This document shows, piece after piece, positions 1 through 64,000 of a DNA stretch of 64,000 bases. This stretch comes from Brucella pseudogrignonensis (lineage in GTDB: Bacteria > Pseudomonadota > Alphaproteobacteria > Rhizobiales > Rhizobiaceae). Made by a program: the position numbers and the translations under genes. Location: positions 1,106,001-1,170,000 of the forward strand of contig NZ_JAVLAT010000002.1 in the NCBI RefSeq assembly GCF_032190615.1, written 5' to 3'. Positions within the stretch are counted from its first letter, which is position 1. Each line of letters opens with the position of its first letter. The notes under the pieces are model-generated. The model saw nothing but the letters and a program-made list of their open reading frames with translations, was not told the origin of the DNA and searched no databases.

Positions 1-454
1 AGTAATCCGCAATGTAGCGAGAAACGGTCGCAGAGCAATTCACCGATGAAATGACACCGATATAGTTGCGCGTACCAACGCCACCGAAACCGCGATCATA
101 GCCCATGAACTGGCGGCGCTCCGCTTCCGGCAGCATACCGCGTTCTTCAATATCGACCGAGAACTGATGTTCATGCTCAGATGGTAGCATTGCGAGATTA
201 TGCAGATGCACATGCTCACCCACCGCAATATCCTGCGTGGCGACACCAATCACCTGCCCATATTTGTGCACTTCCTTACCGGCTGCGATAGCGCGCAAAG
301 CAACCTTGTGGCCGCGCCCGATCAGATCTTTTGCAATCACATCGCCAAGTCCAATCGGATCGCCGGCACGAACCGAAATACGCGCCACCGCCACATCATC
401 AGACGGATGCAAGAGGATTACCGGCGTCACAGCTGAAACAGCCTTGTCTTTCAT
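1..454 (-). CDS. uxaA: Altronate dehydratase (UxaA), N-terminal part, cut by window edge
   Basis: Only the first 151 codons lie in the window; the ATG is at 452-454 and the gene continues past position 1. UxaA dehydrates D-altronate to 2-keto-3-deoxygluconate in galacturonate breakdown. Residues 1 to about 80 match the N-terminal SAF domain (GDPIGLGDVIAKDLIGRG, then VGEHVHLHN). From about residue 115 the catalytic part begins with the family signature GYDRGFGGVGTRNYI, so this is the fused full-length form and not the stand-alone SAF subunit. The gene lies 50 bp downstream of, and in the same direction as, the GntR gene, with a tagaturonate-reductase-like gene divergent from that pair, which supports a hexuronate locus. 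Confidence 0.9.
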   Translation of the reverse strand, partial: MKDKAVSAVTPVILLHPSDDVAVARISVRAGDPIGLGDVIAKDLIGRGHKVALRAIAAGKEVHKYGQVIGVATQDIAVGEHVHLHNLAMLPSEHEHQFSVDIEERGMLPEAERRQFMGYDRGFGGVGTRNYIGVISSVNCSATVSRYIADY

Positions 455-503
455 TTTTCTGACCTCACTCCCAAGATCGCAACAGCGCGAAACACGAGCC
501 CAC

Positions 504-1205
504 CTATCGGGGCTCATTCTCCATCCATCGCTGCTTTGATGTATCCAGATGCGTGCGCATCGCTGCCTGCGCCAGAAGCGGATCCCTCGCCTCCAATGCA
601 GCATAAATCTTCTCATGTTCCGCCAGAGCAAATGCCCATGTTTCCGCATTCTCATAGCGGGTGCGCATTTGCGCGGTCAGCGGACTATGTCGCTCGTCAA
701 ACAAATCACGCACAATGCGTTCAACAACCGAATTGGCTGATTGCTCAGCAATGATCAAATGAAATTGGCGATCCAATTCAATCGGCTTACGTTCAGCTTC
801 AATCTGTAGCCGCATCGCATCAAGATTACCGCGCAGACGCTCCAGCGCCTCATCTGTAATTTGGCTGCAAGCCATAATCACCGCACTGCCTTCGATCAGC
901 GAGCGTGCCTGCATGATTTCAAGCGGGCTTTCGCCAATCGAACCGCCTTGCGCTGGAAGCCGCGTTTCTTCAGCCGCAACATAGATGCCAGAACCCATGC
1001 GGATTTCGACATTGCCTGCAATTTCTAGCGCAATCAGTGCTTCACGTAAGGAAGGGCGCGACACGCCCAGCTGATGCGCAAGTTCACGCTCAGCGGGAAG
1101 CCTGCTTCCGGCCGGAAAATGTCCCTCGCGGATCAGCAATCGGACCCGGTCGGCAATTTGCTGGTAAAGCCTCCGTGGTTCAACGGAGCCAATATGCTCG
1201 TTCAT
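504..1205 (-). CDS. GntR-family regulator, FadR/FCD type, probable hexuronate repressor
   Basis: A 233-residue regulator. Residues about 7-72 form the GntR winged helix (LPAERELAHQLGVSRPSLRE), and the rest is an FCD effector domain. The FCD domain has the usual scattered Asp/His metal or ligand positions (for example DRQFHLIIAEQS). The ATG at 1205 is preferred over an upstream in-frame TTG because GGGAGAG sits 4 nt before it. It is divergent from the reductase gene at 1398 and upstream of uxaA, so it most likely controls both in response to a hexuronate or its ketodeoxy product, like UxuR/ExuR. The effector is inferred. Confidence 0.88.
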   Translation of the reverse strand: MNEHIGSVEPRRLYQQIADRVRLLIREGHFPAGSRLPAERELAHQLGVSRPSLREALIALEIAGNVEIRMGSGIYVAAEETRLPAQGGSIGESPLEIMQARSLIEGSAVIMACSQITDEALERLRGNLDAMRLQIEAERKPIELDRQFHLIIAEQSANSVVERIVRDLFDERHSPLTAQMRTRYENAETWAFALAEHEKIYAALEARDPLLAQAAMRTHLDTSKQRWMENEPR

Positions 1206-1397
1206 GCTCTCTCCCAAATTGGCCTTACCATATTTTGAAGATGCAAAAAGTGCAATATTATCTATCTTATTGTAACTATTGTATATTGTCGTTTATGTCA
1301 GTTTTGTCGCACCATGCTTTAGTTGGCTTTAAAAGAGTGGCTTGACCAATTTTACACACTGGCGTAGCTATTTCACGACAATCTAAGGGAGGATTAC
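1206..1397. promoter_or_regulatory. Divergent promoter region between GntR gene and reductase gene
   Basis: A 192-bp AT-rich gap that must hold both promoters. Just upstream of the GntR start (about 1216-1236) the sequence AAATTGG, five bases, CCATATTT resembles the UxuR/ExuR-type operator AAATTGG(N4)CCAATTT, with one extra spacer base. This is a weak match. The reductase gene has a strong ribosome site, GGGAGG, 6 nt before its ATG. Confidence 0.4.
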
Positions 1398-2519
1398 ATG
1401 ACCGATCAGCCATCGATTCTACAGTTTGGAACCAGCCGTTTTCTGCTCGGGCATGTGGATTTTTTCATTTCCGAAGCCCTGGCAAAAGGCAAGGCCATCG
1501 GCACAATTGCCATTGTTCAGACCACATCCAACCCTGAAAGCGCACGCCGCATTAGCGCGCTGAACAGTGGCGAGGGCTATCCGGTCATCATTCGCGGATT
1601 GCGCGACGGCAAGCCCGTTGATGAAAAACATCAGGCAAAAAGTGTAAGCGCCGCCTATTCCGCTCACTGCGACTGGCAAGCCATACGCTCCCTTGCCACT
1701 ACAGTGCAGGTCATCTTGTCCAATACGGGCGACAAAGGTTTTGAGTTGGATGCTGCTGACGATGTTTCCCTGCTGAGCGAAACTGACCGCTTACCGAAAA
1801 GCTTTCCCGCGAAACTGCTTGTGCTGTTGCATCATCGCTGGCAGATCAATCCAAATGCGCCGATGTCGATTTTTCCATGCGAGTTGATCTCGCGCAATGG
1901 CGACAAGCTGCGCTCGATTATTCTTGATCTTGCGGAAAACTGGAGCCTGCCGAAAGCTTTCACGCAATGGATTGAAAGTAAATGTTTTTTTGCCAACAGC
2001 CTCGTTGACCGGATTGTATCGGAACCAATTGATCCGGTTGGCGCCATTGCCGAACCCTATGCGATATGGGCCATTGAACAGACAGACGGGCTCACGCTTC
2101 CCTGCACGCATCCCGACATCGTCGTGACGGACAATCTTGCGCTTTATGAGCGCCTAAAGCTCTATCTGCTTAATCTCGGCCACACTTTCATTGCCGAGCA
2201 ATGGCTGAACGGCAACCGTCCAAAGGACCAAATCGTGCTGGAAGCCATGAACGACGACACAATCCGCAATGAACTTGAAGCGCTTTGGCGCGAAGAAGTC
2301 ATACCGGTCTTTGCCGCTGATGGCCTCGGCGAACAGGCTGAAGCCTATGTTATTACCGTTCGCGAGCGCTTCCTTAACCCGTTCCTAAAGCACCGCATTG
2401 CGGACATTGCTTCAAACCACGCAGAAAAGAAGCAGCGCCGGTTTGCACCGATCATCGCTCGCGCAAATGAACTCGGTCTGAAACTAAGCCAATCTCGTCT
2501 TAATTCAGCGATGAAATAA
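1398..2519 (+). CDS. Mannitol-dehydrogenase-family oxidoreductase, tagaturonate/fructuronate reductase-like (UxaB)
   Basis: A 373-residue polyol/uronate dehydrogenase of the long-chain mannitol dehydrogenase family. It should reduce tagaturonate or fructuronate with NADH to altronate or mannonate, the step before UxaA. The N-terminal nucleotide-binding start is ILQFGTSRFLLGHVDFF, as in UxaB. The middle part has the family catalytic-domain signature NSLVDRIVSEP, and the C-terminal half is the helical mannitol_dh_C domain. It is shorter than E. coli UxaB (about 480 residues), as in many alphaproteobacterial members. Because uxaA sits across the divergent promoter, UxaB is the likelier role, but the substrate cannot be fixed from sequence alone. 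Confidence 0.8.
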   Translation: MTDQPSILQFGTSRFLLGHVDFFISEALAKGKAIGTIAIVQTTSNPESARRISALNSGEGYPVIIRGLRDGKPVDEKHQAKSVSAAYSAHCDWQAIRSLATTVQVILSNTGDKGFELDAADDVSLLSETDRLPKSFPAKLLVLLHHRWQINPNAPMSIFPCELISRNGDKLRSIILDLAENWSLPKAFTQWIESKCFFANSLVDRIVSEPIDPVGAIAEPYAIWAIEQTDGLTLPCTHPDIVVTDNLALYERLKLYLLNLGHTFIAEQWLNGNRPKDQIVLEAMNDDTIRNELEALWREEVIPVFAADGLGEQAEAYVITVRERFLNPFLKHRIADIASNHAEKKQRRFAPIIARANELGLKLSQSRLNSAMK

Positions 2520-2966
2520 GCAAAAATAAAACTCTAAAATCGCTTTATCGTCACGACCATGCCCGTTGTGACGGAACTGCTTCGCATAAAATAACGACGA
2601 CATCCAAAAAAGATGCCGCCGCTCTTTATAAATATAAATGTAGTTAAAAATAATAATGACAGCTCTTAAATTTGGTTCCGTCCCCTTCAGAATGAGCTTA
2701 TCATAAAATGCTGGCTCTAAAAAAGATGCTGCGAAAATAGCTGCATCTATCATATCAAAAACAGCGAATATTGAAGCATAGAATTAGTATTTACTAAAAT
2801 AATCGACATGCACATTTTTTAAAAGTCAAGAAAACAACAATTAAAAATGAGCAGTTTGATAATATGACGTTTCGCCTATAGCAGCATCGTAAATAATATG
2901 TAAACGGAGTGTCAACAATATTACCCTCACATTCACGTGAATAAGTTAAATAGAATCAAAAAGTTT
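2520..2966. other. AT-rich intergenic stretch without a recognisable gene
   Basis: About 450 bp, clearly more AT-rich than its neighbours. The one open frame on the minus strand (2505-2753) has no ribosome site and low-complexity content (YIYIYKE), and I reject it. I see no tRNA, riboswitch or IS end here. It lies between two genes whose 3' ends face each other, so long untranslated ends or decayed sequence are the simplest readings. Confidence 0.5.
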
Positions 2967-3000
2967 AAAAGCTAAATTATATAATTATAATTTAGCTTTT
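2967..3000 (-). terminator. Perfect 14-bp stem-loop after the pseudoazurin gene
   Basis: Perfect inverted repeat AAAAGCTAAATTAT (2967-2980) and ATAATTTAGCTTTT (2987-3000) with a 6-nt loop. It begins 11 bp past the pseudoazurin stop. The stem itself ends in T residues on the minus strand, so it can act as an AT-rich terminator there. Because the repeat is symmetrical it may also stop transcripts from the left. Confidence 0.6.
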
Positions 3001-3010
3001 ATTTATAGTT

Positions 3011-3445
3011 TTAATTCTCTGCAACGGTGAACAACTCTTCAAACCGCGTCTTTGCGCGCACCGGAAACTTCACATCACGATAGCTTTGCGGAAGCTCGGC
3101 TTCGCCAACCTTAATCAACATCACCATGCCCATGCCGTAATGCGGCGAGCATTTGATACCGTAGAAACCCGCTTGATCGAAAGTCACTTCGATCTCTTCA
3201 TTGATCTTACCCTTAAAGCCCGGATTGCCCTCTGGAACCATCCCATCGACTGTCGCTGCGTTATGGCTCTTATGGGTCGCAATGAATTTCACCTTGTCGC
3301 CCGGCGCTAACTTCAAGAAGTCGGGCTCGAAAACCATTGAGCCTTTTTCACCGCGGTTCATCATCTTGACTTCAAACGTTTCAGCCAAAGCTGGAAATGC
3401 AGAAGCAACCAATAACGTGGCGGCCAGGAAAAATCGTTTGCTCAT
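3011..3445 (-). CDS. Pseudoazurin (periplasmic type I blue copper protein)
   Basis: A 144-residue secreted cupredoxin that shuttles single electrons in the periplasm, classically to copper nitrite reductase or other copper or haem oxidoreductases. The signal peptide is about residues 1-21 (SKRFFLAATLLVASAFPALA, cut before ETF). All four copper ligands are present: His in THKSHNAA, then Cys, His and Met in KCSPHYGMGM with the spacing C-x2-H-x4-M typical of pseudoazurin. The start at 3445 (MSKRFF) is preferred over MIGKT at 3460 because it directly begins a normal signal peptide. It lies 17 bp downstream of the ABC ATPase, so it is the last gene of the riboswitch-led operon. No nitrite reductase is in the window. 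Confidence 0.93.
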   Translation of the reverse strand: MSKRFFLAATLLVASAFPALAETFEVKMMNRGEKGSMVFEPDFLKLAPGDKVKFIATHKSHNAATVDGMVPEGNPGFKGKINEEIEVTFDQAGFYGIKCSPHYGMGMVMLIKVGEAELPQSYRDVKFPVRAKTRFEELFTVAEN

Positions 3446-3462
3446 TGTCTTGCCAATCATGT

Positions 3463-4263
3463 TTATGCGGATTGTTTCAGTTCAAGATTAAGATAGCTCG
3501 GTTTACGATAACGAATATGACAGCCATCCATACCTTCATATTCATATTTTACTTCAACCTCAACGCCGAATACCTTGCGGATACACTCAACCCGAAGGAC
3601 ATCACGCGGCGTTCCTAAAGCAACGAGCTGCCCTTTATCCATGACCGCAATGCGATCGCAAAACATCGCCGCATGATTCAAATCATGGAGTGCCGCAACC
3701 ACCGTCAACTTCTGGCGGCTCACAAGGTCAAGGAGTCCAATCTGGTGACCAATATCGAGGTGGTTCGTCGGCTCGTCCAGCAACAGGATTTGCGGCTCTT
3801 GTGCCAGCGCACGTGCAATATGCACACGCTGCCGCTCGCCACCTGAAAGCGTATGCCAGTAACGTTCTGCGAGATGCGCCATATCAACATTGGCAAGCGC
3901 ACGATCAACGATCATATCGTCTTCGGAGGACCATGGAGAAAGTGCGCCGAGATAAGGAGTACGTCCAAGCTCGACTGCTTGTCGTGCAGTTATACGGTCA
4001 GTCGTACCTGCCTGCTGTTCAACCAATGCCAGTTGGCGTGCAATCTCCCGGCGATTGAGCCTATAAATAGGCATTCCGCCCAGCCTTACCTCGCCAGAAC
4101 GGCTGCGGCGAACTCCAGAAAGTAGCGACAAGAAACTGGTTTTACCGGAGCCATTTGGTCCAATAATGCCGAGAAATTCGCCTTCTTTTACGTCGAGCGA
4201 TACGTCTCGCAGGATCTCGACACCGCCTGCCGACCAGCTAACATTATGCGTTGAAAGCATCAT
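3463..4263 (-). CDS. ABC transporter ATPase, BtuD/FecE type (corrinoid or iron-complex import)
   Basis: A 266-residue cytoplasmic ATPase that powers a periplasmic-binding-protein importer. Walker A is at residues 35-42 (GPNGSGKT), the ABC signature is LSGGERQRV, Walker B is ILLLDEPTNHLD, and the switch His lies in ALHDLNHA. Its ATG overlaps the permease stop by 4 bp (ATGA), giving translational coupling. The FecCD-type permease and the upstream cobalamin riboswitch make corrinoid uptake the best call; sequence alone cannot separate B12 from ferric-siderophore or haem systems. Confidence 0.88.
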   Translation of the reverse strand: MMLSTHNVSWSAGGVEILRDVSLDVKEGEFLGIIGPNGSGKTSFLSLLSGVRRSRSGEVRLGGMPIYRLNRREIARQLALVEQQAGTTDRITARQAVELGRTPYLGALSPWSSEDDMIVDRALANVDMAHLAERYWHTLSGGERQRVHIARALAQEPQILLLDEPTNHLDIGHQIGLLDLVSRQKLTVVAALHDLNHAAMFCDRIAVMDKGQLVALGTPRDVLRVECIRKVFGVEVEVKYEYEGMDGCHIRYRKPSYLNLELKQSA

Positions 4264-5315
4264 GATTGCGCCCTCCTCTGCCCAAGAAGGAATGCAAAAG
4301 CCGGAGCACCGAACAGAGCTGTTATGACACCAATTGGCAAAACCTGCCCCGGAATGATGATGCGAGAGAGAATATCGGCAACAATCATAAAAGTTGCGCC
4401 TATGAGTGCTGAAGCTGGCAACAATCGCCCGTGACGGACGCCAACCACCATACGTGCCGCATGAGGAATGACGAGCCCGATAAAGCCAATCGATCCCACA
4501 ATGGAGACCATAACTGCCGTCATCATGGCACTAACACCGATCAATACGGCATAGACGCGACGCACAGGAATGCCAAGCGATGCAGCCGATTCCGAGCCAA
4601 ACGTGAATGCGTCAAGCGCACGCGCATGCCAAAGACAGATTGCAAGCCCCACAATACAGGCTGGTAGCGCAAGCGTCACATCAGGCCAGCGCACACCTGA
4701 AAGATTGCCCAGCAGCCAGAACATAATGCCGCGTGCCTGTTCCGCATTGGCAGCCTTGGTCACGATGAATGAAGTAAGCGCGTTAAAAAGTTGCGAGCCT
4801 GCAATGCCAGCAAGGATGATTGCGCTGTTGCCCCGCCCTGCTCGAAGTGCCAGCAAAGAAACAAGCGAGAACGCAATAATCGCGCCGATGAAAGCTCCCA
4901 CCGAAAGCGAAAGCATACCAGCGCCTACACCGAGGATTGCAACCGCGACGGCACCTGTCGACGCCCCGGCTGAGATACCTAGAATATAAGGATCAGCCAG
5001 AGAATTTCGCAGCAGTGATTGCAGAACCACGCCAGATATTGCAAGAGCCGCACCGCAACAAGCCGCGACCATTGCACGGCTTAAGCGATAGCTCCAGACA
5101 ATGCCTTCATCAATCGGTTCGAGCGGATAACCCGCATTCCAGACGCGGTTAGCAATAGTCTTTGCCACCACGTCGAGAGGTATAGACGTTTCGCCAATGG
5201 CAGCGCCCAGCCACAGCGCGCCGAGCAACAAGACAAGCGCGAGAATGCCAAAAAGCACCCTGCTGCTTGAGCTTCTCGCATTTAGAATTCCGGCTGTGGC
5301 TGAGCGTGTTGTCAC
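4260..5315 (-). CDS. ABC transporter permease, FecCD/BtuC family
   Basis: A 351-residue inner-membrane permease with about nine or ten hydrophobic helices. It has the FecCD family blocks SGVVLQSLLRNSLADPYILGISAGASTG and GSIGFIGLVIPHAARM (the EAA-like ATPase-coupling loop), and ends in PIGVITALFGAPAFAFLL as BtuC and FecD do. It overlaps the ATPase start (4 bp) and the binding-protein stop (4 bp), so the three genes form one tight operon. The predicted role is translocation of a corrinoid handed over by the product of 5312-6340. Confidence 0.88.
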   Translation of the reverse strand: MTTRSATAGILNARSSSSRVLFGILALVLLLGALWLGAAIGETSIPLDVVAKTIANRVWNAGYPLEPIDEGIVWSYRLSRAMVAACCGAALAISGVVLQSLLRNSLADPYILGISAGASTGAVAVAILGVGAGMLSLSVGAFIGAIIAFSLVSLLALRAGRGNSAIILAGIAGSQLFNALTSFIVTKAANAEQARGIMFWLLGNLSGVRWPDVTLALPACIVGLAICLWHARALDAFTFGSESAASLGIPVRRVYAVLIGVSAMMTAVMVSIVGSIGFIGLVIPHAARMVVGVRHGRLLPASALIGATFMIVADILSRIIIPGQVLPIGVITALFGAPAFAFLLGQRRAQS

Positions 5316-6340
5316 TTGTTCAGGCCTGAATCTGCAATGGCATCAGCCAGTGTTTCAATGCCTTCGATGGTACGAATAGTCGGGTTCATCGCCTGTGCAT
5401 CCATATCGAATACATGGCCATCCTTCACCGCAGGCATGAGGCTTGCAACCGGATCAGTCTTCAGGAACTCCCGTTTCACGGCAACATCATCAGCAGGGAA
5501 ACGGCGACGATCCATAGTTCCAGCGACAATTATAGTTGGATTGGCCTTGGCAATGGTTTCCCAACCAACGGTCGGCCACTCTTCTTCACTATCAATAATA
5601 TTATTGATGCCAAGTGTTTTCAGAATATAAGCTGGAGCACCGTTCTTTCCCGCAACATAAGGATCAATGTCGAGTTCTGCACTGGAGAACCAGACAACAG
5701 CCGAAAGCTTGCCATCGGCAGATGCGATCTTTTTACGTGCTGCGTCTTCACGTGCTTTCAAATCAGCAACAACTTTCGCGCCACGGTCCTGCACGTTGAA
5801 AATCTGCGCGAGCTCATCAATTTCCTGATAGACCTGATCCATGGTGAAAGCGTCATGACGCACGCCATCACCACCATCCGAATTGTCTTTTCCGATGCAA
5901 TCGGCCGGAGACGTATAGACAGGAACGCCCAATTCTTCGAACTGCTCAGCCTTCGCAACAACGCCCTCTGGTCCAATCTGCCATTGGAACTGATTGGCAA
6001 CGAGGTCAGGTTTTTCGGCCAGAATGCTCTCAAAGCTCGGATCATTATCCGCGAGACGCTTTACCTTGGCATTGGCTTCTTCGTAGCCCTTGAGAACAGG
6101 TCCGACCCACAAGGCCGTACCAACCATTTTATCGCCGAGACCCAGAAGATACATTATTTCTGCGCTGCTCTGACCAACGGCAACCGCCCGTTCTGGTGCA
6201 TGTTTAAACGTCACGTCGCGCGCGCAATTTTTCAACGTCAACGGATACCGCGTTTCGGCTGCTTCAGCTGCAAAACCAGTTACGAAAAGACTTGCAGCGC
6301 CAACCATTGCGCCAAACGGCAACTTGCCGATGAGTTTCAT
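5312..6340 (-). CDS. ABC transporter periplasmic binding protein (BtuF/FecB-like)
   Basis: A 342-residue exported binding protein. The signal peptide is residues 1 to about 27 (ends AAEAAET). The mature part follows the class III binding-protein pattern, with blocks PERAVAVGQSSAEIMYLLGLGDKMVG and FESILAEKPDLVA followed by a long helix and the second lobe GWETIAKANPTIIVAG. Two cysteines (KNCARD and PADCIGKD) could form a disulfide. GGGGATTCAA precedes the ATG. Sequence similarity covers siderophore and cobalamin binders alike; the riboswitch upstream argues for a corrinoid ligand. Confidence 0.85.
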   Translation of the reverse strand: MKLIGKLPFGAMVGAASLFVTGFAAEAAETRYPLTLKNCARDVTFKHAPERAVAVGQSSAEIMYLLGLGDKMVGTALWVGPVLKGYEEANAKVKRLADNDPSFESILAEKPDLVANQFQWQIGPEGVVAKAEQFEELGVPVYTSPADCIGKDNSDGGDGVRHDAFTMDQVYQEIDELAQIFNVQDRGAKVVADLKAREDAARKKIASADGKLSAVVWFSSAELDIDPYVAGKNGAPAYILKTLGINNIIDSEEEWPTVGWETIAKANPTIIVAGTMDRRRFPADDVAVKREFLKTDPVASLMPAVKDGHVFDMDAQAMNPTIRTIEGIETLADAIADSGLNK

Positions 6341-6523
6341 TTGAATCCCCGAAATGATGTGAGAAAAGCCGTATCAAACGGCGGATGTGATCCGGCGCGT
6401 ATAGAGAACGGACATATCCGGGGATATGAATGACAAAGGGAAGCGACGTCTTGCGACGTTTATAGCTGTCATAACCAACTCCTGCACCGGGCATCCCCGC
6501 CCGTGACAATGGACTACGTTAGA

Positions 6524-6715
6524 CGGCAGGTCTCCTGGCTCACGAATATTCGCTGTTCATCTGCCTTCCCGAGCTAAACTCAGTGGCATGACGCTTGCAG
6601 CGTCACGAGGATGAACGGCAATCCGCTTACAGTTGCGGGGGCAGCCACGGTCTCGGTCCCTTTTGGGTCGCCCTCACCGTGTTCCCTATTAATCCCCTTC
6701 GCTCTCGGTCGGGGA
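6524..6715 (-). promoter_or_regulatory. Cobalamin riboswitch controlling the ABC operon
   Basis: On the minus strand the conserved cobalamin aptamer blocks appear in order: TAATAGGGAACAC (about 6679-6691), GGCTGCCCCCGCAACTGTAAG-type core (6631-6651), the B12 box ATGCCACTGAG (about 6579-6589), GGGAAGGC (about 6563-6570) and the closing GAGCCAGGAGACCTGCC (about 6526-6542). It ends 184 nt before the ATG of the binding-protein gene, leaving room for an expression platform (a GC-rich hairpin lies near 6495-6510). Adenosylcobalamin binding should switch the operon off. Confidence 0.95.
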
Positions 6716-6919
6716 ACCGTCGTAACTCTATTACGTTCTGATATCCGCCAGGTCAAGCAACTGGAACCATTAAATCATCTATAAAAAATTGCTTAGGCTT
6801 TATGCTAATGAACGAGCGCTTACACAGTCACACGCTAGCGAATTTTAAATCCCTTTTATAACCGCCAGGTTAGGAGCCTTTACCTTGGGAGAGGTGTAGG
6901 TTTTTGGGGAGAGCTATCA

Positions 6920-7776
6920 AAAAAGATAGCAGCAATCGCAAGTGCAGCGTCGGCAGAAGACTAAAAAGTTTGGCACCTGCGGAACCGGGTGACGGCTGGG
7001 ATAAGACCGCGCTCACCATGCGCAGCAAGTTACAGGCCGAAAAGAGTTCCGGCAGCGTTCAGGTTCTCAATGCTCCCGGTGCTGGCGGAACAATTGAGCT
7101 GGCGCAGTTCGTCAATCAAAACAAGGATGATCCAAGCCAGCTCATTGTCGGCGGCTTAGTTATGGTCGGAGCGACCTCGACCAACAATCCCCCTGTTAAT
7201 CTTGACGCTATTATGCCGATTGCGCTCCTGAGCGGTGAATATGAATCCATCGTGACTACATCATCTTCCGACATTCAGAACCTTGGTGATCTGGTTACAA
7301 AGCTGACAGCCGATCCTGATTCAGTTTCACGGGGCGGCTGCTCATCAGCGCGCGGTACCGACCACATTACGGCGGGGCGTTTTGCAAAAGCTGTTGGTGT
7401 TGATCCTACAAAAGTGAACTACATCGCATTTTGCGGCGGCCGTGAAGCGCTTGCCGCAATCTTCGAAACTCAGGTGACTGTCGACATTTCCAGCGATGAG
7501 CGTATTAAAGGTATAGATTCACCGACCTTCAAGGAAGGTGGCGTTGATCTTCCTATCCAAAACTGGCTCATGGTGGGTGCAGCAACCGATATTACTGCGG
7601 AATAATAAGCGGGAATCAAAGCCAAGGTTGATAAGATGGTGAAGTCTAAATCCTGGAAGAAAGCACTCAAAGATAATGGCTGGGCAGACACCCATCTTGC
7701 AGGCGATACCCTCAAGGAGCAGCTTAAGAAAGACGTCACCGCGAAAGGAACCTTACCCAAGGATATAGCCTTGTAA
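6920..7776 (+). pseudogene. Decayed tripartite tricarboxylate transporter binding protein (TctC/Bug family)
   Basis: The reading frame from about 6985 matches TctC blocks (EPGDGWDKTA, NAPGAGGTIELAQFVN, SRGGCSSARGTDHITAG, KVNYIAFCGGREALAAI). Four lesions are visible. The signal-peptide end (IAAIASAASAED) lies in a different frame near 6930-6960, so there is a frameshift. About 25 residues are missing where TQVTV runs straight into SDERIKG. Two consecutive TAA codons stop the frame at 7603-7608. Beyond them the same frame carries the family C-terminus (WKKALKDNGWADTHLAGD) up to TAA at 7774. No TctA or TctB gene is present. This is a dead remnant beside insertion-sequence debris. Confidence 0.85.
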
Positions 7777-7860
7777 AATTACAACCACCGAAAAAGTGGG
7801 AAAGCGCGGTTTGGACTTGCTTCGGAAAAGTGGAGAGTCATTTTTCGACTATGCGGCCGT

Positions 7861-8070
7861 TCATTGGAAGTGAGCCGGGCTCAAATAGTCAAGTGAAGAA
7901 TGACGGCTGACGGAATTGTAGAAGCCCTCGATATATCGGGCAATAGCTATTTCTGCATCTTGCCTTCTATGAAATATCGTTCTCCAAATCAGCTCTGATT
8001 TTAACATTTTGAAGAATGTTTCCACCATCGCGTTATCGATATGGGATTCCACTTTCTCAACACTGCCTAG
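7861..8070 (-). pseudogene. IS3-family transposase OrfB, C-terminal fragment
   Basis: About 70 codons on the minus strand match the end of IS3-family OrfB: DNAMVETFFKMLKSELI contains the final catalytic Glu region of the DDE motif, and FYNSVSRHSSLDYLSPAHF is the usual C-terminus. The rest of the transposase is absent. The fragment is truncated at 8070, precisely where the IS701-like element begins, so that insertion probably cut it; yet sequence to the right of that element (9217 on) does not continue the gene, implying a further deletion or rearrangement. Confidence 0.75.
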
Positions 8071-8086
8071 CACCACTTTGGCAGAT
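8071..8086 (+). repeat. Left terminal inverted repeat of the IS701-like element
   Basis: CACCACTTTGGCAGAT; the reverse complement of 9201-9216 differs at two positions. It is directly preceded by the tetranucleotide CTAG. Confidence 0.75.
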
Positions 8087-8142
8087 TAACCAACGATTAA
8101 CGATGATCGGCCATCTTTGGCCCCTTAAAAGGGGTGTGATGG

Positions 8143-9093
8143 ATGGTGGAGCGGAATATTGCACTGGCGGATTGGTTGAAGCCGTTTGTTGAGAAGCTAG
8201 GTCACAAAAACGGCGGCAGATATGCCGGTATATGTTTTGGGCCTGATCGGACTGGGTGATCGCAAGAGTATCGAGCCGATGGCGGAACGCATTGCGCCTG
8301 ATCACTACGATCGTCTGCATCATTTCATCTCGGATGGGATTTGGGACGTCAGTCCGTTTGAGACGGAGCTGGCTGTACAGGCTGACAGAATAGTCGGAGC
8401 CTCAGACGCCTTTCGGGTGATCGACGATACGGGTCTACCGAAGAAGGGTGATCATTCGGTGGGGGGCGCCACAATATGCTTCGATGCTGGGCAAACGCGC
8501 CAATTGCCAGACGTTGGTATCGCTGACGTTAGCACGCGAGGCGGTTCCAGTTCCGGTTGGTTTGCGACTGTTCTTGCCGGAAAGCTGGACCAGTAACCAG
8601 GATCGGATGGTGAAGGCTGGCGTCCCCGAGGAGATGTGCTTATCCCCATGGTGTCGCCCCGATTTTTCCGGTTTCCGGTCACGGCAGGCCGCGCAAGCAT
8701 TCGATCCCTGACACCCTGTCGAGGGCGGCCGAAGCGATCCTGGAAGGAGGTCAGTTGGCGTCGCGGAACGAAAGGTCGCCTGACAGCGCACTTTGCTGTG
8801 CTCCGCATTCGGATCGCTGATGGTAGTCCGCACCGTATCTTCGACAAGGGACAGCAACATATGCCGGGCGAAGCAGCGTTAAAGCAGCTGGCAACTGCCA
8901 TCAAAGCCCGATGGGTCTGCGAGCAGGCGCATCAACAAATGAAAGAAGAACTCGGCCTTGATCACTTCGAAGGCCGATCATGGCAAGGTCTGCATCGACA
9001 CGCGCTGATGACAATGATCGCTTATGCCTTCCTTCAACATCAGCGCCTACACCAAGTCAAGCGGGAAAAAAACCAAGAGGCACGGCCCGCCTA
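8143..9093 (+). pseudogene. IS701-family transposase, several frameshifts and an internal loss
   Basis: The gene starts with MVERNIALADWLKPFVEKLG at 8143. It shifts frame near 8213 into PVYVLGLIGLGDRKSIEPMAERIAPDHYDRLHHF. It shifts again near 8460, where GDHSVG should continue as APQYASMLGKRANCQTLVSLTLAREAVPVPVGLRLFLPESW but that part lies in another frame. After VKAGVPEEM a block including one DDE acidic region is lost or scrambled, and the C-terminal part (KARWVCEQAHQQMKEELGLDHFEGRSW, with the last catalytic Glu) is in a third frame from about 8720 to 9093. At least three frame changes make it non-functional. Confidence 0.82.
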
Positions 9094-9200
9094 AACCGAC
9101 ACTGCCAGCCATACGACACGCAGTCATGAACACCCTCCCATCAACGTCAGCCCCAGACGATGTCCGCACTGCTGAATTCGCTTCAGACCGCCAAAATGTA

Positions 9201-9216
9201 TTCTGCCAAAGTAGTG
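9201..9216 (-). repeat. Right terminal inverted repeat of the IS701-like element
   Basis: TTCTGCCAAAGTAGTG, the inverted partner of 8071-8086 with 14 of 16 matches. It is followed by TTAG. The 144 bp from here to the otnC stop hold nothing I recognise. Confidence 0.75.
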
Positions 9217-9360
9217 TTAGTATTCTTTTATGGCTCAACGGAAGCTGTACTGCCTTTCAGATTGACTGGGAACGCATTGCCACAGTTCAATCGTAAGACA
9301 AAACTAAAGTGTCTTTACGCCAACCTGAGAACACGCAGCTAAAATAAGATTAATGTAACT

Positions 9361-10008
9361 TCATGTTTTCGTACACTTAAATCGCGATTCAAGTGAGCGC
9401 ATCTGTTCCATATTGAGTGGTCTAATTGCTCTATCATTCAGCAGATAAAACAGTCGTGCTGTTTCTTCGAGTTCTTCCGTCGCATATTGCGCCTCATGTA
9501 AATTACGACCAGAAACCACAGGACCGTGATTCGCCAGAAGCACGGCATGATGATTCTTGGCCATGTCTTTGACTGCATAAGCTAGTTTCTCATCGCCCGG
9601 AGCAAAATAGGGAACCAGTGGCAAGCGCCCTACCCGCATCACATAATAAGCGGTCAAAGGTGGCAGCACATTTTCTGGATCAACATCAGCCATAATGCTG
9701 GCTGCAACTGCATAAGTCGAATGCAAGTGCACAACAGCTCCTGCAGACTGACGCTCGCAATACATACAAGAATGCAAAAATGCTTCCTTGGTCGGTCGGT
9801 CACCGCTTATCAAAGTGCCGTCAGCAGTGCACCGCGAAAGCCTTGCAGGATCGAGAGTGCCGAGCGAGCAATCAGTCGGTGTCATCAGCATCGTGCCATC
9901 GCTCAGCCGTGCACTGATATTGCCTGTAGAGCCAAATGTCAGACCGCGATCAAAGATCGACTTTCCGACGGCGCAGATTTCATCTCGCAAACGGGTTTCT
10001 TCCGACAT
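9361..10008 (-). CDS. otnC: 3-oxo-tetronate 4-phosphate decarboxylase (OtnC), class II aldolase family
   Basis: A 215-residue class II aldolase/adducin-fold enzyme. OtnC decarboxylates 3-oxo-tetronate 4-phosphate to dihydroxyacetone phosphate and CO2. The metal ligands appear as HLHSTYA (two His) and LLANHGPV (third His). The N-terminal signature STGNISARLSDG and the substrate-phosphate loop are family-typical. The start MSEETR (10008) is used because the ORF's longer N-terminus only overlaps the kinase stop. It is the last gene of the operon that begins at 16323; the kinase upstream makes its substrate. Confidence is high for family and good for the reaction, given the paired OtnK. Confidence 0.88.
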   Translation of the reverse strand: MSEETRLRDEICAVGKSIFDRGLTFGSTGNISARLSDGTMLMTPTDCSLGTLDPARLSRCTADGTLISGDRPTKEAFLHSCMYCERQSAGAVVHLHSTYAVAASIMADVDPENVLPPLTAYYVMRVGRLPLVPYFAPGDEKLAYAVKDMAKNHHAVLLANHGPVVSGRNLHEAQYATEELEETARLFYLLNDRAIRPLNMEQMRSLESRFKCTKT

Positions 10009-10016
10009 TATTGCGA

Positions 10017-11273
10017 TCACGCCATCATCTCCCAGGCTTTGATGAAAAATTCATCCGAGCCAAAATTACCCGATTTAAGAGCAAGCCTCACCGGCCCTTC
10101 GCCTGCGGATGTCACAAGCGGCACACCGGGATCAATCTCCCGGCCAATCCAGAAAGCCTCAGCCCCCAGCGCTTGAACCACGGCACCGGACGTCTCACCG
10201 CCAGCAATGATAAAGCGATTATATCCCTGCTTAGAAAGACCAGCTGCAACCTCGCCAAGAAGTTTCTCAACGACGAGACCTGCAGTTTCCCGGCCAAGTT
10301 CTTCTTGTGCCAGTGCAACGATATCAGGCTCGGCAGACGAGTAAACGAGTGGAGGCAATAGGCTATCACGATGTGATCTGACGAAAGCAATCACGTCGCC
10401 GGGTGTGGTTTTTCCGCCGGCAATATCCAATGCATTCAACTGCATTGATGGGACACCATGAACCTTCGCCGTCTCAATCTGTCGCCGGGTTGCAGCTGAA
10501 CACGAGCCAGCCAATATGACGCCGCCGCCAATAGCAATCGGTGTTTCTGAGCGACCACCAGTCTCACGTAGCAGCCCTGACATACGAAAATTTTCGGGCA
10601 AGCCCTGAGCGACCGCAGAACCGCCTGTAACCAGCTTCAAATCACGCACCGCACGCCCGATAGCGCGCAAATTCATATCATCAATCGCATCCACGATTGC
10701 GATCCCATTCAACTCGGCCAGCACATCCGCAATAGTATCTGCTCCTGACGCCACCACCTGATGGGCAACCAGACTAACCTCATTTGCAGATTGTCGTTGC
10801 AGAACACGGACGAGGTTAGGATCGCACATCGGCGTAAGCGGATGGTCGCGCAGCGGACTTTCCGACAGCAGTTGGTTACCAACAAACAAGTGGCCCTGAA
10901 AAACTGTGCGCCCATTGGCCGGAAAGGCGGGACAAGCGATCGTTCGGCTCTCGCCAACAAGTTTCAGCAGTGCATCCGTAACAGGGCCGATATTGCCCTT
11001 ATCGGTTGAATCAAAGGTCGAACAGTATTTGAAGAAGAGCTGTTTTGCACCTGCTTCAAGCAGCAGTTTTGCTGCACCAATCGATTGTTTAATCGCCGCC
11101 TCTGGCTCGATTGTACGGGACTTAAGTGCAATGATCACTGCATCAGCATCACCAAACTGCGATGTATCGTTGGGCAGACCATTGACCTGCACAACATTCA
11201 TTCCTTCACGTGATAGAATAAGGGCAAGATCAGTCGCACCGGTCAGATCATCGGCAATAGCACCAAGAAGCAT
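10017..11273 (-). CDS. otnK: 3-oxo-tetronate kinase (OtnK), DUF1537/four-carbon acid sugar kinase family
   Basis: A 418-residue ATP-dependent acid-sugar kinase. The N-terminal domain begins GAIADDLTGATDLA, the family hallmark, followed by FFKYCSTFDSTDKGNIGP and VACPAFPANGRTVFQGHL-type blocks. The C-terminal nucleotide-binding part has FIIAGGETSGAVVQALG. The ATG at 11273 is preferred to the one at 11279 because GGAG lies 6 nt before it but abuts the other. It phosphorylates a 3-oxo acid for OtnC next door. The family also includes kinases for 3-oxo-isoapionate (OiaK) and D-threonate, so the exact acid is open. Confidence 0.87.
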   Translation of the reverse strand: MLLGAIADDLTGATDLALILSREGMNVVQVNGLPNDTSQFGDADAVIIALKSRTIEPEAAIKQSIGAAKLLLEAGAKQLFFKYCSTFDSTDKGNIGPVTDALLKLVGESRTIACPAFPANGRTVFQGHLFVGNQLLSESPLRDHPLTPMCDPNLVRVLQRQSANEVSLVAHQVVASGADTIADVLAELNGIAIVDAIDDMNLRAIGRAVRDLKLVTGGSAVAQGLPENFRMSGLLRETGGRSETPIAIGGGVILAGSCSAATRRQIETAKVHGVPSMQLNALDIAGGKTTPGDVIAFVRSHRDSLLPPLVYSSAEPDIVALAQEELGRETAGLVVEKLLGEVAAGLSKQGYNRFIIAGGETSGAVVQALGAEAFWIGREIDPGVPLVTSAGEGPVRLALKSGNFGSDEFFIKAWEMMA

Positions 11274-11306
11274 AGTCATCTCCTACTGCATTATCGGAGG
11301 CGCGGC

Positions 11307-12587
11307 TCAATAGAGCCAGCGCGCAGGAACGATAACAATTTGCGGGAACAGCCATAACAGAACCAGAACCGCAAACTGTGCGAGAATGAAAGGGACAGCA
11401 CCGCGCTCCACATCCATGTATCGAACTTTTGCGACCGCGCAGGCCACATTCAGAACGGCGCCCACCGGCGGTGTAATCAGGCTTATTGCAGCCGTCATGA
11501 TGAACATCACACCAAAATAAACAGGGTCAATGCCCGCCTGTTTGGCGATTGGCAGAAGCACTGGTGTCATGATCAGGATAGTCGGAATGAAATCCAGCGC
11601 TGTACCGATCACGATCAACAGCAGCAGCATAACAGCCATCAGAAGCAACGGACTTTCACGCAGTGGACCAAGCCAGCCAACAATTTCGGCTGGAATGTTT
11701 GCAATCGCGATCATATAGGCTGTGATGGAAGCGGCTGCGACCAGAAGCATTACGGCTGATGTCGTCAGCACTGCACTCACAAAGCAATGATAAAGCTTGG
11801 CTAGTGAAATTTCGCGATAGACAAAGCACCCGATGAACAGAGCATAGACGCAAGCGACAACGCCAGCTTCTGTGGGAGTGAATATTCCGGCCTTCAGTCC
11901 GCCAATAATGATAACGGGTAGCATGAACGCAAAGCCTGCATCCATTGCTGCTTTACCAACATCTTTCCAGCTCGAACGAGGCAGAACAGCGGTATTTTCC
12001 TTACGGCTTAGCAACCACCAGGCCACAGCAAGCGAGAGCGCCATTAACAGCCCTGGCACAATACCAGCCATAAACAATCGTGTTATCGAGACGCCACCGG
12101 CAACGCCAAACACGATATATCCGATTGAAGGCGGCAAGACGGGCGCGATGATACCGCCTGCGCTGATAAGACCAGCGGAACGGCCTAGGTTATAGCCAGC
12201 ATCGCGCATGATTGGGATCAGCATGCCTGCCAGCACTGCAGTATCCGCAATCGCCGATCCAGAAAGACTTGCAAGCAGAAGTGCCGTCACAATAGCAACA
12301 TAGCCCAAACCACCTTTGAGATGCCCAACGAGCGTCAATCCGAAATTGACCAAACGGCGCGACAAACCGCCAACATTCATCGCCTCGCCAGCGAGCAGGA
12401 AGAAAGGAATAGCCAGTAGCGGAAAACTATCCGCGCCATTGGTCATTTGCAGCGCAATCAGCTGCCAATCGAGCATTCCAAGCCACCACATCATGGCAAT
12501 GCCGCTGAGGATCAGGCCAAAGGCGATGGGGGTTCCGATAAGAAGTGCTGCAATAAGCACAACGATAAAAACAACAAGCGTGGTCAT
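11307..12587 (-). CDS. TRAP transporter large permease (DctM), acid-sugar operon
   Basis: A 426-residue inner-membrane protein of the DctM family, the ion-coupled translocating subunit of TRAP importers. About 12 hydrophobic segments are visible, with the family blocks AIPFFLLAGEAMNVGGLSRRLV, GSAIADTAVLAGMLIPIM and EAGVVACVYALFIG. The GSGSA-like loop (LASLSGSAIAD) is one of the sodium/substrate regions. It overlaps the DctQ stop by 4 bp. It lies 33 bp upstream of otnK, so uptake and phosphorylation of the substrate are co-expressed. Confidence 0.92.
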   Translation of the reverse strand: MTTLVVFIVVLIAALLIGTPIAFGLILSGIAMMWWLGMLDWQLIALQMTNGADSFPLLAIPFFLLAGEAMNVGGLSRRLVNFGLTLVGHLKGGLGYVAIVTALLLASLSGSAIADTAVLAGMLIPIMRDAGYNLGRSAGLISAGGIIAPVLPPSIGYIVFGVAGGVSITRLFMAGIVPGLLMALSLAVAWWLLSRKENTAVLPRSSWKDVGKAAMDAGFAFMLPVIIIGGLKAGIFTPTEAGVVACVYALFIGCFVYREISLAKLYHCFVSAVLTTSAVMLLVAAASITAYMIAIANIPAEIVGWLGPLRESPLLLMAVMLLLLIVIGTALDFIPTILIMTPVLLPIAKQAGIDPVYFGVMFIMTAAISLITPPVGAVLNVACAVAKVRYMDVERGAVPFILAQFAVLVLLWLFPQIVIVPARWLY

Positions 12588-13090
12588 TTTGAGCGATCCT
12601 CACTGTGCTGATTTTTAGCAAATGTGAAAAGCGCACAAATCAGATCAATGAATGCGACAACCGCGATCATTACACCTGCTATCAGCGGGGCCGCGTAGAC
12701 CACACCCATCGGAATACCTGAAATAGGCGCTTTGTTGGCCATATTGGTGATCGTCTGATCATATGCGCCAGCAACCAGAAAGCAGCAGCAGGCGATGATA
12801 ATTATATTTGTGAGCGCGCGGCAAATGATAGCGGAGGTGCCGGTTAAACGCGCTGTCAGGATATCCACACCGAGATGTTCATGGCGGCGTGCGACGACGA
12901 CCGCACCAACGAATGAAATCCACACAAACATCATGCGGGACACTTCATCCGTGATCGTAATGCCGGTATCAAACCCATAACGCATGACGACGTTCGCAAA
13001 AACCAGTGCCACCATTGTGGCCAGGATCATAGCAAGAAAGGCTTCAAGCGCCTTAAATCCCCAATCTGAAATCTGTTGCAAGACACTCAC
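12584..13090 (-). CDS. TRAP transporter small permease (DctQ), acid-sugar operon
   Basis: A 168-residue four-helix membrane subunit, with FVWISFVGAVVVARRHEHLGVDIL as the DctQ-family signature (Trp in helix 2, conserved EHLGVD loop). It pairs with DctM to form the membrane part of the importer. It overlaps the cyclase stop (4 bp) and the DctM start (4 bp). The interposed cyclase gene between DctP and DctQ is unusual, because the three TRAP genes are normally adjacent. Confidence 0.9.
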   Translation of the reverse strand: MSVLQQISDWGFKALEAFLAMILATMVALVFANVVMRYGFDTGITITDEVSRMMFVWISFVGAVVVARRHEHLGVDILTARLTGTSAIICRALTNIIIIACCCFLVAGAYDQTITNMANKAPISGIPMGVVYAAPLIAGVMIAVVAFIDLICALFTFAKNQHSEDRSK

Positions 13091-13761
13091 AGATTGATCT
13101 CCCCCTCAATTGCGAAGACACGCGACGGCGCGCCATCGGCATTAACAACCTTGAGCGGAGCAGCGGAAAGCAAAAACCGTTTGCTTGTCAGGGCTGCTGT
13201 ATTGACGACATATTCAATCAGCGTAACGCCTGCACGCAGCAAAACATCATGCGTGACATGCTCTTCGTCAGGAACACGAATACCGTCGAGAAGAAGTCGG
13301 ATTGGGTAGTCTTGCGGGAAGTCGACTGCAAGTGCGCGGGGTTTTAACTTCAGAAGATACTCTGATGCCTCACGCGTCAGCCACGGCGCATCGGTCCAGA
13401 ATTCGCGGGTTTGATAATCACGGCGCTGATCCCACTGCGTTGAAAGCAGCAATATATCGCCTTCCTTACCACCCGGATTTGTAGAAGCCAGTTGTTCTGC
13501 GGTGATCGCACTATTCTCTGGCACGTGAGACAAATCGAACAGGCGACACGCACCGACGACATTTTCAAGCTGTGTCGCCTCAATCGTAGGCGCACCGGCA
13601 ATAAAGTGCGCCTGAGCATCGACATGCGTGAAACCGTGGCACGTGGTTGCCAGCGACGTCACGCGGAACTGATCCCCGCCCGACTTGTCACCCTTTACGT
13701 GCACCTGTGGGTTCCATCGAAAATGATCGGATATAGGCATGCTGAGATCAACGATGCGCAT
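13087..13761 (-). CDS. Cyclase-family metal hydrolase (kynurenine formamidase-like fold)
   Basis: A 224-residue protein of the bacterial putative-cyclase family, Mn/Zn-dependent hydrolases with a swivelling beta/alpha fold. The metal motif HGFTHVDAQAHF matches H-G-T-H-x-D-x-P-x-H loosely (Thr preceded by Phe, Pro replaced by Ala). ALAVDFPQDYP and the C-terminal INT/VNTAAL block fit the family. The ATG at 13761 is chosen because AGGAAAG lies 5 nt before it; the longer frame runs back into the dctP end. The operon suggests hydrolysis of a lactone or amide of the imported acid, which is inference only. Confidence 0.75.
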   Translation of the reverse strand: MRIVDLSMPISDHFRWNPQVHVKGDKSGGDQFRVTSLATTCHGFTHVDAQAHFIAGAPTIEATQLENVVGACRLFDLSHVPENSAITAEQLASTNPGGKEGDILLLSTQWDQRRDYQTREFWTDAPWLTREASEYLLKLKPRALAVDFPQDYPIRLLLDGIRVPDEEHVTHDVLLRAGVTLIEYVVNTAALTSKRFLLSAAPLKVVNADGAPSRVFAIEGEINL

Positions 13762-13847
13762 CTGGCTTTCCTGCTCAAGTATTTCACATTCAGATGCGTC
13801 AAATCTGAATGGCATGACACTGCGACGAACTAAAATGAGGCATGACG

Positions 13848-13872
13848 GGCGCAGATTTTTATGATCTGCGCC
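13848..13872 (-). other. Hairpin between dctP and the cyclase gene
   Basis: Perfect 9-bp stem (GGCGCAGAT with ATCTGCGCC) and a 7-nt loop, 22 nt past the dctP stop. There is no T-run behind it, so it more likely protects or trims the transcript end of the binding-protein gene, which is needed in excess, than terminates outright. Confidence 0.55.
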
Positions 13873-13894
13873 GCAGTGATGGGATGAGTTTATA

Positions 13895-14896
13895 TCAGCC
13901 GAGTGCTGCGATGCGATCTGGCAATTCTGCGCCAAACTGGGTAGCAAAGGCTTCTCGTACTTTGTCGGCCACAACAGCGCGCAGCGCTTCACGATCCGGC
14001 GTTTCGACAACTTCCATCCCTTCGGATTTAAGTGTCTCCAAGCTGGAAATCTCACGCTCAGCGTTCATCTGGCGTTGCTTGACAGCTGCTTCACGCGCAA
14101 CCGCTACCAAGGCCTCCCGCAATGCCGGGTCCATTGCATCAAGCTTCGTCTTGTTCGTAACCAATGGCGATGTGGTAAACGCGTGCTGGGTGAGTGAAAG
14201 GTAACGCTGCACTTCGTTGAACTTCGAATTGAGGATCAGTGTGGTGGGGTTTTCCTGACCATCAATCGAGCGCATTTCAAGCGCTGTGAACAACTCAGTG
14301 AAAGCCATAGGTGTTGGAACGGCTCCAAGCAGTTCAAATGCTCTGATATGTGCCGGGTTCGGCGTGGTCCGAATTTTAAGGCCTTTCAGGTCGTCAACAC
14401 CATGAACAGGACGACGGCTGTTGGTGACATTGCGCCAGCCAGTCTCCCATGTTGCCAGCGCAACAATGCCTGACGGCTCAAGCTCTGCACGCAACTCATC
14501 ACCAATTTCTCCGTCTAAAACCGCTGCAACATGGTTACGATCTTTGAACAGGAATGGCAGATCAAGCACATTGAGCTTTGGCGCAAGCCCGGTAAAAAAT
14601 GGATTCCCTGTCACCATAATATCAATCGTGCCACCGCGCACCGCATTGATCATGGTGGAATCATTACCAAGGATTCCGTTGGCAAAGACCTGAACACCAA
14701 GCGCGCCATCTGTGCGCTCACGAAGCGCTTCATTCATCCACAAGCCAGCATCTTGCCAGCTATCGGTATCCGGGTGTGGATGCGCCAGCTTTAACACCTG
14801 TGTTGACTGCGCTCGACCAATTGCCGGTGCGGCCAAAAGAGCTGCACCCGAAGCCATGACGCCCATGAAACGGCGACGATTAATGTTCATGATCAT
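13895..14896 (-). CDS. TRAP transporter substrate-binding protein (DctP), acid-sugar operon
   Basis: A 333-residue exported binding protein. The N-terminus NRRRFMGVMASGAALLAAPAIGRAQ has a twin-arginine-like stretch before the hydrophobic core, so Tat export is possible. DctP blocks include LKLAHPHPDTDSW, LNVLDLPFLFKDRNHV, DLKGLKIRTTPNPAHI (the Arg that salt-bridges a substrate carboxylate) and RSIDGQENPTTLI. The strong GGGAGG site sits 5 nt before the first ATG. The ligand is a carboxylate; operon partners suggest a hydroxylated C4-C5 acid. Confidence 0.9.
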   Translation of the reverse strand: MIMNINRRRFMGVMASGAALLAAPAIGRAQSTQVLKLAHPHPDTDSWQDAGLWMNEALRERTDGALGVQVFANGILGNDSTMINAVRGGTIDIMVTGNPFFTGLAPKLNVLDLPFLFKDRNHVAAVLDGEIGDELRAELEPSGIVALATWETGWRNVTNSRRPVHGVDDLKGLKIRTTPNPAHIRAFELLGAVPTPMAFTELFTALEMRSIDGQENPTTLILNSKFNEVQRYLSLTQHAFTTSPLVTNKTKLDAMDPALREALVAVAREAAVKQRQMNAEREISSLETLKSEGMEVVETPDREALRAVVADKVREAFATQFGAELPDRIAALG

Positions 14897-14919
14897 GTTT
14901 TCCTCCCAGATGATCTTTG

Positions 14920-16323
14920 TTATGTGCGCGGCTTGTCAGCCCCGAAAAAGAATGCGTCTTGCCAAAGACGAAGTTGCCAAAGAGCACTTGTCTCAGGAAT
15001 TTCGAGGTCAGCGATCGTAATGGCCTTCCCGGCCTTGACCGAACGCTTAAGCGTCTTGTTCGCAGCCAGATAAAAAGGCGCAGGCGCTTCGCCAGTCAAA
15101 GGACGTGCTGGCAAAATAGCCGAGGACACCCCAGTTACCGAATGGTGATGACCACCCATTTCGAGGACATGCCCAGCTTCCAGATCAATATCAGCAATTG
15201 CAACCAAATCGACATGATGCGCTGGGATAATTGCGCCTGACGAAAGGCCTTTCATGCCTGCTTCAAGAACAGAAGTTGCAGCTTCCAAACCAAGCAGATG
15301 ACGCGGGATGTAAACCATCGCGCATTTCAGGTCACGGCTGACGACATGACCTTTTTCTTCAAGCATTTTCCACGTTGCAATATCGTCACAACGAATAATC
15401 ACAAAAACGCCGCCCGCGAAACTGACCTCACCCGGATTTCGCAGGCAATGAAAGACATCAAGAGTGCCAGTTTCTTCGAGAATTCCGCCCTCCGATTTTG
15501 AGCAGAACACCGAAGGGACTTCGCCAATACGTGCAATGGGGGCATGAAGCGCGGGCGCATCAACACTCAGTCCAAGCGCATTTGCAACGACACTCAATTC
15601 GCACAGATCAGGGACAGCGCGTTGCGGCAAATCAGAAGCAGCCAATGCACGACCAGCCATAACATCCTGCATGCTACGATCAGCAGACTGCGAAAATTGC
15701 CCAAAGTCTGGCGCATCAACAGTTACGCCATTGCTTGTGAGCTTACCCGTCTCAGCGTCAAAAACGAAGTCATACTCGCTGGATTTTCCAGCTGCAATAA
15801 TCTCAAATCCTAGCAACTGCGCCCAAGTAATCAGTCCAATGAGCAAGCTCGGCTGATCGCCGTCAACTGGCGTCACTATCAACCGCTTTTCTCGCGCCAT
15901 GGCAGCGAGGCCCGGTCCTATGACGCTATCAACCTCTTTCGAGACAAGTGCTACGTGATGACCGGCCTCAATAGCCAAACGCGCATGACGTGCACCGGCC
16001 TCTGGATGGCCAGTCGCTTCAACAACAACGTCGAACGGAAGATCTGCAACAAGCGCAAAATCAGCAACAGCGATGTACTTGCCAGCATCCCATGCGGAGC
16101 GCGCCGCCTCAACGGTATCACAAACGCAAACACTATCAGCAGCCACACCAGTTTCAATAATTGCTTTCGCAGCAGCCGCAGCAGAAATATCAACGGCTAC
16201 ACGCGCACGCATCAGAGGCACTCGCAACCCTTGCGCCAGAAAGCTGCGGCCAAATCCTCCCGTACCGATTATGCAGGTCTCGATGGGGCGGTGGCTGGCA
16301 TCGAAATAGGCGTGATAATTCAT
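14920..16323 (-). CDS. DXR-II/DRL-like oxidoreductase (Rossmann plus SAF domain), first gene of the acid-sugar operon
   Basis: A 467-residue NAD(P)-dependent enzyme often annotated as homoserine dehydrogenase or SAF-domain protein. The Rossmann motif IGTGGFG is at residues about 19-25, then VVVEATGHPEAGARHARLAIEAGHHVALV, GDQPSLLIGLITWAQLLGFEIIAAGK and a C-terminal SAF domain from about residue 370 (DIDLEAGHVLEMGG, VKAGKAITIADLEIPE). These blocks match the Brucella DXR-II (DRL) family, whose members catalyse reductoisomerisation. Linkage to OtnK/OtnC suggests an acid-sugar oxidoisomerase instead. The start is uncertain: MNYHAYF at 16323 is chosen; 16347 and 16365 are alternatives, and none has a clear ribosome site. 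Confidence 0.75.
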   Translation of the reverse strand: MNYHAYFDASHRPIETCIIGTGGFGRSFLAQGLRVPLMRARVAVDISAAAAAKAIIETGVAADSVCVCDTVEAARSAWDAGKYIAVADFALVADLPFDVVVEATGHPEAGARHARLAIEAGHHVALVSKEVDSVIGPGLAAMAREKRLIVTPVDGDQPSLLIGLITWAQLLGFEIIAAGKSSEYDFVFDAETGKLTSNGVTVDAPDFGQFSQSADRSMQDVMAGRALAASDLPQRAVPDLCELSVVANALGLSVDAPALHAPIARIGEVPSVFCSKSEGGILEETGTLDVFHCLRNPGEVSFAGGVFVIIRCDDIATWKMLEEKGHVVSRDLKCAMVYIPRHLLGLEAATSVLEAGMKGLSSGAIIPAHHVDLVAIADIDLEAGHVLEMGGHHHSVTGVSSAILPARPLTGEAPAPFYLAANKTLKRSVKAGKAITIADLEIPETSALWQLRLWQDAFFFGADKPRT

Positions 16324-16370
16324 CCGGACTACATCTTTCGCAATCATTCTCAATCGCGTCGCCATCAACT

Positions 16371-16576
16371 TTGTATGCAATAACTGCAAACAACAGTCTA
16401 ACTGCGACACGTCACACGAGACATCATCATTCTGTATGCAATTTGACCAGATCAGACAGATAAAACTGCCAAAAAAATCGATCTCCTCACCATTTCCGGA
16501 TTAATTGCATGCAAAATAATATGTGTCAATACTGTTGCAGGCGCATTTCGTAGCATTTAAGATGGATTGCATGCAA
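16371..16576. promoter_or_regulatory. Four TTGYATGCAA palindromic operator sites in the divergent promoter
   Basis: TTGTATGCAA at 16371-16380, CTGTATGCAA at 16432-16441, TTGCATGCAA at 16505-16514 and TTGCATGCAA at 16567-16576. The start-to-start spacings are 61, 73 and 62 bp, close to whole numbers of helical turns, so bound regulators would lie on one DNA face and could loop the DNA. The last site touches the ribosome site of the GntR gene (autoregulation), and the first lies just before the operon's first codon. Confidence 0.75.
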
Positions 16577-16587
16577 AAGAGGTTGTG

Positions 16588-17256
16588 ATGGATTCTTTAG
16601 AGAATGATGAGTTATGGCCACGCGGACAGCGTTCGACCTTCGTAACGCAACATATCCGGGATATGATTGTTTCAGGCGAGCTACCAGGGGGCGAGAGAAT
16701 TAACGAACGAATTCTCACTGAGCGTCTTGGCGTATCGCGCACACCCTTGCGAGAAGCTTTCAAAATCCTTGAAGGCGAAGGATTAATTGCGATTTCTCCA
16801 AATCGCGGCGCAACAGTTGTCAGCCTTTCAACTTCAGATGTAGAGGCGGCGATAGATGTATTGATAGGACTCGAGAGTGTTGCTGCTGAGCGGGCCTGCG
16901 AAAAAGCCAGCCGCGCAATGATCAAGCATATCGAAGAGTTGCACCAGAAAATGGTCGCGAGCTTTCGCGCTCAGGAACTGATGGAATATTTCCATATCAA
17001 TCAGACCATTCATCAAGAAATCGTCGATTGCGCGCAAAACGCGACGCTATCGCGTGTCTACGCAGCTGAAAGTGCAAGAATTCGACGTTATCGTTATGCG
17101 GGCAATAGAAGGCCAGAGCGCTGGGAGCGCGCTGTATTTGAACACGAACAAATATTGGATGCACTTAAGCAACGCGAAGGACCGCTACTGCGCGAGGTCT
17201 TGCGCTCTCATCACCTCAAAGGTTGGTCGGTTACCAGAAGTGTGCTCGAAAGCTAA
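16588..17256 (+). CDS. GntR-family regulator (FCD type) of the acid-sugar operon
   Basis: A 222-residue regulator. The winged helix is at about residues 12-75 (GGERINERILTERLGVSRTPLREAFKILEGEGL) and is followed by an all-helical FCD domain with the metal/ligand His positions in HINQTIHQEIVD and FEHEQIL. The ATG at 16588 follows AGAGG by 5 nt; an earlier in-frame TTG lies inside the operator palindrome. Divergent orientation and the shared operators point to control of the operon at 16323-9361 and of itself. Confidence 0.88.
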   Translation: MDSLENDELWPRGQRSTFVTQHIRDMIVSGELPGGERINERILTERLGVSRTPLREAFKILEGEGLIAISPNRGATVVSLSTSDVEAAIDVLIGLESVAAERACEKASRAMIKHIEELHQKMVASFRAQELMEYFHINQTIHQEIVDCAQNATLSRVYAAESARIRRYRYAGNRRPERWERAVFEHEQILDALKQREGPLLREVLRSHHLKGWSVTRSVLES

Positions 17257-17734
17257 ATTTCGACTTCTTGAATGAAACGCTCATGAACAGGGAATGATAG
17301 GGTAATAGATCACAAACCAATTGCAGGGACCCGCTAATTTGGGTCGTTTCGACGAATTTAAGCAAGTATCTAGGTGGGTATTTGAGCCGCCAGAAGCCGC
17401 TTGCTCGATACGACCAGGCGGCTTGTGGAAGATCGGCGTGGCTGATAGGTGACCATCGTGTTCGGGGCGCGAATTCGCGCGGTGGCCCGTGGGTTGATGC
17501 CGGCCCTATGTCGAGCAAGGCTCCGAAGCGCGTTGTATCCGCAACCTGGCCACGGTTAGATGGAAAACGACAATATCACTCGAAATTGCTCGCTATGGGA
17601 TAAAGTTTGGACTTGAATCCACCGCGCGGGCGACCCATCGGTCTACCATTGCCCTCCGCGTTTTGCGGCAGCCACCGAGGCGTGAGCGCCGACAACAGTG
17701 GTATCGCAATGAGGAGAAGGCCGCGTTACTCGGT
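17257..17734 (-). pseudogene. Fragmented IS5-family transposase remnant
   Basis: Minus-strand pieces in different frames resemble the C-terminal half of IS5/IS427-group transposases: DTTVVGAHASVAAAKRGGQ (the DST-V-RAH catalytic block), then after a stop and frame change MGRPRGGFKSKL, then VADTTRFGALLDIGP, then GRIEQA. No open frame links them. The left end near 17327-17347 (GGGACCCGCTAATTTGGGTC) could be a decayed terminal repeat. The debris begins directly at the dld stop codon, so insertion took place exactly behind that gene. Confidence 0.55.
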
Positions 17735-19420
17735 CTACTGCCAATGGCGACATTTTGATGTTTTGCCGATGCCAGGATTGAAGCTGTTAGTCGGATCAAG
17801 TGAGCGATAAAAATTCTTTAACGCGGGTTTAGCATCGTAAAGATGCCCGACATTATGCTCGGCTGGATATTCTGCGCCGCGTGCATCCAGAAGAGCACAT
17901 ATATCGTGTTCGAATGCTTCGCAGTGAGTTCCCTTTTTAACGAGATATTCCTGATGCATTACATGGCAAAAGAAATGTCCTACATAGATTTTCAGGGCAA
18001 TTTGATTATCTAGAGAATCTGGAAGAGTTTCGAACCAGTCAATCGTGTCGCGAGGCAGCGCAACGTCAAGTGCAACGATATCTTCAACGGTACGCGAATG
18101 AACAGCGCGATAACGCACAACAGCACTCCCAACGGTAAAGCGGTTGAGAAACGCTGCACTGCCTTCTTCATTGCTGCACTCAATGAAGCTACCGCTCGCA
18201 CTCGGAAAAATAGTGGCGAGATAATCGCGCATCTCAGTGATGCATGCGTCACCAGTGCGGATCATCAGGTGATGAGGATAACGATTTCTATAATCCACCA
18301 GCCGTGCCGGCATATGCTCAGGCAAAAGGCGGCTGACGAATTGAAGGAGCTTATCTGAAACTGATTTGCCTAACCCCAGCTTTTCTGTCACGCCGTCGAA
18401 CCAGCTTTTTGCCTTAAAGGCACGTGGAACGTTCAGAGTGCCAAAGGTACGGATGAAAAGATAAAGATCTTTGCCCCATATCTGTGCAGCGCGGAAAGCA
18501 TCGGTATGCATATACTCACCGGCGATCGGCAAGTTTTTAAAATTCGCCAAAATATGACGGCGAATGGTTTGGAGTTCAGCAGGATCGTGAGATCCAATGT
18601 AAAATACCTTTTCCTCTTTTGCAGTCGGGAATGTGTCCAGCCGAAGTGCAAATATGCCAATCTTGCCAGCGGAACCTGAGGCTTCGTAATGTCGACGAGG
18701 ATCCGCGTTGAAGCGGGCTGGTGTTGTTGCCGCAATATCCCGAACATGTTCCTTGTACTCGATATCTGAGGCCTGTGCACCTTGCGGAAAATCAATATCG
18801 TCGTCGGAATATTGCCCGGCATCCAGACGGGAAAGTATCTCTTTAGGATTACTACCGAGACGAATTCCTAAATGATTAACAAGATGCAGTTTGCCATTCG
18901 CATCGACCTGCGCAAAGAGAGCCAGCTGAGTGTAAGCTGGACCGCGCTGAACGAGAGACCCACCAGAATTGTTGCAGATGCCTCCAGTTACAGAAGCGCC
19001 AATGCAGCTTGAACCGATAACCGAGTGCGGCTCGCGGCCAAGCGGTTTGAGGCGTCTTTCGAGCTGGTCAAGTGTTGCACCCGGCATGCTCAGAATTTGT
19101 CTGCCGTGGTCTATAAGGTCAATTCTCCTATTACGAAGGGTGGAGACTATGACGATGGGGCGATCATAGCCGTCACCAAACGGCGTGGAGCCGCCGGTTA
19201 GACCAGTATTGGCTGCCTGGAAGATGATCGCCACATCTGCTGCCACACATGCTTCAAGCACACGCCACTGTTCAACAAGCGTCCCTGGCTCGACGGCAGC
19301 CAGAACCGTGCCGTCGCCATAACGGTAGCCTTTACGAAAACGACGGGTAGAGCTGTCGCTGATATGAAGATAACGACGGCCAACGATTTCGCGCAGATTC
19401 TTAATAAGCGTTTGGGTCAT
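17735..19420 (-). CDS. dld: Quinone-dependent D-lactate dehydrogenase (Dld) family FAD enzyme
   Basis: A 561-residue peripheral membrane flavoprotein that oxidises a D-2-hydroxy acid and passes electrons to quinone. The FAD-binding PCMH domain covers about residues 35-260 (FQAANTGLTGGSTPFGDGYDR, SVIGSSCIGASVTGGICNNSGGSLV). The Dld-specific membrane-binding domain fills the C-terminal half and ends with DPTNSFNPGIGKTSK, as in E. coli Dld, so it is full length. It is the last gene of the second TRAP operon, 81 bp after DctM. Known Dld enzymes use D-lactate; here the neighbours raise the option of another 2-hydroxy acid. Confidence 0.87.
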   Translation of the reverse strand: MTQTLIKNLREIVGRRYLHISDSSTRRFRKGYRYGDGTVLAAVEPGTLVEQWRVLEACVAADVAIIFQAANTGLTGGSTPFGDGYDRPIVIVSTLRNRRIDLIDHGRQILSMPGATLDQLERRLKPLGREPHSVIGSSCIGASVTGGICNNSGGSLVQRGPAYTQLALFAQVDANGKLHLVNHLGIRLGSNPKEILSRLDAGQYSDDDIDFPQGAQASDIEYKEHVRDIAATTPARFNADPRRHYEASGSAGKIGIFALRLDTFPTAKEEKVFYIGSHDPAELQTIRRHILANFKNLPIAGEYMHTDAFRAAQIWGKDLYLFIRTFGTLNVPRAFKAKSWFDGVTEKLGLGKSVSDKLLQFVSRLLPEHMPARLVDYRNRYPHHLMIRTGDACITEMRDYLATIFPSASGSFIECSNEEGSAAFLNRFTVGSAVVRYRAVHSRTVEDIVALDVALPRDTIDWFETLPDSLDNQIALKIYVGHFFCHVMHQEYLVKKGTHCEAFEHDICALLDARGAEYPAEHNVGHLYDAKPALKNFYRSLDPTNSFNPGIGKTSKCRHWQ

Positions 19421-19501
19421 AGCCGCTCAAACCTCGTCAAATAATTGCATCATGCCCACCCCTGACTTGGGGCAGGCAAGTTTCGTTGAAAGCTTGGCGC
19501 G

Positions 19502-20779
19502 CTAGCGACCCATCAGGCCAGGCAATGTCATGCTGATTGCTGGCACAAAGGACACAATCATCAGGCAAACAATGATGACCAACACAAATACGATCAGCGG
19601 TCTGAGCATTGCAGTGACCGAGCATCCTGCGATTTGTGCAGCAGCAAACAGGTTGACTCCGAGCGGCGGCGTTATCATTCCGAGTGCCAAGTTTATCACC
19701 ATTACGGTTCCAAAATGCACTGGCTCAATGCCCACACGAACCGCAGCTTCTTGCAGAATTGGAGCCAGAACAATAATACTTGCACCAGTCTCAATAAACA
19801 TGCCGACGGTAAAGAGCATCGCGTTGATTGCCAGCATCAATGATACGGGACCGTCGAAGGTGCTGGTAAGCCAAACTGCTGCTGCATCAGGAACACCCTG
19901 TCTGTTCAGAAGATAGCCCATCAACGTTGCAACGCCGATAATGAACATAATTACGGCAGAGGTGATAACCGTCTTGCGAAAGGCATTCGCAACATCTGTC
20001 AAGTTCATTTCACGATGCAAAAATAGCCCCACCAACAAGGCGTAAATAACCGCTATAACACTGGCTTCGGTTGGGGTTGTGATGCCGCCATAAATGCCTC
20101 CCATGATGAAGATTGGCATAAGCAATGCCCATATGGCACGACGCGTTGCAATGAGACGTGGCTGGCGACCTTCTCCATCGCGTTTACCCCACCCCTTGAT
20201 GCGGCACCAGATAATTGCTGTTAACAACAGTGCGCCTGCGATCATGAAACCAGGCAATACACCAGCAAGGAACAACTCCGGTATCGAAGTCTGGGTAGCA
20301 ACGCCATATAGGATCATCGGGATGGATGGCGGGAAGATCACGCCAAGTTCTGCGGACGCAGCCATAAGGGCTGCTGCAAAGCCTACCGGATAGCCATAAT
20401 TGCGCATAGCGGGAATAAGAACAGCGCCAACTGCAAATGTTGTGGCAACGCTTGAACCCGAAATCGCGGAGAACAGCATACATGTCAATACGCACGTCGC
20501 TGCAAGTCCACCCTGAACCTGCCCGACAAAAGAACGTGCGAATTCGACCAGCCGACGCGAAAGCCCCCCGACTTCCATGAGGTTACCCGCAAGGATGAAA
20601 AAAGGGATGGCGGCAAGTGGAAACTTGTCGAGCGCTATGAATATCTGCTGGGGAATGATGATCGATGGCAAGCTGGTGAAGCCAATAAGCCCGATCATTG
20701 AGGCAAGACCTACGGAAATAGCGACGGGCACCGAGATGGCAAACAAAACCATCATGGCAGTAATCATTGCAGCGGTCAT
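19502..20779 (-). CDS. TRAP transporter large permease (DctM), second system
   Basis: A 425-residue, about 12-helix membrane subunit. Blocks AIPFFILAGNLMEVGGLSRRLVEFARSFVG, LFSAISGSSVATTFAVG and TPTEASVIAVIYALLVGLFLHREM are typical DctM. It overlaps DctQ by 4 bp. Sequence differs clearly from the DctM at 11307-12587 although the architecture is the same, so this is a separate paralogue and not a recent duplicate. Confidence 0.92.
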   Translation of the reverse strand: MTAAMITAMMVLFAISVPVAISVGLASMIGLIGFTSLPSIIIPQQIFIALDKFPLAAIPFFILAGNLMEVGGLSRRLVEFARSFVGQVQGGLAATCVLTCMLFSAISGSSVATTFAVGAVLIPAMRNYGYPVGFAAALMAASAELGVIFPPSIPMILYGVATQTSIPELFLAGVLPGFMIAGALLLTAIIWCRIKGWGKRDGEGRQPRLIATRRAIWALLMPIFIMGGIYGGITTPTEASVIAVIYALLVGLFLHREMNLTDVANAFRKTVITSAVIMFIIGVATLMGYLLNRQGVPDAAAVWLTSTFDGPVSLMLAINAMLFTVGMFIETGASIIVLAPILQEAAVRVGIEPVHFGTVMVINLALGMITPPLGVNLFAAAQIAGCSVTAMLRPLIVFVLVIIVCLMIVSFVPAISMTLPGLMGR

Positions 20780-21267
20780 CCTGCGTTCTCCCTGCCCAAA
20801 TCAATGAAGTGAACGATTGCTCCGAGCGCGGCGAAAACCGATCCAACCGGAATTGCGGCATAGCCCCATGCAATTGAGATATCGAGCCCAGCCATTTCCT
20901 GAAAGCGAACGCGCTGGGTCATGGCGAGACCAAACCAGAAAAGGGTCCCGAACATGATCAGGCATGAGATAAGTGTTGTTGCCTCAATGGAACGACGAAT
21001 CCGGCCCGATGTGCTTTCTCGCGCCAGATCAATAGCAATGAAGGCACCTCTACGAAGTGCCGTAGAGATTCCCAGAAGTACCATCCAAACCAGACAAAGC
21101 CGCGTTAGTGCCTCAGACCATGTAGACGGTGAGTGAAAAACGAAGCGCCCCATCACCTGCCAGAAGCTTGATGCCACCGCAAGAGCGAGCGCTAGAGAGG
21201 CGGCCGCAGCCACCCCCATCGCTAAAGCCGCGTCCATTTGACGGACGAATCTGGACATTGAGTTCAT
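20776..21267 (-). CDS. TRAP transporter small permease (DctQ), second system
   Basis: A 163-residue four-helix subunit with WSEALTRLCLVWMVLLGISTALRRGAFIAIDL, the DctQ signature with its conserved Trp. It overlaps the DctP stop by 4 bp and the DctM start by 4 bp, giving the usual dctPQM order on the minus strand. Together with DctM it forms the membrane complex that accepts substrate from the product of 21264-22244. Confidence 0.9.
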   Translation of the reverse strand: MNSMSRFVRQMDAALAMGVAAAASLALALAVASSFWQVMGRFVFHSPSTWSEALTRLCLVWMVLLGISTALRRGAFIAIDLARESTSGRIRRSIEATTLISCLIMFGTLFWFGLAMTQRVRFQEMAGLDISIAWGYAAIPVGSVFAALGAIVHFIDLGRENAG

Positions 21268-22244
21268 TGAGCTTTCCAGTCACGGATGCGCTGTAAAAGC
21301 TCAATACCGAACTGATCTTCGAACCCCTTATTCGCGCCAGCCATTGCATCACGATAAGCGTCTCGGTTTTCGATCTCGATGACTTCAATTCCGCGCTTAC
21401 GTAGCGTCTCAATACCGACGGTGTCATCTTTTTCGACCCGTGCACGGTTTGCGGCGGTTGCAGCAACACCAGCCTCATCAACGGCTTTTTTCTGCTCATC
21501 GGTCAGGCTTGCAATGAAGTCGGGATTGCAGACAAGAATACCTGGTGAATAAACATGCCGCGTGAGGTAGAGATGTTTCTGCATCATATCGAGATTGTTT
21601 GACAGAATAACAGGAACCGGGTTTTCTTGCCCATCAATCGTGCCTTGCTGCAATGCAGACGGAAGTTCAGAGAACGCCATCGGCGTCGGCAAAACACCCG
21701 CAGCCTGCCAAGCCTGCATATGTATCTGGTTTTCCATCGTGCGAATTTTCATGCCTCGCAGATCTTCTGGCGAAGAAATGCTTTTCGCACCAGTTGTCAG
21801 ATTGCGGAAACCATTCTCAGTCCACGCAAGACCGTAAAGGCCACGGGCAGGAAAGAGCGCAAGTAATTCCTTTCCAACTTCGGAATCCAACACGCCACGG
21901 GCATGTGCATAATCATTAAATAAGAAAGGAATGTCGATAACCCGTGTTTCAGCAACGAAATTACCGAGAGGGCCTGCGGAGCCGATAGCGCATTCCTGTG
22001 AGCCCAGCTGCACGCTCTCAATGGCCTCACGTTCATTGTCCAGGCGCTGGATTACAACATTTAATGTACCATTCGAGCGTTCTTCAGCGACTTTTTTGAA
22101 CGCAAGTGCTCCCTCGCCAAAGTGACTGTCGAGCGGTGACGAGTGGGTTATCGTCAGTACGGTCTGAGCCGACGCGGTGAACGTGGTACCAGCCAGCAGC
22201 AAGCTGGCCAGAAGTGCTGTTTTCACTGAATTTTTAGTTTTCAT
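21264..22244 (-). CDS. TRAP transporter substrate-binding protein (DctP), second system
   Basis: A 326-residue periplasmic protein. The Sec signal peptide is residues 1 to about 26 (ALLASLLLAGTTFTASAQ). DctP blocks: TVLTITHSSPLDSHFGEGA, TRVIDIPFLFNDYAHARGVL, SSPEDLRGMKIRTMENQIH (substrate-carboxylate Arg) and QQGTIDGQENPVPVIL. GGAGGAA lies 5 nt before the ATG. The ligand should be an organic acid processed by the following dehydrogenases. Confidence 0.91.
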   Translation of the reverse strand: MKTKNSVKTALLASLLLAGTTFTASAQTVLTITHSSPLDSHFGEGALAFKKVAEERSNGTLNVVIQRLDNEREAIESVQLGSQECAIGSAGPLGNFVAETRVIDIPFLFNDYAHARGVLDSEVGKELLALFPARGLYGLAWTENGFRNLTTGAKSISSPEDLRGMKIRTMENQIHMQAWQAAGVLPTPMAFSELPSALQQGTIDGQENPVPVILSNNLDMMQKHLYLTRHVYSPGILVCNPDFIASLTDEQKKAVDEAGVAATAANRARVEKDDTVGIETLRKRGIEVIEIENRDAYRDAMAGANKGFEDQFGIELLQRIRDWKAQ

Positions 22245-22299
22245 GAGTATTCCTCCTCCTTGTAGAATGCGGTATGGGCAAGGCTTTCAGATAGTGCTG

Positions 22300-23814
22300 C
22301 TATAGCGCTTCTTCAGGCAATAAAGCCGCGGGAAAGTTCTGATAGCTGACCGGCCTGAGAAAACGTCGGATCGACATCGTACCAACGCTTGTTGCCCCAA
22401 AATTAGTTGATGCTGGATATGGCCCCCCATGTACCATTGAATCAACCACTTCAACTCCCGTTGGAAAGCCGTTGACAAGAACACGTCCGGCCTTGCGCTC
22501 TAGTACAGGCAGAAGCGCTTTGGTTGCATTTATATCGGCGTCATCCATGTGGATTGTTGCTGTCAGCTGACCTTCGAGGTTTCGTGCCAGTTTTTGCATG
22601 TCCTCAAGCGATTTTACACGAACGACAAGACCGAGTGGTCCAAACACCTCTTCAGATAAAGTGGGATTCTCAAAAAAGCGCTCTATAGTCGTCTCGTACA
22701 AATTGGGGTTCGCTTCACGTCCCTTCGACACAGTCTCGTAGACGACGTCAACGGCATCACTCGTTTGGAAGCGTTCTTGTCCAGCGCGATAGGCTTGAGC
22801 GATCCCGCCAGTGAGCATTAGCTGTGATCCGACGCTTGATAGCCCCTCTTTTGTCGCGGCAACAAATCCATCTGCATCAGAATTATCCAGCACAATGGCA
22901 ATACCCGGATTTGTGCAGAACTGACCTGCACCCATCAGCAACGAACTTGCCCAGCCGTCACCAATTGACTCTGCGCGTGCCTTCAGAGCTTCAGGCAGGA
23001 TAAACATTGGATTGACGCTGCCCAGCTCTCCAAAGAACGGAATAGGTTCTGCACGTTGTGCGCACAGATCGAATAATGCACGTCCACCATTCAGTGAGCC
23101 GGTAAAACCGACAGCTTTGATCAGCGGATGCGTGACGAGCGCACTGCCAACATGGCGATTGCCTCCCTGCACAAGGCTGAATACGCCCGGATTGATCCCC
23201 ACTTTTTGAATAGCTGCATGGATAGCCTCAGCGATGATTTCGCCCGTACCTGGATGAGCGGAATGGCCTTTCACAACAACAGGACAACCCGCTGCAAGGG
23301 CAGCTGCCGTATCACCTCCTGCTGTCGAAAAGGCGAGCGGGAAATTGGAGGCTCCAAAGACTGCGACCGGTCCAATAGGACGTTGCATCAATCGGATATC
23401 AGGACGTGGCGAAGGCAGACGATCCGGCATAGCTGGATCATGACGCTTGTCAAGATAATCGCCCTTTTCAATATGATCGGCAAAGAGACGGAGCTGGCCG
23501 CACGTCCGACCACGCTCGCCCTGAAGACGGCCAACGGGCAGTCCTGTCTCCCGAGTACCAATTTCAGTGATGGCATCGCCGCGCGCTTCAATCTCATCCG
23601 CACTGGCACGCAAAAAGCCTGCACGCTCTGTAGACGAGGAATAGCCATAGGACCAGAAAGCATTTTCCGCTGCTTCAACAGCACGATTTACAAGTTCCAC
23701 TGTTCCCAGCGAGAATTCAGATGCATCACCAGAAACCGGCTCGTTCTTAAAAGTTTCATCTGTAGCAATCCATTCGCCAGCGATAAGATGCTTTCCATGC
23801 GGTTTGAAAGTCAT
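22300..23814 (-). CDS. 2,5-dioxovalerate (2-oxoglutarate semialdehyde) dehydrogenase
   Basis: A 504-residue aldehyde dehydrogenase of the class that ends pentonate, glucarate and hydroxyproline pathways by oxidising 2,5-dioxovalerate to 2-oxoglutarate with NAD(P)+. The general base lies in FFGELGSVNP and the catalytic Cys in GAGQFCTNPG. The family marks are SNFPLAFSTAGGDTAAALAAGCPVVVKGH and the C-terminal GGPYPASTNFGATSVGTMSIRRFLRPVSYQ. Length matches characterised members (about 525). It sits 56 bp upstream of dctP and 24 bp downstream of the iron alcohol dehydrogenase. Confidence 0.88.
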   Translation of the reverse strand: MTFKPHGKHLIAGEWIATDETFKNEPVSGDASEFSLGTVELVNRAVEAAENAFWSYGYSSSTERAGFLRASADEIEARGDAITEIGTRETGLPVGRLQGERGRTCGQLRLFADHIEKGDYLDKRHDPAMPDRLPSPRPDIRLMQRPIGPVAVFGASNFPLAFSTAGGDTAAALAAGCPVVVKGHSAHPGTGEIIAEAIHAAIQKVGINPGVFSLVQGGNRHVGSALVTHPLIKAVGFTGSLNGGRALFDLCAQRAEPIPFFGELGSVNPMFILPEALKARAESIGDGWASSLLMGAGQFCTNPGIAIVLDNSDADGFVAATKEGLSSVGSQLMLTGGIAQAYRAGQERFQTSDAVDVVYETVSKGREANPNLYETTIERFFENPTLSEEVFGPLGLVVRVKSLEDMQKLARNLEGQLTATIHMDDADINATKALLPVLERKAGRVLVNGFPTGVEVVDSMVHGGPYPASTNFGATSVGTMSIRRFLRPVSYQNFPAALLPEEAL

Positions 23815-23837
23815 GATTCTTCCCTACAGATTGACTA

Positions 23838-24974
23838 TCAAAGTGCTTCTTGAAGCATCGCGCGGTAGTCGTCTGCCGATGCATCTCGCGGGTTCGTGCG
23901 ATGGCTGTGGTCCGCGAGCGCTCCAGTCACTATCCGATCAAACAGATCTTCAGTGACACCAAGTTCTGACAAGCGGGATGGCAAACCAATAGCGCGGGTC
24001 ATCGCTTCAATTGCGGTGCCAATATTTGCGTCAGTCTCAAGGCCCATGGCATCAGCAAGACGTGCATATTTGTCCCCTTCTATCGCCGTTTGTGCACCGC
24101 GATTAAAGTTCAGAACAGCAGGCATGAAGATTGCGTTTAGCGTACCGTGATGAAGTTTTGGATTAATACCACCGAGTGAATGGCTGAGGCTGTGGACACA
24201 ACCCAGACCTTTTTGGAAAGCCATCGCGCCCATCGTGGCGACGATAGCCATATTTGCACGCGCATCACGATTATCCGGCTCTTCGACTGCCAGACGAATG
24301 TTGGCCCAGCCCCTGCGCAGCCCCTCAAGAGCAATACCATCAGCAGGTGGATTGAAAGAGGGTGCGAGAAAAGTTTCGATGCAATGTGACAAGGCATCCA
24401 TACCTGTCGCTGCGGTCAGCATCGGAGGTAGGCTAAGCGTTAGCTCAGGATCTACAATTGCTGTTTTAGGGATGAGATAAGGAGAAAGCAGCCCAACCTT
24501 GCGTCCGTCATCTAAAATGATGATTGCGGCGCGGCCAACTTCACTACCCGTTCCAGCAGTTGTCGGCACTGCAATCATCGGGAATGTCTTATTGGTTATT
24601 TTTTCCATGCCGCCTTCCATGACAGCATAGGTTTTCAGCGGTCCACCATGTGCGGCGAGCACAGCGACAGCTTTTGCCAGATCCAGTGCAGATCCGCCGC
24701 CGATAGCAATGATGCCATCCCCCTTTGCTTCAAGGAAAAGCTCTGTAGCCTTAACAGCTGCGGCTTCGTTTGGATTACCGGGAGTTTCATCATAAACGGC
24801 TACAGGAATAACACCCGTTGCAGCTTCAATTCGATCCAGCATACCAAGTGCACGCACACCTTTGTCCGTAACAATAACAGGGCGGGTAATGCCTGAAAGC
24901 GCAAGTTCCGTTTTCAGTGTAGCGATCTCGCCGAATCCGAATTGAACACGGGTTACGTAATTAATCAGGCTCAT
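23838..24974 (-). CDS. Iron-containing (group III) alcohol dehydrogenase
   Basis: A 378-residue NAD(P)-linked Fe-ADH, first gene of the second TRAP operon. GGGSALDLAKA is the dinucleotide-binding loop, PTTAGTGSEV the family signature, and metal ligands are visible in GMDALSHCIETF (Asp and His) and VHSLSHSLGG and KLHHGTLNA. The ATG at 24974 follows GGGAGAGG by 4 nt. Relatives oxidise primary alcohols, lactaldehyde or 4-hydroxybutyrate. Being next to a semialdehyde dehydrogenase, it probably makes that aldehyde from an omega-hydroxy acid (inferred). Confidence 0.87.
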   Translation of the reverse strand: MSLINYVTRVQFGFGEIATLKTELALSGITRPVIVTDKGVRALGMLDRIEAATGVIPVAVYDETPGNPNEAAAVKATELFLEAKGDGIIAIGGGSALDLAKAVAVLAAHGGPLKTYAVMEGGMEKITNKTFPMIAVPTTAGTGSEVGRAAIIILDDGRKVGLLSPYLIPKTAIVDPELTLSLPPMLTAATGMDALSHCIETFLAPSFNPPADGIALEGLRRGWANIRLAVEEPDNRDARANMAIVATMGAMAFQKGLGCVHSLSHSLGGINPKLHHGTLNAIFMPAVLNFNRGAQTAIEGDKYARLADAMGLETDANIGTAIEAMTRAIGLPSRLSELGVTEDLFDRIVTGALADHSHRTNPRDASADDYRAMLQEAL

Positions 24975-25131
24975 GTGCCTCTCCCTTTGTATTCCAAAAT
25001 GGCAATCCGAACACGAATTAGAACGTAAACGCGATGGATGTCTTTTACTGCGGGGCAAAATACCGGTGACAATTACCGTGTAAATCCGCTATTTCTTGAT
25101 ACAGGTATAACGAAAAGGAAATTCTGTATCG

Positions 25132-26070
25132 ATGGCGCATTCCCATGCCAACCCTTTGCTTCGTCTTTCTTTGCGACAGATGCTGTTGATTTCGGCTATT
25201 GATGACAATGGGTCGTTGAAACGCGCTGCGGAGTTGATCGGCATGAGCCAACCCCGCGCCACAAAGGCCCTGCAGGAAGCCGAAGATCTCATAGGCCATA
25301 AGCTTTTCAATCGTACGAATCGCGGACTGACACCAACCGCTGCAGGTGATTGCATGGTTAGACATGCAAAAACGATGCTTTCCCAGCTCACAATAATGGA
25401 ACAGGAAGTTCATAGTGCTTCTGATATAGAGTGGGGAAAACTAAGAATTGGGACAATTATGGGTGCGGTACCCTATGTTACTGAAACAATCAGCAATTAC
25501 TTGCGCCGCTATCCTCGTACTTCAATAGAGATTCTTGAAGATACCAGTGTTGAGTTATTACGTCAGCTCGATCGCGGATTACTCGATCTTGTGATTGGCC
25601 GTAGTTCAGTTAGCACTACTCCGCAGCTCTATAATATTACCGCTTTTCATGACGAACTTTTGGCTGTAGTGGCTAATCCATACCACCCACTCGTCGGAAG
25701 AAAACGCGTTAGATTAAAAGACCTCGTTGATTCTCGGTGGATTGTTTATACCGCATCGATGCCCATGCGCCTCTCGCTAGAGCAAGAATTCAAACAAGCA
25801 GGATTAGTTATTCCCACGGCTCTATTGGAAACTCGCTCTGCTCTTACGACGATGTCACTCATGCAGTCTGATATGAATACTGTCGCATTGCTTTCAAGCG
25901 ATGTCGCAGCGTTTTTTGTCAATTTCGGAATGGCTTGTATATTACCCATGCATCTTCGATCCAAAAGCGAGCCTTATGAGGTCATAACGCGACAATCATC
26001 TGATCTTGGGATTCATGCTCGTCAGTTTATCGATGAACTCCTTTCAGGCATCACCCACTTAAAGCTATAA
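25132..26070 (+). CDS. LysR-family regulator divergent from the second TRAP operon
   Basis: A 312-residue regulator of the GbpR-like group. HTH at about residues 12-70 (LLISAIDDNGSLKRAAELIGMSQPRATKALQEAEDLIGHKLFNRTNRG), then the type 2 periplasmic-binding-like effector domain (KLRIGTIMGAVPYV, LDLVIGRSS). The start codon used is ATG at 25132. The 157-bp gap to the Fe-ADH gene is the natural site for its action. It probably activates the operon on sensing the imported acid or an oxo-acid intermediate. Confidence 0.87.
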   Translation: MAHSHANPLLRLSLRQMLLISAIDDNGSLKRAAELIGMSQPRATKALQEAEDLIGHKLFNRTNRGLTPTAAGDCMVRHAKTMLSQLTIMEQEVHSASDIEWGKLRIGTIMGAVPYVTETISNYLRRYPRTSIEILEDTSVELLRQLDRGLLDLVIGRSSVSTTPQLYNITAFHDELLAVVANPYHPLVGRKRVRLKDLVDSRWIVYTASMPMRLSLEQEFKQAGLVIPTALLETRSALTTMSLMQSDMNTVALLSSDVAAFFVNFGMACILPMHLRSKSEPYEVITRQSSDLGIHARQFIDELLSGITHLKL

Positions 26071-26300
26071 AACTTGCATGCCCGTCATCGAATGATTTGA
26101 CACTTTTAAAGCATTAAAAGTTTGGTGTTTCAGGATCAGTTTGTGATTTGATCTAAGCAGCCCTGGCTTGGCCAGCCTGCCAACATACCATCCAATAGAA
26201 GAATCAGCTGAACAGCTTGCAATATCAAAAACGCAAAGGTCACCCTCACGTCCATTGACACGCTGCTAAAGATTACTGAGCAGGATGGGCAGTCATTGAT

Positions 26301-26480
26301 CTATTCCTCAAACAATAACGCAGCGTAATCCATAGCCCGATGCAGAATGCGAACAATAGATACACGATCATTATCTATTCGATAGAAAATAAGGGAATTA
26401 CCGTGCATCTGACGACGATAGCCTTAACATTCATAACGAGGCACTAATCGAAAGCTGCCAGCGAGCTCAGCTGAGGCGCG
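26301..26480 (-). pseudogene. ParE/RelE-type toxin C-terminal remnant
   Basis: Minus-strand codons give GYRRQMHGNSLIFYRIDNDRVSIVRILHRAMDYAALLFEE, ending at TAG 26301-26303. This is the usual end of ParE toxins (hydrophobic strand, RILHRAMD). A TAA stop directly before GYRR interrupts the frame; upstream of it ELAGSFRLVPRYEC looks like the preceding toxin segment. The N-terminal half and an antitoxin gene are missing, so the module is dead. Confidence 0.6.
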
Positions 26481-26499
26481 GCACATGTTAAGCAATTCG

Positions 26500-26642
26500 A
26501 GAAGAAGGAATAGCCGAATATGCTCACCGCGCACATCGAAAGCAGTAACTTCGCGGGGCACGCGACGACGCTTGTAGAAATAGTTTCCGTTTCGAATTTG
26601 GAGGTGTCGATCTGGGCCTTTTTCTGCACGCTTACGTGACAA
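26500..26642 (-). pseudogene. Tyrosine recombinase (phage-type integrase) N-terminal remnant
   Basis: RAEKGPDRHLQIRNGNYFYKRRRVPREVTAFDVRGEHIR resembles the N-terminal arm/DUF6538-like start of tyrosine integrases (HLQ-RNG-YY-RR-VP). Homology stops after about 45 residues and the frame runs into toxin-like sequence; the catalytic domain is gone. The start lies 120 bp past the 3' end of tRNA-His, the standard place for the integrase of an island inserted in a tRNA gene. Confidence 0.6.
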
Positions 26643-26761
26643 TCAGACCATCCCCCAAATCCTTATGTGCGCTTTATGTGGCACGAAATCAGGCGTTTAG
26701 GAAATATGCTGCATTTATAAATCAAATTTATACAATAAAATCAATGCCTTAAGGGATTAGA

Positions 26762-26838
26762 TGGTACGGACGGGTGGATTCGAACCACCGACCTCAGGAG
26801 CCACAATCCTGCGCTCTAACCAACTGAGCTACGACCGC
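26762..26838 (-). tRNA. tRNA-His (anticodon GTG)
   Basis: A 77-nt cloverleaf: 5' acceptor strand GCGGTCG, D arm GCTC/GAGC, anticodon stem CAGGA/TCCTG around the loop TTGTGGC (GTG), T arm GGTGG/CCACC around TTCGAAT, 3' strand CGTCCGT and encoded ACCA. The discriminator is A and the 1:72 pair is G:U. A canonical tRNA-His has C73 paired with an extra G at -1. The 5:68 position is a U:U mismatch. No other tRNA is in the window. Confidence 0.95.
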
Positions 26839-27191
26839 GTACCTAAATCTCAACGAACCTTCTTTCGATGTTCGCTGACAGGGGGTCACATACGGAGAAT
26901 CGAACAACATTGCAAGTGATTATAACGATCTTTTTTGAAGATTTCCCCGTTTGTTAGCTCGAAACCCGTAATCACTAAAATTCTACGCAATCCGGTTACC
27001 AAGTTTTATGCATGGTTGTGCATAAACAAGGATTATTCACCGAGACATAAAATTGGCTTACCCACATTAACTAATGAAATAGAAAATCAGGCCCATATCG
27101 AAGGCGAATATAGACCCCACTTCGGAAGAGGCTTATTAAAGAATTATTAATTGGCACTCTGAGTGGTAACGAGAACAGTTGAAGGACCGGT
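26839..27191. other. Upstream region of tRNA-His and pdhS
   Basis: A 353-bp gap that must contain the divergent promoters of tRNA-His (minus) and pdhS (plus). An open frame at 26935-27150 has no ribosome site or recognisable content. GAAGGA lies 5 nt before the pdhS ATG. I see no CtrA full site (TTAA-N7-TTAA) that I would defend. Confidence 0.4.
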
Positions 27192-30100
27192 ATGTCAGGA
27201 TCATACCCATTCATTGATGTAGTCGCGCTAGACAATATCAGCGAAGGCTTTGCCAGAGGCGATGCTCAGCTTGTGCTGACGCGCGACTTATCGACTGTCC
27301 TTTGGATCAATGGTTCCGGCGCCAAACTTTTCGGCTTTGAACGCATCCAAGACATTATTGGCGGCCAACTCGAGCTGCCCATTGCAACGCGCCGCCAAAT
27401 CGCGGGTGCCAGCAGTGAAACGGCGAGTGAACCACGCATCGTCTCTGTACGCCTTAATTCTGGACTTCGTTCAGAAATTATACGTCTACACGTTTCGCAT
27501 CTCACAATGCCGGACGGCATTGAAGCGTTATTGCTTACGTCAGAACAAGAAGGCCGTACGCCAGATGCCATTATTGCCGGTCTCAGCGATGAGACGACAC
27601 ATGTGGCACTCATGGACGATAAGGCTCACTTGATTGCTACAAGCGAGCGCTTTGCAGCGCTCGATATTTCCGTTTCAACACTGGAAGACCTAATCATCGA
27701 AACGCGCGATGCAGCCGAGCGGATCGTGAAGCGCCGCATTCGTGCTGGAAAAAACTCGGTGCCCGGCGCAATTGTCAAGCTCACCGACAATCCTGTGATG
27801 CATCTCATCTGTATCGTAGGTGAAGCGACAACCGCAATCAAAACGGATACGCCCGCAATAGCTGCGATCGTTGAAGATGAGAAAGAGGCTGAAAAGCCAA
27901 CCGCTCCGAAAAACTTCGTTTTTGATTCAGAGGGATCGCCTGCTCGCTTCATCTGGAAAGTTGATGCGGAAGGCACGTTTACCGAAGTTTCGCCGGAACT
28001 GGGCAATATTATCGGGCCAAACGCAGCAGATGTGGTTGGTCGACGCTTTGCCGAAGTGGCGAATGTTTTTGGTTTTGACACCGATGGCAGCATTAACGCA
28101 CTCTTACAGCAGCGTGATACATGGTCAGGCAAGAAGCTCTTATGGCCGGTTGAAGGCACAAGCTTGCGCGTGCCAGTAGAACTTGCAGCACTGCCCGTCT
28201 ATTCGCGTGATCGCGAATTCATCGGGTTCCGCGGCTTTGGCCTTGTTCGCCCTGAAGACGCAGAGCAAGACCCCGAAACAATTGGGACAGTCCTCGCAGG
28301 CGGAACGCCGACAAAGCGAGACTCGGCACCGACTATTCAGGAAATGCTTAGTGCCGATGATGAAGACGATATTCTGGCTCTTTCAGAAGAAATCGCCAAT
28401 GATGATCGGCCTGAAGCAAAGCATAAACAATCAGAAGCCCCAACGCTTCCGTTTGAACTGACGCCCAATCCCGGCCGCCGGGAATCTGACAAGGTCATTG
28501 AGTTGCTTAATGCGGCAGCCCGCGGAAAAGTAGAAGCAGATCAGACAAAGCAGCGGAAAGGCAAAGAACAGCGGCCGGAAGGTGGCTTGACCACGACAGA
28601 ACGCAATGCATTTCGCGAAATTGCGGATCGGCTGCGCAAGCAGGGACTGGCGAATTCTCGTCAGGACACAGATGCTTTGCCAGACGACGTTGCACATACG
28701 CCACCAGCCGCAGACCGCGTTGCGCCTATAGCGCTTGTATCGGAAAACACATCCGTTGCGGATGAGACGTCGACGCCTGCAATACCTGCGAAACAGCAGC
28801 TTGCTGACGAAACCGCACTACTCGCCAATCTTCCTATCCCCGTTATCATTCATTCAGGCGATACAATTCATTACGTCAATCAGTCTCTCTTAGACCTGAC
28901 TGGCTATGCAGCGCTCACTGAAATCCAACAAGCTGGTGGCATTACGATCCTGTTCAACAGTGACCGAAGTGACGACGAGAAAGCCGACGGCATGGTGCTG
29001 CGCCGTGCTGATGGCAGTGAAGCGCCTGTAGAAGCACATCTGAACGCCATTAACTGGCAAGATGGCCGCGCTTTGATGCTAAGCCTTATGCCGATGACGA
29101 GCGCTACAAATGTTAGTCTGACAGAGAGTGCGGATCAGCGAGCACTTCAAGGACACATCGAAGAACTCAAAACCATTCTTGATACGGCCACGGATGGCGT
29201 CGTACTCATCGACACTGACGGGCGCATGCGGTCCATGAACCATTCCGCAGCCGCTTTGTTCGGCTATGATCAGGCTGATACCGAAGGCAAATTCTTCTCC
29301 ATGCTCTTTGCCATCGAAAGCCAGCGCGCAGCGATGGATTATCTGCATAGCTTATCCGACAATGGTGTTCTCAGCGTTCTCAATGATGGACGCGAAGTCA
29401 TTGGCCGCGAAGCACAAGGTGGCTTCATTCCGCTGTTCATGACGATGGGAAAGCTCCCTCATACAAGCGGCTTCTGCGCTGTTCTGCGCGACATAACGCA
29501 GTGGAAACGCACCGAAGAAGAACTGACAAATGCCCGCAAGGAAGCGGAGCGTGCTTCCCGCCAAAAAACTGAGTTTCTTGCCCGTATCAGCCATGAAATC
29601 CGCACTCCGCTGAATGCGATCATCGGGTTTTCCGAGTTGATGTCTGACGAAAAATTTGGCCCGATTGGGAACGAACGCTATCGTGATTATCTGCGCGACA
29701 TTAACCGTTCTGGCAATCACGTTCTGGCCTTGGTCAATGATCTGCTCGATATCTCGAAGATCGAAGCAGGCGGCGTCGACATGCAATTCGAAGCGGTTTC
29801 ACTCAACGATGCAATTGGCGAAGCAATTGCGTTGATGCAGCCGCAAGCCAATCGTGAACGCGTGATCATCCGTTCCAGCTTCCAGTCGAACCTGCCTGAT
29901 ATCGTTGCCGATGCACGTTCGATTAAGCAGGTCGCGCTCAACCTGCTTTCCAATGCCGTGCGCTTCACTGCAACAGGCGGACAAGTGATCGTTTCAACCA
30001 ATTACGAACTGAACGGCGATGTCGTGATGCGTGTTCGTGATACAGGCGTTGGCATGACCAAGCCTGAAATTGAACAAGCGCTTAAGCCCTTCCGTCAGGT

Positions 30101-30287
30101 TAACACCATGCAACGCCGTCAGAGTGAGAGCGCAAAAGACTGGCGCAATGAAGGTACGGGGCTTGGACTTCCACTGACCAAGGCTATGGTTGAAGCCAAT
30201 CGCGCCCAATTTACAATCGACTCTACGCCCGGACAGGGAACTGTCGTAGAAATCGTTTTCCCTCCGACACGCGTTCTGGCGGACTGA
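27192..30287 (+). CDS. pdhS: PdhS-type cell-cycle sensor histidine kinase
   Basis: A 1031-residue soluble kinase, nearly the length of Brucella PdhS (about 1035) and similar from the first residues (SGSYPFIDVVALDNISEGFARGDAQLVL). PdhS belongs to the PleC/DivJ group that sets the phosphorylation state of DivK and marks the old pole in Brucella. A long N-terminal sensor part holds a PAS domain (about 245-355) and a low-complexity linker (about 360-530). Two further PAS regions lie near 540-640 and 660-780. HisKA has the phospho-His in ARISHEIRTPLNAIIGFSELM (about 797-817) and the ATPase domain ends with GTGLGLPLTKAMVE. No membrane segment is seen. Confidence 0.93.
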   Translation: MSGSYPFIDVVALDNISEGFARGDAQLVLTRDLSTVLWINGSGAKLFGFERIQDIIGGQLELPIATRRQIAGASSETASEPRIVSVRLNSGLRSEIIRLHVSHLTMPDGIEALLLTSEQEGRTPDAIIAGLSDETTHVALMDDKAHLIATSERFAALDISVSTLEDLIIETRDAAERIVKRRIRAGKNSVPGAIVKLTDNPVMHLICIVGEATTAIKTDTPAIAAIVEDEKEAEKPTAPKNFVFDSEGSPARFIWKVDAEGTFTEVSPELGNIIGPNAADVVGRRFAEVANVFGFDTDGSINALLQQRDTWSGKKLLWPVEGTSLRVPVELAALPVYSRDREFIGFRGFGLVRPEDAEQDPETIGTVLAGGTPTKRDSAPTIQEMLSADDEDDILALSEEIANDDRPEAKHKQSEAPTLPFELTPNPGRRESDKVIELLNAAARGKVEADQTKQRKGKEQRPEGGLTTTERNAFREIADRLRKQGLANSRQDTDALPDDVAHTPPAADRVAPIALVSENTSVADETSTPAIPAKQQLADETALLANLPIPVIIHSGDTIHYVNQSLLDLTGYAALTEIQQAGGITILFNSDRSDDEKADGMVLRRADGSEAPVEAHLNAINWQDGRALMLSLMPMTSATNVSLTESADQRALQGHIEELKTILDTATDGVVLIDTDGRMRSMNHSAAALFGYDQADTEGKFFSMLFAIESQRAAMDYLHSLSDNGVLSVLNDGREVIGREAQGGFIPLFMTMGKLPHTSGFCAVLRDITQWKRTEEELTNARKEAERASRQKTEFLARISHEIRTPLNAIIGFSELMSDEKFGPIGNERYRDYLRDINRSGNHVLALVNDLLDISKIEAGGVDMQFEAVSLNDAIGEAIALMQPQANRERVIIRSSFQSNLPDIVADARSIKQVALNLLSNAVRFTATGGQVIVSTNYELNGDVVMRVRDTGVGMTKPEIEQALKPFRQVNTMQRRQSESAKDWRNEGTGLGLPLTKAMVEANRAQFTIDSTPGQGTVVEIVFPPTRVLAD

Positions 30288-30302
30288 TGCTACAAAATAT
30301 AA

Positions 30303-30326
30303 AGCCCTCTCTTTAGAGGGCTTTTT
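30303..30326 (+). terminator. Intrinsic terminator of pdhS
   Basis: Stem AGCCCTCT (30303-30310) with AGAGGGCT (30315-30322), 4-nt loop, then TTTT. It starts 16 nt after the pdhS stop. Confidence 0.85.
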
Positions 30327-30335
30327 CTATTGATC

Positions 30336-30560
30336 AAAAAAAAAACGCCGGTAAAAACCAGCGTTTGAGAATCTCAGAGACAAAGAGACACAGAAGCAAA
30401 CATAGACGAAGCTGAGGCAGCTCGATCATCGCTCAGTGTTAAACTCTTTATCGGGCCAAACCAGTTAATAGGGCGTTAAATATGGGTGCTCGGATTCAGA
30501 CATTAGAAACTCGCGTAAAATCAGGGTTAATTTCTTAGAAACAATTGTTTAACCATAGGC
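30336..30560 (-). ncRNA. Candidate small RNA ending at an orphan minus-strand terminator
   Basis: At 30347-30365 the minus strand folds AACGC-T-GGT against ACC-G-GCGTT with a T-rich loop and runs into ten T residues (30336-30345). This is a strong intrinsic terminator, but no minus-strand gene ends here: the next one to the right stops at 32598. A second hairpin (GAAGCTG/CAGCTC region, about 30408-30427) lies upstream. The right boundary is a guess; I see no convincing promoter. The interval also serves as the asmA promoter region on the other strand. Confidence 0.35.
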
Positions 30561-30638
30561 AGGAATCAGCATAGGCGGCTTTGCTTTGCCACAGTGCTGG
30601 GTTAGATTACGAAATGTGTCTCACTGATAGGATGGTTG

Positions 30639-32576
30639 ATGCGCTGGCCCCGATTTATGCGCCTTATTATTGCGGTCATCATTCTTGGTGCGGCAGCAGT
30701 AGCCACCCTGCTCGCGGTCATACCGTTTATTGTCTCGACCGATGCGATCCGTATCCGTGTCGCACAGGAGATCAGCGCATGGACCGGCTATAGCGTCGAA
30801 CTGCGTGAAGCACCGCGTTTGCGGGTGTTTCCAGTTTTGCGTGCGTCGCTTGATGGCGTGACACTAAGCAAACTGTCCGACCCGGGTGCAAAGCCCTTTA
30901 TGAGTGCCAATCGTATTGAAATCGAGCTTTCTCCGCTTGATGCCATCATGGGACGACTATCATTCTCTGAAACGCAAGTTGTCAGGCCACATTTTAACAT
31001 CGGTGGGCCAGTTGATAATTTTGCTGAACTTCTCGATGCGATTGCAAGTTCAAACGGCCGGCTTGGCACCGCCATCCGCGCGCAGCGCGCCTTGCAGCAG
31101 AACGGTGCGAATGACAAAACACTTGCAGCACAACAAGCGTCCCAGCCGTTCGGTCGTGTTGTTCTTCGCGACGGAACGGTCTCGTTCAGCGATCCAGATT
31201 CGCAGGAAGAACCGAAAGACGACCAGCAAATCACCAAGCTGAACGCCACACTTGAATGGCCTCGCACCTCAAGCGCTGCAACGCTTCGCGGCAGTGCACT
31301 CTGGCGCGGTGAAAATACGCAATTCAGCCTGACCGCAGCTCAAGCCTTGCCGCTTCTTGCAGGCGGGACCTCCAATGTTACAGCGAGTTTCACATCAACG
31401 CCTCTCAACATCACATTTGAAGGCAAGGCCAATATTTCCAAAGATCGTTTCTTTGAAGGCGCGTTGAGCGCCAAGACGCCTTCTTTGAGCAATTCGCTGC
31501 GCTGGCTGGCGCTACCGCCTGTGGCGGGAAGTACGGAAATTGGTGCCTTTTCACTTGCTTCGACGATCACCTCGACTCCTCGCCGTCTGAAATTCGACAA
31601 TGTCGAAATGACAACGGACGAAAGTCCGGCAAAAGGTGTAATTGACGTTGGTTTTGAGCAGGATACGCCAGCAATCACCGGAACACTGGCTTTTGAAAAG
31701 CTCAATCTGCGACGTCTTTTTTCGATTTTTGTGCCACTGCCTGAAAACCAGCCACGTTCGCCGAGCGATCGGGATCTAAACGAGCGCGACATCATCAATA
31801 CGAGTTTCATCGATCGATCAGAACTCGACCTTCGTCTCTCCGCGCAAACCGCCACAGCCGGGCCGGTCACCATGACTGGCGTGGCAGCGGCCGTGCAGAT
31901 TAGAGGCGGTCGGGCAATGTTTGACATTGGAGATGCCAAAGCCTTTAATGGCATTTTACAGGCCAATCTTCAAATTGTGCGTGATCTCAAAACAGCAACC
32001 GGAGAATTGCGCTTCAACGCGTCTGATATTGATAGCTCACAGCTTTTCGCAGCGCTCGGTTTCGAGAAGCCGTTCGTCAATGGCAAAGGCAATGTCTCGC
32101 TATTTATGAAGGCTCCTGCAAATCGTTGGTCAGGCTTACTTAATAATGCGCAAGGCAATGTCTCAGTGCAGTTGAACAACGGACAAATGCAAGGCTTCTC
32201 AGTTCAGGATTTTTTGACGAAAGCCGAAAGTCAGGGCTTTTTCGCGCTTGAGCGACAGGAAAATGTATCGCTGGCTTTCAATCGCCTCGATGTGAAAGCA
32301 AATCTTTCCGACGGTGTAGCGTCGTTAGAAAATGCAACGCTCGTCACATCACAAGGCACACTTAATCTTGCTGGTATTGTACCATTTGTGGATCGAAGTC
32401 TGGCGCTGAGTGGCGAAGTTATCTTCCCCGATAGTCAACCTCAGCAACAGGAAAATACAGACGGTCAGCAGGCACAACCTTCGCCCGTGAAGCCGCCACT
32501 GCATTTCTTCGTGGGCGGTTCATGGGATCGTCCCTTTATTTCGCCATCGACCATGGGAAGCGGAACAGCGCAGTAA
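30639..32576 (+). CDS. AsmA-family envelope protein
   Basis: A 645-residue protein with one N-terminal membrane anchor (residues about 8-30, IIAVIILGAAAVATLLAVIPFIV) and a long periplasmic part rich in beta structure. The start (IRIRVAQEISAWTGYSVELREAPRLRVFPVLRASLDGVTL) and the C-terminal AsmA domain (GVAAAVQIRGGRAMFDIGDAKAFNGILQANLQ, NGKGNVSLFMKAPANRWSGLL) are family-typical. AsmA-like proteins are bridge-type envelope proteins linked to outer-membrane lipid homeostasis. ATG 30639 is preferred to the TTG one codon earlier; AGGATGG precedes it. Confidence 0.85.
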   Translation: MRWPRFMRLIIAVIILGAAAVATLLAVIPFIVSTDAIRIRVAQEISAWTGYSVELREAPRLRVFPVLRASLDGVTLSKLSDPGAKPFMSANRIEIELSPLDAIMGRLSFSETQVVRPHFNIGGPVDNFAELLDAIASSNGRLGTAIRAQRALQQNGANDKTLAAQQASQPFGRVVLRDGTVSFSDPDSQEEPKDDQQITKLNATLEWPRTSSAATLRGSALWRGENTQFSLTAAQALPLLAGGTSNVTASFTSTPLNITFEGKANISKDRFFEGALSAKTPSLSNSLRWLALPPVAGSTEIGAFSLASTITSTPRRLKFDNVEMTTDESPAKGVIDVGFEQDTPAITGTLAFEKLNLRRLFSIFVPLPENQPRSPSDRDLNERDIINTSFIDRSELDLRLSAQTATAGPVTMTGVAAAVQIRGGRAMFDIGDAKAFNGILQANLQIVRDLKTATGELRFNASDIDSSQLFAALGFEKPFVNGKGNVSLFMKAPANRWSGLLNNAQGNVSVQLNNGQMQGFSVQDFLTKAESQGFFALERQENVSLAFNRLDVKANLSDGVASLENATLVTSQGTLNLAGIVPFVDRSLALSGEVIFPDSQPQQQENTDGQQAQPSPVKPPLHFFVGGSWDRPFISPSTMGSGTAQ

Positions 32577-32589
32577 TCTGCGCTGTTCC
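32562..32589. terminator. Shared stem-loop between convergent asmA-like gene and potI
   Basis: Perfect 12-bp stem (GGAACAGCGCAG with CTGCGCTGTTCC) and loop TAAT. The asmA-like stop codon TAA forms part of the loop, and the potI stop is 9 bp away. It has no long T-run, but it sits exactly between two converging genes and can serve both. Confidence 0.6.
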
Positions 32590-32597
32590 TTATTCGT

Positions 32598-33419
32598 TTA
32601 ACCCATACGAAATGCTGCTTGCTCGTCGCGACGGCGCTGCACTTCACGGCGCTTGTTAACAACCGACGCGATGATTACACCCGCCGTTACGATTGCGATC
32701 AAGATGGTGCAAACCGCATTGATTTCCGGCGTCACCCCGAGCCGAACCTGCGAGTAGATTTTCATCGGCAGTGTGGTTGCGCCCGGACCCGAGGTGAAGC
32801 TTGCAATCACCAAATCATCCAGCGAAAGGGTGAAGGCCAGCATCCAGCCGGAAACAACGGCAGGCAGGATGACCGGAAGCGTAATCTTCATGAAAGTGGT
32901 GACGGGCGGCGCACCAAGATCCATCGCCGCTTCTTCCAACGAACGGTCGAAGCTTACCAGACGTGATTGCACAACCACGGCCACAAAACACATTGAGAAA
33001 GTGATGTGTGCAAGCGTTACAGTCCAGAAACCACGATCAAAGTTCATCGCCACGAACAATAGCAATAGCGAAAGGCCAGTGATCACATCCGGCATAACCA
33101 GTGGTGCATAGACCATGCCGGAAAACAGGATACGTCCGCGAAACCGCGTATAACGTGTCAGTGCCAATGCTGCCAGCGTGCCAAGCAGTGTTGCAATGGT
33201 AGCCGACAAAAGCCCAACGCGGATTGTCACCCACGCGGCATCCATCAGCGCCTGATTGCGGAAGAGTTCGCCATACCACTTGGTTGAGAAACCGGCCCAA
33301 ACGGTCACGAGACGGGATTCGTTGAATGAATAAATGACCAGCAGAACAATCGGCAGATAGAGGAAAGCGAAACCGAGCGCGACTGAGGCGATGTTAAAAC
33401 GGGACCAGTTGTTCTGCAT
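32598..33419 (-). CDS. potI: Putrescine ABC transporter permease PotI
   Basis: A 273-residue inner-membrane permease with about six helices and the binding-protein-dependent transport loop EEAAMDLGAPPVTTFMKITLPVILP (EAA motif, ATPase contact). It starts directly after potH with a 1-bp gap. Together with PotH it forms the channel for putrescine import. Best matches among the Pot systems are PotI/PotC types; the full four-gene order potFGHI supports putrescine over spermidine. Confidence 0.87.
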   Translation of the reverse strand: MQNNWSRFNIASVALGFAFLYLPIVLLVIYSFNESRLVTVWAGFSTKWYGELFRNQALMDAAWVTIRVGLLSATIATLLGTLAALALTRYTRFRGRILFSGMVYAPLVMPDVITGLSLLLLFVAMNFDRGFWTVTLAHITFSMCFVAVVVQSRLVSFDRSLEEAAMDLGAPPVTTFMKITLPVILPAVVSGWMLAFTLSLDDLVIASFTSGPGATTLPMKIYSQVRLGVTPEINAVCTILIAIVTAGVIIASVVNKRREVQRRRDEQAAFRMG

Positions 33420-33420
33420 C

Positions 33421-34332
33421 TTATTTCCCCTTCTCCTGCTGGCGCGCCTGCACCTGCTGGAAAATCACAATCGGCACAATCAACAAGAGCAGCAGAACCA
33501 CTGCCACCGCCGAAGAAACCGGCCAGTCGCGATTGGAAAAGAACTCACTCCAAATTGTTTTACCGATCATCAATGTCTGCGACCCGCCTAGAAGATCAGG
33601 GATCACGAACTCACCAACCGCTGGAATGAAAACGAGGAAGCACCCCGCCACCACACCTGCAAGCGACAGGGGAAAAGTGATTTTCCAGAACGCTGAGAAC
33701 GCCGTGCAGCCGAGATCCTGCGCCGCCTCAATCAGCGAATAATCCATTTTTTCGAGTGATGAATAAATCGGCAATACCATAAACGGCAGATAGGAATAGA
33801 CGATACCAATGAAAATTGCCGTATCTGTGTTCAGAATATTCAGCGGTGTATCAATGACATTTAGCCACATCAGGAACTGGTTGAGCAGACCTTCTGGCTT
33901 CAAAATACCGATCCACGCATAAACGCGGATCAGGAAGGACGTCCAGAACGGCAGAATAACCAGCATCAACAATGTCGGGCGGAGGCTCTGCGGCGCACGC
34001 GCCATGCCGTACGCCATTGGATAAGCAACCAGCAGCGTTAAAAACGTTGAGATTGCCGCAATCCGTACGCTGGAAAGATACGCCATATAATAAAGCGGAT
34101 CGTCCATAAGCCACAGATAATTGTCGATAGAGAGCTGTTTTACGCGTTCCCATGCAAGACCAAAGCCCTGTGTGAGATCAATGACCGGTTGATAAGGTGG
34201 GATCGCCATCGTGACTTCGGAGAGCGAAATCTTGAAGACGATGAAAAACGGAATCAAAAAGAAGATCAGCAGCCACAGATAGGGAACTGCGATCACGAGA
34301 CGGCTGGTTATGGAAGCAATCAGCTTTTGCAT
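33421..34332 (-). CDS. potH: Putrescine ABC transporter permease PotH
   Basis: A 303-residue permease, about six membrane helices. The EAA loop is LIEAAQDLGCTAFSAFWKITFPLSLAG. N-terminal PYLWLLIFFLIPFFIVFKISLSE and the conserved block ILPFWTSFLIRVYAWIGILKPEGLLNQFL match PotH. It lies 13 bp downstream of potG and next to potI, in the order typical of polyamine operons. Confidence 0.88.
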   Translation of the reverse strand: MQKLIASITSRLVIAVPYLWLLIFFLIPFFIVFKISLSEVTMAIPPYQPVIDLTQGFGLAWERVKQLSIDNYLWLMDDPLYYMAYLSSVRIAAISTFLTLLVAYPMAYGMARAPQSLRPTLLMLVILPFWTSFLIRVYAWIGILKPEGLLNQFLMWLNVIDTPLNILNTDTAIFIGIVYSYLPFMVLPIYSSLEKMDYSLIEAAQDLGCTAFSAFWKITFPLSLAGVVAGCFLVFIPAVGEFVIPDLLGGSQTLMIGKTIWSEFFSNRDWPVSSAVAVVLLLLLIVPIVIFQQVQARQQEKGK

Positions 34333-34345
34333 GTGCCTCCCCTCC

Positions 34346-35491
34346 TTAAGCTGTCAGCACCAGACCGGCATCGGTATCAAATGAAACCCATACGCGCTCA
34401 TCATAGGTCAGCGGGTTTTCCGTCTTGCGCACAGCATTCAGGCTTGCAGCCTTGATGGTGCGACCATTGTCGAGACGAACGTGAAAAACCGTCATATCAC
34501 CAAAATAAGCAATATCCCAAAGCTCACCCTCAACTGCGTTGACGGAGGTTTCTTCCGGCTTTTCACGGGTGATGCGTGTCTTTTCAGGACGCACCGCATA
34601 CCAGACTTTCTGGCCAGCGCTCAGTTGCTCGCGGGTTTCGGTCTGAATGTGAAAGCCGAATTTTTCGGTGGCGATTTCTGCCTCGCCATTCCCGGCCTTC
34701 ACCACTTCGCCTTCAATGATGTTCACATTGCCGATGAAGTCGGCAACGAACTTGGAGCCCGGCGCTTCATAGACTTCAGCAGGTGTCGCTACCTGCATGA
34801 TACGACCCTTGTCCATGACGGCAATACGATCGGACATGGTCATCGCTTCTTCCTGATCGTGGGTGACGACCATGAAAGTCAGGCCCAGCTTGACCTGCAA
34901 ATCCATCAGCTCGAACTGGGTTTCTTCGCGAAGCTTCTTATCAAGAGCACCAAGCGGCTCATCAAGAAGCAACACTTTCGGGCGCTTGGCAACAGCTCGT
35001 GCCAACGCCACACGCTGTCGCTGACCGCCAGAAAGCTGATGCGGCTTGCGCTTGCCAAATTTTTCCAATTTGACGAGCTTTAGCATTTCCGCAACGCGCG
35101 CATCGATTTCCGATTTTGCCATACCGTCCTGCTTGAGACCGAACGCAATATTGTTTTCAACCGTCATATGCGGGAACAGCGCATAGGACTGGAACATCAT
35201 ATTGACCGGACGCTTATAGGGAGGAATGCCGCGCATATCCTGACCATCGAGCGTGATGCGGCCAGAGGTCGGCTCTTCAAAGCCAGCCAGCATGCGCATC
35301 AATGTGGTCTTGCCGCAGCCGGAAGCACCCAGAAGCGAGAAAAACTCGCGATTAAAAACATTGAGCGAAAGATCATCAACAGCAGTAAAATCGCCGAAAA
35401 TCTTTGTTACATTCTCGAAAGAAATAAAAGGCTTCGCAGCAGGATCATTCCAAGGTGCGAATTTGCGGCGAAAGCTGCCAAAAGATTCCAT
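34346..35491 (-). CDS. potG: Putrescine ABC transporter ATPase PotG
   Basis: A 381-residue ATPase. Walker A GASGCGKTT, ABC signature LSGGQRQRV, Walker B VLLLDEPLGALD, H-loop VTHDQEEAMTMSDRI. The C-terminal TOBE domain (about residues 290-381) is typical of the PotA/PotG type. GGGGAACGGA precedes the ATG. It is separated from potF by 163 bp that hold a hairpin. Confidence 0.9.
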   Translation of the reverse strand: MESFGSFRRKFAPWNDPAAKPFISFENVTKIFGDFTAVDDLSLNVFNREFFSLLGASGCGKTTLMRMLAGFEEPTSGRITLDGQDMRGIPPYKRPVNMMFQSYALFPHMTVENNIAFGLKQDGMAKSEIDARVAEMLKLVKLEKFGKRKPHQLSGGQRQRVALARAVAKRPKVLLLDEPLGALDKKLREETQFELMDLQVKLGLTFMVVTHDQEEAMTMSDRIAVMDKGRIMQVATPAEVYEAPGSKFVADFIGNVNIIEGEVVKAGNGEAEIATEKFGFHIQTETREQLSAGQKVWYAVRPEKTRITREKPEETSVNAVEGELWDIAYFGDMTVFHVRLDNGRTIKAASLNAVRKTENPLTYDERVWVSFDTDAGLVLTA

Positions 35492-35566
35492 TCCGTTCCC
35501 CTATCGCTCTATCAGGAACCTGACATTCACAGGCAGAGCCTGCCATTAAGGTATATTTTAAGACGT

Positions 35567-35601
35567 AGAGCGGCCCTCCTGTATGAACAGTGAGCCGCTC
35601 T
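35567..35601 (-). terminator. Hairpin between potF and potG, likely partial terminator
   Basis: AGAGCGGC (35567-35574) pairs perfectly with GCCGCTCT (35594-35601), loop 19 nt. It lies after the potF stop and before potG. Such attenuators let the binding protein be made in excess over the membrane complex. There is no strong T-run. Confidence 0.55.
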
Positions 35602-35654
35602 CAATTTCAACGCTTAACGCGCCTCAGCTAGTAAGCTGTCTTACGATTTAACTA

Positions 35655-36758
35655 TTACTGGCCTGTGACAATCTTGGTCCAGGCGCGAGTAACATAGCGC
35701 TGTGTCTTCTGGTCATAAGGCGTTGGAACAAAAAGCTTTTTCAGCACATCCTCGCTTGGATAGATTTCTGGATCGTCCAGAATTTCCTTATCGATAAATT
35801 CCTGCGAAGCCTTGTTGCCGTTAGCATAGAAAACAAAGTTCGATGCCTTGGCAGCAACTTCCGGACGCATGATATAATTCATGAATTCAAGCGCTTCTGG
35901 CACATGCTTTGAATCAGCAGGGATTGCCATCTGGTCAAACCACATCAGCGCGCCTTCCTTCGGGATCGAATAACCGATCTCTACGCCCTGATTGGCTTTC
36001 TCCGCACGATCGCGCGCCTGAAAAATATCGCCTGAATAGCCCACTGCCATGCAGATGTCACCATTCGCGAGTGCGTTGATATATTCTGACGAATGGAACT
36101 TACGGATATTCGGCCGAATCTTGAGATAAAGTTCCTGCGCCTTTTCCATATCTTCCGGTGATGGAGAATTCGGATCAAGCCCGAGATAGTTCAGAGCCGG
36201 ACGCAGCATTTCGCTGGATGTATCCAGCAGGTAGATACCGCAATCCTTTAGCTTGGCCGAAATTTCCGGGTTGTAGAGAACGTCCCATGAATCAATTGTA
36301 TCCGTGCCGAGGATTTCTTTGATCTTGGCCTTGTTATAGCCAATGCCGGTGGTGCCCCACATGTAATTGATGGAATATTCGTTGCCCGGATCGTAGGTCG
36401 CGGCACGGGTCGAAATTTCGTCCCACATATTCTTCAGGTTTGGCAGTTTGTCTTTGTCGAGTTTCAGGAACACACCGGCCGGGATCTGGCGGCCAAGGAA
36501 CTCGCCCGATGGCACCACGAGATCATAACCGCTGCCACCAGCAAGAAGCTTGGTTTCCAGAATTTCGTTGGAATCATAAACGTCGTAAACGACCTTGATG
36601 CCGGTTTCTTTGGTGAAGTCCTTGAGGATCGAATCGTCGATATAATCCGACCAGTTATAAATATTGACCACCCGCTCTTGCGCGCTTGCGGGATATATGG
36701 CGGCGCTCACAAGGCCCGATACCATTGTTGTCGCCAGAAGAAAGGATTTCATCCTCAT
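35655..36758 (-). CDS. potF: Putrescine-binding periplasmic protein PotF
   Basis: A 367-residue binding protein. Signal peptide about residues 1-26 (KSFLLATTMVSGLVSAAIYPASAQ). The mature start RVVNIYNWSDYIDDSILKDFTKETGIKVVYDVYDSNE is the PotF/PotD signature, with the Trp-Ser-Asp-Tyr that clamps the polyamine. Start MRMKSF (36758) is used because GGAG lies 6 nt before it; the upstream ATG at 36770 overlaps that site. First gene of potFGHI; puuAB at 42944-45683 can consume the imported putrescine. Confidence 0.92.
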   Translation of the reverse strand: MRMKSFLLATTMVSGLVSAAIYPASAQERVVNIYNWSDYIDDSILKDFTKETGIKVVYDVYDSNEILETKLLAGGSGYDLVVPSGEFLGRQIPAGVFLKLDKDKLPNLKNMWDEISTRAATYDPGNEYSINYMWGTTGIGYNKAKIKEILGTDTIDSWDVLYNPEISAKLKDCGIYLLDTSSEMLRPALNYLGLDPNSPSPEDMEKAQELYLKIRPNIRKFHSSEYINALANGDICMAVGYSGDIFQARDRAEKANQGVEIGYSIPKEGALMWFDQMAIPADSKHVPEALEFMNYIMRPEVAAKASNFVFYANGNKASQEFIDKEILDDPEIYPSEDVLKKLFVPTPYDQKTQRYVTRAWTKIVTGQ

Positions 36759-36919
36759 CGCGTGCTCCATTCTGTACCGTAATTTCCGGTACAGCTTAAG
36801 GGTGGGTAAACTGTTTCACTCACTACCTTTTTAGATTGTGCAGCTTTCGTCAACCGGGTGATTTAAAGACGAACATAAAAAGTTGTGTTGTGAACTCTCG
36901 CATGCCAAATATTGTGGCT

Positions 36920-38326
36920 TCACTGAAAGTCGAAAGCTGACAATCCAGCCACCATTTCATCAAGTCCTAATGGACGCGTCAACGGTGGCTCCGCCCTTGT
37001 GATGCACCCTTGTCGTTCACAAAGCCGACAGACCGGACCGATTTCCGTGCGCGTGGTACAGTTTCCACCATAAATTGTCTCTGCTCCTGCATCGAGCGAA
37101 CAGCCGAGAAGAATGGCAGTACGTCGCGGGCGTTCATTGAAAGCCCCCTGCGGCCCTTCAAGCGTTCGCGCAATCGTCAAATAGCCGGAGCCATCGGGCA
37201 GTTCTGCTGGCTCCACCAGCACCTGCCCCGTTTGCGTGAATGCCGCATAGACTGGCAGTTTGGGGCACTGTCCGCCAAATCGCGTTGGAAACCCTTCCGC
37301 TCCCACCATATGAAGACGATTTCCAGCATGGTCAATTTCCATCAGAAAGAATGGTAATGCAGAATTACCTTGTCGTTGAAGCGTCGTAAGGCGGTTCGCT
37401 GCCTGCTGAAATGATACCCCAAAGCGCGAACGCAATACGTCGACATCATAACGCATCCGCACGGCGGTATCGCGAAATTGCCGATACGGCATCATCAGGG
37501 CCTGTGCCGCATAACGGGCCAGTTCAAAGCGCGCGATGCGCTTTGCTTCACTGGACGAGAGCTTCAGCCCTTCTATTTCAGCGCCGATCATCACCTGCAT
37601 ACGGATAAGCGCCGCCTCCATGGCAATTTCCTGCAACTGATCAAAGAGCGACAATCGCTCCGATATAAACAGCCGCTGCGAATGCCGGTCATAACGCCTG
37701 CGCCAGTTGGGCATGGTCGCGACGGGCAGCGTCCGCACAGTGATACCATGTTCGCGCCGGAGCCATTCTTTCAGCGCACTCGACAGGTCGCCCTCGGGCT
37801 TCAGCAGCGCGTAAAAACTTTCCGCCTCTTCTTCGATACGCGGATAATGATTGGGTCGCCGTGCCATAACATCGCGCACTTCATCAAGCGGCAACCGCGT
37901 CGCGGAAAGCTGCGCATCGCTGCCTTCGTGCGAAAGCAGTTGCGAGAGATCGGAAAGGCGCTGTTGTTGTTCGCGATAGGCGCGGTAAAGCTTGACGATC
38001 CCAGCGGCGGCATTCGGTGCAGCCTCGCCAATTTCCACCAATTCCTGATCGCCCGGCAATTCTCCTGTCAAAAGCGGATCAGAAAACACTTCCTTCAGGC
38101 CCGCAACTGTTGTGCCGCTTTCTGCCTGAAGACCGTCCAAATCAAGCTTGTAGACGCTGGCAAGCTTTAACAAAAGCTGCACCGTCAGCGGACGCTGATT
38201 GCGCTCAATGAGATTGAGATAAGAAGGCGAAATGCCAAGTGCTTCGGCCATGGACGTCTGCGTCAGACCGCGCTCGTTGCGGATACGCCTGATGCGTGGA
38301 CCAGCAAAAATCTTGCGTTCGCTCAT
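36920..38326 (-). CDS. XRE-family ScfR/RamB-type regulator of acetate/short-chain acyl metabolism
   Basis: A 468-residue regulator. HTH at about residues 8-65 (RIRRIRNERGLTQTSMAEALGISPSYLNLIERNQRPL), then an IrrE-like/M78 middle domain (residues about 160-290) lacking an obvious HExxH, and a C-terminal DUF2083 zinc-ribbon-like end with four cysteines (CTTRTEIGPVCRLCERQGC). Members sense acyl-CoA or acetate status and control isocitrate lyase and related genes. It is divergent from aceA. ATG 38326 follows GGAGG by 5 nt, so the longer frame from 38371 is not used. Confidence 0.87.
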   Translation of the reverse strand: MSERKIFAGPRIRRIRNERGLTQTSMAEALGISPSYLNLIERNQRPLTVQLLLKLASVYKLDLDGLQAESGTTVAGLKEVFSDPLLTGELPGDQELVEIGEAAPNAAAGIVKLYRAYREQQQRLSDLSQLLSHEGSDAQLSATRLPLDEVRDVMARRPNHYPRIEEEAESFYALLKPEGDLSSALKEWLRREHGITVRTLPVATMPNWRRRYDRHSQRLFISERLSLFDQLQEIAMEAALIRMQVMIGAEIEGLKLSSSEAKRIARFELARYAAQALMMPYRQFRDTAVRMRYDVDVLRSRFGVSFQQAANRLTTLQRQGNSALPFFLMEIDHAGNRLHMVGAEGFPTRFGGQCPKLPVYAAFTQTGQVLVEPAELPDGSGYLTIARTLEGPQGAFNERPRRTAILLGCSLDAGAETIYGGNCTTRTEIGPVCRLCERQGCITRAEPPLTRPLGLDEMVAGLSAFDFQ

Positions 38327-38572
38327 CAGGTCCTCCAAACCAACAGTGTTGAGTTTTACAACTCGTGACAAAATAGCTGCAAAGCCCTTCTATGACAATA
38401 TTTACAAATTTACAGATTGCCGCAGTCAATTTCCAGACAGCGTGACTTCAATTAACGGCTCGTTTTACTGGTTTTACTGGCCGTTCAAGCTCCACAGTTG
38501 TAAATCTAGTCACAGAAAGAGTGACAATAATTTGCTCTTGAAAAACTAATTAAAGCGTGAGGAGACACCGAA
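38327..38572. promoter_or_regulatory. Divergent scfR-aceA promoter region with repeated TGACAA elements
   Basis: A 246-bp region. Three copies of a TGACAA-type element followed by A/T bases occur at 38365-38374, 38392-38401 and 38521-38530, all in the same direction, and a small palindrome GAGTT-N4-AACTC lies at 38351-38364. These are candidate binding sites for the divergent regulator; RamB-type sites from other genera read differently, so this is only a suggestion. GAGGAGA lies 8 nt before the aceA ATG. Confidence 0.4.
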
Positions 38573-39862
38573 ATGACAGATTTTTACAGCCTTATCCCTT
38601 CGGCACCCAAAGGCCGCTTTGACGGCATTGAGCGTGCGCATACAGCCGAAGATGTGAAGAGGCTGCGCGGTTCGGTGGACATTAAGTATTCGCTGGCCGA
38701 GATGGGTGCAAATCGTCTGTGGAAGCTCATCCATGAAGAAGACTTCGTCAACGCGCTTGGTGCGCTCTCCGGCAATCAGGCGATGCAAATGGTTCGGGCT
38801 GGATTAAAGGCGATCTACCTTTCCGGTTGGCAGGTTGCGGCGGATGCGAACACGGCTTCAGCCATGTATCCCGACCAGTCGCTTTATCCGGCTAATGCAG
38901 CCCCTGAACTCGCCAAGCGCATCAACAAGACGTTGCAGCGTGCCGACCAAATTGAAACGGCGGAAGGCAAAGGACTCTCGGTCGATACGTGGTTTGCGCC
39001 AATTGTTGCCGATGCGGAAGCAGGCTTCGGTGGACCGCTGAATGCTTTCGAGATCATGAAGGCCTTCATCGAAGCGGGCGCTGCCGGTGTGCATTATGAA
39101 GACCAGCTGGCATCTGAAAAGAAGTGTGGTCATTTGGGTGGGAAGGTTTTGATACCGACTGCGGCCCATATCCGTAACCTCAATGCAGCACGCCTGGCTG
39201 CTGACGTCATGGGAACGGCCACACTGGTTATCGCCCGTACAGATGCGGAAGCCGCCAAGCTTCTAACCTCGGATATCGACGAACGCGACCAGCCTTTCGT
39301 TGATTACGATGCTGGCCGCACAGCGGAAGGCTTCTATCAGGTGAAGAACGGCATCGAGCCATGCATTGCCCGTGCGATTGCCTATGCGCCCTATTGCGAT
39401 CTGATCTGGATGGAAACGTCCAAGCCCGATCTGGAACAGGCTCGTCGCTTTGCGGAGGCCGTGCATAAGGCGCATCCGGGCAAGAAGCTCGCTTATAACT
39501 GCTCACCGTCGTTCAACTGGAAAAAGAACCTCGACGACGCAACGATTGCCAAGTTCCAGCGCGAGCTGGGTGCAATGGGCTATAAGTTTCAGTTCATCAC
39601 GCTGGCCGGTTTCCACCAGCTCAACTTCGGAATGTTCGAACTGGCACGCGGCTACAAGGATCGTCAGATGGCAGCCTATTCCGAGCTGCAACAGGCAGAA
39701 TTTGCAGCCGAAGCCCATGGCTACACCGCAACCAAACACCAGCGCGAAGTCGGCACTGGCTATTTCGATGCCGTATCACTCGCAATCACCGGCGGCCAGT
39801 CCTCGACAACCGCTATGAAGGAATCCACTGAAACAGCACAGTTCCGCCCGGCTGCGGAGTAA
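38573..39862 (+). CDS. aceA: Isocitrate lyase
   Basis: A 429-residue enzyme that splits isocitrate into glyoxylate and succinate, the first step of the glyoxylate shunt. The catalytic motif [10 protein letters not shown] is at about residues 183-192. Other family blocks are [43 protein letters not shown] (Mg ligands) and [13 protein letters not shown]. Length matches the short bacterial class (E. coli 434). Malate synthase is not in the window. The next gene begins 16 bp on and is probably cotranscribed up to the terminator at 40282. Confidence 0.96.
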
Positions 39863-39878
39863 AAAAGGAGTTACGATA

Positions 39879-40115
39879 ATGGCTTCGATTGCACGTGTTA
39901 AGGAAAGAGCAGAAGAGCAATCAACCTCGATGAGCACTGATCAGCAAAGCGCGATCCGTATGCTTGCCAATGACCTGCACCGCCTCAACCAGTCGGTTAT
40001 GAAAGCAGTCGAGGCCGGTGTTTCCGTTGAGCTGGTCCGCTCTGCGCGTCATCATGGTGGCGAAGGCAATTGGGGTGATCTGCTAATACCAGTAATCGTT
40101 ACCCGCAACCCGTGA
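39879..40115 (+). CDS. Small conserved-looking protein cotranscribed with aceA
   Basis: A 78-residue protein without signal peptide or membrane segment. AAGGAG lies 8 nt before the ATG and the gene starts 16 bp after aceA, so it is translated from the same message. The central helix (SAIRMLANDLHRLNQSVMKAVEAGVSVELVRSARHH) is charged and amphipathic, followed by a short GEGNWGDLLIPVIV end. I do not recognise a named family. Position suggests a link with acetate growth; the role is unknown. Confidence 0.75.
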   Translation: MASIARVKERAEEQSTSMSTDQQSAIRMLANDLHRLNQSVMKAVEAGVSVELVRSARHHGGEGNWGDLLIPVIVTRNP

Positions 40116-40281
40116 CGCTTACCATCGCAAGCTTGGTCGCCACCTTGCTTTTCACTTCGACAAGGCTGCAGCGGCGGAAAAAATTAAGGATACAAGCCGC
40201 ATTTCGGTCATTTCATCCAAAGAACATATATTAGCACTTGATATACCACTTCATCCATGTTGGACTAACCCAACTGACCTC

Positions 40282-40313
40282 CCCGGCTGGCTCTGCCAGT
40301 CGGGTTCTTTTTT
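40282..40313 (+). terminator. Intrinsic terminator of the aceA transcript
   Basis: CCCGGCTGGC (40282-40291) pairs with GCCAGTCGGG (40295-40304) with one G-U pair and a 3-nt loop, followed by TTCTTTTTT. It abuts the 3' end of the bestrophin pseudogene on the other strand. Confidence 0.88.
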
Positions 40314-41235
40314 ACATGAGCAGATAACCTCTCGGCTGCGGTAGATCTGGCAAATCTATTTTGCCCAGCGCTTCACGCAGATTGATCTCAACGGTATCCG
40401 CAATCGCGCCGATCGGCAGATCATTGGGCAGCGTGCCAAAGGGTTCTTCAAGCTCATCGCCAAGCGCATCAAGGCCAAAGAAAGTATAGGCGACCAGCGT
40501 GGTCGCAAAAGGCGCTCCCCAGCCGAGCATATCTGCAAATCCAAACGGAATGAAAAAGCAAAACAAATAAGCTGTACGATGCAAAAGAAGCGTGTAGCCA
40601 AATGGTACCGGTGTAAAGCGCAACCGCTCAGAAGCTGCTTGCACCTCGGAAAGGCTGTTAACCGACGCATTCAGCGTCTGAAAATCAATCGCACCAATGT
40701 GCCCTTGACCGCGCAGCTCCGCAAGCAACACGCCAATCTTGCGTAAAATGTAATCCGGTCCATTGCGGCTGACTGCAAAGGCCTTTTGTTCATCAACACT
40801 CAGCCACTTGTGCGATTGTGCCTGACCATCCTCTGGCCGAAGATGCGGCACCATCGACTGCACGAACGCCATTCACACAATCAAGAAGCTTCGCGCGCAC
40901 GCCTTGCTTACCCGGCATTTGGTCCAATACCATTGTCTCGCGCGCAAAGCTACGTGCCACATGGACAAGTTTAACCCAGACTTTGCGCGCCTCCCCCCAG
41001 CGGTCATAACAGGCATTGTTGCGAAAGCCCAGGAAGATGGAAGCGCGATGCCAAGCAACGCGAAAGCTGTGCTATTGTTGAATGCTGGAACCCAGCCGGG
41101 AAATGTGCGATGCGCCCAGACTACGACGAGCGACAGCAAGAAGACCGCAATGATTTGTGGCAATATCCGCGTTACAATGGAGCCTTTGAGGATAAAGAAT
41201 AATTTCCACAACGGCGGACGCGAACGGACAATCGT
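40312..41235 (-). pseudogene. Bestrophin-family channel gene with lost start and two frameshifts
   Basis: Reading in the right frames restores a bestrophin-like protein: IVRSRPPLWKLFFILKGSIVTRILPQ, then LLGIAL, IFLGFRNNACYDRW, LDQMPGKQGVRAKLLDCVN, AFVQSMVPHLRPEDGQ and the C-terminal DALGDELEEPFGTLPNDLPI signature. Three lesions: the expected ATG before IVRSR reads ACG (41233-41235), one base is missing near 41045 between GIAL and IFLG, and one base is extra near 40870 between DCVN and AFVQ. The two open pieces (40873-41211 and 40312-40872) are what remains. A sequencing error would have to hit three times, so real decay is likelier. Confidence 0.8.
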
Positions 41236-41398
41236 TTCAATGCATATCCCAGAATGTTATCGGCTTTGCTTTATAGTCTTTGCCCCTCTTCGTCGACCAC
41301 TACACGTAAACCCTTGATCAAATCTTGATGCTTTCTTAACAATCGCGGTCAATAAGCTCGGCATATTATATCGTTGGAAAACGCAATAAGGAGTTCTT

Positions 41399-41815
41399 AT
41401 GTCTATTCAATCGCTTGTCGACACGGTCGCACACCGGGTCAATATCGATCAGCCGCTTGCAGAAAAATTGACCGGTTCAGTTTTTTCCGTGCTGCAACAC
41501 AGCACGCCGGAAATCGGTGAAAAAGTTTTCAAGCTTTTGCCCGATGCGAAACCTTTGGCCGAAAACCATGACGTGCTCGCGACTGGGAATAGCGGTGTTC
41601 TGAGCGTCTTCTCCGGGCTGATGGACACGATTGCCGGGGAAAAGATGAGTGCATTGCTCAAAGCCGCTGCCAGCCTGCGTACAAGTGGTCTCTCGAGCGA
41701 GCAGATCACCAATGCAGGAAATCAGGTGTTTCTCTATATTCGTGACCGTGATCCAGCTCTGGTGGACCAGCTGATTATCTCGGCGCCATCTATTAAAGAG
41801 CATTTCGGACTTTAA
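41399..41815 (+). CDS. Uncharacterised 138-residue protein
   Basis: AAGGAG sits 6 nt before the ATG. The protein is mostly helical, with no signal peptide and no membrane span. It has VDTVAHRVNIDQPLAEKLTGSVFSVLQ at the start, a Gly-rich GLMDTIAGEKMSALLKAA middle and SSEQITNAGNQVFLYIRDRDPALVDQLIISAP at the end. The alternating helix pattern recalls small DUF2780/DUF2267-like proteins, but I cannot assign it. A GC-rich inverted repeat (GCGCGCC/GGCGCGC) follows the stop within 35 bp. It is convergent with the beta-lactamase gene. Confidence 0.75.
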   Translation: MSIQSLVDTVAHRVNIDQPLAEKLTGSVFSVLQHSTPEIGEKVFKLLPDAKPLAENHDVLATGNSGVLSVFSGLMDTIAGEKMSALLKAAASLRTSGLSSEQITNAGNQVFLYIRDRDPALVDQLIISAPSIKEHFGL

Positions 41816-41858
41816 ACCGACAGCGCGCCATCAAAAAACAGACGGCGCGCACTGCAGA

Positions 41859-42686
41859 CTATTTGAGCGTCTTTTCCAGGATCGAAAATTGTTCGTCACG
41901 TGTAACAGGCCCCATACCGCTGCCTTTCGCTGGTATGTTGCGGTTTAGGCGTACGAATACGACCCTCTCATCGCCTTTTTCTGCCCATCCAACATACCAG
42001 CCGAACTGCCGACGCCGGTCGGGCTTGCCTTTTGGACCAATTTCAAAGGCCGAGCCGGTTTTGCCATGAGCTGTCCAGCCGTTTGAAAGCTTATGGATCG
42101 GCAGAATAGCCATGGTTTTATTTATTGAAGCTTCCGAGAACGGTAGCTTGTTATTGAGCATTTTCATGAGAAAGTCCGCCTGCTCATTGGGCGATATCGT
42201 CAGGGACGAGGAAATCCATGAGCGTAACATGCCATTATTTTTGCCCGGATCGCCACTCAGATCACGATTGCCGTAGTTGAGCTGGTCTGTGTATTCCTGA
42301 AACTTTTCTTTCCCGAGTTTCCGCGTAAGCTCCTGTGAGAACCAGACGACGGATTGATCTTCCCAGTAGGTCGGATCGACAGATTGTTTCCAGGATTCAC
42401 GCCATGCAGGATAACCCTCCTTGTAAGGCCAGGACGGATTGTGGCTATCTTTTAATATGCCGCTTTCAAACCCCATCAGCGCCAACGGAACTTTAAAAGT
42501 TGAAGCCGGACTGTTGCGCTTGTCACAAATCGCGCCTTCTTTGGCGATGACCTCTCCGCTCTTTGCGTTAAGAATAATCATGCAAGTGAGTTTTTGATCA
42601 GCAGCCATTGCTTGGTCTTGCATAGCAAGAGTTGCAAACGAAAGACCGCCTGCAATTCCAAGCGCAACTCGAAACGATCTTTGCAT
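41859..42686 (-). CDS. Class D (OXA-type) serine beta-lactamase
   Basis: A 275-residue periplasmic enzyme that opens the beta-lactam ring. Signal peptide about residues 1-28 (ends DQAMAAD). The active-site motifs are complete: STFK (about 62-65, nucleophile Ser and carboxylated Lys), SVV in EDQSVVWFSQ, YGN in QLNYGNRD, and KTG in AHGKTGSAFE, with WYVGW downstream. ATG 42686 follows AGGAG at 9 nt; the longer frame has no such site. The gene is alone, with no integron, IS or divergent regulator beside it, so it looks like a resident chromosomal OXA. Spectrum cannot be read from this. Confidence 0.94.
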   Translation of the reverse strand: MQRSFRVALGIAGGLSFATLAMQDQAMAADQKLTCMIILNAKSGEVIAKEGAICDKRNSPASTFKVPLALMGFESGILKDSHNPSWPYKEGYPAWRESWKQSVDPTYWEDQSVVWFSQELTRKLGKEKFQEYTDQLNYGNRDLSGDPGKNNGMLRSWISSSLTISPNEQADFLMKMLNNKLPFSEASINKTMAILPIHKLSNGWTAHGKTGSAFEIGPKGKPDRRRQFGWYVGWAEKGDERVVFVRLNRNIPAKGSGMGPVTRDEQFSILEKTLK

Positions 42687-42943
42687 TAATGAAATCTCCT
42701 GAAAAATCAATTTGGTAATTATTTACCGAAACATGGCGCCAAGATTACAGGAAAATGGCAATTCACACATTTATGCAATAAGCATACAATGAATGTTGCG
42801 GAAGGGCGTCGAACATCCGACGAATGTCGCCACTGAGCAAATTTTTTCTCGATATTTAATGCGGTTATTGCTCAAAGGTTATTTGTCATTGCCGCATGTC
42901 CCCGCTATCATGCACATACAAGAAATCATTTTTTTGGTGTTGG

Positions 42944-44374
42944 ATGTCTGCTGATACGACGGAAAAGAAGGTAACGCGTGCGCCGCGTCGCCGTACCCCG
43001 CCTCATGTCAAATCGCTTCGTGGCGTGAAGAACTGGAAGCAAGCCACCGAATGGCTGGCATGGCGCGACATCGAAGACATTGAATGCATCACACCAGATC
43101 AGGCGGGCGTTGCCCGTGGCAAGATGATGCCATCGAAAAAATTTACGTCGAACACGTCGCTGGCGCTACCTTCGGCTGTGTTTATGACCACAATTTCGGG
43201 CGATTACCCGGAAGATGGCCATGGCTTCCAGTATCCGGAAGATGATGGCGATCTGCGGCTCCTCCCTGATCTGTCAACCCTTTCCGCTGTACCGTGGGAA
43301 ACTGATGCGACGGCGCAGGTTATCTGCGATCTGGTCTATCAGGATGGACGTGCGGTTGAATTCACTCCGCGAAACGTGCTGCGCTCGGTCGTGGCTGCTT
43401 ATAGCAAACGCGGCCTCAAGCCCGTCGTAGCCCCGGAAATCGAATTCTATCTGGTACGTAAAAACCCGGACCCGGATTATCCGCTCACCCCACCCGTTGG
43501 CCGTTCTGGCCGCGCAATTGGCGGCGGACAGGGCTATTCGATTGCAGGCGTCAATGAATTCGACGAATTGATCGACGACATTTACCACTTCTCGGAAGGC
43601 CAAGGCCTTGAGATCGATACACTGATCCACGAAGAAGGTGCAGCCCAGCTTGAAATCAACCTGCGCCACGGTGATCCGGTTGAACTGGCCGATCAGGTCT
43701 TCCTGTTCAAACGCACCATTCGCGAAGCAGCTCTCAAGCACGATATGTATGCTACCTTCATGGCTAAGCCTATTCAGGGCCAGCCGGGATCGGCCATGCA
43801 TATACACCAGTCGATTGTCGATAAGAAAACTGGTCGCAACATCTTCTCCAATGAAGACGGTTCGGAAAGCGAAGCCTTCCGCCACTTCATCGGCGGCATG
43901 CAGCGCCACGTCCCCAATGCGCTTGTGATGTTTGCGCCTTATGTGAACTCCTATCGTCGTCTGACGCCATCGGCTTCGGCTCCGGTCAATGTGAAATGGG
44001 GTTATGACAACCGCACGACCGCATTCCGCGTGCCGCGTTCCGAACCGGGCGGTCGCCGCGTTGAAAACCGTATTCCATCGTCGGATGCAAACCCTTATCT
44101 GGCATTGGCAGCGTCGCTTGCTTGCGGTCTGATTGGTCTGGTCAACAAAATCGAGGCGGATCAGCCCGCATCAACCAGCGTCAACACCAAGGAAATTGAC
44201 CTGCCTCGCGGCCTGATTGATGCGGTGGAGCTGTTTGAAAACGATCAAGAATTGCGCAACCTGTTTGGCAGTTCATTCGTCACGACTTACGCGGCAATCA
44301 AGCGTGCCGAGTTTGAAACCTTCATGGAAGTTATCAGCCCGTGGGAGCGCGAGTTCCTGCTGCTCAACGTCTGA
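42944..44374 (+). CDS. puuA: Glutamine-synthetase-family ligase, probable gamma-glutamylputrescine synthetase
   Basis: A 476-residue GS-fold enzyme. ATG 42944 (MSADTTEKK) is chosen; the frame upstream reads through non-coding sequence. Signatures: APEIEFYL (metal Glu), IDTLIHEEGAAQLEINLRHGD, GSAMHIHQS (nucleotide/His loop), NVKWGYDNRTTAFRVP and RVENRIPSSDANPYLALAA. PuuA joins glutamate to putrescine with ATP, the first step of the Puu pathway. puuB is 10 bp downstream and potFGHI 6 kb away. GS-like relatives use other amines, but the PuuB partner makes polyamine breakdown the best call. Confidence 0.86.
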   Translation: MSADTTEKKVTRAPRRRTPPHVKSLRGVKNWKQATEWLAWRDIEDIECITPDQAGVARGKMMPSKKFTSNTSLALPSAVFMTTISGDYPEDGHGFQYPEDDGDLRLLPDLSTLSAVPWETDATAQVICDLVYQDGRAVEFTPRNVLRSVVAAYSKRGLKPVVAPEIEFYLVRKNPDPDYPLTPPVGRSGRAIGGGQGYSIAGVNEFDELIDDIYHFSEGQGLEIDTLIHEEGAAQLEINLRHGDPVELADQVFLFKRTIREAALKHDMYATFMAKPIQGQPGSAMHIHQSIVDKKTGRNIFSNEDGSESEAFRHFIGGMQRHVPNALVMFAPYVNSYRRLTPSASAPVNVKWGYDNRTTAFRVPRSEPGGRRVENRIPSSDANPYLALAASLACGLIGLVNKIEADQPASTSVNTKEIDLPRGLIDAVELFENDQELRNLFGSSFVTTYAAIKRAEFETFMEVISPWEREFLLLNV

Positions 44375-44384
44375 CCGGTTCCAC

Positions 44385-45683
44385 ATGCCACATCATCGGC
44401 CCTATCAAAGCCCCATCTCGCCCGGCATCTCCTGGTACGAAGCGAGCGTAGCGGAACGCCCGCAATATCCGGAATTGGATGGTGCACGACAGGCGGATGT
44501 CGTGATCATCGGCGGCGGATATACAGGGCTTTCTGCAGCGTATCATCTCGCCAAGCAAGGCGCAGATGTCGTTTTGATTGAAGCCGCGCGTTTTGGCGAT
44601 GGTGCATCGGGGCGCAATGGTGGGCAGTTCGGCACAGGTCAGCGCACATGGGCTGAAGACCTTGAAAAGCAATATGGCTTTGAACGGGCAAAGGCACTGT
44701 TCGACGTTGCGGAAGAAGCCAAGGCGCATCTGCTTGGCTTTGCCCACGAACACAATATCGACATGGAATATATGCCCGGTCAGATTTCTGCGGCGCATAA
44801 GCCACGATATTTGAAGCACTACCGCGACCATGCGGAGCAGATGGCAACGCGCTTCAACTATCCGCATATTCGCTATGTTGAACGTGATGAAATGGCTGCA
44901 CTTCTCGGCTCAAGTCGATACTACGGCGGGATCTATGATGCCGGCACGGGTCATATTCATCCGCTTAAATTGCTGATCGGTTTGGCAAGAGTTGCTGCCG
45001 AGGCTGGAGCGCATATTTTCGAGAACACTAAAGCCACCCAAATAACCACAGCAAGCGGTCGTGTGCAGGTCGAAACACCACGCGGAACGATCTCAGCAAA
45101 GCACGCATTTCTCGCGGTCAATGCGCATGGCGGTGATCTGGAACCCATAAGTGCGTCCCATGTCATGCCGATCCGCTCATTCATTGGCGCAACTGCCCCT
45201 TTGGGAGACAATAGCCCGATCATTCCGGGTGGTGAGTCAGTCGATGACTCGCGCTTTGTGGTCCGCTATTTCCGCAAATCCAAAGATGGTCGTTTGTTGT
45301 TTGGCGGTCGTGAAGCCTATACGGCAGACAATCCGCGTGACATCAGCGAGCATATCCGCCGACAGATCGCCGAAATCTACCCCGCACTCGACAAAGTCGA
45401 AATCACGCAAGCATGGGGTGGCTCGGTTGGTATCACCATGCCGCGTCAGCCTTTCGTGCGCGAAGTGATGCCGGGCGTCATCTCGGCAGGCGGCTACTCC
45501 GGCCATGGCGTAATGCTCGCCAATTATATGGGCAGGCTTTATGCGGAAGCCATCTCTGGCAAGCGCGACAAGCTTAAGCTTTTTGAAGAGCTTCGTATTC
45601 CCGCCTTCCCCGGCGGACGCACACTGCGCGCACCGCTCCTGTTTGTCGCACTGTCATGGTACGCGCTCATGGATCGGATTTAG
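44385..45683 (+). CDS. puuB: FAD-dependent oxidase, probable gamma-glutamylputrescine oxidase
   Basis: A 432-residue DAO-family flavoprotein. The FAD-binding GxGxxG is VVIIGGGYTGLSAAYHLAKQGADVVLIEA (about residues 32-60), followed by GDGASGRNGGQFGTGQRTWAEDLE. The C-terminal part holds GGSVGITMPRQPFV and GYSGHGVMLANYMG. It would oxidise gamma-glutamylputrescine to the aldehyde with H2O2. The true ATG is 44385, 10 bp after puuA, not the earlier frame that overlaps it. PuuC and PuuD are not in the window. Confidence 0.87.
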   Translation: MPHHRPYQSPISPGISWYEASVAERPQYPELDGARQADVVIIGGGYTGLSAAYHLAKQGADVVLIEAARFGDGASGRNGGQFGTGQRTWAEDLEKQYGFERAKALFDVAEEAKAHLLGFAHEHNIDMEYMPGQISAAHKPRYLKHYRDHAEQMATRFNYPHIRYVERDEMAALLGSSRYYGGIYDAGTGHIHPLKLLIGLARVAAEAGAHIFENTKATQITTASGRVQVETPRGTISAKHAFLAVNAHGGDLEPISASHVMPIRSFIGATAPLGDNSPIIPGGESVDDSRFVVRYFRKSKDGRLLFGGREAYTADNPRDISEHIRRQIAEIYPALDKVEITQAWGGSVGITMPRQPFVREVMPGVISAGGYSGHGVMLANYMGRLYAEAISGKRDKLKLFEELRIPAFPGGRTLRAPLLFVALSWYALMDRI

Positions 45684-45691
45684 AAGGCGTC

Positions 45692-46489
45692 CTATCTGGC
45701 ACTGAATACCAACCTCTGATAGGTTTCTTCCACGACATCGCGCATTGGAAGCATACCGCTCATGCACAACAGGGCATGCAGGTTTTCGCGGGTGCCTTCA
45801 TAGCCTTTAATTGGCGCAAAAGGCTTCATGTCGGCACCCGGTTCACCAACATACAACCGCTGATATTCGGCAAAATTCGTGAAGCTGAGATAGCTTTCTC
45901 CACGCATGAGATAGGTTTCAACCGCGACCCCTTCCGCAAATATCACGTCATGGCGATCAAGCACGATGTTGTAATAATCGATAGCGTCATTCTCTGACAT
46001 ACGCGCGATCGAACCCCCGTTGACCAAATCTTTTACACGGATAAGAACTCCATCGATAAAAAGCCCGTGGTTTGGTGAAAGGTAAAGATCACGCCGAGGA
46101 ACCCCACCTCCCAGAGCATGTTGCTTGATGCGAATTGGCAAAATGCTTTCATTCCACTCCGCGCCAGAGCTCAACAGGCATTGCCACCCAATCCATTTGA
46201 CCGGGACCGCTTCACCACTAATGGTTTTGACCAAGTCCCCTATTACGATTTTTTCAATTGGAGCAGGTCCATTCGCTGTATCGATGATGGTGCCTTTGAC
46301 AAGGCAATTAGTGCCGGAACTTCCACCCGTCTCCCACCACTTCGTGCCCATGGCACGCGCTGGCAGTGATGACAAGGACGATGCCAAAGCGCCGAGTGCT
46401 GCAGCTTTTGCAGCCAATCCTGCTGCAGCACCTAAAAAATGTCGCCGTGCGCGGTTACGAGGTAAGTGTGAGTTATTATCCGGTGACAT
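45692..46489 (-). CDS. Tat-exported Hint-domain protein
   Basis: A 265-residue protein. The N-terminus NRARRHFLGAAAGLAAKAAALGALASSLSSLPARA is a twin-arginine signal. A Hint (hedgehog/intein) module follows: NCLVKGTIIDTANGPAPIEKIVIGDLVKTISGEAVPVKWIGWQ (Cys at the cleavage position) and YLSPNHGLFIDGVLIRVKDLVNGGSI. The rest is a Hint_2-type extension. There is no C-terminal extein of note and no splicing Asn at a junction, so intein splicing is unlikely; a self-cleaving or cell-surface role is possible. ATG 46489 follows GGAGGGA by 4 nt. It is convergent with puuB. Confidence 0.82.
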   Translation of the reverse strand: MSPDNNSHLPRNRARRHFLGAAAGLAAKAAALGALASSLSSLPARAMGTKWWETGGSSGTNCLVKGTIIDTANGPAPIEKIVIGDLVKTISGEAVPVKWIGWQCLLSSGAEWNESILPIRIKQHALGGGVPRRDLYLSPNHGLFIDGVLIRVKDLVNGGSIARMSENDAIDYYNIVLDRHDVIFAEGVAVETYLMRGESYLSFTNFAEYQRLYVGEPGADMKPFAPIKGYEGTRENLHALLCMSGMLPMRDVVEETYQRLVFSAR

Positions 46490-47014
46490 ATATCCCTCCG
46501 CTCTTCGAGTGCCAGACATCGGGCAAAATCAGCTTACATTTTTTGCAAATTCCGATGCGTTAGATCAAAACTTAAAAGCTTCCATCCGTATTGTTTGGAC
46601 AGTCTGCTTCTATTTATTTTGCCCCAAATTACGAAGCTGATGATACGCGATAGCCAATCGAAAATATTCTCGCAATCCGGGCTAAAGCCTCCGCGAATAG
46701 ACTTAGGCTCTACTGCTAAAGTGCAATTTTGACGTGGACTTTTAGCGGTTTCGACAGTTGCTGATACAAATTGAAATTAATCGAAAAATCCATAAGCATT
46801 CAGAAAGTGTCAAAATCCGACGTCGAGCGGCATTGACAATGCGTCCCGGCAGGAATAGCAAAGCACCATGATTAAAGCGTCCATCCATACTCAGTCTTAT
46901 TACGCCCCGCTCATATAGCGGTGGTTTTGCTTTGTCATAGTTCAACCGCTGCATTGCCAGCGGTTTAGTTTGAAGACGGTGCCTCTGGCGATCCAGCCAT
47001 TCAGAGGTCAATCT
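46490..47014. other. Long intergenic region between the Hint gene and the dehydrogenase gene
   Basis: A 525-bp gap with divergent genes on both sides, so it carries two promoters. No open frame here has a ribosome site plus recognisable content. A small inverted repeat near 46950-46960 (CCGCTG...CAGCGG) precedes the dehydrogenase gene by about 50 bp. I see no riboswitch pattern that I can name. Confidence 0.4.
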
Positions 47015-47779
47015 ATGTCTTTCGACGAAAATCATCAGCATAAAACAATCGGCATTATCGGCTTTGGTGCATTCGGGCAGCTTATCGCCCGTTACCTCAG
47101 CCCATATTACCGGCTATATGCTTATGACCCTGTCGCCAGACTGGATAATGTTGCAGGCGCTCTCTCCGTAACACTTGGGACAATCGAAGACACAGCCGGT
47201 TGCGACATCGTTATTCTGGCAACACCCGTATCAACCCTTGAAGGCGTTGTTAGAGCTATCGCGCCGCATCTGCGGCCCGGTACGCTGGTTATGGATGTCG
47301 GATCGGTGAAGGTTGGCCCCGCCAATATCATGCTCAAAGGGCTGCCGGATCATGTCGATATTGTTGCCACGCATCCTTTGTTTGGCCCACAGAGCGCACG
47401 CAATGGGATTGCTGGTCTGAAGATTGCCATTTGTCCGGTTCGCGGCACGCAAGCACTTCGCATCGGTGCGTTTTTGCGAAAGTATCTGGAGCTTGATGTG
47501 ATCATGACAACGCCGGAGGATCATGACCGCGACGCGGCTATGGTTCAGGGATTGACCCATCTGATTGCAAAAGTGCTGGTGCAGATGGAGCCATTGCCAA
47601 CGCGCATGACGACAAAGAGCTTCGATCTCATCATGCAGGCGGTTGGCATGGTGCGCCATGATGCGCCGGAGGTTTTCCATGCCATCGAACGCGCAAATGA
47701 CTTTGCACCGATGGTGCGCCAGCGTTTTTTTGAGCTGGCAACCACGCTTGAACAAACACTCAATGAAGCGCACTTATAA
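47015..47779 (+). CDS. Prephenate/arogenate dehydrogenase-like protein (TyrA family)
   Basis: A 254-residue NAD(P)-dependent enzyme with the Rossmann motif GIIGFGAFGQLI (about residues 13-24). It then has DIVILATPVSTLEGVVRAIAPHLRPGTLVMDVGSVK and THPLFGPQSARNGIAGL, the substrate-binding block of TyrA. It is shorter than typical TyrA (about 300), so some C-terminal helices are reduced. AGAGGTC lies before ATG 47015. It would oxidise prephenate or arogenate on the way to tyrosine. The last codons overlap the FUSC stop on the other strand by 6 bp. Confidence 0.8.
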   Translation: MSFDENHQHKTIGIIGFGAFGQLIARYLSPYYRLYAYDPVARLDNVAGALSVTLGTIEDTAGCDIVILATPVSTLEGVVRAIAPHLRPGTLVMDVGSVKVGPANIMLKGLPDHVDIVATHPLFGPQSARNGIAGLKIAICPVRGTQALRIGAFLRKYLELDVIMTTPEDHDRDAAMVQGLTHLIAKVLVQMEPLPTRMTTKSFDLIMQAVGMVRHDAPEVFHAIERANDFAPMVRQRFFELATTLEQTLNEAHL

Positions 47780-49732
47780 GGTTTTACCAGCCAAAGCCTT
47801 ATGATGCCAATCGTTCAGATGCGCGATTTCAGATTGCATATTCGTGATAAATCTCACGGCAATGTCATCTGCGTCGCCATCTGTCGATGATGCGTTTTCA
47901 TCCACGTGCACAGTTTTACCAACGGCTTTCAATTCGCAGACAAGTTGATCAAGCGCCTCGCCATGCGCCGCATATTCCGTTTTTACATCGGTAATAGAAT
48001 AAGAAGTGATGGCATCACACAAGCGCTCCATCGACGTAATAACCGGATACCAGACAATGGCCTGCAAACCGGCCGGCGGCGGATCACCAAGCGTCTTTTG
48101 TAAGGTTGCTCGCATGTCTGCAAGCTTGCCATAAGCTAGCCTGCGTGCTGCAATGAGATTGACGGTTTCGTCTTTCACACCTGTCTTTTTTGAGCTGTTC
48201 AGTACCTGCCCGAGGTAGTGGACGATTGCCATTCGCGCGGTGGTAAAACAGCGTTCAAAGGTGTCATATTTTCGCTTTGGCCAAATCAAATATCCAAAAA
48301 CGATTACAATCAAGCCGCCTGTCAGCGTATCAACGAAACGCCAGATAGCATAATTGGCTTCCTTTGTTTCGGGGCTGATATAGTCTATCAATACAAGAAC
48401 AAGCGGCGTCAAAACCATCGCGAAAAAAGCATAAGACTTCTGGATTGCCCACGGTATCAAACATGCAATACCCGTCAGGATAACAACGAATGTCACGCCA
48501 AGCGGCACGAAAATCAAGATCGCAGCACCGATCAGCACGCCTGCACTCGTCCCGACACAACGCAACACCGTTCGACCGAAAACAGAGCCAAGATCAGGCC
48601 GCATGACGATCACAATAGTCATCGGTATCCAGTACCAATGCGTTACACGGTCAACAAAATGAAATGAAAGCCCAATCCCCAAACAGATTGCAAGCGCCAA
48701 GGCCGACACGATCGTGTCTTTGCCGACACTCATAATATCAACTGTCATCCGTAAGCGTTCGAAAATCGTCGCGCTTTGCGGCGTCTGCACATTCATGTTG
48801 TTAAGGACAAAAGCACGTTTATTCGTGATACTTTCAGCAAGCTGACCAACGGCACTCCCCACTCGTCCAGCATCATTGACAATTTTCTGTCGATCAATAC
48901 TGCCTTTGACTGACAACATCTCGTGCATGAGAGCAAGATTACTGGCTGCTTTACTCAGGACTTCACTCTTATCTGTGCCCAAAATGAGAGTAAAAAGCGC
49001 ATCAGCTTTCTGGACGATTGCAGCCGTTTGCTCACTCTGCGGACTAGTTCCCCATGCATTGAAACGCGTGTGCATCATCATCTGATAGAGTGCATCAAGC
49101 AATGTCGTAACCTGTTCGCGATCAGCCTCGACCATTGTGCCATTTGCGCGCGATTGCGCCAGATTTTGCAATGCCGCAAGCAATTTTGTCAGCAATTTAC
49201 GACGTGGAGAACTTCCGCTGCAAAGCGCCTCAATGCCAAGCAAAAGCGCATAAAAAGCTGATCCAAGAATGAAGAAACCAGCAAGTGGAATGAACGACTT
49301 GATATCCGGATTGCACAAAGCAATTGTACCGAACATCAAAATCATCATGCAACCTGACGCCAATACGCTGCTATGAAAACTGATGATGGTCGAGAAAAAT
49401 GCGAGCACCATCATAATGCCAATAATGGCAATCCACGGCAGAAAGCCCAGATATCCAAGCAGCAACCCAATGGCACCGCAAAGTGCCGACATAGCAATTT
49501 TAAGAAATGTAAACTGATAAGCCTCATCGCGTTCACCGGGTGCCTGTGTCAAAGATCCCATAGAAACAAAGAGCGATTCAGCGACATGCCCCGTCGCGAT
49601 GCCTATTGCCAGCGGTAAACCAACGCCAATTCCAGCACGTATTGAACGCCCCCACACCCATTTTGCAGGTTTGAACGCCAGAAGCTGCTTCAACCAATCT
49701 CTGTTGGCGTGATTGGCGACGGTGTTTTGCAT
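47774..49732 (-). CDS. FUSC-family membrane protein (aromatic acid/YccS-type exporter)
   Basis: A 652-residue inner-membrane protein with two membrane blocks, about residues 30-165 and 345-480, separated and followed by cytoplasmic helical parts. Block one starts RSIRAGIGVGLPLAIGIATGHVAESLFVSMGSLTQAPG and block two has HWYWIPMTIVIVMRPDLGSVFGRTVLRCVGTSAGVLIG, the FUSC signature. Relatives (AaeB, YccS) export aromatic carboxylic acids. No AaeA-type membrane-fusion gene is beside it, so substrate is open. The overlap with the dehydrogenase gene shows tight convergent packing. Confidence 0.82.
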   Translation of the reverse strand: MQNTVANHANRDWLKQLLAFKPAKWVWGRSIRAGIGVGLPLAIGIATGHVAESLFVSMGSLTQAPGERDEAYQFTFLKIAMSALCGAIGLLLGYLGFLPWIAIIGIMMVLAFFSTIISFHSSVLASGCMMILMFGTIALCNPDIKSFIPLAGFFILGSAFYALLLGIEALCSGSSPRRKLLTKLLAALQNLAQSRANGTMVEADREQVTTLLDALYQMMMHTRFNAWGTSPQSEQTAAIVQKADALFTLILGTDKSEVLSKAASNLALMHEMLSVKGSIDRQKIVNDAGRVGSAVGQLAESITNKRAFVLNNMNVQTPQSATIFERLRMTVDIMSVGKDTIVSALALAICLGIGLSFHFVDRVTHWYWIPMTIVIVMRPDLGSVFGRTVLRCVGTSAGVLIGAAILIFVPLGVTFVVILTGIACLIPWAIQKSYAFFAMVLTPLVLVLIDYISPETKEANYAIWRFVDTLTGGLIVIVFGYLIWPKRKYDTFERCFTTARMAIVHYLGQVLNSSKKTGVKDETVNLIAARRLAYGKLADMRATLQKTLGDPPPAGLQAIVWYPVITSMERLCDAITSYSITDVKTEYAAHGEALDQLVCELKAVGKTVHVDENASSTDGDADDIAVRFITNMQSEIAHLNDWHHKALAGKTL

Positions 49733-49866
49733 CTAAACTCGCTTGGTCTTGCTTGAACTTTCAACCTAATAAGTCACATTGCAACTTAGACATATGAAAT
49801 GTTTATTGCGACCCTAAAAGGCATGGTCACACAAGTAATTTAACCCAAGAATGCGAGGATAAGTAA

Positions 49867-50214
49867 ATGAATCGCGATACGCTTTTCCTTCTAACACCCG
49901 GCTTTGAAGATCCGGCATATCCTAACCAGAAATTTTACTGCGAGCATTGTGCGTTGATGGAAGGCGTGCTGGCTTCCTTTCCGCAACTCGGCAAAAACCT
50001 CGACATCAAGCGCATCGACTGGACAAGACCACGACCTGATGTGATCGCGCTTGTCGGGGAAGAAAACCAATCCTTGCCTTTGTTGGTCTTGGCGAAGGGC
50101 CAGCGTTCGCTCCACCAGACGGGTGGGTATGCAGGCAGAACATTCATTTCCAACAAAGATGCGATCATCGCAGCTCTTTCTGAGCGACATGATTTCCCTA
50201 ATCCACATCCATAA
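49867..50214 (+). CDS. DUF3088 family protein
   Basis: A 115-residue soluble protein matching DUF3088 along its whole length: RDTLFLLTPGFEDPAYPNQKFYCEHCALMEGVLASFP, VGEENQSLPLLVLAKG, and the end FISNKDAIIAALSERHDFPNPHP. The CEHC pair sits where a thioredoxin-like fold would carry its redox site, so a thiol role is imaginable; no function is established. AGGATAAGTAA precedes the ATG. Confidence 0.83.
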   Translation: MNRDTLFLLTPGFEDPAYPNQKFYCEHCALMEGVLASFPQLGKNLDIKRIDWTRPRPDVIALVGEENQSLPLLVLAKGQRSLHQTGGYAGRTFISNKDAIIAALSERHDFPNPHP

Positions 50215-50501
50215 GTAAACGCGAACACACGCGTGCGCTGCGACGCGATTGAAGCATCCGGCACACGCATTTGTGACTGGTAGCTTCAAACTCCCTCTTT
50301 CCTTTTCTGGTTTTCGCTCCATCTTAGCTCTCCTGCCGACTCGACACTTTTCGCAGGACAAAGAGCGCTGCTCTTCATGAAGCTTCTTAAAAGCTTTGAT
50401 CATAGTCTTCGTCCGAATATCGAGCGGTCATAAACAAGATTTCAGATTGAGTAACACCTACCAATGTGCACTCACACCCAAACACAACAAGGAGCAACCT
50501 C

Positions 50502-51554
50502 ATGGTCGTAAAAGCCTATGGTGCTTATGCCGGTGACAAGCCACTTGAAGCGATCGACATTACCCGCCGCGCGCCGGGTGCAGACGATGTGCAGATCGCA
50601 ATCGCTTATTGCGGCGTCTGCCATTCTGACCTGCATCAGGTCCGTTCGGAATGGGCAGGAACAGTCTATCCTTGCGTTCCTGGCCACGAAATCGTCGGCC
50701 ACGTGACCGCCGTAGGCGCGAATGTCAGTAAGTTCAAGGTTGGCGATACCGTCGGCGTCGGATGCATGGTCGATAGCTGCCAGCATTGCTATGCATGCGA
50801 TGACGGGCTGGAACAATACTGCGAACACGGCTTCACCGGCACCTACAATTCGCCCACATCCGACGCACCGGGCCATACACTCGGTGGCTATTCGCAGCAG
50901 ATCGTTGTGAAAGACAAATTCGTTCTGAAGATCAGCCACCCGAAGAAACAGCTTGCAGCGGTTGCACCGCTGCTATGCGCAGGCATCACCACATGGTCAC
51001 CACTGCGTCACTGGCGCGTTGGTCCGGGCATGAAGGTCGGCATCGTCGGCATTGGTGGCCTTGGCCATATGGGTATCAAGCTTGCCCATGCGCTTGGTGC
51101 TCATACGGTGGCTTTCACAACATCCGAGAGCAAGCGTGAAGATGCCAAAGCACTCGGTGCGGACGAAGTGATCGTATCGCGCAACGAAGAAGAGATGAAA
51201 GCGCATGAAAACAGCTTCGACTTCATCCTCAACACCGTTGCAGCCAGCCATAATCTCGATGCCTTCACACAGCTTCTGAAGCGTGATGGCACCCTTACAC
51301 TGGTTGGCGTGCCTGAACATGCGCATCCGTCGCCAAACGTGGCTGCGCTTATCTTCAAGCGCCGTTCGATTGCCGGTTCGCTGATCGGCGGCATTGCCGA
51401 AACGCAGGAAATGCTCGATTTCTGCGCTGAAAAAGGCATCGTTTCCGACATCGAAATGATTGCTATTCAGGACATCGAAAATGCCTATGAACGTATGCTG
51501 AAGAGCGATGTGAAGTACCGCTTCGTCATCGACAGTGCGACGCTCGCAGCATAA
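50502..51554 (+). CDS. Zinc-dependent NAD(P) alcohol dehydrogenase (cinnamyl alcohol dehydrogenase type)
   Basis: A 350-residue medium-chain dehydrogenase that interconverts aldehydes and primary alcohols, mostly with NADPH. Catalytic zinc: GVCHSDLHQV (Cys) and GHEIVG (His-Glu). The structural zinc site has Cys in GCMVDSCQHCYACDDGLEQYC. The nucleotide-binding motif is GIGGLGHMGIKLAHALG. ATG 50502 follows AAGGAG by 6 nt; the upstream ATG at 50466 lacks one. It is a single-gene unit closed by the terminator at 51563. YahK-like enzymes detoxify aldehydes broadly. Confidence 0.92.
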   Translation: MVVKAYGAYAGDKPLEAIDITRRAPGADDVQIAIAYCGVCHSDLHQVRSEWAGTVYPCVPGHEIVGHVTAVGANVSKFKVGDTVGVGCMVDSCQHCYACDDGLEQYCEHGFTGTYNSPTSDAPGHTLGGYSQQIVVKDKFVLKISHPKKQLAAVAPLLCAGITTWSPLRHWRVGPGMKVGIVGIGGLGHMGIKLAHALGAHTVAFTTSESKREDAKALGADEVIVSRNEEEMKAHENSFDFILNTVAASHNLDAFTQLLKRDGTLTLVGVPEHAHPSPNVAALIFKRRSIAGSLIGGIAETQEMLDFCAEKGIVSDIEMIAIQDIENAYERMLKSDVKYRFVIDSATLAA

Positions 51555-51562
51555 TGAACTGA

Positions 51563-51589
51563 AAACGGCCCGGTTATTCCGGGCCGTTT
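51563..51589. terminator. Bidirectional terminator between the alcohol dehydrogenase and Lrp genes
   Basis: An 11-bp perfect stem, AAACGGCCCGG with CCGGGCCGTTT, and loop TTATT. T or A runs on both sides serve both converging genes. Confidence 0.88.
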
Positions 51590-51592
51590 GAT

Positions 51593-52051
51593 TCATACGG
51601 GTATTTCAGAAACCTGCTTCACAGTCTGGCTCGGAACGTCGGTTTTCAAGCTTTGAACGCCTTTGATGCGGCTCAAATGCTCGGACTGGAACCGGCGATA
51701 ATCTTCAATGTCTGCCGCCACGACGCGGATCATCGCATCGAAATCGCCAAGCATAAAATAGCATTCAACCACCTGTGGCAGTTTAAGAATTGCCTTGGCG
51801 AAGGTTTGCAGCGTTTCCTCATCCTGCTGATCGAGACGAATGCGCACAAAGAAGGTCAGCCCTTTGCCGATCTTGGCTGGATTAAGCACCGCAACATACC
51901 GATCAATCACCCCCGCCTCTTCTAAAAGTCGCACGCGACGCAAACAGGGCGAAGGCGACAGCCCCACCTCGCGCGCTAAATCATTGTTCGCAATACGGCC
52001 ATTGCGCTGAAGCACGCGAAGAATCCGTCTATCGATATCATCCAGCTTCAT
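51593..52051 (-). CDS. Lrp/AsnC-family regulator, probable regulator of azlCD
   Basis: A 152-residue regulator. HTH in the first 60 residues (LDDIDRRILRVLQRNGRIANNDLAREVGLSPSPCLRRVRLLEEAGVI), then the RAM ligand-binding domain (VRIRLDQQDEETLQTFAKAILKLPQVVECYFMLGDFDAMIRVVAAD). It is divergent from azlC with a 170-bp gap. Neighbouring an AzlCD exporter, it most likely senses branched-chain amino acids and turns that gene pair on, as BkdR/Lrp-type proteins do. Confidence 0.9.
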   Translation of the reverse strand: MKLDDIDRRILRVLQRNGRIANNDLAREVGLSPSPCLRRVRLLEEAGVIDRYVAVLNPAKIGKGLTFFVRIRLDQQDEETLQTFAKAILKLPQVVECYFMLGDFDAMIRVVAADIEDYRRFQSEHLSRIKGVQSLKTDVPSQTVKQVSEIPV

Positions 52052-52221
52052 TGGCTCTCAGTTCCATTTCTGCAAATATTATTGGCATTTTGTGCCAAAT
52101 ATTGATGCAAAAGAGCGATCTTTGCAACCCGATTGCGTGAAAGATTGGCTACATTGCCCATCGATCAGGCAGATCACGCAATGCATGAGGGGCAGCCTAG
52201 AGGCCCGCCAACGGAATTTAT

Positions 52222-52968
52222 ATGGATATTTCGCAAGACTACGCACCGCAGAAAAGCAAGACTGCTCGCAACTCCGAATTTCGCCGGGGTGCAGTGGCTG
52301 GATTTCCAGTTCTGCTCGGCATCATTCCTTATGCGGTGGTTCTCGGTGCGCTTGCTACACAGAAAGGTTTGAGTGTCGCTGAAGTTCCAATGATGACCGG
52401 CCTCAACTTTGCGGGCGGTTCGGAATTCGCAGCGATCCAGCTTTGGACGTCTCCACCGCATATTCTGCTGATTGCTGCGATTACCTTTCTGGTCAACAGT
52501 CGCCATCTGCTGATGGGCGCAGCGCTTGCTCCTTTCATCCGCCATCTGCCTAAGCGCAAGGCTTTCGCAACGCTGTTTCTCATGTGTGATGAAAGCTGGG
52601 CCATTGGGATTGCTGACGCCAGACGCCGCAAGGCTAAAGGTATCAATCCAGCTCTCAGCCTGAAATTTTATGCTGGTGTTGCGGTCCCGTTTTACATCGC
52701 ATGGGTATTTTTCACCACGCTGGGCGCTGCCTTTGGCCCGATGATGGGTGATCTGCGTCCCTATGGCTTTGATATGGCATTTCCGGCTGTCTTCCTCGTG
52801 CTGCTTGCAGGCATGTGGAAAGGTGTTGCCGCAGCCCGCCCATGGCTGGTCAGCCTTGTTGCGGCAGCAACAACCTATCTGACTATTCCCGGCGCGTGGT
52901 ATGTCGCAGCTGGTGCAGTATCCGGCCTGATTGCAGCTTATGTTCTCGCAGGTGACGATAATGATTGA
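52222..52968 (+). CDS. azlC: AzlC-family branched-chain amino acid exporter, large subunit
   Basis: A 248-residue membrane protein with about six or seven helices. Family blocks: RRGAVAGFPVLLGIIPYAVVLGALATQKGLS-type start, MTGLNFAGGSEFAAIQLW, TFLVNSRHLLMGAALAPFI and LFLMCDESWAIG. With AzlD it exports branched-chain amino acids, relieving toxic excess. Its stop overlaps the azlD start by 8 bp, so the two are coupled. Confidence 0.9.
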   Translation: MDISQDYAPQKSKTARNSEFRRGAVAGFPVLLGIIPYAVVLGALATQKGLSVAEVPMMTGLNFAGGSEFAAIQLWTSPPHILLIAAITFLVNSRHLLMGAALAPFIRHLPKRKAFATLFLMCDESWAIGIADARRRKAKGINPALSLKFYAGVAVPFYIAWVFFTTLGAAFGPMMGDLRPYGFDMAFPAVFLVLLAGMWKGVAAARPWLVSLVAAATTYLTIPGAWYVAAGAVSGLIAAYVLAGDDND

Positions 52969-53260
52969 TCCAATAGCCGTTCTTGCCATTCTTGCAATGG
53001 CCAGCGTTACCTATCTCACGCGCATCGGTGGCTATATTCTGTTGCGCAACCGTACGCTCAGCAAGCGCGCCACAGCCGTTATGGAGGCAGCACCCGGCTG
53101 CGTGCTGATTTCGGTTATTGCGCCCGATTTCGTATCCGACAAACCGGCTGATCTCGCAGCGCTCGCGGTCACCATTCTGGCGGCAACTCGCTTTTCAATG
53201 CTGCCAACGGTCATCATCGGTATCTGCTCGGCTGGCTTTTTCCGCTATCTGATGGGCTAA
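52961..53260 (+). CDS. azlD: AzlD-family branched-chain amino acid exporter, small subunit
   Basis: A 99-residue protein with three or four helices (DPIAVLAILAMASVTYLTRIGGYILL, EAAPGCVLISVIAPDF, LAALAVTILAATRFSMLPTVIIGICSAGFF). ATG 52961 is used because it gives the usual azlCD overlap; the longer frame runs inside azlC. It overlaps the 3' end of the LysR gene by 4 bp. Confidence 0.88.
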   Translation: MIDPIAVLAILAMASVTYLTRIGGYILLRNRTLSKRATAVMEAAPGCVLISVIAPDFVSDKPADLAALAVTILAATRFSMLPTVIIGICSAGFFRYLMG

Positions 53261-54147
53261 TTTGACGACGTCAGCTCGTCCAAAATCCATTCGCGAAACG
53301 CACGGATTTTGGGCATATTCTTGCGTGCTTTAGGATAGACCAGCCAATAGGCCTGTCCATCATCACAAAGAAGGTCAAAGGGTTGGATCAATTGTCCTGA
53401 TGCCAATTCAGCCGCATGAAAGGCAGGTGTCAGGATGCCAACGCCCTGCCCAGCAGCGGCTGCGCGTCCTTCAAGATGCTGCGCGCCATAACGGCTAAAT
53501 GCATTGCCTTGTATTTTGGGGTCTTCAATTCCAGCGGCCTTGTACCAGATTTTCCACCAAGGATCGGTGGGATCCACAGCGCGAAGACGCAACAGGTCAG
53601 CAGGTTCTTTGATGCCTCCGACCGTTTCAATAAGCTTGGGGCTGAGCATCGGTGAGAACTGCGCTTTGATGAGTTCATGCGAGATCATACCGGGCCACTC
53701 ACCTCGCCCGCTGCGTATGGCTAGATCGACATTTGACGTCGCGAAATCGATTATGTCATTTGATGTATCCAGTCGCACGGCCAGCGCCGGATGCTGCATC
53801 TGAAATGATCCCAACCGCTGCACAAGCCAGTTGGCTGCAAACGTCACCACAGCGCTGATCGTCAACACGCCTTGCGTATCTTCGCGTGCAGATGCAAAAG
53901 CAGCCCGCATAGCTTCAAAAGCATCATTGATAGCAGGGGCAAGACGCTTGCCCAACTCGGTCAATTCCACCTGACGCGGCTTGCGCAAAAACAGCGGTGC
54001 GCCAACGCGTTCTTCCAGCAATTTTATCTGATAGCTAACGGCCGCCTGCGTCATGCCAAGCTCTTCTGCCGCACGCGTAAAACTCGCATGGCGGGAAGCA
54101 GATTCAAAAACACGAATTGCTGAGAGCGGCGGCAGGGCTTTTGACAT
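53257..54147 (-). CDS. LysR-family regulator (GcvA-like)
   Basis: A 296-residue regulator with the GcvA-type start LPPLSAIRVFESASRHASFTRAAEELGMTQAAVSYQIKLLEERVGAPLFLRKPRQVELTELG, then the effector domain (VDLAIRSGRGEWPGM). Start MSKALPP (54147) is the family-typical one; AAGGAG lies 12 nt upstream, a long gap, and MHKEN at 54171 is an alternative. It is divergent from the small DUF1127-like gene at 54287, the only nearby target candidate. Confidence 0.87.
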   Translation of the reverse strand: MSKALPPLSAIRVFESASRHASFTRAAEELGMTQAAVSYQIKLLEERVGAPLFLRKPRQVELTELGKRLAPAINDAFEAMRAAFASAREDTQGVLTISAVVTFAANWLVQRLGSFQMQHPALAVRLDTSNDIIDFATSNVDLAIRSGRGEWPGMISHELIKAQFSPMLSPKLIETVGGIKEPADLLRLRAVDPTDPWWKIWYKAAGIEDPKIQGNAFSRYGAQHLEGRAAAAGQGVGILTPAFHAAELASGQLIQPFDLLCDDGQAYWLVYPKARKNMPKIRAFREWILDELTSSN

Positions 54148-54239
54148 AATACATAAGTTCTCCTTATGCATTATAATTGACGTTCAATTGGAAAACAACG
54201 CGTTTTTCCGACATAAGCATAGGCAGAATTTAATCGAGA

Positions 54240-54258
54240 GCCGAGTTTCCCACTCGGC
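54240..54258 (+). other. Leader hairpin of the DUF1127-like gene
   Basis: GCCGAGT (54240-54246) pairs with ACTCGGC (54252-54258), loop 5 nt, ending 28 nt before the ATG at 54287. It is probably part of the 5' untranslated leader; no T-run follows, so not a terminator. Confidence 0.45.
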
Positions 54259-54286
54259 CTTAAACTTAGAAAAATCGAGACCGACC

Positions 54287-54508
54287 ATGCGTGATGTTGA
54301 GATCAACTCGTCAGCGATTGCTGCCGCTTGCCCTGCAAAAAAAGCGTCTTCCGGCCTGCGTGCATGGATTGCAGGTTTGTTCAAGCGGAAGCAAAATCCT
54401 TACGTCATCAGCGAACATTCGCCAGAATATTTGCTACGTGATGTGGGTATGAAAGAGGGTCGACCATCCCGGTTTGACCGTGCCGGACACAAGCTGCCCG
54501 AATGGTGA
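54287..54508 (+). CDS. Small DUF1127-like protein
   Basis: A 73-residue protein. The C-terminal half, LRAWIAGLFKRKQNPYVISEHSPEYLLRDVGMKEG, follows the DUF1127 pattern of a basic helix and then L-x-D-x-G. In alphaproteobacteria such proteins are small, basic and often tied to RNA regulation or phosphate and carbon control. The N-terminal 30 residues are unlike the family. The ATG at 54287 is near AGACCG with no strong ribosome site. It is divergent from the LysR gene. Confidence 0.65.
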   Translation: MRDVEINSSAIAAACPAKKASSGLRAWIAGLFKRKQNPYVISEHSPEYLLRDVGMKEGRPSRFDRAGHKLPEW

Positions 54509-54570
54509 AAGTGGTTTGTTTTTACGCCTTATCTTAAGCAAAACCGCTGCGCACTTTTGCTGGAAATGCT

Positions 54571-55236
54571 TTAACCGCTAACCACCGCAAAACCACGCGC
54601 TTTCAAACCGCGCCGGTCCTCGCGCAAATTATCGATCAGGCGCGACCGGCTTCCTCCAAGATGCGCTGTCATCAGAGCTATCGCTTGCGGCGCATCGCCG
54701 TCCCGCACTGCATCCAGAATTGCGTGATGCTGTTGCCATGCCCGCGCAAGCGCGTCCGTATCACGCACTTCAAGCCAACGCGCCCGCGATAGTCGCTGCA
54801 TAGCATCGCGAACACCACGGCTCAAAAATTCATTGCCGGAAAGTCGTGCGAGTTCGATGTGAAAATCCATGCCCACACGATGCCATTCCTCGCGCGTGCT
54901 TGTGGCATCGCAACTGTCGAGCATTTCAGCGATTGTCTCGACACCAATGCGATCTTCAAGTGCGCAGGTGACTTTCAAAGCGGCAATTTCCAACGCCTCG
55001 CGATAGACACCAATCTGTTCAATCTCCGCGAGATTGATCGGTGACACGGTCCAGCCGCGCCCTTCCCGCCCGACAAGCCCTTCCGCCTCAAGACGCAAAA
55101 GCGCTGCCCGGATCGGCGTACGCGAAGCATTAAACTGCGCTTCAATCGCTCGTTCGGTCAGCCGCTCGCCCGGCCCCAGCTCAAGCCCAAGGATCATATC
55201 GCGAAGCTGCTCTTCGACTTGACGCATCTGTGACAT
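54571..55236 (-). CDS. GntR-family regulator (FCD type) of the MFS exporter
   Basis: A 221-residue regulator. HTH at about residues 5-68 (MRQVEEQLRDMILGLELGPGERLTERAIEAQFNASRTPIRAALLRLEAEGLVGREGRGWTV), then FCD with the His-rich ligand face (GMDFHIELARLSGN, AWQQHHAILDAV). ATG 55236 follows GAGGG by 5 nt; the ATG at 55293 lacks a ribosome site and sits 5 bp from the operator palindrome, so it is rejected. It is divergent from the exporter gene at 55363. Confidence 0.86.
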   Translation of the reverse strand: MSQMRQVEEQLRDMILGLELGPGERLTERAIEAQFNASRTPIRAALLRLEAEGLVGREGRGWTVSPINLAEIEQIGVYREALEIAALKVTCALEDRIGVETIAEMLDSCDATSTREEWHRVGMDFHIELARLSGNEFLSRGVRDAMQRLSRARWLEVRDTDALARAWQQHHAILDAVRDGDAPQAIALMTAHLGGSRSRLIDNLREDRRGLKARGFAVVSG

Positions 55237-55297
55237 AGGACCCTCAATAATTCTCGCGCGTGACTGATTGACAAGCGCTCGGGACAGGCGCATGTGT

Positions 55298-55329
55298 GTA
55301 TTCCGTTTTGGTATCCCAAAATGGAATAC
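55298..55329. promoter_or_regulatory. 32-bp near-perfect palindromic operator between GntR and MFS genes
   Basis: GTATTCC, one base, TTTTGG, TATC, CCAAAA, one base, GGAATAC: the two arms match at all but one position. The inner TTTTGG-N4-CCAAAA fits the usual GntR/FCD site (T-GG-T-N-A-CC-A type). It lies 34 bp before the MFS start and about 60 bp before the regulator start, so one bound dimer or pair of dimers could repress both promoters. Confidence 0.85.
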
Positions 55330-55362
55330 AATGCAATCACGCATATAAACACGGAACACAGC

Positions 55363-56619
55363 ATGAGCACCCAGCACGCCACAAGCGGCGGCAAGGCCAC
55401 GACCGAAGCAGACGAAACCCACGAGCGCTGCTGGAAGCAGAATCTTTTCATCTGCCTGATCGGTTCGTTCACCACGCTTGTTGCCATGTCGCTGCTGCTG
55501 CCATTCCTTCCACTTTATGTGGCCCAGCTCGGCGTCGCCAGCGAGGCTGCTATCGTGCAATGGTCCGGTATCGCTTATGGCACAACCTTTCTCGCAGCCG
55601 CAATTGTCGCTCCTTTCTGGGGCAAGCTCGGCGACCTTTATGGCCGTAAGCTGATGCTGATCCGCGCCAGCCTTGGCATGGCGATTGCGATGTCGCTGAT
55701 GGGCATGGTGACAGATATCTGGCAGCTGGTGGCACTCCGTCTGTTCGTCGGCATTGCTGGTGGCTACTCATCGGGTTCAATGATTCTGGTTGCAACCCAG
55801 ACGCCAAAGAACAAGACGGGCTGGGCGCTCGGCGCACTTTCTGCCGGCATCATGGCAGGCAATCTGGCTGGCCCTCTACTGGGTGGCGCGCTTCCACCGC
55901 TCATTGGTATCCGCGCGACCTTCTGGCTGGCGGGCAGCGTGATCTTCCTGACCTTCCTTGCAACAACATTTCTGATCCGCGAAGATCGCAAACGACCAAA
56001 GCGAAACAAAGAACAAAAGGAGCAGTCTATTTGGGCAGCAGTTCCCGACCGCAGACCCGTCATTGCGATGCTTGCGACCGGCATGTTGCTGATGTTCGCC
56101 AATATGTCGATAGAGCCGATCATCACCGTTTATGTGATGCAATTGGTCGACGATCAGGCCAAGGTGACGATAATTTCGGGAGTAGTTATGGCTGCGGCCG
56201 CACTGGGCAGCATCCTGTCGGCCTCGCGTCTCGGAAGATTGGCAGATCGCATCGGCCATACCCGCGTTATCACTGGCGCTTTGGCGATTGCCGCAATCCT
56301 GCTAATCCCGCAGGCTTTCGTCACCGAAGCCTGGCAACTCATCGGTCTGCGCTTCCTGATGGGACTGGCACTCGGCGGCTTGCTGCCCTGCATCAGCAGC
56401 GTCATCCGGCACAATGTGCCTGACCGCGTTGCGGGCAGCGTGCTTGGGCTTTCTGTTTCTGCGCAATATGTCGGTCAGGTTGCTGGTCCGGTTGCAGGTG
56501 GCTTTGTCGGTGGACGTATGGGTATGCCATCAGTCTTTATAGGAACCAGTATACTCATTGCAGCTGGTGCTTTGTATAATTGGGTGACGCTGAAACGCGC
56601 CACCCAAAGCCAGCACTAA
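55363..56619 (+). CDS. Major facilitator superfamily drug-type exporter
   Basis: A 418-residue, 12-helix transporter. Motif A appears in the loop after helix 2 (GKLGDLYGRKLMLI) and again in weaker form after helix 8 (SRLGRLADRIGHTRV). Motif C-like GxxxGPLLGG (GIMAGNLAGPLLGG) in helix 5 marks it as an antiporter. ATG 55363 is chosen over upstream frames that cross the operator. The divergent GntR regulator and operator suggest induction by its substrate. The closest group is MdtG/TetA-like multidrug exporters. Confidence 0.87.
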   Translation: MSTQHATSGGKATTEADETHERCWKQNLFICLIGSFTTLVAMSLLLPFLPLYVAQLGVASEAAIVQWSGIAYGTTFLAAAIVAPFWGKLGDLYGRKLMLIRASLGMAIAMSLMGMVTDIWQLVALRLFVGIAGGYSSGSMILVATQTPKNKTGWALGALSAGIMAGNLAGPLLGGALPPLIGIRATFWLAGSVIFLTFLATTFLIREDRKRPKRNKEQKEQSIWAAVPDRRPVIAMLATGMLLMFANMSIEPIITVYVMQLVDDQAKVTIISGVVMAAAALGSILSASRLGRLADRIGHTRVITGALAIAAILLIPQAFVTEAWQLIGLRFLMGLALGGLLPCISSVIRHNVPDRVAGSVLGLSVSAQYVGQVAGPVAGGFVGGRMGMPSVFIGTSILIAAGALYNWVTLKRATQSQH

Positions 56620-57365
56620 ATCGAATACCCGCCATCAACACCGAGCGCGGTTCCAGTCACCATCGAAGACGCGTCGGAAGCAAGGAAAACTGCGGCTTCC
56701 GCCACATCTTCCGGTTTGGAGAAACGGCCAAGCGGAATGGTGGCTTTCAGACCTTCACGCGCCTTTGGGGTATCTTCTGCCAAGAACAATCCCAATGCCT
56801 CGCTGTCGCTTTCAGCGGGGCAGATACAATTGACGCGGATATTTTTGTCAGCCAGCTCCAGCGCCATGGCCTTGGTGGCACTGACAACCCAGCCCTTAGA
56901 GGCTGCAAACCATGTGAGTCCCTTGCGCGGACGGTTCGCCATGGCTGATGCCGTATTGATGATCACGCCACTGCCCTGATGCTCCATGATCGGCGCAACC
57001 AGCAGAGTTGAATAATAAATAGCCTTCATGTTGACCGCATTGATGAGATCGAAATTATGCTCATCCACGTCCGTCAAAGGCATGTTGCGATGCGTGAAAC
57101 CGGCATTGTTGACCATGATGTCGATACGACCGAACTTGTCGAAAGCAGCGCGTGCCAGCCGCTCCATATCGTCCTTGCGTGACACATCAGCCTGCACGGA
57201 CAAAGCATTTTCGCCAATATCAGCCAACTCGTCTTCAAGACGCTTCACATTCACATCAGCCAACACGACTTTCGCACCCTCTGCTGCAAAGCGGCGCGCT
57301 ATAGCGGAGCCGAAACCTGATCCAGCGCCTGTGATAATCGCAACCTTGTCTTGCAGCCTCTTCAT
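56616..57365 (-). CDS. Short-chain dehydrogenase/reductase with Phe in place of the catalytic Tyr
   Basis: A 249-residue classical SDR. The cofactor motif GAGSGFGSAIA is at about residues 13-23, NNAG in MVNNAGFTHR, catalytic Ser in INTASAMANR. The position that should be Tyr in YxxxK reads FAASK: the DNA codon is TTT where TAT or TAC is expected, 13 residues after the Ser as usual. Everything else, including the C-terminal GTALGVDGGYSI, is intact. The stop overlaps the MFS stop by 4 bp. Either the enzyme is inactive or it uses another acid; substrate unknown. Confidence 0.87.
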   Translation of the reverse strand: MKRLQDKVAIITGAGSGFGSAIARRFAAEGAKVVLADVNVKRLEDELADIGENALSVQADVSRKDDMERLARAAFDKFGRIDIMVNNAGFTHRNMPLTDVDEHNFDLINAVNMKAIYYSTLLVAPIMEHQGSGVIINTASAMANRPRKGLTWFAASKGWVVSATKAMALELADKNIRVNCICPAESDSEALGLFLAEDTPKAREGLKATIPLGRFSKPEDVAEAAVFLASDASSMVTGTALGVDGGYSI

Positions 57366-57646
57366 GTCATTCTCCTTTTGCGGATGAGAGATATAATCCG
57401 CGTCAAATCAGTAAAACTTCGTTCAGCTTAGCTGTGTTCATGCCTAAATAAGGCTCTATGTTGAGCATGTCATCTGTGCATTTGCAGTTATTTGAAATGC
57501 TATGCCATCCGCAATTGATAACATTTATGGGAATTTAACATTGGAGAGTTGAATTTAAATCGATTAGATTATAGACAGAGGATGCGCGAAAATCGCAATC
57601 TGCTATGAGCAGAGTGATTTGCGCCAGAATTGGAAGAGAGCGATAT

Positions 57647-59119
57647 ATGACCAGCCAGATAATACCGGTAGAGCCCTTCGATTGCATCGTCTTTGGTGGC
57701 TCCGGCGATCTTGCCGAACGCAAACTGATTCCTGCGCTGTATCAGCGTCAGCGTGCGGGTCAGCTCAGTGAGCCAACGCGCATTATCGGCGCATCGCGCA
57801 GTGCGATGACCGATGAAGAATATCGCAAGTTTGCGCGTGATGCGATAAACGAACACGTAAAGCCTGCCGAAATTGACGCGAAGGAAGTCGAGACTTTCAT
57901 TGCTCGCCTCACCTATGTTGCAGTCGATGCCAAGTCAGAAGACGGCTGGGCAGCTTTGAAAGATGCCATCGGCAAGAAGCCTGAAAAGATTCGCGCATTC
58001 TATCTCGCCGTAAGCCCGACGCTGTTTGGTGATATCGCAAACCGCCTCAAGTCGCACGGTCTTATCACGCGCGACACGCGTATCATTGTAGAAAAGCCAA
58101 TTGGCCGTGATCTTGAATCTGCCAACGCGCTGAACGACACCATCGGTAGTGTTTTCCGCGAAGACCAGATTTTCCGTATCGACCATTATCTCGGCAAGGA
58201 AACGGTTCAGAATCTGATGGCCTTGCGCTTTGCCAATGCGCTTTATGAGCCACTGTGGAACTCTGCACATATCGACCATGTGCAGATTACGGTCGCGGAA
58301 TCGGTCGGCCTTGAAGGTCGTGCGGGCTATTACAACACCGCTGGCGCACTGCGCGATATGGTGCAGAACCATATTCTGCAGCTTCTCTGCCTCGTTGCCA
58401 TGGAGCCGCCTTCGTCGCTCGAAGCCGACGCCGTACATGATGAAAAGGTCAAGGTGCTGCGTTCATTGAAGCCTATCACCACGGCCAATGTGGAAGACGT
58501 CACGGTTCGCGGTCAGTATCGCGCGGGTGCATCTGCAGGTGGCCCGGTTAAGGGCTACCTTGAAGATCTCGGCAGCGACGACAGCAATACGGAAACTTTC
58601 GTTGCCCTAAAGGCCGAAATCGACAACTGGCGCTGGGCTGGTGTTCCATTCTATATGCGTACAGGCAAGCGCCTTGCATCGCGCGTTTCCGAAATCGTCG
58701 TCACCTTCAAGCCGATCCCGCATTCGATCTTCGGCGAAAATGCTGGCAAGGTCGTCGCCAACCAGCTCGTCATCCGCTTGCAGCCTGACGAAGGTGTGAA
58801 GCAGTGGCTAATGATCAAGGATCCGGGTCCGGGCGGTATGCGTCTGCGTCACGTCCCACTCGACATGAGCTTCGCCGAGTCGTTTAACGAACGTAACCCG
58901 GATGCTTATGAACGTCTGATCATGGACGTCGTGCGCGGCAATCAGACGCTGTTCATGCGTCGCGACGAAGTAGAAGCAGCATGGCGCTGGGTTGATCCAA
59001 TCCTCAAGGGGTGGGATGTCAACAACCAGCAGGTTCAGGGCTACACCTCGGGCACATGGGGTCCGTCGTCCTCAATCGCTCTGATCGAGCGTGACGGTCG
59101 GACCTGGCACGAAAGCTGA
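57647..59119 (+). CDS. zwf: Glucose-6-phosphate 1-dehydrogenase
   Basis: A 490-residue enzyme that oxidises glucose 6-phosphate to 6-phosphogluconolactone with NAD(P)+. The nucleotide motif GGSGDLAERKL is near residue 16 and the active-site block RIDHYLGKE is at about residues 175-183. The start is set at 57647 (MTSQIIP) by GGAAGAGAG; the earlier ATG at 57605 lacks one. First gene of zwf-pgl-edd. A hairpin (59131-59156) follows the stop, before pgl. Confidence 0.96.
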   Translation: MTSQIIPVEPFDCIVFGGSGDLAERKLIPALYQRQRAGQLSEPTRIIGASRSAMTDEEYRKFARDAINEHVKPAEIDAKEVETFIARLTYVAVDAKSEDGWAALKDAIGKKPEKIRAFYLAVSPTLFGDIANRLKSHGLITRDTRIIVEKPIGRDLESANALNDTIGSVFREDQIFRIDHYLGKETVQNLMALRFANALYEPLWNSAHIDHVQITVAESVGLEGRAGYYNTAGALRDMVQNHILQLLCLVAMEPPSSLEADAVHDEKVKVLRSLKPITTANVEDVTVRGQYRAGASAGGPVKGYLEDLGSDDSNTETFVALKAEIDNWRWAGVPFYMRTGKRLASRVSEIVVTFKPIPHSIFGENAGKVVANQLVIRLQPDEGVKQWLMIKDPGPGGMRLRHVPLDMSFAESFNERNPDAYERLIMDVVRGNQTLFMRRDEVEAAWRWVDPILKGWDVNNQQVQGYTSGTWGPSSSIALIERDGRTWHES

Positions 59120-59130
59120 TAAAGCACATG

Positions 59131-59156
59131 CCGGGAACGTTGACAGACTTTCCCGG
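59131..59156 (+). other. Hairpin between zwf and pgl
   Basis: CCGGGAA (59131-59137) pairs with TTCCCGG (59150-59156), loop 12 nt, 12 nt after the zwf stop. No T-run, so message processing or partial attenuation is more likely than a full stop. Confidence 0.45.
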
Positions 59157-59238
59157 ATCAGTCTTTGTGCCACAAAATAAGAGCGAGCACGCATAACTCT
59201 ATAAAGTGCTCGCTCTGGACTGAGTTGAAAGGTACGGC

Positions 59239-59937
59239 ATGAGCATCGAACGGCATGATTTTACAAGCGGAACAGAACTGGCGCAGTCGCTTTCTGAAGC
59301 AATTGCGGACAAGCTCTCGAGCGCTATTGCTGAGCGGGGACACGCAACGATTGCTGTTTCCGGTGGGACTACGCCGCTCAAGCTGTTCGATATCCTGTCG
59401 CGCAAAATGATCGACTGGACGCTCGTGACCATCACGCTTGTCGATGAACGCTTTGTGGCGCCTACCAATGAGCGTTCCAATGAGAAGCTGGTGCGCGATC
59501 ATCTTTTGCGCGACCATGCAGGCGTTGCAAAATTTGTGGGCCTTTATAATCCGGCTGCAACTGTAGAAACGGCAGCTCTCGCTGCTGCAAGCCGGATCGA
59601 TGCCCTGCATCGCCCGTTCGACGTTGTTGTTCTTGGTATGGGCAATGATGGCCATACGGCTTCGTTCTTCCCAAATGCTGATCGTCTTGATCAGGCAATC
59701 GACCCCAAGACCAAAGCTGTCGTTCTGCCCATTCATGCAGAAGGCGCAGGCGAAAAGCGTCTGACACTGACTCTGCCCTTGCTGGTGGAAGCAGACATGC
59801 TGGTTCTGCATATTGAGGGCGCTGCCAAGCAGGCAACGCTTGAGAAAGCACTCTCCAGCGACGACGAAAAAGAAATGCCGGTTCGCGCCGTGTTCCGTCA
59901 CGCGCGTAAGCCGATACAACTCTACTGGACGAGCTAA
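59239..59937 (+). CDS. pgl: 6-phosphogluconolactonase
   Basis: A 232-residue hydrolase opening 6-phosphogluconolactone to 6-phosphogluconate. Signatures: IAVSGGTTPLKLFDIL, TLVDERFVAPTNERSNEKLVRDHLL and VLGMGNDGHTASFFP (catalytic His). Length fits the DevB type. GAAAGG lies before the ATG. It sits between zwf and edd and connects them chemically. Confidence 0.95.
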   Translation: MSIERHDFTSGTELAQSLSEAIADKLSSAIAERGHATIAVSGGTTPLKLFDILSRKMIDWTLVTITLVDERFVAPTNERSNEKLVRDHLLRDHAGVAKFVGLYNPAATVETAALAAASRIDALHRPFDVVVLGMGNDGHTASFFPNADRLDQAIDPKTKAVVLPIHAEGAGEKRLTLTLPLLVEADMLVLHIEGAAKQATLEKALSSDDEKEMPVRAVFRHARKPIQLYWTS

Positions 59938-59974
59938 CAGTCCCATCCAACGCAGCAGTTTGCGTTTGGGACTG
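59938..59974 (+). terminator. Two-part hairpin between pgl and edd (partial terminator)
   Basis: Outer stem CAGTCCCA/TGGGACTG (8 bp) with a 3-nt bulge and inner stem AACGCA/TGCGTT (6 bp), followed by TGGGTTTTATAA. It begins directly after the pgl stop. It may lower edd expression relative to zwf and pgl. Confidence 0.55.
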
Positions 59975-60028
59975 TGGGTTTTATAATTAGCCACAGGCAA
60001 GCCTGACATTATCTCACAGGTGATACCC

Positions 60029-61852
60029 ATGACGACGCAAACTGCGCATACCCGAATAAAGGCCATCACCGAACGTATCGTTGAGCGCTCGAAGCCGACC
60101 CGCGAAGCCTACATCGGACGCGTGCGAGAAGCGGCTTCCCGTAAGCCGCATCGCTCGATCCTTGGATGCGCCAATCTCGCACATGGTTTTGCAGCCTGCG
60201 GCCCCAATGACAAGTCGGCCCTCACCGCCGACGTCGTGCCAAATCTTGGCATTATCACTGCTTACAACGATATGCTTTCGGCCCATCAGCCATTTGAAAC
60301 CTATCCCGAAATAATCCGCGCAGCTGCGCGCGAAGCGGGTGGCGTGGCACAGGTTGCGGGCGGTGTGCCTGCAATGTGCGATGGCGTCACTCAAGGTTTT
60401 GCGGGGATGGAACTCTCCCTGTTCTCGCGCGAAGTCATTGCCATGGCAACCGCTGTCGGCCTGTCGCATGATATGTTCGATGCAGCGGTTTATCTTGGCG
60501 TTTGTGACAAAATCGTACCGGGGCTGATCGTCGGCGCCCTCACCTTCGGACACTTGCCAGCGGTCTTCATTCCGGCAGGGCCAATGACGAGCGGTCTACC
60601 GAATGACGAGAAGGCAAAGACCCGTCAGCTTTATGCAGAAGGCAAGGTTGGTCGTGCCGAATTGCTGGAATCGGAGTCAAAATCCTATCACGGCCCCGGC
60701 ACCTGCACTTTCTATGGCACGGCCAACTCCAATCAGATGCTGATGGAGATCATGGGTCTGCACATTCCGGGCTCATCCTTCATTAATCCCGGCACACCTT
60801 TGCGTGATGCCCTCACCCGTGAAGCGGCCAAACGCGCGCTGGCGATTACCGCTTGCGGCAATGAATATACACCAGTTGGCGAGATGCTCGACGAGCGGTC
60901 TTTCGTCAATGGAATCATTGGCTTAAACGCCACCGGCGGCTCGACCAACCACACGATCCATCTGATTGCAATGGCAGCCGCCGCCGGTATCAAACTGACG
61001 TGGCAAGACATTTCGGAGATATCAGACGTTGTGCCTTTGCTGGCGCGCGTTTATCCAAACGGTCTTGCCGATGTGAACCATTTCCATGCTGCGGGCGGCA
61101 TGGGCTTTTTGATCCGCGAATTGCTCGATGGTGGCATTTTGCACGAAGATGTTCGCACCGTTTGGGGTGAAGGCCTGCGCCCTTATGCGATTGAGCCAAA
61201 GCTCGGGCAAAATGGCTCGGTTATTCGCGAGCCGGTTCCTGAAAAGAGCGGAGACGATAAGGTTCTGGCGAAGATCGGCTCGCCCTTCCAGCCAAGCGGC
61301 GGCATCAAGGTTTTGACCGGCAATATAGGCAATGCAATCATCAAGGTTTCTGCCGTGAAGCCGGATCGTCATGTCATTGAAGCTCCCGCCAAAGTCTTTA
61401 ACGATCAGGCCGAATTGCAGGCAGCCTTCAAGGCTGGCGATTTGAACGGCGATTTTATCGCAGTGGTTCGTTATCAGGGGCCGAAAGCCAATGGCATGCC
61501 TGAACTGCATAAGCTCATGACAGTGCTTGGTATTTTGCAGGATCGTGGACAGCGTGTGGCACTTGTCACCGATGGTCGGCTTTCCGGCGCATCTGGCAAA
61601 GTTCCGTCTGCCATCCATGTGACGCCGGAAGCACTCGACGGTGGCGCAATTGGGAAAATTCACACTGGCGATATTGTACGTCTTGATGCCGTGAACGGAA
61701 CTCTCGACGTGCTGATCAGCGATGCGCTTCTTGATGAACGCATCGAGCAGCGCCCCGATCTTTCAGCCAATGAACACGGCATGGGCCGCGAGCTTTTCCG
61801 CGCTTTCCGCAACATCGCGGGACGCGCTGATGAAGGTGCTTCAGTCTTCTGA
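60029..61852 (+). CDS. edd: 6-phosphogluconate dehydratase
   Basis: A 607-residue [4Fe-4S] dehydratase making 2-keto-3-deoxy-6-phosphogluconate, the committed Entner-Doudoroff step. Cluster cysteines fit GCANLAHGF (near residue 50), [10 protein letters not shown] (near 114) and [11 protein letters not shown] (near 155). [16 protein letters not shown] C-terminal block ([23 protein letters not shown]) is present. ATG 60029 is preferred to the GTG at 60020, which overlaps the AGGTGAT ribosome site. eda is not in the window. Confidence 0.95.
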
Positions 61853-61873
61853 AATACGATGTGTTAAAAATAA

Positions 61874-61902
61874 GGCAAAGCGGTTTTGTACCGTTTTGCC
61901 TC
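61874..61902 (+). terminator. Terminator-like stem-loop after edd
   Basis: AGGCAAAGCGGT (61874-61885) pairs with ACCGTTTTGCCT (61891-61902) through 12 bp with one G-U, loop 5 nt. It lacks a clean T-run behind it but the stem is strong and starts 22 nt after the edd stop. Confidence 0.6.
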
Positions 61903-61925
61903 TCAAACTATCAAAAAATGCACAA

Positions 61926-61946
61926 AAAGGCGCGAAAAACGCCTTT
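61926..61946 (-). terminator. Intrinsic terminator of folD
   Basis: On the minus strand AAAGGCG pairs with CGCCTTT across a 7-nt T-rich loop and continues into TT. It lies 9 bp past the folD stop. Confidence 0.75.
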
Positions 61947-61954
61947 AAATTGTG

Positions 61955-62854
61955 TCAAAATACCGGCTTTTCGAAGTCAGCACTGCGACAAGCAGCCGTT
62001 AAAGTGTTCGCCATCAGCATTGCAATGGTCATCGGGCCCACACCACCCGGAACCGGCGTAATGGCTCCAGCCATTTTTTCCGCGTCCGCAAAGTCGACAT
62101 CGCCAACCAGACGCGTCTTGCCTTCGCCCTTTTCAGGCGCAGGAATGCGATTGATACCGACGTCGATCACTGTCGCACCCGGCTTGATCCAATCAGCCTT
62201 GACCATCTGCGGACGACCAACAGCCGCAACCAGAATATCAGCTGTGCGGGCAATTGCTGGCAAGTCTTTCGTACGACTATGCGCGACAGTGACTGTTGCA
62301 TTGGCCGCGAGCAGAAGATTGAACATCGGCTTACCAACGATATTGGAACGACCAATCACAACAGCATTAAGGCCGGACAGATCACGGCCATGAACACGCT
62401 CAATCATAATCATCGCACCAGCTGGCGTACAGGGAACGAAAGCCGTATCGACTTCACCAGTGCCAAGCTTACCAACATTAATGAAATGAAAGCCGTCGAC
62501 GTCTTTTTCCGGCGAGATCGTCTGGATCACACGACCTGAATCGATGTGCTTTGGTAGTGGCAGCTGCACCAGAATACCGTGAATAGCCGGATCGTTGTTG
62601 AGGCAATCGATCAAAACGAGAAGTTCCTGCTCGGATGCATCTTCTGCCAAATCGTGCTGAACAGAAACGAAACCGCATTCTTTGGCTTTCTTTCCTTTAG
62701 AGGCAACATAGACCTGACTGGCTGGGTCTTCACCGACAATAACCACCGCGATGCCGGGGACAACGCCGGTCGCAGCCACGAGCTTTTCTGTCTCACGCTT
62801 CACCGTGGAAACCACGTCCTCGGCGAGCTTCTTGCCATCGATCAATTGGGCCAT
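61955..62854 (-). CDS. folD: Bifunctional methylenetetrahydrofolate dehydrogenase/cyclohydrolase
   Basis: A 299-residue cytosolic enzyme that interconverts 5,10-methylene-, methenyl- and 10-formyl-tetrahydrofolate with NADP+. The catalytic Lys is in [14 protein letters not shown] and the substrate loop in [11 protein letters not shown]. The cofactor-binding part has [31 protein letters not shown] and [12 protein letters not shown]. Full length compared with the family (about 285-300). It is convergent with edd, with a terminator for each in the 102-bp gap. Confidence 0.96.
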
Positions 62855-62963
62855 ATTGAATGCTCCGATCTAAACAGACGATGCCTTGGGATACACCGTC
62901 TTTGTTCTAAAAACATGCCAATAAGCGTCATCACTGAAGATGACAATCTCTAAGCGGCAAGTT

Positions 62964-63566
62964 TCAGGATAAAGTCGCAAAATGTCGGAGTGTGAAGCCT
63001 ATTTCATAGAGCAGCGCGACTGAAACGAACACCGCGTGATAACGCCGGTTTTCCGTGAATATTGCCACAAGGCTGGCCGCAATCAACAATGCGATACGAA
63101 CGGGATATTCGAAGCCGTAGAGATAATAATGGTCCATACCCTTAAGCAAAGTATCAACAACATCAGCTATATAGAGTAGAGCCAAGATACCGAAGAACCA
63201 TTTTCGCCGCGAGATGAAATAGTCACGATAGCCGGTATATTCTCCCATGCTGTCAGGAAACAGCAAAGTGCAGAGAAGGAAATAAAGCCCTGCATAGAAA
63301 AGTACGAAGAAGTAGATTTCAAAGGTCCAAAGATGGATCGTGCGGAGGTTAAATTCAAACCACCAGAAATGGATAACCGACAATAGAATAAAAGCCACCC
63401 ATGCAATATGCACCGGATAGATATTCTGTTTTCCGGGATGCTGAATAAAGCGCGCGAGCCCAGTCAAAAGGCGTGAAACGCTAAGGCCAAGTATGATCCC
63501 GATGATGATGCGGACATGCGTGAAAGCTTCCGCGGGCGGCACGCCGGTTGTTAGCGACGGGTCCAT
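62964..63566 (-). CDS. Uncharacterised six-helix membrane protein
   Basis: A 200-residue protein with about six hydrophobic segments (RIIIGIILGLSVSRLLTGLARF, IAWVAFILLSVIHFWWFEF, FEIYFFVLFYAGLYFLLCTLLF, WFFGILALLYIADVVDTL, ALLIAASLVAIF, VFVSVALLYEIGFTL). No known family signature is visible. The first residues resemble an N-terminal cytoplasmic tail (DPSLTTGVPPAEAFTHV). GGAGGGA precedes the ATG. Its 3' end follows folD with a 109-bp gap, so it might be cotranscribed with folD. Confidence 0.78.
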   Translation of the reverse strand: MDPSLTTGVPPAEAFTHVRIIIGIILGLSVSRLLTGLARFIQHPGKQNIYPVHIAWVAFILLSVIHFWWFEFNLRTIHLWTFEIYFFVLFYAGLYFLLCTLLFPDSMGEYTGYRDYFISRRKWFFGILALLYIADVVDTLLKGMDHYYLYGFEYPVRIALLIAASLVAIFTENRRYHAVFVSVALLYEIGFTLRHFATLS

Positions 63567-63722
63567 TGTTTCCCTCCTGATACTTTATTAAAAGCATCTT
63601 GGCGCATAAATGTAAGTAATCAATAAACTACGCAAATTATAAAATCTGGTTGATTGCGATCCAATAGATTTTGCTAATCAAACTTGCGAAACAGAGCCTA
63701 TGGCGGCTATACCGAAATGGCA

Positions 63723-63765
63723 TTAGAGCGTGTTTCGAGCTGATTGATTCAGATCAGCGCTCTAA
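63723..63765. repeat. Palindromic intergenic element upstream of proC
   Basis: TTAGAGCG (63723-63730) pairs perfectly with CGCTCTAA (63758-63765), with an inner CTGAT/ATCAG stem. The following 60 bp (TTTCAAAGCG, TCCGAAAGGCG) hold a second loose hairpin. The form resembles the AGAGCG...CGCTCT intergenic palindromes scattered through Brucella/Ochrobactrum genomes. I found no second copy in this window. Confidence 0.5.
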
Positions 63766-63850
63766 ATAATTGTTTCAAAGCGTATCTTCTCCGAAAGGCG
63801 TTTTAAAGTTTTCGGTACACGCACTAATCCAATAAAGGCGGAACATTCTC

Positions 63851-64000
63851 ATGCAAGATACAGTCATTCTCGTCGGTTGCGGCAATATGGGCTTCGCCAT
63901 GCTCAAGGGTTGGCTCGACAGCGGCATATTACAAGCCGAGAATGTGCATGTGGTTGAGCCATCTGAAGCGCTGCAAACACGGGCAGCGCTTGCTGGCGTC
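63851..64000 (+). CDS. proC: Pyrroline-5-carboxylate reductase, N-terminal part, cut by window edge
   Basis: The first 50 codons only. The Rossmann start ILVGCGNMGFAMLKGWLDSGIL is the ProC signature (GxGxMGxAxxxG). ProC reduces pyrroline-5-carboxylate to proline with NADPH in the cytosol. Translation from ATG 63851; the preceding GGCGGA is a modest ribosome site. The rest lies beyond the window. Confidence 0.85.
   Translation, partial: MQDTVILVGCGNMGFAMLKGWLDSGILQAENVHVVEPSEALQTRAALAGV

Follow-up and report, generated by a model that had tools for sequence, protein, structure and literature searches.

The window (the whole stretch of 64,000 nucleotides of Brucella pseudogrignonensis DNA that was analysed) carries a minus-strand operon at positions 9361-16323 for a DRL-like oxidoreductase, a TRAP transporter, a cyclase-family hydrolase, OtnK and OtnC. 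We consider it fairly probable that this is a self-contained operon for a four-carbon sugar acid, in which the DRL-like enzyme makes 3-oxotetronate in one step and takes the place of LtnD/DenD plus OtnI; the one-step replacement is suggested by the genome context. The clade of the DRL-like protein is tied to 3-oxotetronate metabolism, since OtnK scored above its cut-off in 30 of the 30 searched clade-bearing genomes and the two genes were repeatedly linked. No description of a DRL-like/OtnK/OtnC system was found in the literature searched.

The operon and its regulator

Seven genes in one direction had been reported in the sequence-only reading, and all of them were confirmed, with the claimed gene order and minus-strand orientation; the end given there for the stretch (9361-16576) lies beyond the DRL-like gene, in the intergenic region. 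The DRL-like gene (14920-16323) encodes an NAD(P)-dependent oxidoreductase of 467 aa, the proposed first catabolic enzyme, with a PF21135 DRL_cat match of 82 bits (cut-off 27). An upstream GTG is an alternative start that would extend the gene to 16410; in the shorter form, Met1-Asn2 was invariant across 43 aligned relatives. The TRAP transporter was complete, with the Pfam models of the solute-binding protein DctP (13895-14896, minus strand; PF03480, 294 bits), the small permease DctQ (12584-13090, minus; PF04290, 98 bits) and the large permease DctM (11307-12587, minus; PF06808, 401 bits) all above cut-off. Between DctP and DctQ lies the gene of the cyclase-family metal-dependent hydrolase (13087-13815, minus; PF04199, 78 bits; best solved chain 1r61), whose start is uncertain (ATG at 13815 or 13761). 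Its HGFTHVDAQAH has the spacing HxxxHxDxxxH, which we take to be the motif of cyclase-family hydrolases. The operon ends with the 3-oxo-tetronate kinase OtnK (10017-11279, minus; NF043035, 546 bits, curated cut-off 350) and the 3-oxo-tetronate 4-phosphate decarboxylase OtnC (9361-10020, minus; NF043034, 325 bits, curated cut-off 250). Overlaps of 4 bases were seen at the cyclase/DctQ, DctQ/DctM and OtnK/OtnC junctions.

In the proposed pathway, the TRAP transporter would import the acid, and the DRL-like enzyme would act on the free acid as an NAD(P)+-dependent dehydrogenase or oxidoisomerase to give 3-oxotetronate. OtnK would then phosphorylate 3-oxotetronate, and decarboxylation of the phosphorylated acid by OtnC would yield dihydroxyacetone phosphate and CO2, both roles being assigned by equivalog models. 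The cyclase-family hydrolase may, at a guess, open a lactone or ester. The L-threonate/D-erythronate pathway likewise has OtnK and OtnC equivalogs, an acid-type transporter and its own regulator, but the window cluster has the DRL-like enzyme and differs further in its cyclase-family hydrolase, which was found in only some of the relatives. By tblastn (1e-12), no LtnD, DenD or OtnI was detected within 7 kb of the window OtnK, which bears out the earlier claim that a DRL-fold protein stands where a tetronate dehydrogenase (and OtnI) is usual in the OtnK/OtnC route to dihydroxyacetone phosphate.

A GntR-FCD regulator gene (16588-17256, plus strand; PF07729 and PF00392; start judged from the sequence) is divergent from the operon; neither this gene nor its probable sites had figured in the sequence-only reading. 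Across the 4.45-Mb genome, just two sites matched ATTGCATGCAAW exactly; they lie between the GntR and DRL-like genes, where the probable GntR operator ATTGCATGCAAA was located at 16504-16515 and at 16566-16577; the whole genome held no exact match outside the locus. An alternative TTG start of the regulator at 16567 would overlap one of these probable sites. The core of the probable operator was kept in relatives, and ATTGCATGCAAT is a candidate site for a Paracoccus GntR protein. The regulator probably controls the divergent operon unit and little else.

Relationship to isoprenoid DXR-II

The DRL-like protein of the window is probably not an isoprenoid DXR-II, because two canonical copies of DXR-II are present in the genome, the protein falls in a separate clade and two of the anchor residues are lost. 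In a quick tree, the 72 window-type sequences formed a clade with a branch support of 100, and 23 canonical DXR-II sequences occupied one side of a branch (support 99) with the window type outside. A protein inside the DXR-II clade, in a genome lacking any other DXR, was the case set against the pathway in the sequence-only reading, and the opposite was found on both counts. DXR-I was absent from the window genome.

Lys191, Lys193 and Thr229 are the anchor residues of DXR-II (PMC3847144). With the numbering checked against the canonical copy L047, Lys191 was kept in 72/72 clade sequences; however, the fosmidomycin anchors Lys193 and Thr229 were both replaced in all 72, the former by Ser, Thr or Gly and the latter always by Asp. 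Lys129, Asp239, Arg295, Lys324 and His394 were invariant in the clade, while Asp154 was present in 71/72 and Arg225 in 70/72 sequences. Such a pattern, with the two anchors lost and the other residues fully or nearly invariant, would suit a non-phosphorylated acid as the substrate. The window protein resembles DXR-II/DRL (3UPL, 3UPY) in fold, DRL_cat domain and the equivalents of Lys191, Glu232 and His323, but differs in its separate clade, the replaced anchors and the sugar-acid context. The DLO1 and DLO2 oxidoreductases are also functionally uncharacterised DXR-II relatives without the DXR-II residues; at position 229, PMC3847144 lists Leu/Ile/Val for DLO1 and Pro/Ser/Ala for DLO2, whereas the window clade has Asp in 72/72 sequences, a comparison made on the paper's residue description. 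The sister clade dlo87 matched the DLO2 residue pattern.

That the gene might be a third DXR-II making methylerythritol phosphate, placed in a sugar-acid operon by chance, is extremely improbable. The clade, the residues and the two canonical copies led us to reject an isoprenoid identity, OtnK constantly accompanies the clade, and a strong canonical-type match was found in 35/35 genomes of the genus but the window type in only 5/35. The current labels of clade members are flagellar biosynthesis protein FlgA, SAF domain-containing protein and homoserine dehydrogenase.

Association of the clade with OtnK

The OtnK test covered 30 clade-bearing genomes, to which G698 (72% complete; clade locus L072) does not belong. 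In the family sample, OtnK was found in 9/9 genomes with the clade vs 34/112 without it, and in the class sample in 6/6 vs 43/379 (Fisher test, with genomes counted as independent of kinship). As a specificity control, OtnK was found in 10/29 genomes with the sister clade dlo87, or 8/27 when the two genomes that also hold the window clade were left out, sample membership being deduced from the genome identifiers.

The neighbourhood comparison called for by the sequence-only reading was consistent with the replacement of dehydrogenase and isomerase. After the removal of duplicate loci (L049, L050, L060 and L070), OtnK lay within 7 kb of the DRL-like gene in 25/72 clade loci, and OtnC adjoined OtnK in 24 of these 25. 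LtnD, DenD or OtnI was found within 7 kb of OtnK in 1/25 clade loci vs 44/78 OtnK loci without the clade. The OtnK neighbours were typed by tblastn with reference proteins, because greedy ORF calling had missed OtnK itself in 21/80 regions; when the surroundings of 16 OtnK loci were screened for Rossmann proteins, most of the frames obtained were spurious, and this screen was left out of the results. The OtnK-neighbour label underwent at least seven changes (gains or losses) on the starred branches of the tree, and the transporters of the OtnK-linked clade loci varied (TRAP, TTT and GntP-type). Of the 107 plasmid records with a DRL-family match, 20 were examined. On a Klebsiella plasmid, the DRL-like gene is grouped with OtnK, OtnC and a symporter of the gluconate type, and LtnD and OtnI are absent from the group. 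The viral-contig scan contained no OtnK relative.

Some loci count against the scheme. A PdxA-like dehydrogenase lay near the DRL-like gene in 30/72 loci, 28 of them without OtnK nearby, which speaks against the scheme because it needs no second dehydrogenase; so does the classical cluster that L034, L052 and L057 have at a distance of about 6-9 kb from their DRL-like gene. Some PdxA-type loci have a TIM-barrel protein that was considered as OiaC and rejected on one example: the L036 protein matched no NCBIfam model at 1e-20 and, in Pfam, AP_endonuc_2 alone. Neither OtnK nor PdxA was near in 19/72 loci, some of which lie at the end of a contig. With OtnK as the starting point, the DRL variant was rare, in 2/80 OtnK regions, which cover 81 of the 97 OtnK places outside the window genome; the remaining places include those in G476 and G487, which are the clade loci L066 and L068.

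The substrate and the first step

We consider a linear tetronate somewhat likelier as the substrate than a branched acid. In the linear route, L-erythronate or D-threonate, for example, would be oxidised at C3, or at C2 with subsequent tautomerisation at the same site. The nearest solved chains of DctP by sequence were 4pdd, 4pdh, 4p9k, 4p47 and 4nq8, the first three of which we take to hold D-erythronate; a search of the literature by target name found no paper on these solved relatives. Three residues of DctP, Arg155, Arg176 and Asn216, correspond in the alignment to the triad that PMC11668362 describes as binding the carboxylate, and none of them varied among 37 aligned relatives. According to the same paper, most closed homologues of that paper's own protein hold pantoate or erythronate, and most of the ligands were co-purified.

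Two other sugar-acid clusters of the window genome bear on the substrate. Cluster L045 combines OtnK, OtnC and TRAP genes with an oxidoreductase of the 3-hydroxyacyl-CoA dehydrogenase family, which makes a simple C3 oxidation a live alternative. Cluster L046, separate from the window operon, is of the apionate type, which makes D-apionate unlikely as the operon substrate. The enzymes of the D-apionate pathway include ApnO, OiaK and the RuBisCO-like OiaX. It follows a similar logic of oxidation, a DUF1537-type kinase and decarboxylation, but uses an ApnO-type PF16896 oxidoreductase, OiaK and another decarboxylase; it was rejected for the window operon, whose kinase reached 121 bits against the OiaK cut-off of 700 and whose oxidoreductase belongs to PF21135.

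The one-step scheme has to be weighed against a division of labour, in which the DRL-like enzyme would replace LtnD/DenD alone by oxidising C2 to give 2-oxotetronate; the conversion would then be finished by an unlinked isomerase, either OtnI or hydroxypyruvate isomerase. An OtnI/Hyi-type protein was found in 29/30 clade genomes, and the single match of the window genome (at 1e-30) passed the OtnI model with 381.5 bits (cut-off 325), so that an unlinked isomerase could help. However, hydroxypyruvate isomerase also belongs to this broad family, and the copy in the window genome is part of a glyoxylate carboligase operon. Exact matches to the probable operator were confined to the locus itself, and OtnI was near OtnK in 1/25 clade loci vs 37/78 others; we regard the divided route as quite unlikely. 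The sequence-only reading had suggested a branched or otherwise rearranged C4-C5 acid that is oxidoisomerised. Its placing of a DRL-fold protein, very probably not the isoprenoid enzyme, in an OtnK/OtnC route was supported, whereas a branched substrate or a carbon-skeleton rearrangement cannot be read from the fold by itself. On the branched route, a CH2OH of 2-(hydroxymethyl)glycerate would be oxidised to the aldehyde, and a 1,2-carboxylate shift, opposite in direction to the DXR rearrangement, would give 3-oxotetronate, the substrate of OtnK. The atom mapping works on paper, the DXR-II fold and Lys191 are kept, and the related-acid clusters L045 and L046 make a distinct substrate plausible. 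Nevertheless, no computed result favours a branched substrate, and the names of 2-(hydroxymethyl)glycerate led, in the literature searched, only to two papers, both on meteorite or astrochemical molecules. The group that migrates in the DXR mechanism departs as an aldehyde; here it would be a carboxylate, so that an altered mechanism would be needed. The branched route is thus unlikely, and so is the wider proposal that the clade consists of sugar-acid oxidoisomerases that run a DXR-type rearrangement oxidatively on a free branched acid and feed OtnK. Were the oxidoisomerase proposal true, it would be, to our knowledge, the first catabolic route for such a branched C4 acid, and it would link an isoprenoid enzyme fold to a catabolic carbon-skeleton rearrangement.

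The relatives of DXR-II form a sizeable group that lacks a known function, and one clade of them is now tied to 3-oxotetronate. With the clade tied to a defined metabolite, one purified enzyme and a few C4 acids would suffice for a direct test of its function. If the one-step scheme is true, a fold that makes methylerythritol phosphate would also be active in catabolism, and a misleading annotation would be corrected.

The operon and its regulator

The seven genes described in the sequence-only reading were all found on the minus strand at 9361-16323, and the families it had assigned to them were borne out by domain and family profile matches. OtnK and OtnC scored far above the curated cut-offs of their respective NCBIfam equivalog models. 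The DRL-like protein reached 82 bits with Pfam DRL_cat and had no NCBIfam match at 0.001. The DctP protein carries the Arg, Arg, Asn set, which PMC11668362 describes as carboxylate-binding. TRAP solute-binding proteins are its nearest solved relatives, among them 7bbr, titled sugar acid binding protein. Downstream of OtnC, fragments resembling transposase (judged by eye from translations) were seen at 8222-9094. Beside the operon, 17735-26070 holds a separate hydroxyacid-type cluster with a D-lactate dehydrogenase, a second TRAP permease with DctP, an aldehyde dehydrogenase, an iron-type alcohol dehydrogenase and a LysR gene at 25132.

A GntR-FCD regulator probably starts at 16588, divergent from the operon. 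Many close relatives have the palindrome ATTGCATGCAAT in their GntR-DRL gap. The core TTGCATGCAA was present in 18 of 27 such gaps; its density was 5.2 per kb within the gaps (35 sites) and 0.009 per kb in the rest of those loci (5 sites). The regulators of the nine gaps lacking TTGCATGCAA were 38-58% identical to the window's GntR; those of L010, L013 and L015 likewise fell within this range, yet their gaps contained it. ATTGCATGCAAW occurred twice in the window's entire genome, and 12 of its 13 distinct sites across six genomes (the window's and five relatives) lay in the GntR-DRL gap; reversing the pattern as a control yielded 1 site in the same genomes. These searches took exact matches only, so that weaker sites would escape. 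Since ATTGCATGCAAW is nearly confined to this gap, the GntR regulon would probably be a single divergent unit of regulator and operon. Among exact matches in the whole genome, nothing pointed to a distant isomerase under a ATTGCATGCAAW operator.

OtnK and the window clade

We compared 72 distinct window-type loci, which remained after removal of four duplicates (the window, 28 from species genomes, 17 from plasmids and 26 from further genomes). Of the DRL-like genes, 25 had OtnK nearby and 30 a PdxA-like gene, including 2 with both; 19 had neither. The 25 OtnK-linked loci showed several distinct layouts: TRAP and cyclase (window, L004, L032, L051); a TTT transporter flanked by DRL and OtnK (L013, L015, L018-L022, L033, L039); TTT, DRL, an Asp/Glu-racemase-family protein, OtnK and OtnC (L068, L078, L083, L084), or the same with no TTT match (L066); OtnK and OtnC transcribed divergently from DRL and accompanied by a DeoR regulator (L037, L082, L088); a Klebsiella plasmid locus with a gluconate-type symporter (L038); DRL immediately preceding OtnK (L006); and PdxA also present (L036, L052). 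In 8 of the 72 loci (window, L004, L005, L014, L017, L032, L051, L053) a cyclase-family gene was detected, and it is therefore optional. On the tree, the OtnK label required at least seven changes on starred branches. As these are gains or losses, the DRL-like/OtnK pairing was made or lost many times and is not a single block passed down unchanged.

A recurrent cluster of GntR, PdxA-like, TTT transporter and DRL-like genes lacking a kinase was observed in L035, L040, L041, L054, L055, L079 and others. Plasmid records frequently name clade members flagellar biosynthesis protein FlgA or homoserine dehydrogenase, and these names are unsupported by gene context. Our searches of open-access papers turned up no description of the pairing in a title or abstract. 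The two DXR-II-like oxidoreductase families are termed uncharacterised in PMC3847144.

Where OtnK and the DRL-like gene lie no more than 7 kb apart (25 loci), an adjacent OtnC was found in 24, the exception being L013. LtnD, DenD or OtnI lay within 7 kb of OtnK in one of these 25 (L052). For comparison, 80 regions were taken, covering 81 of the 97 OtnK places outside the window's genome in the class and family samples; two contained the window clade and were set aside. Among the remaining 78, some of which end at contig ends, any of the three genes was present anywhere in the region in 44, and OtnI in 37. The differences gave Fisher p values of 1.3e-6 (any of the three) and 3.4e-5 (OtnI), with kinship ignored. 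In L034 and L057, whose DRL-like genes have no OtnK within 7 kb, a classical cluster lies slightly past this limit and at 8-9 kb, respectively. A classical ltnD/otnK/otnI/denD/otnC operon is described for Brucella in a passage of PMC10580937.

OtnK scored above its cut-off in all 30 searched genomes with the window clade, including those where it is no neighbour; in G688, for instance, some 60 kb separates OtnK and OtnC from the DRL-like gene. Among genomes without the clade, OtnK was found in 34 of 112 (family sample) and 43 of 379 (class sample), and in the control, the sister clade dlo87, in 10 of 29 genomes (8 of 27 without two also holding the window clade); for the 112 and the control, sample membership was deduced from genome numbers (G000 plus G385-G680, G385-G534 and, counted likewise, G385-G504), as the non-matching genomes are not all listed. 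The sister clade has no link to OtnK like that of the window clade.

Related pathways

The window's genome has a second OtnK/OtnC/TRAP cluster (L045:5170-11751, contig C3), whose oxidoreductase belongs to the 3-hydroxyacyl-CoA-dehydrogenase family (366 bits, cut-off 347). No OtnI was found within the 13.5 kb taken, and the cluster is apparently another route to 3-oxotetronate. The sole OtnI/Hyi-type match of this genome at 1e-30 is flanked by glyoxylate carboligase and tartronate semialdehyde reductase (L219). In the genome's D-apionate-type cluster, L046, OiaX scored 790 bits (cut-off 700) and an OiaK-like kinase fell short of its cut-off (480 vs 700); the cluster also includes a PF16896 protein.

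Elsewhere, the OtnK/OtnC loci L177, L181, L202, L209, L210 and L211 carry an isopropylmalate/tartrate-dehydrogenase-like gene (37-55% identity to the L177 protein), a name given by eye and not by a family model. Of the two canonical DXR-II copies in the window's genome, one sits in a stretch (L047:8586-13299) that also includes E1 and lipoyl-E2-type genes belonging to a TPP-dependent dehydrogenase, and on a Priestia plasmid (L086) DXR-II accompanies pyruvate dehydrogenase-type genes, sugar-binding regulators and an FGGY kinase. In these contexts DXR-II may run in reverse for catabolism.

Proposed function of the DRL-like enzyme

Three features together suggest an NAD(P)+-dependent enzyme that would convert a free C4 acid to 3-oxotetronate in a single step: its constant association with OtnK, the absence of the dehydrogenase and the isomerase, and its loss of the residues that anchor fosmidomycin. 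The PdxA-like neighbour of 30 of the 72 loci has no explanation in this scheme. Two such proteins scored 234 and 244 against the PdxA curated cut-off of 290, and 193 and 182 against the D-threonate 4-phosphate dehydrogenase cut-off of 583. The PdxA-like neighbour may serve a parallel branch in which another isomer is oxidatively decarboxylated to dihydroxyacetone, as hinted by a dihydroxyacetone-kinase-family gene in L036 and L080; or the activity of the DRL-like enzyme may differ from one-step 3-oxotetronate formation.

If 3-oxotetronate is the product, three kinds of oxidation would fit: at C3 directly, at C2 followed by tautomerisation, and that of a branched acid with a carboxylate shift. 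We favour a linear substrate, because no data require rearrangement. The known tetronate routes, reportedly set out by Zhang et al. in 2016, are those for L-threonate, D-erythronate and D-threonate; L-erythronate would be the obvious gap among them.
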